In this document: positions 1 to 26,408 of the stretch, piece after piece
Numbering within the stretch: position 1 is the stretch's first letter
Layout: the number at the start of each line of letters is the position of its first letter
Source of the DNA: a virus
IMG/VR virus record: IMGVR_UViG_3300038551_000315
Coordinates: 1 to 26,408 of that record
Strand: one strand, 5' to 3'
Length of the DNA stretch: 26,408 bases
Made by a program: the position numbers and the translations under genes
Notes under the pieces: generated by a model
The model's database searches: none
Told to the model about the DNA's origin: nothing
Seen by the model: the letters and a program-made list of their open reading frames with translations, nothing else

Positions 1-1128
1 GTGGGGGCGTACGTGGAGGGGTCGGACGCGCTGCACGAGATCTTCCCCGGCCTGCGGCGGGGGGAGCCGTGGTCGGCGAACGCGATCACGGTGCGGCGGC
101 CGACGGTGGCGCGCGACCCGTCGCTCCAGGCGTGCGGGGTGCACGGCGCGATCATGGGGTCGCGCCTGGAGCGGCTCGTGCTGGACGACATCCTGGACTG
201 GGAGAACACGGGCTCGGCGCGCGTGAGGCGGGACCTTCGGGGGTGGTTCGACGCGACCCTGCTCGGCCGGCTCACGGCGAACGCGCGGGCCTGGGCGGTC
301 GGCACCGCGTTCCACCCTGACGACCTGCTGCACGACCTGACGAGGCCGCCGTCCGTCTGGACGGGCTACCGCTTTCCGATCCTGCGCGAGGACGGGGCGT
401 CGGCGTGGCCGGAGCCGTGGCCGCTGGAGCGGATCGCGGCGAAGCGCGTCGAGCTCGGGGAGGCGGAGTTCGCCCGGCAGCTCATGTGCCGCGCGAGGTC
501 GGAGGAGGAGTCGCGCTTCCGCCGCGAGTGGATCGACGTCTGCCTCGCGCGCGGGGACGGCGTCCCGCTCGTCCCGCGGCTCGACGTGGTCCCCGACGGC
601 GCGCAGGCGTTCACGGGGGTGGACCTCGGCGTGCGCGTGGACGAGCGGTCGGACCGCACCGCCATCTTCACCCTCCTCCTCTGGCCGGACCGCACCCGCC
701 AAGTGCTGTGGCTGGAGCGCGGGCGCTGGAGCGGGCCGGAGATCGTCCGGCGGATCGCGGACGCGCACGAGCGCTTCCAGTCGGTGGTCTACGTGGAGAA
801 CGTGGCGGCGCAGGAGTTCATCGTGCAGTTCGCGCGCGAGTACGGCCGCGTGCCGGTCCGCCCGTTCGCGACGGGGCGGAACAAGCTCCACCCCGACTTC
901 GGCGTGGAGGGGCTCGCCGTGGAGTTCCAGGCGGGCATGTGGGCGATCCCCTCCGTGGGCGGGGCGCCGGCGTCGCGCGATCTCTCCGACTGGATCGACG
1001 AACTTCTCGACTACGACCCCGACGAGCACGCGGGAGACGCGCTGATGGCGAGTTGGATGGCGCGCGAGGGAGCCCGGATGGCCTCGCGCGCGAAGGAGGG
1101 CGGGGTCGGCCTGCGCGTCATCGGTTGA
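1..1128 (+). CDS. terL: Terminase large subunit, C-terminal part (5' truncated)
   Basis: This is the ATPase/nuclease motor that packages and cuts phage DNA at the portal. The window opens inside the gene, so the GTG at base 1 is probably not the true start and the Walker A motif lies upstream. Visible are a Walker B-like strand ending in LVLDDI (about residues 59-64) and a coupling-motif-like VGTAFHPDDLL (about 100-110). An RNase H-fold nuclease domain follows from about residue 200, with the expected acidic triad: D208 in GVDLG, E266 in VYVEN and D346 in HAGDAL. The protein ends 47 bases before the next gene. An inverted repeat surrounds its stop codon. The call rests on motif order and on the portal gene that follows. 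Confidence in the family is high, but not in the 5' boundary. Confidence 0.9.
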   Translation: MGAYVEGSDALHEIFPGLRRGEPWSANAITVRRPTVARDPSLQACGVHGAIMGSRLERLVLDDILDWENTGSARVRRDLRGWFDATLLGRLTANARAWAVGTAFHPDDLLHDLTRPPSVWTGYRFPILREDGASAWPEPWPLERIAAKRVELGEAEFARQLMCRARSEEESRFRREWIDVCLARGDGVPLVPRLDVVPDGAQAFTGVDLGVRVDERSDRTAIFTLLLWPDRTRQVLWLERGRWSGPEIVRRIADAHERFQSVVYVENVAAQEFIVQFAREYGRVPVRPFATGRNKLHPDFGVEGLAVEFQAGMWAIPSVGGAPASRDLSDWIDELLDYDPDEHAGDALMASWMAREGARMASRAKEGGVGLRVIG

Positions 1129-1140
1129 CCGGGGGCGCGC
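1113..1140 (+). promoter_or_regulatory. Nested inverted repeat over the terL stop codon
   Basis: GCGCG (1113-1117) pairs with CGCGC (1136-1140), and inside it CGGT (1122-1125) pairs with ACCG (1128-1131). The TGA stop (1126-1128) sits at the centre. The two-base central loop is too tight for a full RNA hairpin, so the innermost pairs would open. There is no T-run after it. It is one of several stop-centred repeats in this window; on its own it could be chance. Confidence 0.35.
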
Positions 1141-1175
1141 GGCGGAGTACCCTGCGGGGCAGCGGAGGTGAAGCG

Positions 1176-1745
1176 ATGCGGCCCGAGACGATCGACTTGG
1201 AAGTCCCGAGGGTGAAGGGCGCGGAGGGGAAGCTGGAGGTGACGGACCGCTTCGTCGAGAAGGCGCTCCAGTTCGCGGGCGTCGTGAGCGGCAAGTGGGT
1301 GGTCATGGGCACGCTCGACGGCGCCGTGCTCGACTCGCTCTCGACCGCCGAGTACGGCACGCTCCAGTTCGTCGCGGCGACGAAGAAGGTCGTCCGCACG
1401 GCGGGGTCGTGGGCGGCGGCCGGCCTCGCCAACTACTCGCGCGCGGGGACGAAGGTGACGATCCTCGGGTCGTCCCTGAACGACGGGACGTACACCGTGG
1501 TCAGCGCGTCGGCGACGGAGTTGGTCGTGGCGGAGTCGCTGTCGAACGAGGCGGCGAGCGCGGTGGAGCGGGTCGAGGGGTACTTCGCCAACTGGGCGCA
1601 GGTCGGGGCGGAGGTGTCGGGCGACGGCATCGTTTCGATCGCTCCGACCTTGAAGCACCTGTGCCTCGTCTGCTCGGACGCGGTCGGGGCGCTCGATCCG
1701 TCCCCGGTCGTCACGTTCGCCGGGCTCGACGCGAGGTCGTCGTGA
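1176..1745 (+). CDS. Hypothetical phage protein, beta-rich (189 aa)
   Basis: No function is recognised. The ATG at 1176 follows a good ribosome-binding site (GGAGGTG, 1164-1170), which decides this start over upstream in-frame codons. The first 50 residues are mixed. Residues about 85-135 form a strand-and-turn stretch (TKVTILG, DGTYTVVSAS, TELVVAESL) of a kind I associate with small beta-barrel modules in phage structural proteins. No signal peptide or membrane segment is present. The stop overlaps the start of the lipoprotein gene (GTGA), so translation is probably coupled. Its place between terminase and portal suggests a packaging or virion role, but that is inference only. Confidence 0.7.
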   Translation: MRPETIDLEVPRVKGAEGKLEVTDRFVEKALQFAGVVSGKWVVMGTLDGAVLDSLSTAEYGTLQFVAATKKVVRTAGSWAAAGLANYSRAGTKVTILGSSLNDGTYTVVSASATELVVAESLSNEAASAVERVEGYFANWAQVGAEVSGDGIVSIAPTLKHLCLVCSDAVGALDPSPVVTFAGLDARSS

Positions 1746-2236
1746 GCCGTTCGCTCGCCTGCTTCGCCCTGGCGCTGCTGAGCGCGGCGCTCGCCCTGCC
1801 AGCATGCGCGACCCTCGGCGCGGGCCGCACGTACCGGTCGGACGTGGCGGCCGACTGCCGCTACTACGACGACTCGCACCTCGCCTGGAGCGCGGTCGCC
1901 ACCGCGGGGTCTTCCGTCGCGGGCGGGACGAGCATCCTGCTCACGGTGGTGGACGGCGTCGTCGTGGACGAGGACGACGCGCGGGACTGGACCCTCGGCC
2001 TCGCGGTCACGGCGGCCGTCGGCGCCGTCCTGTCCGCCGTCGCCGTGCCCCTGGCGTCCGAGTACGCTGCCCGGTTCGCGGAGCGGTGTCGCGACTCGGC
2101 CGAGCCCGAGCCGGAACCCGAGCCGCCGCGCGATGCGGGGCCGGACCCGGAGTTCGCGCCGGTACCGGGGATGTCGGGGACCGGGGCCGACGGGCTGACG
2201 CCGGAGGAGATGGCCCCGGCGGAGGTCGTCCCATGA
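1742..2236 (+). CDS. Putative phage-encoded lipoprotein (164 aa)
   Basis: The protein starts with a typical signal peptide: basic SR, a hydrophobic Ala/Leu core, then a lipobox LPAC with the cysteine at residue 22. This predicts export and lipidation by the host Lgt/LspA pathway. After the cysteine come two further hydrophobic stretches, one around residues 55-80 and one around 83-105. The tail is acidic and proline-rich, with a Glu-Pro repeat near residues 120-128. The GTG start overlaps the preceding stop (GTGA) and the stop overlaps the portal ATG (ATGA), so it is locked into the head operon. Phage lipoproteins can act in superinfection exclusion or as outer spanins. Neither role can be assigned here, and no lysis genes are adjacent. 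Confidence 0.7.
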   Translation: MSRSLACFALALLSAALALPACATLGAGRTYRSDVAADCRYYDDSHLAWSAVATAGSSVAGGTSILLTVVDGVVVDEDDARDWTLGLAVTAAVGAVLSAVAVPLASEYAARFAERCRDSAEPEPEPEPPRDAGPDPEFAPVPGMSGTGADGLTPEEMAPAEVVP

Positions 2237-4080
2237 CCCAGGACTCCGGCGGGGCGCGCGAGGTGGCGGAAGCCGCCCGCGAAGGGGCGACCTTCCGCGA
2301 GGCGGTCCTGAAGGCGCAGGTCTTCGGCGAGCGAACCATCCCCGCCTCGACGGTGCTCGCGCAGGACGAGCAGGAGAAGGGCTTCGTCGCGGCCGGCGCG
2401 ATCCTTCCGCCCTACAACCCCGAGTCGCTCGCGATCCTCCTGGAGCACAGCAACGCGCTCCGCCAGTGCGTCGACGCCTACTGCGTGAACGTGGAGGCGT
2501 TCGGCCACCGATGGGAGCCGGTCGTCGACCTGGAGTCGGACGACGCGAGGGAACGGATCCGCGCGGCCCTGGAAACGGAGCGCGGGCTGGAGGCGGGGGC
2601 GCCGCCGCCGACGGACGCGGAGGTGACCGCGAAGCTGGAGGAGGTCGCGCGCGAGATGCGGCGCGAGAAGGTCAAGCTCGACGCCTTCTTCGAGTTCTGC
2701 TCCGTCAACGTCTCGTTCCCCGAGCTTCGCCAGATGACGCGCCTCGACCTGGAGACGCACGGCAACGGGTACTGGGAGGTGCTTCGGAACGGCGCCGGCG
2801 CGATCGTTCAGTTCTCGTACGTGCCGGGGCACACGATCCGCCTGATGCCGCTCGACCCGACTCCGGTCGTGGTGGACGAGCCGGTGCGCGTCTCGCCGTT
2901 CCAGTTCGACGCCTACAAGACGCCCCGCCGGTTCCGCCGCTACGTCCAGATCTACGACACGCGGACGGTGTACTTCCGGGAGTTCGGCGACCCGCGGGTC
3001 ATGTCGCGCAAGACGGGACGATACTTCGAGAGCGCGGACGCGCTCGCGAAGGCCGACGCCGCCGACGGGCCGGCGGCGGAGTTGATCCACTTCAAGGTCC
3101 ACTCCCCCCGCTCGGCCTACGGCGTGCCCCGGTGGATCGGGTGCCTGCTCGCCGTGCTCGGGTCGCGGATGGCGGAGCAGGTCAACTACCTCTACTTCGA
3201 CAACAAGAGCGTGCCCCCGCTCGCCATCCTCGTTTCGGGCGGGCGGGTGAACGACGAGACGGCGAGGCGGATCAAGGAGTTCATCGAGAACGACATCCGC
3301 GGGCAGGGCAACTGGCACAAGGTGCTGGTGATCGACGCCGCCGCCGCCGACGACGGCTCGATCAACTCCGGCCGCGCGCGGATCGACATCAAGCCGCTCA
3401 CGTCGGCGCAGCACAGCGACGCGCTCTTCCAGGAGTACGACGCGCGGAACATCGAGAAGGTCGGCAACGCCTTCCGGCTCCCGCGAATCCTCCGCGGCGA
3501 CAGCCGGGAGGTGAACCGCGCCACGGCCGAGGCCGCCATCGCGTTCGCCGAGATCCAGGTCTTTTCCCCGCTGCGCGAGCAGTTCGACTTCTGGATGAAC
3601 CGGCAGATCCTTTCGCGCATGGGGATCCGCTACTGGCGGTTCCGGTCCAACGCGCCGTCCCTGCGCGACCCCGCCGCCCTGGCGGGCGTCGTGCGCGACC
3701 TCGTCAACGCGGCGGTCCTGACCCCGGCCGAGGGGCGCGAGTTGGCCGAGGGGATCTTCAACCGCGAGTTCCGCGTGATCGACGCCGACTGGACGCGGCA
3801 GCCGCTGTCGCTCACGCTCGCCGGGCTCGGGGCGGAGATGGGCGAACCGACGACCGCGGCGCTCCCCGGCGCCGGTCGCGCGGGCGCGCCGGACGAGAAG
3901 CGGCCCCCTGCCTCGCAGCCGTCCGGCCACGTCGCGCCCTGGCTGAAGCGAGCGCGAGACGCGCTCCGCCGCGGGGACGTTCGGCAGGTGGCCGAAGACC
4001 TCGTCGCCGTGCGGGACGAACTGCGCGCGCGAGAGGAGGCGGAGGCCGAGGGCGCCTTCCGCGCGACCGACGGGCACTGA
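2233..4080 (+). CDS. Portal protein (PBSX-type family)
   Basis: The 615-residue protein forms the dodecameric ring at the capsid vertex through which DNA enters and leaves. Its hallmarks are an N-terminal segment with ILPPYNPESLAILLEHS and RQCVDAYCVNVEAFGHRW (about residues 58-95), and the core segment GNGYWEVLRN (about 177-186). The central region reads AYGVPRWIGCLLAVLG (about 296-311), and a clip/stem region contains NIEKVGNAFRLPRILRGDSR (about 406-425). These match the general PBSX-type portal layout. The C-terminal 80 residues are charged and probably helical. ATGA overlap with the lipoprotein stop indicates coupling. The MuF gene begins one base after the stop, the usual portal-MuF pairing. 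Confidence 0.9.
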   Translation: MTQDSGGAREVAEAAREGATFREAVLKAQVFGERTIPASTVLAQDEQEKGFVAAGAILPPYNPESLAILLEHSNALRQCVDAYCVNVEAFGHRWEPVVDLESDDARERIRAALETERGLEAGAPPPTDAEVTAKLEEVAREMRREKVKLDAFFEFCSVNVSFPELRQMTRLDLETHGNGYWEVLRNGAGAIVQFSYVPGHTIRLMPLDPTPVVVDEPVRVSPFQFDAYKTPRRFRRYVQIYDTRTVYFREFGDPRVMSRKTGRYFESADALAKADAADGPAAELIHFKVHSPRSAYGVPRWIGCLLAVLGSRMAEQVNYLYFDNKSVPPLAILVSGGRVNDETARRIKEFIENDIRGQGNWHKVLVIDAAAADDGSINSGRARIDIKPLTSAQHSDALFQEYDARNIEKVGNAFRLPRILRGDSREVNRATAEAAIAFAEIQVFSPLREQFDFWMNRQILSRMGIRYWRFRSNAPSLRDPAALAGVVRDLVNAAVLTPAEGRELAEGIFNREFRVIDADWTRQPLSLTLAGLGAEMGEPTTAALPGAGRAGAPDEKRPPASQPSGHVAPWLKRARDALRRGDVRQVAEDLVAVRDELRAREEAEAEGAFRATDGH

Positions 4081-4081
4081 C

Positions 4082-5137
4082 GTGGAGCCAGCGCGCCGGC
4101 CGTCATGCTCGGAGGCGGCCGAGGCCGCGGCAGGGATCCTCGACTTCGCCTTCCTGGCGAAGGCGCTCAACCCGCAGAACCGACGAGACTTCCTCGTCAT
4201 CCAGCGGCGCGTGGCGCAGGCGCTTCGCAGCGCGACGGCCGACGAGCAGTCGGCCGCGCTGCGCTCCGCGCTTCGCGGGCTCGACCTCGACTGGCCGGGC
4301 ATGACCGCCTCCGGGCGGGAAGCCGCGCTCCGCGCCGTCCGCGCGTCGCTGCGGGGCTCCGCCCGGCGCGTCGCACCGAAGGTGGAGGAGACGCTCATCC
4401 TGCGCTCGACCGACGTGGCGCGGTCGTCCCGCGCCGGGATCGTCGCCCGGTTCAACCTCTCCATCCCGTCGTCGCTTTCCCTCCGCGACGAACGGTTGGC
4501 GGAGTGGTGCGCGTCGAGCCAATCCCTCTTCGTCCGAGACCGGCTCGGCCGCCGCGCGGATGCCCTCTCGCGGCGGGCGAGGGAGATCGTCTCGCAGGGG
4601 TTGGACTCCGGGCTCGGCCGCGACGACATCGCGGAGCGGCTTGCCGGGTTGGCACAGCAGGGGCTCGGCGGCGCGATGCCCTACTGGCAGGTGGTGGCCG
4701 GCGCGTTCGTGGGCCGGACCCGCACCGCGATCAACGTGTCCTCCTTCGCCGAGGCGGGCGTGGAGAAGTACCGGTGGGAGGCCGTGCTGGACGAGGCGAC
4801 CTGCGACTCGTGCCGGTTCCTGCACGGGCGGGAGTTCAGCGTCCGCAAGGCGAGCGAGCGGATCGACGCCGCGTCGAAGCTGTCGGACCCCGAGGGCATT
4901 CGAACGACCCTGCCGTGGATCAACCGCGGGACGGACGACGAGGGTCGTCCGGTGCTCTACTACGGGTCGGGGGACGACCGCAGCCTCGTCGCCCGCGTGG
5001 AGCAGACCGGCGAGGGCGAGCGGGACAGGATCGGGCGGTACGGCGGGGCGATGAGCAGTTCGGCGTTGGAAGCCGCGGGGGCGTCGACGCCCCCGGCGCA
5101 CGGGGGTTGCCGCTGCACGACGCTCGCCGTCGTGTGA
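4082..5137 (+). CDS. MuF-type minor head morphogenesis protein
   Basis: This 351-residue protein belongs to the phage Mu gpF / SPP1 gp7 head-morphogenesis family, which binds the portal and enters the prohead in a few copies. The diagnostic C-terminal pattern is present. A strand-rich segment (EAVLDEATCDSC, cysteines at 241 and 244) is followed by FLHGREF and ends in HGGCRCTTL (H340, C343, C345). In this family these residues are thought to bind a metal. The first 200 residues are helical and arginine-rich, as usual. The GTG at 4082 is one base past the portal stop. No toxin domain is fused at the C-terminus, unlike many MuF proteins. The ATG at 4105 is in a different frame and was rejected as start. 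Confidence 0.87.
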   Translation: MEPARRPSCSEAAEAAAGILDFAFLAKALNPQNRRDFLVIQRRVAQALRSATADEQSAALRSALRGLDLDWPGMTASGREAALRAVRASLRGSARRVAPKVEETLILRSTDVARSSRAGIVARFNLSIPSSLSLRDERLAEWCASSQSLFVRDRLGRRADALSRRAREIVSQGLDSGLGRDDIAERLAGLAQQGLGGAMPYWQVVAGAFVGRTRTAINVSSFAEAGVEKYRWEAVLDEATCDSCRFLHGREFSVRKASERIDAASKLSDPEGIRTTLPWINRGTDDEGRPVLYYGSGDDRSLVARVEQTGEGERDRIGRYGGAMSSSALEAAGASTPPAHGGCRCTTLAVV

Positions 5138-5150
5138 CCGGGGAGGAAGC

Positions 5151-5456
5151 ATGCAAGCCACGGGCACCTGGACGAAGTTGCTGACCGAGGGCCAAATCGC
5201 GGATGTCGTCCGCGCGTTCGAGGCGGCGATCGAGTCGAGCTTCAAGTCGGACGCCGTCCTGCGACCCGTGCGGACGCGGGACGAGATCAAGCGCCGGTTC
5301 GACATCTGCGCGCGCGTCTTCGAGGAGTTGCGCGTCGGGCGGAACTGGTCCATTCCGCGGATCCGCGACGTGCTTCCTCGCCTCCTGCGGTGCGAGCTTG
5401 ACGGGGCGGCGTGGCCGGTGGAAGATGGGCAGTCGTGGTCGCCGGACGCGACGTGA
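5151..5456 (+). CDS. Hypothetical phage protein (101 aa)
   Basis: The ATG at 5151 follows a strong ribosome-binding site (GGGGAGGA), 13 bases after the MuF stop. The protein looks helical. Residues 10-60 alternate charged and hydrophobic positions (IADVVRAFEAAIESSF, RDEIKRRFDICARVFEEL), then comes a short WSIPRIRDVLPRLLR segment. There is no signal peptide or membrane segment. I do not recognise the family. Its position between MuF and the maturation protease suggests a small head or assembly factor, without proof. Confidence 0.75.
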   Translation: MQATGTWTKLLTEGQIADVVRAFEAAIESSFKSDAVLRPVRTRDEIKRRFDICARVFEELRVGRNWSIPRIRDVLPRLLRCELDGAAWPVEDGQSWSPDAT

Positions 5457-5469
5457 AGGGAGTCGAGCG

Positions 5470-5751
5470 ATGGAACTCAAGGAAGTGCTGGAGCAGGCGG
5501 ACCGAGTGGTGAAGCAGGGAAAGTCGCTGCACGCGGAACTCGCGGCGGAGGTCAACAAGGCCGTCGTCGAGAAGGCGTCGAAGCTGGCCGCGATCGCCGA
5601 CGCGGACGAACTCGACAAGGCGGTCAACGACCTCTGCTCGTGCCTGTGGGAGTACCGCACGTTGCGCAGGACGTCGGACGCCATCGCCAAGAACGACGCC
5701 ACCAAGTGGCCGCGCGACATGGCGGTCCCGGCGTCGAAGCCGGCCGCCTGA
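5470..5751 (+). CDS. Hypothetical small helical protein with WPRDM motif (93 aa)
   Basis: The ATG at 5470 has a modest ribosome-binding site (GGGAG). Residues 1-65 look like a helical hairpin or coiled coil (LKEVLEQADRVVKQGKSLHA, then LAAIADADELDKAVNDL), followed by a basic turn. Near the C-terminus is WPRDM (residues 80-84). The scaffold-like protein encoded at 9502-10545 carries the same five residues near its own C-terminus, encoded by an identical 16-base stretch. That suggests a shared docking or processing signal. The function is unknown, but the location just before the protease fusion fits an assembly accessory factor. Confidence 0.72.
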   Translation: MELKEVLEQADRVVKQGKSLHAELAAEVNKAVVEKASKLAAIADADELDKAVNDLCSCLWEYRTLRRTSDAIAKNDATKWPRDMAVPASKPAA

Positions 5752-5760
5752 CCGCGGCGG
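5744..5760 (+). promoter_or_regulatory. Inverted repeat over stop codon at 5749-5751
   Basis: CCGCC (5744-5748) pairs with GGCGG (5756-5760) around a seven-base loop that contains the TGA stop. The repeat lies immediately upstream of the GTG start of the large protease fusion at 5768 and covers most of the place where a ribosome-binding site would be. It could therefore limit initiation there. The stem is short, so chance is possible in such GC-rich DNA. Confidence 0.3.
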
Positions 5761-5767
5761 TGCGCCG

Positions 5768-8700
5768 GTGAAGGTCGCGGAGATCGACCCGACCTCGCTG
5801 AAGGGGGAGCCGGACGATGCGCTCCTCTCGCTGCACCTGCGCCTCCACCAACTGTTCGCGGCGAACTTCGCCGGCAACGACAAGCTCTCCACCGCCGGGA
5901 TGACGCGCGAGGAAGTCGTCAACGCCGAGTTGCTCGTGCAGGCCGAGATGGCGAGGCGCGGGATGAAGCACGAGGCCGACGACGAACTCGCGCGAGAGGC
6001 GGAGGCGCTGCGCCGCTCGACGGAGAAGGGGCTCGCGCCGATCCACCCGAGCGGCGAAGACCGTGGCGACGTGCTCCGCCTCGATGACGTGCTCCCCCAC
6101 TTCCGGTCCTTCAAGCTGCGGATGCCCTTCCTCTACCTCGTCGGCGGGCTGGCGAACAAGGGGGAGACGAAGAACGACATCGACCTGCTCCTGCGCGGGC
6201 CCGTCCCCGAGGAGATGCGCCGAGTGATCGAGTTCCGCCTGGGGCGGATGCTTCCGGCGGAGTTGTCGTCGCGGATCCAACTGCACGACGACGACCTTGG
6301 GGGGCCGTTCACGAGCCACGTCGAACTCGCGGACCTCGTCGTCGAGATGAGGCCCCGGTTCGAGGTGAAGCAGATGCGGCTGGACAAGGCCGACGATCCG
6401 CTGCTCGACTGGCCGACGGCGCGCGGCCCGCGGCCCGCATGCCTCCAGTACCACTTCCGCGGGAAGTCCGTGCACGTCGACCTCCGCTTCCAGGTGACCG
6501 ACTACCTCGTCGGGTGGACGCTCGCGGTTCAGATCGCGGGGGCCGTCCCCGACGTGAGCACCGTCGAGGAGGCGCGGCGGATCGCGGACGCCTTCGACGC
6601 GAACGGCAGCCGATACAACAAGCCCATCGTCGCGCCCGCGAAGGTGTACGCCTCGCCGAAGTCTCGCGAGCCGCTGGAGTGGCTCGACATCAAGGGCGCC
6701 GTGTACGAGCCGGGTTCGGTCGGCGCGACTCGGTTCGAGGAGGGGGTCATCGTCGAGGTGGACCGCCCGAAGGTGGAGTGGGGGCTCCAGAAGCCGTACT
6801 CGCACGAGTACTTCCTGACGGGCGGGAAGCACGTCAACGGGATCCTCTTCTTCCGCATGCTCCAGGGCGGGCGGGAGGAAGGCGGCGTCCCGGCGGGGGA
6901 GACGTTCTGGACCGCGTTCGTGTCGAAGGAGGCTCTGCCTTCCGTTCTGAACCGGCGCGCAGTCGAAACGAAGTCGATGCCGCCGGACGGGAAGTCGGGG
7001 CTGCCCGCGACGCTGGAGTCCGCCGTGCCGGCCGAGTTCCGCTACTGGACGAAGAAGGGCGAGGAGGCGCGGAAGGTCCGAGACGCGCTGGTCGATGCGC
7101 GCGTCTTCACCGCCGACTCCGTCAAGGTCGTGGACGGCCTGTTCCGCCACGTCACGACGAAGATGTTCGTCGGGCGCGAGCCCGAGCGGGCGGCGGTCTT
7201 CCGCGGCCCCGCGTTCGACCGCGAGCCCGAGCCCGTCGGCCCGGAGGAGGTCCCGGCGCTGGCGGCGGGGGCGTTCGCCTACGTGATCGCGGGCGACCCG
7301 TTCGAACTCGCGCTCGCCTGCCGGGCGGTGAAGCGACGCGGCGGTGATTGGGCGATCGACGCACCCGACTCGCCGTACTCGCTCGCCTCGCTCGCGGAGG
7401 TGGGTCGCCCGTTCCGGTCCGGCGGGCGCGCGTACGCGGCGAGCGTGCCGGTGGACGGCGAGGTGGAGTGGATCGAGGTGGCGGAGCCGGTGGAGAAGCA
7501 GCCCCGCCGCGTGCCGTTCGCCCTGTCGTGGCAGTTCTGGAAGGGGCCGACGGTCGTGCGCGCCGCTCCTTCGCGTCAGGTCTGGCGGTTCCTCCTCGGG
7601 GGCGACGACGGGCTGCGCGGCTGGGAACTCGCCGCCGACCCCACCGCGAACGATCGCGCTGCCGGGGTACGCCGGGACTTTCCGAACGACGACCTGCTGA
7701 CCTTCGAGGGCGACGTGCCGCCGGGGGAGAAGGTTGGCGGCGTGCCCCTGAACGAGACGAAGAACACGCCGTCCACGATCGCCGTCGTGGACCGCGGCGT
7801 GGCGGAAGTCCTCGACGAGCAGGCGGGCTTCTTCAAGCTGCGCTTGAGCGGTCGCCACCTGAAGGGGATCTTCACGCTGGTCGCGGAGGGGGCGCAGGAG
7901 GCGATGTGGACGTTCGCCCGCGGCGAGCTTCCCGCCAGGACTGCGAAGGCGGAGTCCGTCGGGCCGCTGAAGCTCGCGGACGGCACCACTCTAGCGAACG
8001 TGCAGTTCTGGGACCCGGAGGGGATGAGCGACGCCGACGACAAGGGCGGCGACCGCGAGCGGCTTCGCCCGCTGGCGATCTTCCAGCCGATGAAGGTCGC
8101 GCCGCGCGCGACGAACGAGTTCCGCCGGCTCGACGAGGTGGCGAAGTTCGCGACGCCCGAGGCGCTGAAGGCCGGGATCGTCGTGGATCCGAAGTACAAC
8201 GGGTATCGCTTCGTCGCGGAGAAGGACGCGGGCGGGCGGATCCTGTGCGCGACGGAGGACTACTTCACGCGGCGAAAGACGCCGCTGCCGAACTACGCGG
8301 CGAACCTGCCGGGCGTGGCTGCCGACTTGAAGGCGCTGCCGGGGCCGTTCGTGCTCGACGGGGAGTTGATGGCCTTCGAAGGCGACCAGCCCGTGCAGCG
8401 CGCTGACCTCGCGCGCTACCGCGCCACGACGGGGCCGGTGGACGACTCCGCCGTGCGCGTGATGGTGTTCCGGGCGCTCTACCTCCCGAAGCACGGCAAC
8501 CTCGCCGCGCAGGCAGAGGAGGACAACCGCGCGCTGGTCGAGGCGTTCCTCCGCCGCGCGAAGCACTTCGCCCCCGCGCCGTACCGGCTGGCGAAGTCCG
8601 AGGTGGCGTTCCACGACGCGATCGCATGGGCGTCGAAGGAGCCCGGCTCGGAAGGGGCGATGTTGAAGCTCGCCTCTTCCAACTACTCCCTCGGCGGCGA

Positions 8701-9469
8701 GAGCGACGCGTGGGCCAAGCTGCGGTCCGTCCGCACGGTGAACGCGATCGTCTACCAGCGGGATCCGGTGAAGGACTCGCCGGGCGTGTACAACTTCCAC
8801 TGCGCCGTCGGCCCCATCCCCGCCTCGTCGCGCGACGAGTGGGAGTCGGTCGTCGAGGTGCGAGGGAAGCTGTACGTCCCGGTCGGCAAGACGTTCAACT
8901 CGGCCGTCGAGGCGGACGTTGGCGATTGCATCTCCGTGGACGTGCGGGAGATCATGGACGACCGGCGCGGCGGGAAGCGGGTGCTGACGTGGTACGTGCC
9001 CGCCGTCGTCGGCCCCGTCGACCGCCCGAGCACGGTCGCCGAGGTGGAGGAGTTGCTGGAGTCCGGCGAAACGCGGAAACTGTCCGCGCTCGACCGCGAG
9101 ATCCCGCTGCTGAAGACGGCCGAGGAACGGTTCGTTCTCGGAATCGTGCTGGAGCCCGAGACGGTGGACGCGCAGAACGACATCTATTCGGCAGAGGAGA
9201 TCCGGCTGGCGGCGCACCGTTTCATGGAGGAGTTCGGCGGGCTCGGCCTGATGCACCGCCAGCGAGTGAACGACCGCGTGAAGGTCCTGGAGTCGTACGT
9301 CGCGCCGTGCGACTTCGAGGAGGGCGGGCAGAAGGTGAAGAAGGGGACCTGGATCCTCGCCGTGCGCGTGCTCGACGACGAGATGTGGCGCGCGGTGAAG
9401 GAGGGAAAACTCACAGGGTTCTCCATCGGGGGCACCGGGATCCGCAGGCCGGAACCACGCGGGGCTTGA
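5768..9469 (+). CDS. Giant fusion: nucleotidyltransferase + two LigD-PE-like domains + ATP-dependent DNA ligase + XkdF/S78 prohead protease
   Basis: The protein has 1233 residues. A helical N-terminus (1-90) is followed by a pol-beta-type nucleotidyltransferase signature: VGG (125-127), then NDID with D137 and D139. Residues about 220-370 resemble the 3'-phosphoesterase (PE) domain of LigD, with H229, then HVDLR (H236, D238, R240) and EPGSVGATR (314-322). A second PE-like copy (about 582-725) keeps the fold pattern (KGPTVVRAAPSR) but lacks the His/Asp/Arg set. An ATP-dependent ligase follows: motif I KYNGYR (K809; Asn replaces the usual Asp at 811), motif III LDGE (863-866), motif IV EGAMLK (962-967), motif V WAKLR (982-986) and an OB-like part to about 1090. 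The C-terminus (about 1115-1230) matches XkdF (Peptidase_S78_2), with H1163 in GLMHR and S1219 in GFSIGG. The GTG start has a weak ribosome-binding site. XkdF-type proteases are normally a few hundred residues or less, so the rest is an exceptional fusion. Confidence 0.85.
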   Translation: MKVAEIDPTSLKGEPDDALLSLHLRLHQLFAANFAGNDKLSTAGMTREEVVNAELLVQAEMARRGMKHEADDELAREAEALRRSTEKGLAPIHPSGEDRGDVLRLDDVLPHFRSFKLRMPFLYLVGGLANKGETKNDIDLLLRGPVPEEMRRVIEFRLGRMLPAELSSRIQLHDDDLGGPFTSHVELADLVVEMRPRFEVKQMRLDKADDPLLDWPTARGPRPACLQYHFRGKSVHVDLRFQVTDYLVGWTLAVQIAGAVPDVSTVEEARRIADAFDANGSRYNKPIVAPAKVYASPKSREPLEWLDIKGAVYEPGSVGATRFEEGVIVEVDRPKVEWGLQKPYSHEYFLTGGKHVNGILFFRMLQGGREEGGVPAGETFWTAFVSKEALPSVLNRRAVETKSMPPDGKSGLPATLESAVPAEFRYWTKKGEEARKVRDALVDARVFTADSVKVVDGLFRHVTTKMFVGREPERAAVFRGPAFDREPEPVGPEEVPALAAGAFAYVIAGDPFELALACRAVKRRGGDWAIDAPDSPYSLASLAEVGRPFRSGGRAYAASVPVDGEVEWIEVAEPVEKQPRRVPFALSWQFWKGPTVVRAAPSRQVWRFLLGGDDGLRGWELAADPTANDRAAGVRRDFPNDDLLTFEGDVPPGEKVGGVPLNETKNTPSTIAVVDRGVAEVLDEQAGFFKLRLSGRHLKGIFTLVAEGAQEAMWTFARGELPARTAKAESVGPLKLADGTTLANVQFWDPEGMSDADDKGGDRERLRPLAIFQPMKVAPRATNEFRRLDEVAKFATPEALKAGIVVDPKYNGYRFVAEKDAGGRILCATEDYFTRRKTPLPNYAANLPGVAADLKALPGPFVLDGELMAFEGDQPVQRADLARYRATTGPVDDSAVRVMVFRALYLPKHGNLAAQAEEDNRALVEAFLRRAKHFAPAPYRLAKSEVAFHDAIAWASKEPGSEGAMLKLASSNYSLGGESDAWAKLRSVRTVNAIVYQRDPVKDSPGVYNFHCAVGPIPASSRDEWESVVEVRGKLYVPVGKTFNSAVEADVGDCISVDVREIMDDRRGGKRVLTWYVPAVVGPVDRPSTVAEVEELLESGETRKLSALDREIPLLKTAEERFVLGIVLEPETVDAQNDIYSAEEIRLAAHRFMEEFGGLGLMHRQRVNDRVKVLESYVAPCDFEEGGQKVKKGTWILAVRVLDDEMWRAVKEGKLTGFSIGGTGIRRPEPRGA

Positions 9470-9501
9470 CAACTGGATTTCGGAGGGTCAGGCTCCAGGG
9501 C

Positions 9502-10545
9502 GTGAAGGGCGAGCGAGACGACGAGGACGAAGTTCGACGGCTCACCGACATGGAAGTCGCGGAAGTCTCGCTCGTCGATCGGGCCGCGAACAAGCGGCGG
9601 TATCTCGTCACGAAGCGAGGTGATGCGATGACGCAGGAGACGGAAGTGCGGCCTGACGGGAAGGGTGGACTGACGGCAGCGCCGCAGGACGTGGAGAAGA
9701 AGAACTCCGGCGCGACGCTCTCCGACTTGGCAGGGAAGCTCCTCGCCATCGCCGAGAAGATCAAGAGCGGCACGGATCCCGGCGAGTTCGCGTCCGACAT
9801 CAAGGCGGCGACGACGGCGCTCGGCTCCGTGGCGGAGAAGTACCCGTCCCCGGCCCACAAGGCCGACGGCGAGCCCGTCGAGAAGGGGCCCGCCGCGGAG
9901 AAGCTGAACGAGGCGCTCCAGCGGCTGATGAGCGTGGCGAACAAGCTGAAGGCCGGCGGGAAGCCGGAGGAGTTCGCCTCCGAACTGAAGGCCATCGCGG
10001 GCCTCGTGACCGGCGTCGCGAGCCAGTACCCCGCGCCCGCGCAGAAGGCGGAGGATGCTCCGACGGCCCCGGCGGCCCCGACCATCGCCGCTCCGGCAGC
10101 GCCCGCGGCGGCGGCCCCGGCGGCCCCGAGCGCACCCCCGGCGGCAGCGTCGGTCGAGAAGGGCTCGAAGATCGCCACCGCCCGGCTCGCCAAGCTGAAG
10201 GAACTGCACGAGACGCTCGGCGCGCTGATCAAGGAACTGGAGCCGGAGATCGGCGGGGAGCCGACGGCGGGCACGGCGCAGAAGGCGACGGAGGACCCCA
10301 TCGCCAAGGCGCTGGCCGACGTGACGAAGACGCTCGGCGAGGTCGCGAAGAAGGTGGACGCGCACGCCGCGACGCTCGACCAGATCGCGAAGCAGGCGCC
10401 GGCGTCGACGGCGGTGCCGGTGGAAGGGACGAAGCAGCCGGTCCAGAAGGGCTCCGTCCCGTGGCCGCGCGACATGACCGACGCGCGGTACGATCGGAAT
10501 CGCGCGAAGCCCGAGACGACGTTCTTCGACCGGGCCGGGAAGTAG
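9502..10545 (+). CDS. Scaffold-like capsid assembly protein with duplicated helical repeat
   Basis: The 347-residue protein is rich in Ala, Lys, Glu and Pro. It lies between the protease and the capsid protein, the usual place of a scaffold or protease substrate. Residues 20-35 read EVAEVSLVDRAANKRR. A VSLVDRPAN-like motif usually lies at the end of S78-type proteases or in the next ORF, and it favours the GTG start at 9502 over ATG 9550 or ATG 9628, although the latter has the best ribosome-binding site (GAGGTG). Two 45-residue helical repeats align without gaps (about 73-117 and 135-179), sharing DPGEFASDIKA/KPEEFASELKA and EKYPSP/SQYPAP. An Ala-Pro linker (about 185-215), more helices and a C-terminal WPRDM (321-325) follow. 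The scaffold role is inferred from context and composition. Confidence 0.78.
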   Translation: MKGERDDEDEVRRLTDMEVAEVSLVDRAANKRRYLVTKRGDAMTQETEVRPDGKGGLTAAPQDVEKKNSGATLSDLAGKLLAIAEKIKSGTDPGEFASDIKAATTALGSVAEKYPSPAHKADGEPVEKGPAAEKLNEALQRLMSVANKLKAGGKPEEFASELKAIAGLVTGVASQYPAPAQKAEDAPTAPAAPTIAAPAAPAAAAPAAPSAPPAAASVEKGSKIATARLAKLKELHETLGALIKELEPEIGGEPTAGTAQKATEDPIAKALADVTKTLGEVAKKVDAHAATLDQIAKQAPASTAVPVEGTKQPVQKGSVPWPRDMTDARYDRNRAKPETTFFDRAGK

Positions 10546-10560
10546 GGCGGAAGGGCAGAC

Positions 10561-10583
10561 GGCAGGCGCCGGAGCGCGCCGCC
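10561..10583 (+). promoter_or_regulatory. Stem-loop just upstream of the capsid gene
   Basis: GGC (10561-10563) and GGCGC (10565-10569) pair with GCGCC (10576-10580) and GCC (10581-10583), giving eight pairs with one bulged A and a six-base loop. The ribosome-binding site of the capsid gene (AGGAGGAA) follows directly. No T-run is present. It may mark a processed 5' end or protect the capsid message. Confidence 0.4.
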
Positions 10584-10596
10584 AGGAGGAAGTCAG

Positions 10597-11553
10597 ATGG
10601 TCGCAGGGATCACGGACAATCGCTCGTTGCTGGAGAAGGCGGACCTCGCGCTGGCGGACCTGCTGTCGGACGGCGGCCTGTTGCAGCCGGCGCAGGCGCA
10701 GACGTTCATGCGCCTGCTGATCGACGAAGCGGTCGTCATGAAGATGGCGACGGTCGTCCCGATGCGCACGCCGAGCCAGCTGATCGAGAAGATCAAGTTC
10801 GGCTCGCGCATCCTGCGCCCCGGCGTGGAGGCGACGGCGCTCGCCGCGACGGAGCGCGTCAAGCCCGACCTGAGCAAGGTCGAGTTGGCCGCGAAGCTCT
10901 TCAAGGCAGAAGTCTACCTCGGCGACGAGACGCTGGAGGACAACATCGAGAAGGACGCGCTCCGCAACACGATCATGCAGATGCTCGGCGAGCGGATCGC
11001 GACCGACCTCGACGAACTGATCCTCAACGGCGACACCGCGTCGGCCGACCTCTTCCTGAAGACGCTGAACGGGATCGTCGCGCAGATCACCGGCGCGGGC
11101 TCGCACACGGTGAACGCGACCGACACGCGCCTGAACAAGGGGATCCTGCGCGACTGCTTCCGCGCGATGCCGTCGCCCTACCTGCGGGCGCCCCAGCGGA
11201 TGGCGTTCCTGACCTCCATCGACGCGGAACTCGACTGGCGCGACTCCGTGAGCGACCGCGCGACGCCGCTGGGCGACGACGCGGTGGTCGGGGCGGGGTC
11301 CATCCCGTACTCCAAGGTGGCGGTCATCGGCGTGCCGATGATGCCGGAGAACGTCGGCACGGGCTCGCACTGCACCTACGTCATCTTCTGCGACCCGAAG
11401 AACATCAACGTGGGCGTCCACCGGGAGATCCGCATCGAGACGGACCGGGACATCTCGGCGGGCGTCCTGAAGGTCGTGGCGTCCCTGCGCGTGGACGTGA
11501 AGTGGGCCGAGATGCCCGCCACGGTGAAGGCGTACAACGTCAAGGCGGCGTAG
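10597..11553 (+). CDS. Major capsid protein (HK97-fold type)
   Basis: The 318-residue protein is the shell subunit by position (after protease and scaffold-like genes) and by its sequence layout. An N-terminal helical stretch (LLEKADLALADLLSDGGLL) leads to LQPAQAQTFMRLLIDEAVVM, a beta/E-loop-like region (about 55-110), a spine-helix-like segment LRNTIMQMLGERIATDLDEL (about 127-146) and a C-terminal strand region ending DVKWAEMPATVKAYNVKAA. The ATG at 10597 follows a strong GGAGGA. There is no extra decoration domain. The stop codon lies in the loop of an inverted repeat. Hairpins on both sides of the gene suggest a protected or individually ended mRNA, in line with the high expression expected of this product. 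Confidence 0.87.
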   Translation: MVAGITDNRSLLEKADLALADLLSDGGLLQPAQAQTFMRLLIDEAVVMKMATVVPMRTPSQLIEKIKFGSRILRPGVEATALAATERVKPDLSKVELAAKLFKAEVYLGDETLEDNIEKDALRNTIMQMLGERIATDLDELILNGDTASADLFLKTLNGIVAQITGAGSHTVNATDTRLNKGILRDCFRAMPSPYLRAPQRMAFLTSIDAELDWRDSVSDRATPLGDDAVVGAGSIPYSKVAVIGVPMMPENVGTGSHCTYVIFCDPKNINVGVHREIRIETDRDISAGVLKVVASLRVDVKWAEMPATVKAYNVKAA

Positions 11554-11595
11554 CCGCCGCGAACTGAGCCGGCGGCGGGGCCGCTGCCCCGCCGC
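11544..11595 (+). promoter_or_regulatory. Overlapping alternative hairpins at the 3' end of the capsid gene
   Basis: Three pairings can be read. H1: GGCGGC (11544-11549) with GCCGCC (11553-11558), loop GTA, enclosing the stop TAG. H2: GCCGCCG (11553-11559) with CGGCGGC (11570-11576). H3: GCGGCGGGG (11572-11580) with CCCCGCCGC (11587-11595), a perfect nine-pair stem with a six-base loop. H2 excludes both H1 and H3, while H1 and H3 can coexist. This resembles an attenuator or a stacked 3' end structure. No T-tract follows H3, so a classical intrinsic terminator is not supported. The ribosome-binding site of the next gene follows at about 11606-11611. Confidence 0.5.
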
Positions 11596-11618
11596 GCGGA
11601 GTCGGAAGGAGAACGAAC

Positions 11619-11957
11619 ATGGCAGGCGGAGCGACCTCGGCACTCGGAACGCTGGCGATCGTCGAGTCCATCAAGCACGACGGCGGCTCCTTCGTGGACC
11701 GCTGCACGCTGGTCGGGGACGCCGACTACGCGACGAACGGGACCTCGGGGCTCCAGGCGGCCCTCCGCGCCCTGCGGAAGTCCCCGCACCTCGACCTCGT
11801 GTCCGTCGTGGACGAGGGCGTCCAGGCGGGCCACTACCTCGTGTACGACCACGCGGCCGACAAGCTCGTGGCGTTCGTGCGGACGACGGGCGTGGAGGCG
11901 GCGGCAGGGACGGACCTGCACGCGACGACCTTCGTCCTGGTCATCGCGAGCTACTAG
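11619..11957 (+). CDS. Probable head decoration protein (112 aa)
   Basis: This small protein directly after the capsid gene has a strong ribosome-binding site (GGAAGGAGA). Residues 1-20 are Ala/Gly/Ser rich. The rest alternates strands (HYLVYDHAADKLVAFVRTT, DLHATTFVLVIASY) as in a compact beta protein. No signal peptide is present. Size and position match capsid decoration or cement proteins, but no family motif is recognised, so the role is contextual. The stop codon is enclosed in an eight-pair inverted repeat and a second hairpin follows, as if the transcript segment were individually protected. Confidence 0.7.
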   Translation: MAGGATSALGTLAIVESIKHDGGSFVDRCTLVGDADYATNGTSGLQAALRALRKSPHLDLVSVVDEGVQAGHYLVYDHAADKLVAFVRTTGVEAAAGTDLHATTFVLVIASY

Positions 11958-11991
11958 CTCGCGGCGACGAGTGCCCGCGCCTTCGCGGGCA
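11945..11991 (+). promoter_or_regulatory. Two tandem hairpins at the 3' end of the decoration gene
   Basis: The first is CGCGAGCT (11945-11952) with AGCTCGCG (11956-11963) around the loop ACT; the stop TAG is at 11955-11957. The second is TGCCCGCG (11972-11979) with CGCGGGCA (11984-11991) around loop CCTT. Both stems are perfect eight-pair stems and can coexist. The next ribosome-binding site (GAGGAG, 11992-11997) follows immediately. No T-run is present. Confidence 0.55.
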
Positions 11992-12004
11992 GAGGAGTTG
12001 AACG

Positions 12005-12934
12005 ATGACGACGGAAGTCAAGACCTCCTTCGGTTCGGGTGGGGCCGGGCTCGCGCCCGGCTCGTCGAGCGTTCCCGACCTCGCCACGATCCTGCGGGGG
12101 ATCATCGACGACATCGGCTCCGTCAAGGGGGCGACCGTCTCGACGGGCGACGTGAGCGCCACGGCAGCGGCGGCCGTGGCCGCCGTGGCGACCGGAGATT
12201 CGACGGCGACCGCCGAGGCTGCCATCGCGGCCGTCGGGACGGCCGACGTGGGCGAGACCTACGGCGTGGCGGACGGGTTCATCGTCGGCGCGCCGACGAC
12301 CCCGTCTTCGCAGGCGGTGGACCCCGGCGGCGAGACGGACTGGAACGTGAACGTCTCCGCCGGGTACGGTTTCTGCAACGGCGTGGGCCACTACCACGCG
12401 GCGCAGGTGGACCTGAACGTGTCCACCGGCGTCAAGATCATGAACATCGGCCAGGGCGTCTACGCCTGGATCGTGCTGGCCGAGGCCGCCGGCGTCGTGA
12501 CCTGGGTCGTCGTGCTCGGCGTCGCCGCCGCTTGGGGCGCGCAGACGATCCCGACCGACGGGGACATCACGACCGGCGTCGGGCACGCGCGCTGGACGAA
12601 GGTGGCGCTCTGCCTCGCGCACCGCACGGCCGACGCCGCCGTGACCACGACGGAGGACCCGTCCCCGATGAAGAAGTGGGGGGGCGCCGGCACCACCCTG
12701 ATCAACGAACTGAAGACCCGCGCGGGCGAGGCTCGCACGCTCGCGAACGACCTGCGGACGAAGTACAACGCGGCGGTCACGCTGATCAACGAACTGAAGA
12801 CCCGCGCGGGCGAGTCGAAGACGCTGACCGACGAGCTCAAGAACGACCTGGGCGAGGCGCGCGCGCTGGCGAACGCGCTGAAGGCGGCGCTCAACGCCGT
12901 CGCCGCGTGGTCGCAGACCGTCGTGAAGGGCTAG
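12005..12934 (+). CDS. Fibre-like virion protein with C-terminal coiled-coil repeats (309 aa)
   Basis: The N-terminal 40 residues are flexible (FGSGGAGLAPGSSSVPDL) and lead into an Ala/Thr-rich segment (about 45-80). A beta domain (about 95-215) follows, containing VDPGGETDWNVNVSAGYGF and HARWTKVALCLAHRTA. The C-terminal 75 residues are a helical repeat: TLINELKTRAGE occurs twice exactly, followed by related copies (TLTDELKNDLGE, ALANALKAALNA), so a trimeric coiled coil is likely. The architecture of attachment segment, beta domain and coiled coil fits a capsid fibre. Its place immediately after the decoration gene and before the connector genes favours a head-bound over a tail-bound fibre. 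The exact function is unknown. The ribosome-binding site GAGGAG precedes the ATG. Confidence 0.7.
   Translation: MTTEVKTSFGSGGAGLAPGSSSVPDLATILRGIIDDIGSVKGATVSTGDVSATAAAAVAAVATGDSTATAEAAIAAVGTADVGETYGVADGFIVGAPTTPSSQAVDPGGETDWNVNVSAGYGFCNGVGHYHAAQVDLNVSTGVKIMNIGQGVYAWIVLAEAAGVVTWVVVLGVAAAWGAQTIPTDGDITTGVGHARWTKVALCLAHRTADAAVTTTEDPSPMKKWGGAGTTLINELKTRAGEARTLANDLRTKYNAAVTLINELKTRAGESKTLTDELKNDLGEARALANALKAALNAVAAWSQTVVKG
12698..12814 (+). repeat. 33-bp exact direct repeat within the coiled-coil region
   Basis: The same 33 bases occur at 12698-12730 and 12782-12814, 84 bases (28 codons) apart and in frame. They encode LINELKTRAGE. Identity at the DNA level, including third positions, points to a recent tandem duplication or gene conversion within the gene, which would lengthen the coiled coil. 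Further diverged copies follow to about 12890. Confidence 0.85.
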
Positions 12935-12935
12935 G

Positions 12936-12959
12936 TCCGCCCGCGCCGACCGCGGCGGA
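12936..12959 (+). promoter_or_regulatory. Stem-loop just after the fibre gene stop
   Basis: TCCGCC (12936-12941) pairs with GGCGGA (12954-12959). A smaller inner GCG/CGC pairing is possible. The stem begins two bases after the stop TAG (12932-12934). No T-run follows. Confidence 0.35.
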
Positions 12960-12980
12960 ATGGGCCACCGGAGGGAAGCC

Positions 12981-13409
12981 ATGGGAACCAAGATCGTCCG
13001 AGTGCGGCCGCCGTCGAAGCGGGACCCGTCCTGCATCGACACCCACGTCGTCGCCGGGGCGAAGTTCGTCCAGGGCGGCGGGTGGTACGAGGTGCCGGAC
13101 GCCATCGCGGCGGTGCTGGCGGAGACGCGGGTGAACGAGGGCGACCCGAACTCCTCCCCCGCGTTCGACGTGTGCGCGACCAAGGACGCCGCGCTGGCCC
13201 TGGAGGAGAAGCTCAGGGCGGAGGACGCCGAGCGGGAGGCGAAGGCCACCGCGCCCCGCGTCGTCCAGTTCTCGGGGATCTCGACGGGCGCGCTGACGAC
13301 GGCGGACCTCCCGCGTCCGTCGACGCCGGGCGTGCTCCAGCCGCCGCCGCCGGCCCCGCCGGCAGACGGCTCAGGGAAGCGGGCGTCAGCCCGCGCGAAG
13401 CCCGAGTAG
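12981..13409 (+). CDS. Hypothetical phage protein (142 aa), proline-rich C-terminus
   Basis: The ATG at 12981 is preferred over the ATG at 12960 because GGAGGGAA lies six bases upstream. Residues 1-75 form a compact region (KIVRVRPPSKRD, KFVQGGGWYEVPDAIAAVL). An acidic helix (EEKLRAEDAEREAKA) leads to a flexible Pro/Ser/Ala tail with a run of prolines (about 121-127) and a basic end. In head-to-tail gene blocks, small proteins with such a domain plus low-complexity tail are often virion-associated, but I do not recognise this one. An imperfect inverted repeat, GAGT and GTCGCGACTC, overlaps its stop codon. Confidence 0.68.
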   Translation: MGTKIVRVRPPSKRDPSCIDTHVVAGAKFVQGGGWYEVPDAIAAVLAETRVNEGDPNSSPAFDVCATKDAALALEEKLRAEDAEREAKATAPRVVQFSGISTGALTTADLPRPSTPGVLQPPPPAPPADGSGKRASARAKPE

Positions 13410-13420
13410 TCGCGACTCCC

Positions 13421-13439
13421 GCCGCTCTTGGTGGGCGGC
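13421..13439 (+). promoter_or_regulatory. Intergenic stem-loop
   Basis: GCCGCTC (13421-13427) pairs with GGGCGGC (13433-13439), with one G-U pair and loop TTGGT. It sits in the 61-base gap between two genes, upstream of the ribosome-binding site GGGAGGA. There is no T-run. Confidence 0.35.
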
Positions 13440-13470
13440 TCGGGCGCAACGGCTCGGGCGGGAGGACGCG

Positions 13471-15147
13471 ATGACCGAATCCGTCAAGGACGCCGCGACC
13501 GGCACCGACCGAGACGTCAGCGGCCCGCAGGTACGGCTCCCCGTCTCGCGCACGTACACCTACGACACGGGCAAGCAGATGACCTTCCGCTCGCTCGGGA
13601 TCGACGCCGCCTTCTCGCTTCTGCCCGGAGCAGCGGAATCGATCAGCGTGGTCGGGGACGCCGTGGTGATGGAGTTCAAGGGCGACGTTTCGACCCTCGG
13701 GACGATCCAAGCGCTGATCGCGAGCAACCCGGTGGCCAAGGAGATGATCGCCCTCAGCGGCGATGCGGGGACCATTCCCCTCGCGTGGGCCGGGGCGGCG
13801 GCGAACCTGTGGAACGACCTCTACGCGACGGCCGCCGCGATGATCGTCCAGGACGACGAGGGGCACTGGGCGCCGTTCTCGGGGAAGTCGATCGTCGTCG
13901 AGGTGAAGCTCGACGCGTTCGCCGCCGTTCCTGACTCGGCTCTCTCGGTCGGCACGGACGACGGGCTCATCAGCGGCGCCAAGAAGGTCCAGATCGTCAC
14001 CGCCGACGGGACGCGCGTGCAGCAGACCGATGCGACCAAGCTGGTCGCCACTGTGAAGCAGGGCACCGCGGCCGATCTCAAGTGCGAGCCGACGCAGGCC
14101 GACGCGGCGAAGCTCGTCGTGACGGCCAAGCAGGCGACGGCGGCCGACCTGAAGTGCACGGAGGCCAGCGCGGCGGACATCAAGACCGCCGTGCAGGAGG
14201 TCGCGTCTGCTTGCGCCACGGATCGGGCCGACGCCGCACCCGCGGAGGCACTGTTGGGGGGCGGCAAGGCGACCGACCTGACGGCGCTCCCGGCCGACGT
14301 TGCGGCCGGCAAGCTGGTGGCGTTCCTGGCCGACCTGAAGGGAATCCTACTGAGCCGGTTGATGCTCCCGATCGCGGTTGGCGGCGCGGCCGGCGAAGTC
14401 GTAGGCACGACGGGTAAGCTGCCCTACGTTGCCGGCGTCTCGCACACCATCAACGCAACCGGGCCGAAGACGGTGACGGTCCGCGAGTTGGTCGGAGGTG
14501 TGTCGTGGTCGGTCGCCAGCGGCGGCGGGCATAGCGTCTTGGCTAGCGGCAGGGCCGTGACGATCACCGTCAAGAACGACGACAGCACGACGACCGCCGA
14601 CGTGATTGCAGACATCGCCGCGTCGGCCACCGTCTCCCGCCTGATGGCGCTCACCGGCACCGCGGGAGATCATTGGGACCACACGCTTGCCGGAGCCGGC
14701 GAGGCGCTGGAATACGACGGGACGATCCCGGCGCAGGTGACGTGCATGCGCTGGCCGGACGGCTACTTCCGGCCCGCCGAGATCGACAGCACGGACGGGA
14801 TCAAGACCTCCCTGTCGTCGCTCCTCTTCTCCGAGGATGGCTCGCGCAACGTCATGCGCGTCGAACGGCAGGGCGGCGAGACGGGCCGGTCGGCCGCGAG
14901 CGCGATCGTCGTCCCGGCAGGGACCACGGGCCGCATCCTCGGCCACGTGCTCGAAGCCGGCGCGGGCGGGGCGACCTTCAACGTGCGCAAGGACGCCGTG
15001 ATCGGGGGCGCGATCATCGCGCAGTTCGTCCTCGCGGCAAACACCTACGATCTGCGCGACTGGCCCGACTGGCCCTTCGGCAACGGCCTGTACTGCGAGA
15101 TCGCGGCCGGTGGCGGCGCGTTCAACTTCGTCACCCGCAACACCTAG
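13471..15147 (+). CDS. Large fibre-like virion protein with internal repeats (558 aa)
   Basis: No enzyme motif is seen. The N-terminal 150 residues look like a folded domain (SRTYTYDTGKQMTFRSLGID, GDAVVMEFKGDVSTLGTIQA). Residues about 185-250 hold short tandem units built on DATKLVATVKQGTAADLKC, DAAKLVVTAKQATAADLKC and a shorter SAADIKTAVQEV. Such units are typical of beta-helical or triple-stranded fibre shafts. The C-terminal 180 residues contain strand-rich segments (SAIVVPAGTTGRILGHVLEA) that could be a head or adhesin domain. The start codon follows GGGAGGA. With the preceding fibre and the following lectin-like gene it forms a surface-protein island. Whether it sits on the capsid or the tail cannot be read from sequence alone. 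Confidence 0.7.
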   Translation: MTESVKDAATGTDRDVSGPQVRLPVSRTYTYDTGKQMTFRSLGIDAAFSLLPGAAESISVVGDAVVMEFKGDVSTLGTIQALIASNPVAKEMIALSGDAGTIPLAWAGAAANLWNDLYATAAAMIVQDDEGHWAPFSGKSIVVEVKLDAFAAVPDSALSVGTDDGLISGAKKVQIVTADGTRVQQTDATKLVATVKQGTAADLKCEPTQADAAKLVVTAKQATAADLKCTEASAADIKTAVQEVASACATDRADAAPAEALLGGGKATDLTALPADVAAGKLVAFLADLKGILLSRLMLPIAVGGAAGEVVGTTGKLPYVAGVSHTINATGPKTVTVRELVGGVSWSVASGGGHSVLASGRAVTITVKNDDSTTTADVIADIAASATVSRLMALTGTAGDHWDHTLAGAGEALEYDGTIPAQVTCMRWPDGYFRPAEIDSTDGIKTSLSSLLFSEDGSRNVMRVERQGGETGRSAASAIVVPAGTTGRILGHVLEAGAGGATFNVRKDAVIGGAIIAQFVLAANTYDLRDWPDWPFGNGLYCEIAAGGGAFNFVTRNT

Positions 15148-15158
15148 GGAGACGGTGC

Positions 15159-15440
15159 ATGCCTTGCCTTCGCGTGACCCTGGACCTCGCGTTCGACTCC
15201 AACGAGGCGGGCGCGTGTACGCGCCCCGGCGCGCAAGCGAAGTACGACGCGCTCCTCGCCGCCATCGCGGCGGCGCGTCCGTTCGCTGCGTGGCTGACCG
15301 CGGACGAGGACGGCACGGGTGCGAATCGGCATCTGTGCCGCCATCCCGAGGGCGGGTCGTGCCCGAGTCCGACCGAGGTTGGCACGCGCCCCGTGAAGCG
15401 GGTCGCCGTGCCCGCCGTGATCGGTGAGATCGAGCCATGA
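15159..15440 (+). CDS. Hypothetical phage protein (93 aa)
   Basis: The small protein starts at ATG 15159 after a weak GGGAGA site and overlaps the lectin gene by ATGA at its end, so the two are probably translated in a coupled way. It contains four cysteines (C3, and three among residues 20-70), an Ala-rich helix (KYDALLAAIAAARPFAAWL) and a basic, Pro/Val C-terminus. No family is recognised. Coupling suggests a partner or chaperone of the lectin-domain protein, as inference. Confidence 0.6.
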   Translation: MPCLRVTLDLAFDSNEAGACTRPGAQAKYDALLAAIAAARPFAAWLTADEDGTGANRHLCRHPEGGSCPSPTEVGTRPVKRVAVPAVIGEIEP

Positions 15441-16822
15441 GCCGGATCGTCATTCCATCGGCGCGCGTCGCGTCCGCGGCACGCCGCCTCGTGCTGCCCG
15501 TTGGCATGAAGGGGCGGGCGTCGATCCGGTTCGACGGGACGGACGACCGAGTGGTCGGCGCCGCACCGGGGATCTCGGGATCCGCGGCGTGGACGATGGC
15601 GGTCCGGGTGCGGCCCGTCCGCACCACGGCCACTACGCCGATGGCGCTCTTCTTCGGTAGCAGCGCCGGCGGGAAGCAGGGCGCATATCTCGGTGGCGTG
15701 CGTGTCACCGGGATCGACTACGTTGGCGGCGGGCTCTTCGGCGGGGCCACTGCCTATTCCACGGCGCATCCGATTTCGGCCAACCAGCGATGGATGCGTC
15801 TCGTCCTCACATACCCCGGCGGCGCGGCGCAAAAACTCACGGCCTATCTCGACGGGGAGTTCCTCGTACAGTCCTCCGCGGATACGCCCGCCATCGTGGA
15901 CACCGCGACGATCCTCGGAGCCGGGACCGCGGCGGGCGGCTACTGTTGGCCGGGCAACACCTCCGACGCTCGCATCTACTCGCGCGCGTGGACCAACGTG
16001 GAGGTCGCCGCCGACGCTCGCGGCGAGTGGGTGGATCCTACCGGGCTCGTGCGTTGGTGGACCTGCGAGAATCCCGGCTACGGCACGACCTGCCACGAGG
16101 AGATCGGGAACACCGAGGACACGATGACGGGCGCGGTGTGGTCGCCGGACGTGCCGTTCAGGCGACGGCGCGTGGTCGAGGATGTGGCGGCGGCATTCGC
16201 GGGTGACGGGAACAAGTACATCACCATCACCCATGCGGCGGGCATCGATCCCGGCGCCGGATCCTTCGGCGTCGGAATGTGGATGCGTATCGTGCCCACC
16301 GCACAGACAGTGGCCCGCAAGTATGACGGGACGAATGGTTGGTTACTGGCCCGCCACGCCAACGGACGCCTCTACTGTGCGCTGGTTTCCGGTGGATCGG
16401 GGATCAATCTCGGCCTGACCGATGGACCGATTTTCAACGACTATCGGTGGCATCGCGTGTGGCTCGTGCGGGACGTGTCCATTCCACGGTTCTTCCTGTT
16501 CGCTGATGCCGCCGCGCCAGCGACGCTGGCCGACTCGCTCGGATCGATCGGTACCACGGCCCACATGTACGTTGGGTCCAGCGCTGGCGTTTCCCTGACC
16601 GGCGCCGCCAACGACCTCACCGTCGTCATCGGACGCGCGCCGACATGGGCCGAGTTGGACGCCGACTGCTATGATGGTGTCCTGCCCGCTGGCGCGATCC
16701 TGTGGTCCTTGCGGGAGGGAAGCGGCACATCCGCCGTGAGCGTTCCGGCTGGATACAACGGCACATTGTCCGCTGCGGGATGGACGACGGCCACCCGCTG
16801 CAAGGCTCGGACGGCCGCATGA
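15437..16822 (+). CDS. Double LamG/concanavalin-like lectin-domain protein (461 aa)
   Basis: Two jelly-roll domains can be read. The first (about 27-205) opens with SIRFDGTDDRVV, holds WTMAVRVRP, RWMRLVLTY and KLTAYLDGE, and ends in the typical DARIYSRAWTNVEVAA. The second (about 255-450) opens with AAFAGDGNKYITI and contains GVGMWMRIVP, YRWHRVWLVRD and a similar closing strand. LamG-type folds bind glycans or proteins on surfaces, so adsorption or adherence is likely. The start overlaps the upstream stop (ATGA), and the stop overlaps a 30-residue ORF. Codon use is more mixed (more A/T at third positions) than in neighbouring genes, which may reflect more recent acquisition. Confidence 0.75.
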   Translation: MSRIVIPSARVASAARRLVLPVGMKGRASIRFDGTDDRVVGAAPGISGSAAWTMAVRVRPVRTTATTPMALFFGSSAGGKQGAYLGGVRVTGIDYVGGGLFGGATAYSTAHPISANQRWMRLVLTYPGGAAQKLTAYLDGEFLVQSSADTPAIVDTATILGAGTAAGGYCWPGNTSDARIYSRAWTNVEVAADARGEWVDPTGLVRWWTCENPGYGTTCHEEIGNTEDTMTGAVWSPDVPFRRRRVVEDVAAAFAGDGNKYITITHAAGIDPGAGSFGVGMWMRIVPTAQTVARKYDGTNGWLLARHANGRLYCALVSGGSGINLGLTDGPIFNDYRWHRVWLVRDVSIPRFFLFADAAAPATLADSLGSIGTTAHMYVGSSAGVSLTGAANDLTVVIGRAPTWAELDADCYDGVLPAGAILWSLREGSGTSAVSVPAGYNGTLSAAGWTTATRCKARTAA

Positions 16823-16911
16823 TCTCCGAGGTCCACGTCGGGGCGCGCGTCATCGATCCCGAGTACGGCCCCGGCGTCGTGCTCGACGGCGCGGACGGAA
16901 GGCAACCATGA
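16819..16911 (+). CDS. Possible microprotein (30 aa) with SH3/Tudor-like motif
   Basis: This short ORF overlaps the lectin stop (ATGA) and its own stop overlaps the next start (ATGA), the arrangement expected of a coupled gene. The peptide contains GARVIDPEYGPGVVL. This resembles the VGDRVxHPxFGxGTV strand motif of SH3/Tudor-like domains, such as those at the C-terminus of UvrD/PcrA helicases or in CarD-type proteins, but far shorter than any of them. It has no independent ribosome-binding site. It may be a real microprotein or only a coupling bridge. Confidence 0.45.
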   Translation: MISEVHVGARVIDPEYGPGVVLDGADGRQP

Positions 16912-17168
16912 CCGGAGGTGAAATCGCGCTCGTGTCGGGCACCACGACGACCGTCGGCACGATCGTGTTCGGTGCCCTCAAGATCGTCCAGAAGGTCCCG
17001 TCCTCTCGGAACGGCAAGACGTCCTCGCCGATGACTCTCGCGATGGACCACAGACCGTGCTACGCGGCCGTCGAGCGGCTAGTGGTCTCGAAGGACAGGT
17101 ACACGGAGGCGCTGGAGCGGTACATCACCCGGCAGGGCAGTTCATGCTATGATTCGAGAAGTGGATGA
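16908..17168 (+). CDS. Hypothetical small protein with one hydrophobic segment (86 aa)
   Basis: The ATG at 16908 has a GGAAGG site five bases upstream and overlaps the preceding stop. Residues 5-28 (IALVSGTTTTVGTIVFGALK) form a possible membrane segment. The rest is basic and polar with a helix near VERLVVSKDRYTEALERYI. A single hydrophobic segment and small size recall phage membrane proteins such as holin-like or accessory proteins, but no family is recognised. The stop overlaps a 21-residue ORF. Confidence 0.55.
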   Translation: MTGGEIALVSGTTTTVGTIVFGALKIVQKVPSSRNGKTSSPMTLAMDHRPCYAAVERLVVSKDRYTEALERYITRQGSSCYDSRSG

Positions 17169-17230
17169 CCTTCGAGGAGGGCCGTCGGGGCGGGCTAAGG
17201 CAGACGGGCAAGTTCCCGGTGCCGGAGTGA
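17165..17230 (+). CDS. Possible microprotein (21 aa)
   Basis: The ATG overlaps the preceding TGA, as in neighbouring genes, and the frame stays open for 21 codons (begins MTFEEGRRGG, ends KFPVPE). It ends ten bases before the next start. The size is too small for similarity judgement. Coupling geometry is the only support. Confidence 0.25.
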   Translation: MTFEEGRRGGLRQTGKFPVPE

Positions 17231-17239
17231 GGTGATCGA

Positions 17240-17482
17240 ATGGCAGGCGGAGGTGGCACGATTTCCTTCACGGCGTACCAGTGCGATCCGCCGGACATGA
17301 CGCCGGCGCAGGCAGCGGCGATCGTGCGTGGCAGGACGGGGGCGTTCTTCATCTTCCAGGGCGCGCTGAACCCGCCCCCGCCGTACCTGACGACGTTCGT
17401 CGTGACGAGGGCGACGTGCGACTACCTGGAAGGGCTTGGCTGGACGAAGACGAAGTTCACGTGGCCGCCGCCGATGGAGTAG
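17240..17482 (+). CDS. Hypothetical small protein (80 aa)
   Basis: The ATG at 17240 follows GGAGTGAGGTGA. The sequence is compact with Gly/Pro turns: TISFTAYQCDPPDMTPAQAA, GAFFIFQGALNPPPPYL and a C-terminal YLEGLGWTKTKFTWPPP. It contains two cysteines, no signal peptide and no clear membrane segment. The family is not recognised. It immediately precedes the head-tail adaptor, three bases away. Confidence 0.65.
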   Translation: MAGGGGTISFTAYQCDPPDMTPAQAAAIVRGRTGAFFIFQGALNPPPPYLTTFVVTRATCDYLEGLGWTKTKFTWPPPME

Positions 17483-17485
17483 CAG

Positions 17486-18583
17486 ATGGTAGCCGTCGCC
17501 CGATCGCAAGCGCTCAGCGCGGCCGCCCCCGCGCTCGTGGCACTGATCCGCGACGGGCAACGCCTCCTCGACCCGTACAGCTTGAAGTTCCAAGTCTACG
17601 ACGTGTCGTCTGACGCGAAGCGGCTCGCCCCGGTGCGAACCGCGCCGCCTGTGCCGACGCCGCCGACCCCCGACCCGGTGTACGTGGACGTCGACCTCGT
17701 GAACGACCGGCTCGGGCTGGGCCGGTACGCCGCGAAGTGGACCGTGCCGGTGGCCGAGCCGCTCGGTCGGCACCTCATCAAGTGGTACCTCAAGCGGACG
17801 ACCGCCTCGACGGAGGAGTCCTGGACGGAGGAGTTCGAGGTGCTCGCCGGGCTCGCCGTAGGCGTTCCGCAATCGTATTGCCTCCTCTGCGACCTCCGCG
17901 AGCAGGGGATCGCCGAGGCGACGTACAGCGACGTGAAGCTGCTCGTCCTGGCGTCGGAGGCGTCCCGGTTCGTCGAGCGATGCACGTGCCGCTTCTTCGA
18001 GCCGCGCTACCAGTCCCTTGCCCTCTCCGGCACCGGCGGGCAGGCGCTTTTCGTGGAGCACCCGATCATCGCCGTCGAGACGGTGAGCATCGCGAGCCAA
18101 TGGTCGGACGACTACGACCTCGACGACGCCGACTTCGTCGTCTACAACCGGCACCTGGACGGGCTCCTCCTGCCGGACGACCGGGAAGTCCCGAAGATCG
18201 ACCTCGTGTTCGCTCCGTCCGACTCCCGCGACCAGTCGGCGCTCGGCCGGCGTGAGGGGTGGCCGACCGGGAAGCAGAACGTCGTCGTGACCGGCGTGTT
18301 CGGGTACACCGACCCCGACGGATCGCCCGTCGGGTGCACTCCGCGCGAGATCCGCCGCGTCGTGATGGCCCTCGTGTACCGCGACCTGCTCCCGCTGACG
18401 AGCGCGGACCGCGAGGACCGCAGGCTGCGGCACCTCGTGACGAGCGAGACGGTGCGCGACCAGACGATCGCGCGGAAGTTCGCCGGGGACGCGGCGGGGG
18501 GTTGCACGGCGTTCACCGGCGATTCCGAGATCGACTCCATCATCTTGCGCTACCGGAGGGGAGGGATCGTGTGCGCGGCCTGA
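17486..18583 (+). CDS. Head-tail connector (gp6-like adaptor) with N-terminal beta domain
   Basis: This is a 365-residue protein. Residues about 25-125 form a beta-sandwich-like region (SLKFQVYDVSSDAKRL, YVDVDLVNDRLGLGRYAAKW, EEFEVL) reminiscent of Ig-like attachment domains. From about 135 the protein has the gp6-like adaptor pattern: helix SDVKLLVLASEASRFVERCT, then CRFFEPRYQSLALSGTGG, and strands LFVEHPIIAVETVSI. A segment VVVTGVFGYTD and a long helix IRRVVMALVYRDL follow, ending in a helical tail. Adaptors of this class bind the portal and extend the channel. The extra N-terminal domain is unusual for an adaptor of this class and may face outward. GGAG lies a few bases before the ATG. Assigned from fold pattern and position. 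Confidence 0.75.
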   Translation: MVAVARSQALSAAAPALVALIRDGQRLLDPYSLKFQVYDVSSDAKRLAPVRTAPPVPTPPTPDPVYVDVDLVNDRLGLGRYAAKWTVPVAEPLGRHLIKWYLKRTTASTEESWTEEFEVLAGLAVGVPQSYCLLCDLREQGIAEATYSDVKLLVLASEASRFVERCTCRFFEPRYQSLALSGTGGQALFVEHPIIAVETVSIASQWSDDYDLDDADFVVYNRHLDGLLLPDDREVPKIDLVFAPSDSRDQSALGRREGWPTGKQNVVVTGVFGYTDPDGSPVGCTPREIRRVVMALVYRDLLPLTSADREDRRLRHLVTSETVRDQTIARKFAGDAAGGCTAFTGDSEIDSIILRYRRGGIVCAA

Positions 18584-18603
18584 GTTTCCTGGGGGGCGGC
18601 GAC

Positions 18604-18633
18604 GACCGCGGGGTTTTCCCCCCGGCCGCGGTC
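18604..18633 (+). promoter_or_regulatory. Stem-loop in the adaptor/closure gap
   Basis: GACCGCGG (18604-18611) pairs perfectly with CCGCGGTC (18626-18633) around a 14-base loop that contains TTTT. It lies in the 70-base gap after the adaptor gene. No T-run follows the second arm. It may be a processing or coupling element, or a U-less terminator. Confidence 0.45.
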
Positions 18634-18653
18634 GCGCCGCCCCACCCTTCCAG

Positions 18654-19160
18654 GTGAGCCCTTTGCGCGGACGACTCCTCCACCCGTTTCTCGCTGGCCT
18701 GCGGCAGTACAGCCCGACGAAGACGGTCTCGGAGCACTCGCCGGGCTTCGACCCGATCCTGCGCGAGCCGATCCGCGTGCCGGATGCCTCGCCGTCCGGG
18801 TCGCGCTCCGCGCGCGAGGAAGACGGCGAGATTCGCCTCCGCTGCCAGTTCGAGGACAACGAGGAGGAGAGGCTTCGCCAGATCCAGGCGGGCGCGGCGC
18901 CGCAGTCCAACTTCGCGCTCACCTTCCACTTCGCGGACCTGGAGGCGGCGGGAATGGTGGACGCGACGACGGGCGACCCGAAGATCCGCGTCGGGGACCG
19001 CCTCGCCGCACTCTACGAGGTGGACGGAACCCTTGTCCGCGCGTTCGCCAACCCGCCCGGCATGTTCGCGACGGCAGTGAAGCCGTCGGGGTTCGGAATC
19101 GGGGGCAAGCGAAACCTCCTCGTCGTCACCTTCGAGGACCGCATCCAGGGGGCGGGATGA
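18654..19160 (+). CDS. Putative head closure protein (168 aa)
   Basis: The gene lies between the adaptor and the Mu gpG-like protein, the usual place of a head-closure (stopper) protein. Residues 60-80 (IRLRCQFEDNEEERLRQIQA) and the strand set SNFALTFHFADLEAAG, KIRVGDRLAALYEVDG and RNLLVVTFEDRI fit a small beta barrel. The GTG start has only a weak CAGG site, and a stem-loop lies upstream. Its stop overlaps the next start by ATGA. The name is inferred from position and secondary structure; no diagnostic motif is seen. Confidence 0.62.
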   Translation: MSPLRGRLLHPFLAGLRQYSPTKTVSEHSPGFDPILREPIRVPDASPSGSRSAREEDGEIRLRCQFEDNEEERLRQIQAGAAPQSNFALTFHFADLEAAGMVDATTGDPKIRVGDRLAALYEVDGTLVRAFANPPGMFATAVKPSGFGIGGKRNLLVVTFEDRIQGAG

Positions 19161-19795
19161 CGATCGAGAAGTTCGGCGACTGGTCGAAGGTGGGCGAGAT
19201 CCTTCGCACCGCCCCGCAGCGGCTGAAGGATGCAACGCGAAAGGCGCTGCTCCAGGAGGGGCAGTTCCTGCGCAACAAGATCGTCGAGGGCATCCGCGAG
19301 CAAGCGCCGGGCGGAGAGGCGTTCGCCCCGCTCGCACCGCTCACCGTCGCGAAGCGCCAACGGGAAGGCTTCCCAGGAACGAAGGCCCTCGTCCGGCAGG
19401 GCGACCTGCGGAACTCCGTCGCGGTGAAGGAGCAGGGCGAGGCGGTCTTCGTCGGCGTCCATCGCTCGGCCGTCGGCAAGGACGGGAAGTCGCTGGCGAA
19501 CGTCGCGGAGATCCACGAGTACGGCGCCGGCCCCTACGTCGTGATGCTGACGGACAAGGTCCGCCGCGCCCTCTTCGCGCTCATCCGCGAGGCCGGCGTG
19601 GAGCGAGCAGAACCGAAGACGGGCGGAGGGACAGGCTTCATCGTCATCCGGATTCCCCCGCGCCCATTCGTCGGGCCAATCTGGCAACAGTGGGGCACGC
19701 CGCCCGAGCAGGTGGCGGAGCGGTTCATGGCGAGGCTCGGGCAGCAGTTGGGCGGGGATTTCGGTTCGACGGGGAAGGCACCCCCTCCCGCGTAG
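19157..19795 (+). CDS. Mu gpG-like virion morphogenesis / tail completion protein
   Basis: The protein has 212 residues. The N-terminus is helical (LKDATRKALLQEGQFLRNKI). A basic segment with APLTVAKRQREG leads to LVRQGDLRNSVAVKEQG. It is followed by VAEIHEYGAG and IPPRPFVGPIW, which together mark the phage virion-morphogenesis family (Mu gpG, HK97 gp10-like) that joins head and tail. The start overlaps the preceding stop by ATGA. The C-terminus is polar and proline-rich. A short inverted repeat encloses the stop codon. The family call is good; the exact neck position is inferred. Confidence 0.8.
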   Translation: MTIEKFGDWSKVGEILRTAPQRLKDATRKALLQEGQFLRNKIVEGIREQAPGGEAFAPLAPLTVAKRQREGFPGTKALVRQGDLRNSVAVKEQGEAVFVGVHRSAVGKDGKSLANVAEIHEYGAGPYVVMLTDKVRRALFALIREAGVERAEPKTGGGTGFIVIRIPPRPFVGPIWQQWGTPPEQVAERFMARLGQQLGGDFGSTGKAPPPA

Positions 19796-19800
19796 GCGGG
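19787..19800 (+). promoter_or_regulatory. Small inverted repeat over stop codon at 19793-19795
   Basis: CCCGC (19787-19791) pairs with GCGGG (19796-19800) around loop GTAG, which contains the TAG stop. The stem is short, so it carries weight mainly as one of a series of stop-centred repeats. Confidence 0.35.
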
Positions 19801-19824
19801 CGGCGTGCTATAGGTGTTCCCACC

Positions 19825-20793
19825 ATGAGCGTACCGTCCATCTCGACCGTGACCCCCTCGACGGGGCTGACGGCGGGCCGCACGCTGGTCGAGATCACGG
19901 GTTCGGGGTTCCGCCTCCCACCAGATCCGGCACCCACCGGCCCCGTTCCCCCGTACCCGCCGACCGTCGCCGTGCTGTTCGGCGCGACGCCCGCCCTCGC
20001 CGTGAAGGTCTTGTCGTCGTCCCTTCTGACGGCGCTGACGCCGGCGAGCGACGCGGGCGCGGTGAGCGTCACGGTCAAGAACCTGGACGATGCGGGCGTT
20101 CCGATCCCTGGCGAGGTGGCGACGAAGGCGGCGGGGTACGCCTTCGCCCGACCGGGGCTCGCGCCGCAGGCGAACGCGGTGCTGGAGCCCATCGCGCTGC
20201 GCGTCGTCAAGGCGCTCGTGGCGGCGCTGCGCCGCGCCGTGCTCGACAACGTCGTGTTGATGGTCCACACGGAGTACGACGACGTGCCGGGCGGGGTCGA
20301 GGTGGCGATGCTCGCTTCCCTCCCCGCGCTCGCCGTCGGCGGGCCCGAGTTCGTCGAGGTTCGACAGGCCGACCAGAACGAGCCGCCGGAGGAGCAGGTC
20401 TCGGACGCCGCCTTCCGAACCATGCGACCGTCGAGCGCGTTCGACCTCGTGTTCGCCATCACAGGGGCGGCGGACTCGACCGGCCAACTGCACTTCCTGC
20501 TCGACGCGACGAGGGACTTCTTCGATCGGGCGCACTCCCTGGAGATCGCCCGCGACCCGGCCGATTCGAGCGTCGGAACCGTCAGCTACCCGATGGACGT
20601 GCCGCTCGGGCCGAACTGGCGGGTGACCTCCGCCCCGAACGAGGCGAACGTGCAGACGTTCACGGGGTCTTGCGTCGTGCGGGGCGTGCGTCGGGAGGGG
20701 GCCGCCGGGGTGGCCGGAGACCTCCGACGAGAACGGGGTGGACGAACGACCGACGAGGGTGCTACCATCGAGGTCAGCCGAACGGAGGAGTGA
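19825..20793 (+). CDS. Putative tail terminator with N-terminal TIG/IPT (Ig-like) domain
   Basis: In this 322-residue protein, residues about 5-95 match the IPT/TIG fold: PSISTVTPSTGLTAGRTLVE, then ITGSGF, VAVLFGATPALAVKVLSSS and VSVTVKN. The C-terminal part (about 120-300) starts with a helix ALRVVKALVAALRRAVLDNV. A segment PSSAFDLVFAITGAADSTGQ and a helix HFLLDATRDFFDRAHSLEI follow, a helix/strand order typical of tail terminator proteins. Position before the sheath gene agrees. A terminator caps the growing tail tube; the added Ig-like domain would be surface exposed. The ATG at 19825 has a moderate AGGTG site. The terminator role is inferred, while the TIG domain is clear. Confidence 0.66.
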   Translation: MSVPSISTVTPSTGLTAGRTLVEITGSGFRLPPDPAPTGPVPPYPPTVAVLFGATPALAVKVLSSSLLTALTPASDAGAVSVTVKNLDDAGVPIPGEVATKAAGYAFARPGLAPQANAVLEPIALRVVKALVAALRRAVLDNVVLMVHTEYDDVPGGVEVAMLASLPALAVGGPEFVEVRQADQNEPPEEQVSDAAFRTMRPSSAFDLVFAITGAADSTGQLHFLLDATRDFFDRAHSLEIARDPADSSVGTVSYPMDVPLGPNWRVTSAPNEANVQTFTGSCVVRGVRREGAAGVAGDLRRERGGRTTDEGATIEVSRTEE

Positions 20794-20796
20794 GCA

Positions 20797-21168
20797 ATGG
20801 TGACCCTGCGAAACCGAACCAAGCAGCCGCGGGTCTACAACCTGACGCATGAGCACTACTGCGTCCGCGACGGAACGTGCTCCTGCTCGACCACGACGAC
20901 GATCCATTCCGCCACCGCGCCGGGCGGGGCGCACGGGACGAAGACGGTTCGTCGCCGGGTGCCGGCAGTCCTCACGATCCTCGCAGGGCAGACCGTCGAT
21001 GTTCGGAGCGCGGCGCTGCACGTGCCGGAGATCGCACGGGACGTGGCGGCACGCATCCTCGTGGCGTCTCCCGAGTGGAAGACGACGGCAGAGGAAGCTC
21101 GCGAGGCCGCAGACGCGGCAAAGCCGGAAGCGACGGTGCGGACAACGCGCCGGGGGCGCGCGCGCTAG
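20797..21168 (+). CDS. Hypothetical small His/Cys-containing protein (123 aa)
   Basis: The ATG follows a strong GGAGGAG, three bases after the previous stop. Near the N-terminus is HEHYCVRDGTCSC (about residues 18-30), a clustered His/Cys pattern that could bind a metal. Strands VPAVLTILAGQTVDVRSAAL and a charged Ala-rich tail (EEAREAADAAKPEA) follow, ending in arginines. The family is not recognised. Position immediately before the sheath is shared with other small tail accessory genes. The gene ends in a perfect 16-base palindrome that contains the stop. Confidence 0.7.
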   Translation: MVTLRNRTKQPRVYNLTHEHYCVRDGTCSCSTTTTIHSATAPGGAHGTKTVRRRVPAVLTILAGQTVDVRSAALHVPEIARDVAARILVASPEWKTTAEEAREAADAAKPEATVRTTRRGRAR

Positions 21169-21174
21169 CGCGCG
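21159..21174 (+). promoter_or_regulatory. Perfect 16-bp palindrome centred on a stop codon
   Basis: CGCGCGCT (21159-21166) is followed directly by its reverse complement AGCGCGCG (21167-21174). The stop TAG (21166-21168) lies at the centre. The ribosome-binding site of the sheath gene (GGGAGGA) follows directly. No T-run is present. A zero-loop repeat must open a few central pairs to form an RNA hairpin. Confidence 0.6.
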
Positions 21175-21186
21175 GGAGGAACGACA

Positions 21187-23436
21187 ATGGGCAACGACCT
21201 TCTCGCGTCCAAGGTGATCACGACCGAGGCCGCGCCGGGCATCCGGACGCTGCCGGCGCTGGCGACTGCGGTCCTGGGGATCTGCGGGATCTCCGAGCGC
21301 GGTCCGATGGGGGTGGCGACGCTCTGCACGAGCTTCGAGGACTTCGTCCAGAAGTTCGGGGGCGACTTCGCGAACTCGGCCGCCGTGCTCCAGGTGCGCG
21401 GCTTCTTCCAGGGCGGCGGGCAGTTCCTCGTGTTCACCCGGACCTGCCACTACACGGACATCAACACGCCCGCGACGGCCACGGCGACGACGGGGACGAA
21501 GACGCTGAAGACGGCGGTCGTCGCTCCCACGGCCGGCTACTCGCAGGGGTCGGTCGTGGGGCCGTGGGACCTGACGCCCGCCGACACGCTCGTCGTGACG
21601 GTGGACGGGGGTGCCCCGGCGACGGCGACCTTCAACGCGACGGCCGCCGCGCGGCAGAACGGCGTCGACGAACCGTTCGCCCTGGCCGACAGCCAGACGC
21701 TGACGCTGAAGATCGACGAGGGTGCGTTGCAGACCGTGACGTTCCTGACGGGCGAGTTCGTGGACATCGCGAACGCGACTGCCGAGGAAGTCGCGGCCGT
21801 CATCAACGCCAAGATGACGGGGGGCCAAGCGACGGTCACCGGGGGAGGCAAGCGCGTCACGATCACGAGCGACAAGCAGGGGACCGGGTCCGGCGTCAAC
21901 GTCACCGGGGGGACGGCGAACGCGGCACTCCAGTTCACGACTGGGCTCGTCTCCGGGACGGGCAACGTGGCGGACATCAACGCGGTCTCCAACGCCGAGG
22001 CGAAGGCGATCGTCGAGCTTGCCGTCGCGGGGTGCACGGTGACGAGCGTCGGGGGCTGCGCGCGGATCTCCTCGAACACGACCGGTCCGGCTTCCTCGAT
22101 CCTCGTCGGCGCGGCCTCCACGGCCGACGACGAGATGGGCTTTGACAACGCCACGCACAGCGGGGCCAGCGGAGCGGCCGTGGACACGCTGCGGCTGGAC
22201 GGGAAGGATCCCGGCTCCTACGCGAACGACTTCAAGGTTCGCATCGAGGCGGCCACCTCGGGCGTCTCGGAGGAGTTCAACATGACCTTCGAGCGGTCCG
22301 GGATCGCCCTGGAGCGCTTCCCGAACCTCTCGATGGACGACGCCGCCCCGCGCTACGTCGAGACGATCGTGAACGCCGCCGTCGGGGGATCCGTGTACCT
22401 CGCCGGCACCGACCTCGACGCGGTGGCGTCCAGCCAGCGCCCGGCGAACGGGCTCTACGGGCCGCTGACGGGCGGCGGCGACGGGTTGGCAGGCATCGCC
22501 GACACCGACTTCATCGGCTCGGCCGCGGGGAAGACCGGGCTCCGCGCGTTCGACCTGCACACCCCCGTCGACGTGACCATCCTCGCCGTGCCCGACCGCC
22601 CGACGGCGGCCGTGCATCAGGCGATGTACCAGTACAGCGAGGTGCAGGCCGGCAAGCGGATCTTCTGCATCTTCGACCCGCCCGCGAGCATGGACGCCGC
22701 CGCGATCGTGGCGTACTTCACCTCGACGGCTGCGCTGTACGAGGCGACCGAGGTGGGCGCGATGCTCTGGCCCCGGATCAAGGTCTACAACCCGAACAAG
22801 GACGTGTACGGCGATACCGACGACCTCACCGTCTGCAACTCCGGCTACTGGGCCGCCACGATGGCGCGGGTCGACGGGACGCAGAAGCCGGGCATCTACC
22901 AGCCGCCGGCCGGGATCGAGTATGGCCAACTCCTCGGCGTGATCGGGGTCGAGGCGGAGGCGGTGCTCGACGAGTCGGTTCGGGACGTGGTGTTCCCGAA
23001 GAACGTCAACCCGATCAACCTGGGCGCCGGCTACTACGCGGACGGCGGGCGCTGCGCGAAGACGAGCGGGAACTTCGGCACGATCGGCCAGCGCCGCGGG
23101 GCGTCGTTCATCGAGCAGACGCTGAAGGCCGGGATGCTCTTCGCCAAGCACCGCAACAACAACCCGCGCCTCCGCGCCGAGTGCGACCGGACGACCCGCG
23201 CGTTCCTGCTCCAGCAGATGCGGCGCGAGGCGTTCGCCTCGATGGACCCCGACACCGCGTTCGTGATCGACTGGGACGTGCCGGGCCTGGGGCTCAACAA
23301 CGCGTCGGTGCAGCACCAGCGGCTGCTGAAGGCGCGGATCGGCCTCGCCTTCTCGGACCCGGCCGAGTTCGTGTGGATGGAGTTCAGCGCGGACCTGCGG
23401 GCCATCGAGGAGGCGCTGATCCTGGAGGCCGCCTAG
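21187..23436 (+). CDS. Contractile tail sheath protein with large internal insertion
   Basis: The 749-residue protein polymerises around the tail tube and contracts to drive infection. Sheath hallmarks are the N-terminal APGIRTLPALATAVLGICGI and FGGDFANSAAVLQVRGFFQG (about 15-82), and a core around ILAVPDRPTAAVHQAMYQY and YWAATMARVDGTQKPGIYQP. The C-terminal assembly domain includes RLRAECDRTTRAFLLQQMRR and ends VWMEFSADLRAIEEALILEA. Between residues about 100 and 330 lies a beta-rich insertion built of related modules: TLTLKIDEG to ALQFTTG (about 172-249), then a shorter copy to DEMGFDN (about 320). Typical sheaths are roughly 400-660 residues, so the insertion explains the size. The start follows GGGAGGA. 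Confidence 0.92.
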   Translation: MGNDLLASKVITTEAAPGIRTLPALATAVLGICGISERGPMGVATLCTSFEDFVQKFGGDFANSAAVLQVRGFFQGGGQFLVFTRTCHYTDINTPATATATTGTKTLKTAVVAPTAGYSQGSVVGPWDLTPADTLVVTVDGGAPATATFNATAAARQNGVDEPFALADSQTLTLKIDEGALQTVTFLTGEFVDIANATAEEVAAVINAKMTGGQATVTGGGKRVTITSDKQGTGSGVNVTGGTANAALQFTTGLVSGTGNVADINAVSNAEAKAIVELAVAGCTVTSVGGCARISSNTTGPASSILVGAASTADDEMGFDNATHSGASGAAVDTLRLDGKDPGSYANDFKVRIEAATSGVSEEFNMTFERSGIALERFPNLSMDDAAPRYVETIVNAAVGGSVYLAGTDLDAVASSQRPANGLYGPLTGGGDGLAGIADTDFIGSAAGKTGLRAFDLHTPVDVTILAVPDRPTAAVHQAMYQYSEVQAGKRIFCIFDPPASMDAAAIVAYFTSTAALYEATEVGAMLWPRIKVYNPNKDVYGDTDDLTVCNSGYWAATMARVDGTQKPGIYQPPAGIEYGQLLGVIGVEAEAVLDESVRDVVFPKNVNPINLGAGYYADGGRCAKTSGNFGTIGQRRGASFIEQTLKAGMLFAKHRNNNPRLRAECDRTTRAFLLQQMRREAFASMDPDTAFVIDWDVPGLGLNNASVQHQRLLKARIGLAFSDPAEFVWMEFSADLRAIEEALILEAA

Positions 23437-23442
23437 GCGGCC
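23427..23442 (+). promoter_or_regulatory. Perfect 16-bp palindrome centred on the sheath stop codon
   Basis: GGCCGCCT (23427-23434) is followed directly by AGGCGGCC (23435-23442), exact reverse complements with the stop TAG (23434-23436) in the middle. The tube gene's ribosome-binding site GGAGGTG begins a few bases downstream. No T-run is present. Confidence 0.62.
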
Positions 23443-23458
23443 CGGTGGAGGTGATGCG

Positions 23459-23926
23459 ATGGGCGGCGTGATCGGAACCCCCCGCGTCTGGCGGTCGAAG
23501 TGGAAGTTCGTGGTCGAGATCGACGGCGTCGCGTACGCCGGCTTCGAGAAGTGCGACGGGCTGGAGGCGGAGGTCGCCGTCTCGGAGCACTACGAGGGCG
23601 GCGCGATGATCCCCGACAAGTCGCCGCAGCGCGTGAAGTTCAGCGACCTGACGCTGGAACGCGGCGCGTGCCAGGACCAGGACCTGTACGACTGGTTCGT
23701 GGAGGTCGCGAAGGCCGCCGCCGGCACGGGGCTCGTGGACCCCGAGTTCAAGCGCAACCTGGACATCGTCCAGCAGGAGCGGGACGGGTCGGAGATCGAG
23801 CGGTACCGCGTCTTCAACGCCTTCCCGCGCAAGTTCAACCCGGCCTCGGGCGGGTGGGACAACAACTCGGACGACAACCGCGTTGAGCAGGTCGTCCTCG
23901 CGTACGACTACTGGGAGCGCGTCTAG
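23459..23926 (+). CDS. Tail tube protein (T4 gp19-like family)
   Basis: The 155-residue protein forms the hexameric inner tube inside the sheath. It shows the gp19-like beta-barrel order: WRSKWKFVVEIDGVAYAGFE, then KCDGLEAEVAVSEHYEGG, VKFSDLTLERGACQDQDLYD with WF next, and RYRVFNAFPRKFNP close to the C-terminus before VEQVVLAYDYWERV. The length is normal for this family. The ATG follows GGAGGTG within 15 bases of the sheath palindrome. The stop is enclosed in a six-pair inverted repeat. Confidence 0.9.
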   Translation: MGGVIGTPRVWRSKWKFVVEIDGVAYAGFEKCDGLEAEVAVSEHYEGGAMIPDKSPQRVKFSDLTLERGACQDQDLYDWFVEVAKAAAGTGLVDPEFKRNLDIVQQERDGSEIERYRVFNAFPRKFNPASGGWDNNSDDNRVEQVVLAYDYWERV

Positions 23927-23931
23927 CTCCC
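23913..23931 (+). promoter_or_regulatory. Inverted repeat over the tube stop codon
   Basis: GGGAGC (23913-23918) pairs with GCTCCC (23926-23931) around a seven-base loop. The stop TAG occupies 23924-23926, partly in the loop. No T-run is present. Confidence 0.5.
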
Positions 23932-23973
23932 CGCCCACCGCGCCCGGCGTAGGCGGCACCACCGGAGGGAACC

Positions 23974-24717
23974 ATGAGCACCGTCGTCGCGAAGTGCCCG
24001 TCCGGCCTCGAAGTCGAGTTGCGCGGGCTGGAGGTCCGGGAGGCGAACGTCCTCGCCGACCGGCAAGAGATCCAGAGTGGTACGCTGTTCGACAGCGTCC
24101 TGCGAAACTGCACGATCCGACTCGTCGAGCCCGGCCCGTACAAGTTCACCGAGGTGGTGGACTGGGGCGAGGTCCACGTCGGGGACCGCATGTACGCGCT
24201 GATCCAGATCCGCCGCGCGACGTACCCTCGCCCGTACGAGTTCCGCCTGACGTGCGCCGAGTGCCGGGAATCGATCGATTGGATGATCGACTTGGCCGAG
24301 ATCCCCGTCAAGCCGCTGCCGGAGGCGGCGCGCGAGGCGCTCAGGGGTGACCGGATCCTCTCCGCGAAGTGGCCGCAGTTGGAGGACCGCGTCGTCCGCT
24401 TCCGCCTCGTGATCGGGAAGGACGCCGCGAAGGTGCGTCGGATCGCGAAGCAGCGGCCGAAGGAACTCGCGCTCGTCTCCCTCCTGTCTCGCGTCGTGTC
24501 GGTGGAGGGCGTCGAGGAGTCGAAGCTGACGGAGTTCCTGTCGCACCTCGGAGGCGACGCGATGGTCGGACTGATGGAGATCCTCGACGAGTGCGACGGC
24601 GGCGTGGACACGGAGATCCAGGTCGTCTGCCCGCAGTGCGGCGCGCTCCAGGACGTGGAACTCCCTTTCGGTCGGGCCTACTGGCTGCCGAAGGCGCGCC
24701 GGGCGACGATCCTGTAG
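23974..24717 (+). CDS. Tail assembly chaperone, unshifted product (zinc-ribbon type)
   Basis: This 247-residue product precedes the tape measure gene. It begins with VVAKCPSGLEVELRGLEVRE and ends 15 codons after a slippery heptamer. Two CxxC pairs (C94-C97 in TCAEC and C219-C222 in VCPQC) could bind one zinc ion. The sequence resembles T4 gp26-type baseplate/chaperone proteins in its opening motif. In many phages a protein at this position coats the tape measure during tail assembly and is made in short and frameshifted long forms. The ATG at 23974 follows GGAGGGAA. Confidence 0.8.
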   Translation: MSTVVAKCPSGLEVELRGLEVREANVLADRQEIQSGTLFDSVLRNCTIRLVEPGPYKFTEVVDWGEVHVGDRMYALIQIRRATYPRPYEFRLTCAECRESIDWMIDLAEIPVKPLPEAAREALRGDRILSAKWPQLEDRVVRFRLVIGKDAAKVRRIAKQRPKELALVSLLSRVVSVEGVEESKLTEFLSHLGGDAMVGLMEILDECDGGVDTEIQVVCPQCGALQDVELPFGRAYWLPKARRATIL

Positions 24718-24938
24718 CCGCGATCCTGGGCGTCCCCGACCGGGACGCGCTGTGGCGCTCCGTCGCTTCGCTCTGCTACCATCAGCACGGGGGCTCGGGG
24801 TTCACGTTCACGCTCGACGAGGTGATGCGCCTCCCCTACGAGCGCCTCGACTTCCTGTGCCGGCTCCTGGGCGAGTTCCGCGAGCAGGACGCGAAGCGCT
24901 TGAAGCGGGCGGCGGAACAGAGTAGCCTTCCGAAGTAG
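23974..24938 (+). CDS. Tail assembly chaperone, predicted -1 frameshift fusion (321 aa)
   Basis: After Pro231-Phe232 a -1 slip at CCCTTTC moves ribosomes into an open frame that runs to the stop at 24936-24938, so the product joins 23974-24669 to 24669-24938. The added 89 residues begin RSGLLAAEGAPG and continue with DRDALWRSVASLCYHQHGG, FTFTLDEVMRLPYERLDFLC and a charged helix EQDAKRLKRAAEQ. That extension has no start codon with a ribosome-binding site of its own in the right place. Its coding look and place before the tape measure match the long chaperone form (lambda GT principle). Supported by frame geometry and heptamer; efficiency unknown. Confidence 0.82.
24663..24669 (+). promoter_or_regulatory. 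-1 ribosomal slippery site CCCTTTC
   Basis: The heptamer fits X XXY YYZ with zero-frame codons CCT TTC, which re-pair as CCC TTT after a one-base backward slip. It is in the correct phase to join the chaperone gene to the downstream open frame. A downstream pairing (GCC/GGC within a TTCGG/CCGAA repeat, 24667-24692) is possible but weak and overlaps the site. Confidence 0.8.
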
Positions 24939-24950
24939 GAGCGCGGAACC

Positions 24951-26408
24951 GTGCTGAACCAGATGGGCCTGGGCCTCCTCCTCACCGCCAAGGACATGGC
25001 GTCCGGCGTGATCGAGAAGGTACGGGGCGAGTTCGAGAAGCTCGGGGAGGGGTCGGAGGCGGCCGGCGGGCGCTTCAAGGCGGGGTTGGCAGAGTTCGGG
25101 CAAGGGGCAGCGCTCCTCGGTGCCGGGGTCGCCGTGCTTGGGGGGGCGTGGAAGCTGGCGGAGGCTGCGGCTCCGTTCGAGGCATCGATGTCTACTGTGG
25201 GGTATCGAACCAGCGCGACCACGGCAGAGATGGAACGTCTTCGACAGGCTGCGATCGACGCGAGCGCTGGTTTGAAGATCGTTTCTGAGACAGACGCCGC
25301 GCGAGCGATGGCCGTCTTCGCGGAGGGGGGCAACAGCGCTGCGGACACGATGACCACCCTCACGCCGATTCTGAAGTTCGCCAAGGCAAACTTGATGGAC
25401 GTGGGGATGGGCGCGCAGTTCGCCGACAACATGATGGACCTTTATGGTGTGAAGGCGGAAGAAGTCAGCGAGAAGCTGGACAAGGCGCAGTGGGTGATGC
25501 GCCGGTTCGGCATGAACGTCGGAGACCTATCGCAACTCTTCGGCCCTCTCGCGCAACAGGCGAAAACCACGGGGCAGTCGTTCGACGACATGCTCCTCGT
25601 CTTCGGCGCAGCGGCAGAAGTCGCGGGTCCACGCGGAGCGTTTCGCGCGCTCCAGGGCGCCATGATGAATCTTTCGGATCCCGACTTCGGGAAGAAGATG
25701 AAGGCGAACTTCGAAGGTGTAGAGTTCAAGGGGCCGGGCGATACGCTTCGCCCGCTCACGGAACTCCTGCCCGACATCGCCGCGAAGATGGACACGATGA
25801 CCGAGGCCCAACGGGCGAACGCCCTACAGGAGGTCTTCGGAGGAAAGGCTGCGGGCGGGCTTGCCGCGATCCTCGACAAGATGCGGGAAGGCGTGCAGAC
25901 GGCAAGCGGGGCGGTGTACCACGGAGCCGACGCGCTCAAGGCGCTCAACGGCGAGATGCTGAACTCCGCCGGCGAAGTAGATCGGGCGTTGAATGCGATG
26001 TCCCCGTACGATCGGGCAATGCAAGAAGCAAAGGCATCCTGGGACAACATGAAGCGCTCACTCGGGGAAGCGTTCCTTCCCGCGTTCACCACCGCGATGA
26101 ACTGGCTGAGTGACAAACTGGAGGGAATCGCGAAAGGATGGCGGGAGCTTTCCCCCTCCACTCGTGAGTTCCTGGGCACGCTCGCGGTAGTCCTCGGCTA
26201 CGTGCTCGTCGGGGTCGGCGCGTTCAAGATGATCGCGGGGGCGATCGGCATGGCGCGCTCTGCGATGCTCCTGTTCAACGTTGCCGCCGCCGCGAATCCG
26301 ATCACGCTCGTCATCCTCGCCATCGCCGCCCTCGTCTTGTGGTGTTACTACGTGTACAAGCACTGGGAGGACTTCTACAACTTCTACGTGGAAACCGGAG
26401 AGGCCATC
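24951..26408 (+). CDS. Tail tape measure protein, TP901 type (3' truncated)
   Basis: The frame is open from GTG 24951 to the window end (486 codons, no stop). It sets tail length and is threaded inside the tube. The GTG has GGAG nine bases upstream, while the in-frame ATG at 24963 has no such site. A Gly/Ala-rich hydrophobic stretch (about 53-67) is followed by the TP901-like core: FEASMSTVGY (about 75-84), LRQAAIDASAGLK, MAVFAEGGNSAADT, FADNMMDLYGV, GDLSQLFGPLAQQAKTTGQS, GPRGAFRALQGAMMNLSDP and NALQEVFGGKAAGGLAAIL. C-terminal hydrophobic segments follow at about 408-435 and 448-465 (NPITLVILAIAALVL), usual in tape measure proteins. A/T-ending codons are more frequent than in the head genes. 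Confidence 0.9.
   Translation, partial: MLNQMGLGLLLTAKDMASGVIEKVRGEFEKLGEGSEAAGGRFKAGLAEFGQGAALLGAGVAVLGGAWKLAEAAAPFEASMSTVGYRTSATTAEMERLRQAAIDASAGLKIVSETDAARAMAVFAEGGNSAADTMTTLTPILKFAKANLMDVGMGAQFADNMMDLYGVKAEEVSEKLDKAQWVMRRFGMNVGDLSQLFGPLAQQAKTTGQSFDDMLLVFGAAAEVAGPRGAFRALQGAMMNLSDPDFGKKMKANFEGVEFKGPGDTLRPLTELLPDIAAKMDTMTEAQRANALQEVFGGKAAGGLAAILDKMREGVQTASGAVYHGADALKALNGEMLNSAGEVDRALNAMSPYDRAMQEAKASWDNMKRSLGEAFLPAFTTAMNWLSDKLEGIAKGWRELSPSTREFLGTLAVVLGYVLVGVGAFKMIAGAIGMARSAMLLFNVAAAANPITLVILAIAALVLWCYYVYKHWEDFYNFYVETGEAI

Follow-up and report, generated by a model that had tools for sequence, protein, structure and literature searches.

In a stretch of viral DNA of 26,408 nucleotides (the window), one gene joins a phage prohead protease to enzymes that act on DNA ends, linking capsid maturation and DNA repair within one polypeptide. 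The gene (5768..9469, plus strand) begins with GTG and encodes 1233 residues, with the domain order, from the N terminus, of an MNT-type nucleotidyltransferase, a LigD-like 3'-phosphoesterase, a degenerate second phosphoesterase, an ATP-dependent DNA ligase and an XkdF prohead protease. An earlier note had read all five domains in this single frame, and that reading agrees with the profile matches, the compared folds and the conservation of catalytic residues; the residues it singled out (D137/D139, H229/H236/D238/R240, K809/E866/E962/K967 and H1163/S1219) were all found and are conserved. The combination of a protease with enzymes of DNA-end repair and sealing, which recurs in a family of uncultivated tailed phages, suggests a genome-protection kit in the head. 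We hypothesize, at roughly even odds, that the XkdF protease is a carrier by which interchangeable enzymes acting on DNA reach the prohead, where they would serve to heal, seal or shield the genome of the phage.

Because the window comes from a metagenome and spans only 26 kb, an assembly chimera or a chance frame was considered as the source of the fusion. At a GC content of 70%, long open frames can be compared with those in base-shuffled versions of the window, in which the longest frame had a median of 392 and a maximum of 615 codons (200 shuffles), versus 1233 in the real sequence. Third-codon-position GC stays between 0.82 and 0.98 across the entire frame, matching the real genes nearby, and composition is uniform along its length. 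Together, the shuffled frame lengths and the third-position GC rule out a chance frame. The domain order and the genomic position recur in about 20 other distinct fusions, which come from many metagenomes and from one metagenome-assembled genome (MAG) of Myxococcota; contigs of the relatives include some of 77-118 kb. All enzyme domains are under purifying selection (dN/dS 0.006-0.049 for L036/L038). The recurrence of the same order in many independent contigs shows that the fusion is not an artefact of assembly, making a chimera or a chance frame vanishingly improbable. The gene is real and encodes one protein. Its first 80 residues (5768..6007, plus strand) form a conserved region that is common to the relatives, including L023, as judged by a family profile and BLAST. 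In many relatives a further domain of about 140 residues precedes the nucleotidyltransferase.

The nucleotidyltransferase (residues 105-212; 6080..6403, plus strand) is probably of the minimal MNT type. Its best fold match, to the MNT antitoxins 8xeh and 8xeo, is modest (Z 6.4 over 69 residues, in a region where the model is weak), and all members carry the hG[GS]x9DhD motif and a third carboxylate (G126, D137, D139 and D189, the last being the third conserved Asp). Phosphoesterase 1 (residues 222-400; 6431..6967, plus strand) resembles the LigD-type phosphoesterase 3p43 (Foldseek E 9.8e-7; Z 14.3) and keeps the Mn triad H229/H236/D238 together with R240, equivalent to LigD His42/His48/Asp50 and Arg52, all invariant in the fused members. 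No match of Pfam LigD_N (PF13298) reached the window protein, and a profile of the nucleotidyltransferase and phosphoesterase 1 found no phosphoesterase by sequence in the PDB; the assignment is made because of the fold comparison, the invariant motif and weak PF13298 matches in archaeal relatives. In an alignment by eye, the positions of the phosphate-binding His84 and Tyr88, both required in PaeLigD (PMC8656161), are occupied by Glu/Gln301 and an invariant Trp305. Phosphoesterase 2 (residues 576-722; 7493..7933, plus strand) has the same fold (Z 16.5 to 3p43) and matches the LigD phosphoesterase model TIGR02777 at residues 601-714 with E 1.1e-4, under the model's cut-off. The earlier description of this copy as degenerate was borne out by the alignment, in which the catalytic His, Asp and Arg are absent.

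The adenylation domain of the ligase (residues 765-985; 8060..8722, plus strand) contains K809, E866, E962 and K967, with motif I reading KxNG, not KxDG. It is recognized by DNA_ligase_A_M (PF01068, E 4e-11 at 801-985) and by a profile match to the PDB at E 1.3e-12, and its fold aligns with 2cfm at Z 17.3 and with archaeal DNA ligases at Z of about 17. Fold alignment to the archaeal ligases, up to model residue 525, also places an OB-fold region at residues 986-1080 (8723..9007, plus strand). Neither the ligase nor the nucleotidyltransferase fold was contradicted by the profile and fold checks. Three members lack the adenylation domain and retain the OB-fold region, and L042 has a Glu at the position of the catalytic ligase Lys.

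The XkdF (S78_2) protease lies at residues 1114-1228 (9107..9451, plus strand), where PF14550 matches 1116-1224 with E 6.9e-28 and a score of 97.6 bits, well over its cut-off of 24 bits (E 3.0e-31 in a DNA search). H1163 and S1219 are conserved in every complete member. Every enzyme lies on the N-terminal side of the protease, with linkers of varying length; candidate internal starts for a free protease differ in place and in Shine-Dalgarno match, and none is conserved. Ten larger phage records each contain one XkdF, always in the fused frame, and neither a second XkdF protease (by PF14550 only) nor a second DNA ligase (by PF01068) was found outside the fused frame in related phages. The sole D12 methyltransferase found in the larger records likewise sits in the fused frame.

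The fusion has a constant place among head genes, in the window as in the relatives, in the order portal, MuF, fusion, scaffold, capsid. Upstream on the plus strand are the portal protein (2233..4080 for the part with homology; PF04860 E 3.2e-23, phrog_12 and relatives), a MuF-like minor head protein (4082..5137; phrog_13868 E 3.9e-57, phrog_115 minor head protein) and a small conserved protein identified by BLAST (5151..5456), which many relatives also encode between their MuF and fusion genes. Downstream, on the same strand, are a probable scaffold protein (9470..10545), assigned because it matches phrog_3017, in the C-terminal part of that family, as well as other head families, and the major capsid protein (10597..11553; PF05065 E 7e-8, phrog_1623 E 9.7e-93). 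The start of the scaffold gene is uncertain, a longer open frame from 8626 overlapping the fusion in another frame.

Comparison of the relatives revealed that the enzymes joined to the protease are exchanged. In proteins whose protease is closely related, D12 adenine methyltransferases stand in place of the repair domains, and seven fusions hold both together. The number of methyltransferases ranges from 0 to 3 per chain, at varying places, the adenylation domain is kept or lost, and cargo labels change along the protease tree, while all recognized cargo is DNA-acting or a nucleotidyltransferase. A mosaic of swappable effector domains, as in polyvalent and Dar-like proteins, is seen in single chains among these relatives, and it suggests a rule for the clade as a whole, with XkdF as a constant carrier at the C terminus and enzymes acting on DNA as cargo that varies. 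In L075 the protease at first looked like a gene of its own; because L076, apparently a near-copy, has the whole fusion in an intact frame, L075 is read as a frameshift. A hint of a queuine transferase in L034 was unconfirmed by Pfam. The name 'DNA methyltransferase' given to proteins of PaP1, Lactococcus 56701 and RHph_TM16 does not show that these isolates have fusions, because the proteins are 156-349 residues long with XkdF so near the N terminus that a methyltransferase would not fit ahead of it.

In the carrier hypothesis, the protease domain would bring the enzymes at its N-terminal side into the prohead's scaffold core. Whether or not self-cleavage takes place, these enzymes would remain with the packaged DNA once the head has matured and would enter the next cell together with it. 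There the phosphoesterase could clean 3' ends, the ligase, possibly pre-adenylated, could seal nicks or join ends; the methyltransferase of related phages would mark DNA. The benefit would be genome circularisation or the ability to survive breakage by nucleases of the host. The proposal of the earlier note that the protease delivers the repair domains into the capsid has indirect support from the lone XkdF that is always fused, the lone ligase and lone D12 enzyme in the same protein, the fixed place among head genes and the swapping of N-terminal enzymes. We infer that genome ends may be circularised or mended after injection and that cargo may be released by self-cleavage. Precedents are P1 DarB in the head (PMC9024508), the Corndog protease detected in virions (PMC4351075) and β-galactosidase fused to T4 IPIII, which is packaged and ejected (PMC9026906). 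The T4 protease, however, is present at 72 copies in the prohead versus 3 in the mature head (PMC9026906), so entry into the prohead does not prove retention. A narrower version is a tentative possibility: the three enzymes (nucleotidyltransferase, phosphoesterase and a ligase that is already adenylated) would be delivered by the protease as a self-contained, Ku-less end-joining machine that heals and joins or circularises genome ends in the new host. No Ku was found in 13 related records, some of them perhaps incomplete, and the host might supply one. Points against the carrier reading are the absence of Ku from those records, the missing His84/Tyr88 equivalents of phosphoesterase 1, the Glu of L042 and the members without an adenylation domain.

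The same genomic evidence (lone XkdF, lone ligase, place among head genes) fits an action in the producing cell, where cargo tethered at the prohead would repair nicks, gaps and blocked 3' ends of concatemers before or during packaging and be cut away or degraded at maturation, with none injected. The absence of most T4 protease from the mature head (PMC9026906) favors this explanation, but it leaves unexplained why a methyltransferase that could act in the cytoplasm is joined to the protease, and we give it about one chance in four. A main role in counter-defence instead of end joining, in which the MNT domain would inactivate HEPN-type toxins by nucleotidylation while phosphoesterase and ligase mend host-nuclease cuts, shares its location with the carrier explanation and differs in the target; we regard it as similarly possible, with the odds against it. 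By fold, the nucleotidyltransferase is most similar to an MNT antitoxin, and the methyltransferases of relatives are consistent with shielding from restriction, but that match is modest, the model is weak there and an MNT fold by itself does not reveal its target. Fusion might instead only couple expression, the protease cutting itself off as in a polyprotein and the enzymes working free in the cytoplasm. The C-terminal position of the protease and the variable linkers would suit such an arrangement, whereas a late head operon is an odd location for replication enzymes and the archaeal relatives, which lack the protease, still encode the set next to head genes, as a single frame or as two. We consider it improbable.

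A literature search without preprints and most subscription papers found no published description of the fusion. If the carrier hypothesis is confirmed, protease fusion would be a natural route by which the heads of tailed phages are loaded with large enzymes. It would account for the protection or circularisation of some phage genomes ahead of all phage gene expression, and would widen the reach of NHEJ-type enzymes. The likeness to bacterial LigD drawn earlier holds for the presence of a 3'-phosphoesterase and an ATP-dependent DNA ligase in a single chain, but not for the AEP polymerase, at whose place the fusion has an MNT-type nucleotidyltransferase; Pfam and NCBIfam scans detected no POL (AEP-type polymerase) family in it. 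LigD homologs of the no-POL type also lack this domain. Unlike LigD, the fusion has two phosphoesterase copies and a joined capsid protease.

No NHEJ components had turned up among the approximately 3,000 actinobacteriophages of one survey (PMC7719229). The mycobacteriophages Corndog and Omega encode Ku and borrow the host LigD (PMC4351075, PMC7719229), whereas in the fusion phages the LigD-like part is phage-encoded and no Ku was found; in Corndog, end joining serves circularisation and the protease is detected in virions (PMC4351075). P1 DarB of the Dar system is a very large DNA-protecting protein (250 kDa), present in the head and encoded beside portal and protease genes, but it is directed by its own N-terminal signal, is not fused to a protease and counters type I restriction rather than repairing ends (PMC9024508). 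The T4 internal proteins and Alt become part of the core as the prohead is built, undergo processing by its protease and are later ejected; they come from separate genes with short targeting propeptides, the cargo lying outside the protease chain (PMC9026906). Polyvalent proteins are also large multidomain mosaics, with adenine methyltransferase and Pol-beta-type nucleotidyltransferase domains and predicted delivery on invasion, but the passages of that account on proteases and ligases describe no arrangement of prohead protease, DNA ligase and LigD phosphoesterase (PMC5512222).

The D12 methyltransferase-XkdF fusions (L003-L021; phrog_1530) share the protease clade at 65-75% identity, the gene place and DNA-acting N-terminal cargo, but this cargo consists of one or two methyltransferases only, without repair domains. 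Among them, L011, L017 and L020 lie on contigs with IMG numbers resembling those of isolate genomes. Archaeal relatives (ANMV-1 and MAG loci) have the repair domains without the protease, in one or two frames. ANMV-1 AJP62006, named 'ATP-dependent DNA ligase', combines nucleotidyltransferase, ligase and both phosphoesterases in one chain adjoining the portal, but belongs to an archaeal virus, has no protease and follows the order nucleotidyltransferase, ligase, phosphoesterase 1, phosphoesterase 2. The repair set, unfused in archaeal viruses and beside head genes in ANMV-1 and in the MAG locus L054, may predate its capture by the protease; it lies between the portal and a MuF-like protein in ANMV-1, and upstream of a capsid gene in L054.

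Profile searches with the 1233-residue protein encoded at 5768-9469 (+) matched the XkdF prohead protease (E 6.9e-28), DNA ligase (E 4e-11) and, in the second of two phosphoesterase regions (PE2), the LigD phosphoesterase (E 1.1e-4); a sequence profile of the PE2/ligase half matched PDB DNA ligases at E 1.3e-12. Two AlphaFold models, one from a family alignment of 12 sequences (mean pLDDT 76) and one from 10 (mean pLDDT 75), were compared with solved structures. The first phosphoesterase (PE1) resembled LigD-type phosphoesterases (Foldseek E 9.8e-7; Z 14.3 across 123 residues to 3p43), as did PE2 (Z 16.5), while the ligase resembled archaeal DNA ligases (Z about 17). The likeness of the nucleotidyltransferase (NTase) to MNT antitoxins was modest (Z 6.4) and falls in a low-confidence part of the model; its motif hG[GS]x9DhD and a third Asp are kept in every family member. 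These profile matches and fold comparisons bear out the earlier note, which had placed NTase, PE1, a degenerate PE2, ligase and XkdF in one frame. At the C-terminus stands a genuine XkdF protease. The remaining domains would work like parts of bacterial LigD without amounting to a LigD: no AEP polymerase domain was found in the fusion, and the phosphate pocket differs. PE1 retains the Mn triad and the Arg but, judged from an alignment by eye, not the equivalents of PaeLigD His84 and Tyr88. As mutation of these residues inactivates PaeLigD (PMC8656161), the activity of PE1 is putative.

The window comes from a virus record of 26.4 kb in IMG/VR and contains head and tail genes of an apparent contractile-tailed phage. 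The fusion gene is preceded by a large terminase fragment (1-1128), a portal (about 2233-4080; PF04860), a MuF-like minor head protein (4082-5137) and a small conserved protein (5151-5456), and is followed by a probable scaffold (ending at 10545), the capsid protein (10597-11553), tail sheath (21187-23436), tail tube (23459-23926), a T4-type baseplate protein (23974-24717) and a tape-measure-like protein (from 24951). In 200 base shuffles of the same composition, the longest frame had a median of 392 and a maximum of 615 codons, compared with 1233 for the fusion, which over its full length shows the codon-position pattern that marks real genes. The 3' end of the fusion is also covered by a second long frame (8626-9469), which continues into the probable scaffold gene; the overlapping part looks like a shadow of the conserved protease DNA and not a gene.

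Relatives were collected from three viral-contig scans and one GTDB-genome scan and sorted by locally built domain profiles. NTase, PE1 and XkdF were joined in a single chain in 21 distinct frames including that of the window (distinct meaning that the last 300 residues are not identical; some, such as loci L036-L039, are close kin), with the ligase in 18. The earlier note had proposed looking for the same domain order in other phages, and the order NTase-PE1-PE2-ligase-OB-protease was constant, at frame lengths of 868 (a frame cut by the contig end) to 2262 residues. Loci L030, L046 and L056 are without the ligase adenylation domain and keep the OB-fold region, which may therefore have a role beyond the ligase. 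Seven fusions additionally contain D12 adenine methyltransferases, one to three per chain, placed at its start or between PE1 and PE2, and Pfam confirmed methyltransferase and protease in relatives. The proteases closest to that of the window (65-75% identity) stand behind methyltransferases only, and in the protease tree such methyltransferase-only fusions group together with support, surrounded by repair-type fusions. Catalytic residues are nearly invariant across the family. For the L036/L038 pair, dN/dS was 0.006-0.049 in the enzyme domains versus 0.119 in the protease, indicating stronger purifying selection on the enzymes; the L041/L042 and L043/L081 pairs gave values <0.45 in all domains.

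Several family members showed further peculiarities. At L042:6354-11387 the catalytic ligase lysine is replaced by Glu (motif I ENGR) with the remaining motifs kept, reflecting either an inactive ligase or a sequencing error. A domain of roughly 140 residues, which the window protein lacks and which has no Pfam or PHROG match, precedes the NTase in many relatives (L002 ORF residues 313-455; L038 residues 27-169; also L081, L033, L036, L041, L042, L044, L046, L056 and L023) and is sometimes doubled (L043 residues 377-509 and 550-690). Two different fusion genes (L050 and L051) lie near opposite ends of one 106 kb Myxococcales MAG contig, JACPVI010000063.1, and a Planctomycetota MAG contig (L052:1167-3896) joins a LigD-like phosphoesterase to D12 in a frame without the protease.

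In each of ten related phage records, 37-118 kb long, XkdF matched exactly once, inside the fused frame. The ligase likewise matched once, in the fused frame, in eight of these records and had no match in two; D12 occurred at most once per record, again in the fused frame, in the seven records tested. As no conserved internal start able to supply the protease alone was seen either, the protease, which must enter the prohead, appears from the reading frames to be made only as a fusion.

We hypothesize, with belief and doubt in equal measure, that the protease acts as a carrier of the fused enzymes into the head and onward. This would account for the single protease and single ligase, their union in one chain, the unchanging gene position and the varied DNA-acting cargo. 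The fusion would enter the prohead, be retained there, perhaps be cleaved, be injected and act on its substrate; as to retention, T4 keeps just 3/72 copies of its prohead protease (PMC9026906). A DNA ligase can be loaded with AMP before packaging and could then seal once without ATP. There are precedents for delivery: P1 DarB (250 kDa) becomes part of the head and is believed to pass into the cell (PMC9024508), and T4 packages and ejects Alt, its internal proteins and also a fusion of beta-galactosidase to IPIII (PMC9026906). In Corndog, the protease was found in virions, and the genome apparently circularises through end joining that uses a phage-encoded Ku (PMC4351075). It is unlikely that the cargo acts instead at packaging, inside the producing cell, and we are equally doubtful that counter-defence is the main target, a reading that overlaps with carriage by the protease in location. 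That the chain is a free polyprotein seems quite improbable.

Multidomain enzymes carried in virions are a known theme (PMC5512222), and no description of a prohead protease joined to a DNA ligase and a LigD-type phosphoesterase was found in the literature searched. Carriage by the protease yields a clear, testable claim about the way phages guard their genome, or join its ends, when entering a cell.

A comparison of the repair part with the INPHARED phages matched a single virus, ANMV-1, whose hosts are methane-seep archaea. There, NTase-ligase-PE1-PE2 form one 866-residue protein, annotated merely as DNA ligase and encoded between the portal and a protein that resembles MuF at one end. The ANMV-1 'MutT-like phage hydrolase' (L029:1913-3193) is the portal protein (PF06381, E 3.2e-22). 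Archaeal MAG loci (L053:4262-10169, L054:4173-9818 and L055:2-3154), with Archaeoglobales and Thermoprotei among their sources, encode ligase, OB region, PE1 and PE2 within one or two frames, with a metallo-beta-lactamase domain in front in L053 and L054. XkdF was not found in any of these archaeal relatives. The repair locus of L054 (Thermoprotei) lies upstream of a capsid gene and, with the placement in ANMV-1, indicates that the repair set occurs close to head genes whether or not the protease is present.

Among phage isolates, PaP1 gp048 (L082:3896-4366), L085:2357-3406 and L084:2980-3612 bear the name DNA methyltransferase (or methyltransferase/prohead protease). They are XkdF proteases that leave no space for a methyltransferase, and the name looks to have been carried over from true fusions.

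Follow-up and report, generated by a model that had tools for sequence, protein, structure and literature searches.

Introduction

Several kinds of RNA hairpin have been described at the ends of bacterial cistrons. In the gal operon of Escherichia coli, the E-hairpin has a stem with seven G-C pairs plus one G-U pair; it stops exonuclease digestion of transcripts ended by Rho and fixes the position of the galE mRNA 3' end (PMC9239205). In GC-rich Streptomyces, 353 of 535 structured 3' ends carry no U-tract, and a 3' barrier role has been proposed for U-lacking structured ends in that GC-rich genome (PMC8269248). Other intrinsic terminators are built of hairpin clusters, defined downstream of the stop (PMC8355165), and structure has been reported upstream of the stop in E. 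coli genes that end in UAA, where it is linked to termination (PMC4619774). A terminator close to a stop codon loses nearly all its activity to the translating ribosome: with the stop 28 bp upstream it stands at about 90%, and with the stop 5 bp upstream at below 10% (PMC4824070).

Here we describe stems predicted over the stop codons of virion genes in a phage late operon. The window, meaning the whole stretch of DNA analyzed, is a 26.4-kb viral contig (26,408 nucleotides; 70% G+C; IMG/VR record IMGVR_UViG_3300038551_000315) with both ends cut. Like the gal E-hairpin, its stems are short, GC-rich and free of a U-tract, they stand at cistron ends inside an operon, and a stable upstream mRNA is proposed; unlike the gal E-hairpin, which lies about 130 nt beyond its stop, they hold the stop in the loop and are predicted from sequence (PMC9239205). 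With the U-lacking 3' ends and I-shaped terminators they share a GC-rich stem in a GC-rich genome and at most 2 U among the 8 bases that follow, but those are mapped transcript ends, whereas the phage stems are predictions that overlap coding sequence (PMC8269248). The window stems are of the stable, U-lacking type, with stability above chance in the capsid and decoration regions only. As in hairpin-cluster intrinsic terminators, tandem hairpins lie within 50 nt of the stop after the capsid and decoration genes of the window; those clusters are, however, defined downstream of the stop, and relatives do not as a rule carry their hairpins in tandem (PMC8355165). Finally, the phage stems resemble the E. 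coli structures in lying beside stop codons, but they are centered on all three stops rather than upstream of UAA alone, and are confined to certain virion genes (PMC4619774). We found nothing in the literature on hairpins over phage capsid stops, and Rfam returned no match.

The late operon and its hairpins

The window carries the late head-to-tail operon of a contractile-tailed phage, with every gene on the + strand. Large terminase, portal, a Mu-F-like protein, a fused ligase-protease ORF and a scaffold-region gene precede the capsid, which is followed by the decoration candidate, neck and tail genes, sheath, tube and the start of the tape measure (Table 1). The decoration candidate has no match in Pfam or PHROG. 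In the fused gene (5768-9469), a single 1233-aa ORF, residues 801-985 are an ATP-dependent DNA ligase domain and residues 1116-1224 an XkdF-type prohead protease domain, after about 800 residues without an assigned domain.

Capsid relatives from bacterial genomes (n=54) are in the majority from Myxococcota, including Myxococcus, Archangium and Polyangiaceae. In many of the Myxococcota genomes L413-L431 (e.g., L414, L417, L420, L421), the capsid homologue is interrupted at a constant position, near model residue 197, and its second half continues in another frame; both halves are well conserved and there are often at least two copies per genome. A programmed frameshift, a capsid gene in two parts or an old inactivation could each account for this.

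Table 1. Genes, stop-codon stems and intergenic hairpins of the window. Pairing probability for the capsid stem refers to a 100-nt context.
Feature	Position	Strand	Pairs and loop	Details
Major capsid gene (HK97-like)	10597..11553	+		Pfam Phage_capsid 7e-8; PHROG 1623 'virion structural protein' 1e-92; PHROG 10 major head protein 3e-8
Small gene after capsid, probable decoration protein	11619..11957	+		Assigned by position only; tblastn relatives at the equivalent place, e.g., L002
Tail sheath gene	21187..23436	+		PHROG 17610 tail sheath 2e-32; tblastn to Streptomyces phage sheaths
Tail tube gene	23459..23926	+		Pfam T4 gp19 1e-27; PHROG 4542 tail tube 1e-24
Stem over stop at 5749	5743..5758	+	5 pairs	Within chance; pairing probability 0.2-0.4
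Capsid stop-centered stem GGCGGC-GUA-GCCGCC	11544..11558	+	6 pairs, loop 3	U-less tail; pairing probability about 0.5; formed in the MFE of 11540-11620
Hairpin in capsid-decoration gap	11572..11595	+	10 pairs (perfect), tetraloop CGCU	Pairing probability about 0.87; 1 T in next 8 bases
Decoration stop-centered stem CGCGAGCU-ACU-AGCUCGCG	11945..11963	+	8 pairs, loop 3	Pairing probability about 0.96
Hairpin UGCCCGCG-CCUU-CGCGGGCA	11972..11991	+	8 pairs	Adjoins extended decoration stop stem (11937-11971); 2 T in next 8 bases
Stem over stop at 19793	19787..19800	+	5 pairs	Within chance; pairing probability about 0.6
Stem over stop of gene 20797-21168	21157..21174	+	7 pairs, loop 4	Adjoins the sheath gene's GGAGG
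Sheath stop stem GGCCGC-CUAG-GCGGCC	23427..23442	+	6 pairs, loop 4	Directly 5' of the tube gene's GGAGG
Tube stop-centered stem GGGAGC-GCGUCUA-GCUCCC	23913..23931	+	6 pairs, loop 7	Pairing probability 0.74-0.86

A first-pass annotation of the sequence had placed stems over the capsid, decoration and tube stops, and these lie where it put them with the pair counts that it gave (6, 8 and 6); its five-pair stems at 5749 and 19793 are likewise present. At 21166 and 23434, the perfect 16-bp palindromes that it listed hold at the DNA level, whereas an RNA fold has to leave the central bases in the loop and so keeps 7 and 6 pairs only, and its nested repeat at 1126 shrinks to 3-4 pairs. Its description of a hairpin on both sides of each abundant virion gene applies to decoration, sheath and tube but not to the capsid, where the preceding stop (10543) has 3 pairs. 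The strongest structures of the region, the hairpins at 11572-11595 and 11972-11991, were absent from its list.

Stop stems and chance expectation in the window

In codon-preserving shuffles (2000 rounds), synonymous codons were permuted within genes and intergenic DNA was shuffled with its dinucleotides kept; across 27 stops, we counted perfect stems of at least 6 Watson-Crick pairs whose loop touched the stop. Five of the 27 stops carried one, compared with 0.94 expected (p=0.002), and an expectation drawn from all coding positions was similar (1.0 in 27). At a threshold of 8 pairs there was 1 stop against 0.10 expected (p=0.097), and with G-U pairs allowed 6 stops reached at least 6 pairs against 2.8 expected (p=0.05). 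The excess that the first-pass annotation put up for this shuffle test is thus present, although its own chance estimate, far less than once for an eight-pair stem fixed on a stop, was too optimistic, given the number of registers and loop sizes open to a stem at every stop. Taken alone, the window is suggestive of non-random stop stems and does not make a compelling case; the relatives supply the decisive evidence. The size of the expectation, together with the weaker p-value once G-U pairs are admitted, is what a purely compositional account would draw upon, in which GC-rich sequence and recurring C-terminal codons would produce many short stems, with the excess arising as a selection effect.

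Folding energies relative to shuffles divide the stems further. The post-capsid region (z -3.2) and the post-decoration region (z -4.0; 0 of 200 shuffles equally stable) are over-structured because each holds a stop stem with a second perfect hairpin close behind it. The stems at 21166, 23434 and 23924 fold no more stably than shuffles (z -0.2, -0.7 and +1.3, the last for 23900-23975). The two sheath-flanking palindromes, which combine shuffle-level folds with no support in relatives, are the weakest part of the pattern.

Stop stems in relatives

Homologues of the capsid, tube and other genes were gathered from viral contigs and bacterial genomes. Each stop was taken as the first one reached by reading on from a tblastn match, and near-duplicates (contexts above about 70% similarity) were discarded; the main set comprises 266 non-redundant capsid, decoration and tail-tube stops. 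The gene families had been named beforehand by the first-pass annotation; the decision to treat three genes without the sheath was post hoc.

Simple conservation of the stems is ruled out, as relatives at 40-63% protein identity do not share the window's stem sequences. The one contig with an alignable stem sequence is the near-identical L018 (99.96% identity), whose 3 differences in 7650 bases all fall outside the stems. Dissimilar sequences pair at the same site: GGUCAGCU-AGU-AGCUGACC and CGUUUC-GUAA-GAAACG over capsid stops (L039 and L091), UCGCGC-AGUA-GCGCGA over a decoration stop (L077) and GGGAA-GUGA-UUCCC over a tube stop (L182). In a few cases (capsid of L030, L091 and L337; tube of L182), a GNRA-type tetraloop (GUAA, GUGA) holds the stop codon itself.

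Across the main set, stem centers with at least 5 pairs accumulate on the stop, with 52 at positions -6 to +5 against 18.5 expected in these 12 bases. The two six-base bins at the stop hold 23 (9.1 expected) and 29 (9.4 expected), and the adjoining bins are at background (13 against 11.3; 11 against 10.3); the mode of the stem center is 0 relative to the stop, and a loop of 4 is the commonest. In a flank-swap permutation, which exchanges 3' flanks between loci of like G+C and keeps both flanks themselves, the three genes had 42 stems against 19.5 (p=0.0003). Gene by gene, the counts were 25 against 12.5 for capsid (p=0.0003), 5 against 1.3 for decoration (p=0.006) and 12 against 6.9 for tube (p=0.04). 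Capsids fetched later (L311 and above) had 8 stems in 63 stops against 2.9 (p=0.006); stricter de-duplication left the ratio unchanged (29 against 13.4; p at most 0.001); and all four genes, sheath included, gave 46 against 27.0 (p=0.002). All of these p-values are approximate because the relatives share ancestry. The first-pass claim of non-random stems on the stops of abundant virion genes is therefore repeated in relatives for capsid, decoration and tube.

Codon choice contributes to the pairing. Synonymous resampling of the C-terminal codons with the 3' flank fixed gave 24.3 stems rather than 42 (p=0.005), so part of the 5' pairing arm lies in codon choice; the same resampling had no effect in the sheath or other genes. 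Stems occur at TGA (21/100), TAA (12/85) and TAG (11/81) with no dependence on the stop codon used. Overall, stems are present at about 16% of the stops of these three genes, roughly one in six, compared with 7%, or one in fourteen, expected. As about half of the relatives' stems are expected by chance, any single stem, including those of the window, may be a chance occurrence.

For the group as a whole, chance is strongly disfavored: a GC-matched null that preserves both flanks still yields the flank-swap result above, and the stems cluster tightly on the stop, a peak missing from some 500 other stops of the same phages. We consider a compositional origin decidedly unlikely, with the lack of a clear excess at sheath stops and in distant Phage_capsid genes remaining in its favor. 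Reading the repeats as DNA-level palindromes, that is, protein-binding or recombination sites at gene ends, is very improbable. Two of them are perfect palindromes with a central CTAG, but no motif is common to the stems of the window or of the relatives, and the excess is tied to the stops of particular genes.

Genes and positions without an excess

The sheath, which the first-pass annotation had counted among the bracketed genes, drops out of the pattern: 79 relatives had 4 stems against 4.9 expected. Neither the sheath (79 stops) nor other genes (445 stops) show a peak on the stop in the positional profile, and the stem at 21157..21174 has no counterpart in 7 relatives of gene 20797-21168, L018 aside. 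A general property of all stops is ruled out by the flank swap (28 against 29.9 in 501 other stops). Free 3' space as the cause is mainly ruled out as well: other genes followed by a gap had 22 stems of at least 5 pairs against 15.5 and 4 of at least 6 pairs against 4.6, compared with 34 against 16.9 and 11 against 4.6 for capsid, decoration and tube. Among distant prophage Phage_capsid genes (n=66) there was no clear excess (4 against 2.8; at 6 or more pairs, 3 against 0.7, p=0.03), and the pattern may therefore be limited to the present lineage. The stop-stem excess is real, then, but gene-specific and independent of sequence; some window stems are at chance level, and the statistical basis is firm.

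A broad 3' folding-energy profile showed diffuse elevation only, after capsid and tube, which makes perfect stems the more telling statistic. Two further enrichments were seen away from the stop. In sheath relatives, stems of at least 5 pairs are enriched 7-24 bases before the stop (9 against 3.2 and 11 against 4.0 in two six-base bins), which may reflect conserved C-terminal codons. Other genes of the relatives have an excess of stems 42-65 bases past the stop (e.g., 50 against 22.2 at 48-53).

U-tracts and termination

The first-pass annotation had noted that T-tracts are absent, and they are. The five main stop stems of the window have 0-1 T in the following 8 bases and the two intergenic hairpins 1-2, and no terminator-like site was found on the + strand of 9400-26408. 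In relatives, the 8 bases after stop stems contain 1.33 T, compared with 1.48 at stops without a stem. The stems thus offer the GC-rich hairpin of a canonical Rho-independent terminator but neither its U-tract nor its distance from the stop; with the stop inside the stem-loop, they are too near to fold behind a ribosome. Because T is not enriched and ribosomes silence terminators near stops (PMC4824070), the stop stem makes a poor terminator and a good candidate for a 3' barrier. Among the roles suggested in the first-pass annotation, 3'-end protection or processing fits best, and a classical terminator fits the stop stems poorly.

In relatives, unlike the stop stems, hairpins 10-80 bases past the capsid stop have at least 4 T in 8 bases in 18% of cases, against 2% in coding sequence, and classical T-tailed hairpins stand 10-90 bases past capsid or tube stops in several relatives (e.g., L289, L347, L002, L039), which suggests termination inside the late operon.

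These hairpins bear on the main rival explanation for the capsid and decoration junctions, hairpin-cluster termination. On this account, the stop hairpin and the next hairpin together would act as a U-less tandem intrinsic terminator, halting part of the transcription after capsid, decoration and tube and setting the excess of these products over those of downstream genes. The tandem hairpins after capsid and decoration, the U-tailed terminators of the relatives just listed and reports that U-less hairpin clusters near stops act as terminators and are commoner in GC-rich genomes (PMC8355165) all point this way. Against it, translation holds down a hairpin lying a few bases from the stop (PMC4824070), and the stop stems of relatives lack T enrichment and are not associated with a downstream stem. 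A rule requiring both stems was rejected on the latter ground: with and without a stop stem, a downstream stem was present in 8/26 and 34/139 capsids and in 1/13 and 21/70 tubes. We judge such attenuation unlikely.

Proposed 3' barriers at virion gene ends

We tentatively favor a reading in which the stems over the capsid, decoration and tube stops are U-less 3'-end barriers or processing boundaries, with weak termination possible in addition. After the last ribosome departs the stop, the hairpin would snap shut and block 3'-to-5' exonucleases or mark a processing boundary. Transcripts ending in the next intergenic region, through Rho or weak hairpin terminators, would be trimmed back to it, leaving a stable message with the entire upstream reading frame, so that capsid, decoration and tube messages might outlast those of their neighbors. 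The last round of translation would be undisturbed, since the hairpin cannot form with a ribosome on the stop.

Hairpins stand at cistron ends, where an exonuclease barrier would be expected; the termination zone that should follow such a barrier is suggested, in the relatives, solely by the T-rich hairpins past capsid and tube. Against a barrier, the sheath is likewise abundant but has no stop-stem excess, stop stems and downstream hairpins of relatives are not associated, and in context the stability of the window's tube and sheath stems is unremarkable. Nor can the stem be required, given the small share of stops that carry one, and the centering on the stop is not itself explained by a barrier, as a hairpin positioned a few bases further on would do the job just as well.

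This centering speaks for a ribosome-gated switch, in which the hairpin, because the stop lies in its loop, would report terminating ribosomes and tune release, re-initiation at the next gene or the coupling of transcription and translation. The window stems at 21166 and 23434 also adjoin the next gene's GGAGG. However, these two are the very stems without support in relatives, the distance to the next Shine-Dalgarno sequence is broadly alike with or without a stop stem (median 49 versus 57), and the identity of the stop codon makes no difference. We regard a switch as quite unlikely.

A wider reading would treat the stems as a recurrently re-invented element of this lineage, restricted to three genes (capsid, decoration, tube) and holding the stop codon in its loop; it would fold only when no ribosome is terminating and thereby tie the fate of each message to its translation. 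As a whole, that composite is unlikely.

From a single operon, phages must obtain capsid and tube proteins by the hundred and only a few copies of portal or tape measure. That stop-centered stems are confined to certain genes, do not depend on sequence and recur in divergent relatives suggests that mRNA 3' structure in the virion operon is under selection, and it makes the long-standing question of late-operon stoichiometry testable in Myxococcota, home of most capsid relatives. Stop-centered hairpins thus point to a previously unrecognized shaping of message ends for the most abundant virion proteins, which may act through the barrier outlined here.

Follow-up and report, generated by a model that had tools for sequence, protein, structure and literature searches.

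The -1 frameshift by which a tail assembly chaperone gene gives the G and GT forms is an established principle (Xu, Hendrix and Duda 2004; reviewed in PMC5009743). In the review's account of lambda, a short chaperone and a -1 long form are encoded between the tail protein and tape measure genes, and in systems of this type a canonical heptamer stands shortly before the first frame ends, several of them having no known stimulator that is needed (PMC5009743). In all of this lambda is like the locus described here, which differs from it in that its chaperone belongs to PF12322 and not to gpG, its heptamer is CCCTTTC and its tail is contractile. The review, where it turns to T4, still gives this phage as the exception to G/GT frameshifting (PMC5009743), and T4-like tail assembly chaperones have been identified by Vladimirov, Gautam and Davidson (2022), as cited in PMC10885494 and PMC12846349. 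T4 gp26 and gp51 are in the same PF12322 family as the chaperone analysed here, the difference being that T4 has two separate genes where our locus has one gene and a C/T-type -1 site. The 2022 study is reported to give the names of these chaperones as genes 26 and 51 of T4 and to describe frameshifting in several T4-like groups.

Other described sites differ in their motif. T4-like phages are reported with polyT sites (PMC12846349). At the TAC locus of Pakpunavirus Adele and the Vandenendeviridae, which we liken to ours by locus and not by family, an unannotated extension reached by a -1 frameshift stands before the tape measure gene, as it does here, although the motif in Adele is GTTTTT (PMC12846349). 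The slippery class CCCUUU is shared with the West Nile virus site C_CCU_UUU, which, unlike ours, belongs to a eukaryotic virus and requires a downstream pseudoknot (PMC11507841). Among the literature matches listed, there was no paper linking CCCTTT or CCCUUU to a tail assembly chaperone. The principle of frameshifting is already known, and what the present locus adds is a contractile phage group from a little-studied, T4-related branch. One more such group would make a gp26/gp51-type chaperone by frameshifting, within a family that takes in these T4 hub proteins, and a stretch that databases label as a separate hypothetical protein would receive a corrected gene model.

A PF12322 chaperone gene between tube and tape measure

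The window, by which we mean the whole stretch of DNA that was analysed, is a metagenomic virus record from IMG/VR of 26,408 bases. The features considered here are all on its plus strand, in the order sheath, gp19-type tube, 247-aa chaperone, -1 extension and tape measure. The tail sheath gene (21187–23436) matches phrog_15814 (3.1e-163) and the tail sheath family phrog_17610 (2.4e-32), and the tail tube gene of the gp19 type (23459–23926) matches PF06841 (1.2e-27). Between the tube gene upstream and the tape measure gene downstream lies the chaperone gene, whose zero frame (TAC-N; 23974–24717) encodes the short form of 247 aa. The tape measure gene starts with a GTG at 24951 and is truncated by the end of the window (24951–26408; PF10145, 2.4e-19; phrog_991, 5.4e-46); its Shine-Dalgarno sequence AGGAG, located by eye at 24937–24941, overlaps the stop codon of the extension.

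The 247-aa protein matches the profiles of PF12322 (1.1e-10, 42 bits, cut-off 24.5) and phrog_150 (1.8e-15), and in the same type of scan this family was also matched by gp26 (8.8e-64) and gp51 (3.9e-52) of T4. The window chaperone thus belongs to PF12322, as T4 gp26 and gp51 do, and therefore the earlier work on T4-like chaperones applies to it. An AlphaFold2 model built from ten sequences (pLDDT 86) is folded up to about residue 230, and the codons of the proposed slip (residues 231–232) stand where this predicted fold ends. The top PDB match among 350,542 chains is 2OB9 (HK97 tail assembly chaperone, gp13), a weak one (E 0.19) whose superposition covers residues 1–87 only (Z 6.1, 73 residues, rmsd 3.3) and is tied with 3FGX at 5.8; the predicted viral structures that match the model are T4-like hub proteins (4e-14 and weaker).

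The CCCTTTC heptamer and its conservation

Read from the ATG at 23974, the zero frame runs through ctC CCT TTC, which puts CCCTTTC (24663–24669) in exact X XXY YYZ phase and, as the sequence-only reading had proposed, in register to join the chaperone frame to the frame that follows. The zero-frame stop (24715–24717) comes 15 codons past the heptamer, and the -1 frame has 91 open codons from the heptamer start and 89 after the slip, the number that this reading had given, with its stop at 24936–24938. The extension (TAC-C; 24669–24938, 89 codons plus stop) does end twelve bases (24939–24950) before the tape measure GTG, carries both the FTFTLDEVMRLP segment and the charged tail ascribed to it, and matches the phrog_20255 profile (7.9e-11); the stretch between the slip and the extension domain is a poorly conserved linker. 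The claim that the extension has no ribosome-binding site of its own was borne out as well: its earliest ATG, GTG or TTG after the slip is codon 54, within the conserved domain, which leaves no usual start at which translation could begin independently ahead of the conserved part. In-phase heptamers of the form XXXYYYZ occupy 8 of 5944 positions in the 14 genes of the window, X being different from Y in only 3 of them, and CCT makes up 9 of the 280 proline codons of the window genes. Exactly one canonical in-phase heptamer falls in the last 50 codons of the chaperone gene.

Searches with the chaperone, either as a single protein or as an alignment, gave few relatives; a motif pattern and a tail sheath alignment gave more. 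The pattern was blind to the heptamer (Cx2C ... Q-D/E-V ... P-F-G, all codons allowed) and led to 66 loci with one site each. A -1 extension of at least 37 codons is present in five of them (L023, L028, L048, L061 and L066), and all five have CCCTTTC; in the remaining 61 the -1 stretches span only 4–24 codons and none has this heptamer. The five loci represent four lineages, the window counted in: L023 and L048 share one sequence at this place, L061 is the contig of L006, and L066, truncated by its contig end, is near-identical to the window. Finding the heptamer at the same place in homologues had been suggested as a check, and it stands there, in the same phase, in L006, L005 and L028. The chaperones of the window, L006 and L005 are only 32–37% identical, and those of the homologues are only 20–41% identical to that of the window. 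The sheath search added L099 (CCCTTTG), L105 and L106 (CCCTTTC in a different protein context, at the end of the chaperone gene), and L102 and L104 (TTTTTTC), with every site in phase and the extension open in -1. Nine new loci from this search were examined; L107, L108 and L109 gave no chaperone match and that of L110 was truncated by the locus end, so that these four were excluded from the site count. L128 and L129, 83% identical to L099, retain CCCTTTG. L099 and L128 have TTG (Leu) in place of the zero-frame Phe codon, with CCCTTT unchanged, which points to selection on bases and not on amino acids.

Prokaryote genome contigs scanned with a DNA pattern returned eight matches, all of them by chance and none in a PF12322 gene. 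In L006, a TnpB-like frame recognized by eye (5678–6883, minus strand) separates the extension from the tape measure gene, and before it, at about 5620, there is an apparent disrupted copy of the beginning of the tape measure gene.

The probability of a canonical heptamer at this site, given the protein, was calculated under a synonymous null with the codon usage of each locus. It was 0.017 for the window, 0.048 for L006, 0.018 for L005, 0.0009 for L099, 0.12 for L105 and, with a usage from just 236 codons, 0.23 for L028. The product is about 1.7e-7 for the four homologues without the window (L006, L005, L028 and L099) and 3.5e-10 for all six sites if they are independent, which is not fully the case because the relatives share descent. 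When only the chaperone gene supplied the codon usage, the probabilities for the window, L006, L005, L028, L099 and L105 were 0.066, 0.118, 0.044, 0.19, 0.0043 and 0.117; when the heptamer was allowed at any place in the last 34–50 codons they were 0.04–0.36 over the six loci, and 0.10 for the last 50 codons of the window alone. Past the zero-frame stop, L099 and L128 differ at 14/75, 7/76 and 33/76 of the first, second and third positions of the -1 codons, and similarly in the zero-frame body at 29/219, 14/219 and 78/218 of the corresponding positions. Judged from this pair, the -1 frame past the zero-frame stop is coding and under selection.

Proposed decoding and its alternatives

We propose that the window chaperone gene undergoes a programmed -1 frameshift at CCCTTTC, yielding a short and a long form, a reading to which we give a probability of about 0.93. 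Its observed basis is made up of the phase, the open frame, the lack of a start, the conservation of the heptamer in divergent relatives, the selection on the -1 frame seen in one pair of relatives, and the family membership; the ribosomal shift, its rate and the role of each form are what we infer. Most ribosomes would terminate at 24717 and yield the 247-aa short form. In a minority of them, the tRNA-Pro on CCT and the tRNA-Phe on TTC would each move back by one base, onto CCC and TTT respectively, after which these ribosomes would read on through 24935 to give a chaperone of about 321 aa, with the predicted junction ...VELPF-RSGLL... (VELPFR then SGLLAAEGAPGDDPVAAILGVPDR). Tandem -1 slippage, from CCU UUC to CCC UUU, would be the simplest reading of the site. 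The roles would follow those established for lambda gpG/gpGT: the N-part common to both forms would make a coat on the tape measure protein, the extension would bring in tail tube subunits, and the proportion of short to long form would be set by the slip.

The best surviving alternative, although highly improbable, is the one embodied in database annotation (e.g., phrog_20255), in which the extension is a separate small gene with its own start after the chaperone. That phrog_20255 exists as a stand-alone family of 63 positions and that public annotations put small CDSs within the extension agree with it, but the late first start of the window is repeated in L028, where it is extension codon 62, and the one ATG that L099 has upstream of the extension domain (codon 44) is CTG in its close relative L128. 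Also in its favour, the zero-frame stop of Atu_ph07 is overlapped by an ATG. Against it, all the -1 relatives have the -1 frame open from their heptamer onward, and the homologous genes of bacteria are in-frame fusions. The sequence-only reading had set against itself the case of two independent genes with ribosome-binding sites, which was not seen in the -1 group.

Less probable still is a shift at another point of the overlap, or one toward +1/-2 like that of the marine relatives described below. The extension frame of the window is -1, even though homologous extensions occupy +1 in other branches, and the conserved heptamer is the sole canonical in-phase one among the last 50 codons. A +2 shift could also reach the -1 frame, but no +2 site was seen. 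The earlier choice of -1 over +1 holds for the group of the window and for CCCTTTC, with no +1 case at either, and does not extend to distant homologues, which have +1 (equal to -2) at other sites. The weakest explanation is that the break is an artefact of sequencing or assembly, or that a deletion has split a decayed gene. The metagenomic origin of the record might suggest this, but it is contradicted by the recurrence of the break, at this very position, in assemblies and lineages that are unrelated, by purifying selection on both frames and by a second contig that is identical.

Regarding stimulatory elements, the 65 nt after the site were folded for six sites and no stable conserved structure was found (z of +0.74 in the window and +0.64, +0.89, -0.01, -1.68 and +0.10 in the others); a 3′ RNA structure as stimulator was rejected for these six sites, with z between -1.68 and +0.89. 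Transcript slippage was also set aside, because no homopolymer at the site exceeds three bases. On the 5′ side, relatives have AAGAGGT or GGGAGGT seven bases upstream of the heptamer, and the window has only the weaker purine-rich AGGACGTGGA (24650–24659), which is a possible internal Shine-Dalgarno stimulator; this element is confounded with the conserved Q-E/D-V protein motif.

The extension in other phages and in bacteria

PF12322 was found in 13 of 295 bacterial genomes of one phylum and in 2 of 296 of another, and the 15 genes (L111–L125) all continue in frame into a LLREVHLLASAYGW.E.DIL.M...R-type tail, as recognized by eye. As in-frame fusions, they would therefore make only the long form. 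The three fused loci that were tested all adjoin sheath and gp19 tube genes, and in one of them, L111, PF12322 and DUF6760 (PF20546) are in one protein, the latter with 29.6 bits (cut-off 27). The extension of the window is below this cut-off (13.4 bits vs 27; 0.081), and a search for DUF6760 in 10 virus records, 7 prokaryote genomes and T4 gave no match above it; no mention of DUF6760 was found in the scientific literature searched. Six profile comparisons were made, of which one had too few sequences. The -1 extension profile aligned end to end with the bacterial tails (P 1.8e-4) and with the +1 extensions (P 9.6e-7). Two of the six, with T4 gp51, did not reach significance; the extension aligned with the gp51 tail in the expected place, with P of 0.23 and 0.5–0.62 in the comparisons made with this tail, which are short of significance. 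In the T4 locus (L097), the PF12322 genes 26 and 51 are at 3803–4429 and 4480–5229, and gp51 has about 48 residues past the PF12322 domain, with a pattern that is like the extension but not significant.

The other 61 pattern loci have a frame of 41–73 codons in +1, whose start codon is not conserved (L065, L068). In the marine +1 branch, CAGGAGGT is present in 29 of 29 unique regions and TTTTTTT in 28. These marine T4-like phages (L013, 2300–2650, and about 60 other pattern loci) have an invariant AGGAGGT, a small conserved hairpin and TTTTTTTGG at the end of the chaperone gene. In the hairpin, located between AGGAGGT and the T7 run, 113 of 116 informative cells pair, compared with 101 ± 2.4 in codon shuffles; none of 2000 shuffles reaches the observed pairing, a proportion which, the sequences being related, is not a probability. 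The AGGAGGT-hairpin-T7 arrangement is likely a frameshift module, with a direction unlike that of the window. Among phage records, 13 were found and eight considered, the rest being near-duplicates. The extension is in +1 in six of the eight (Mel-JY01, LR756508, immuto, SP-15, vB_SagM-GXN1 and LIS04) and in -1 in LR756511 and Atu_ph07, the last of which could use an ATG. The +1 extension begins near xCC CGA TTY in Bacillus SP-15 (L084, 2219–2443), Listeria LIS04 (L086, 2192–2422) and Streptococcus GXN1 (L085, 2204–2494), and is absent from public annotation in these phages or has a short CDS inside.

A broader proposal, for which we see the chances as evenly divided, is that one homologous pair of chaperone and extension may be decoded in several ways: by -1 in the group of the window, at CCCTTT(C/G), by +1 or -2 in other phages (in the marine ones with the AGGAGGT-hairpin-T7 module upstream of and at the slip), in frame in the bacterial sheath-tube loci, and as two genes in T4. 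If so, evolution would have changed the direction of the frameshift yet kept the short/long pair, and in the marine branch a 5′ hairpin would serve to bring an internal Shine-Dalgarno close to where the shift occurs. The -1, +1/-2 and fused homologues offer material to test the need for short and long forms and the direction of the slip.

Elsewhere in the window, positions 5768–9469 form a single 1233-aa frame with an ATP-dependent DNA ligase domain (4e-11), which ends in an XkdF-type prohead protease (6.9e-28). Near the end of this frame there is an in-phase GGGAAAA (9403–9409), past which a long -1 frame (8626–10545) runs, and this heptamer may be due to chance or may be a second recoding site.
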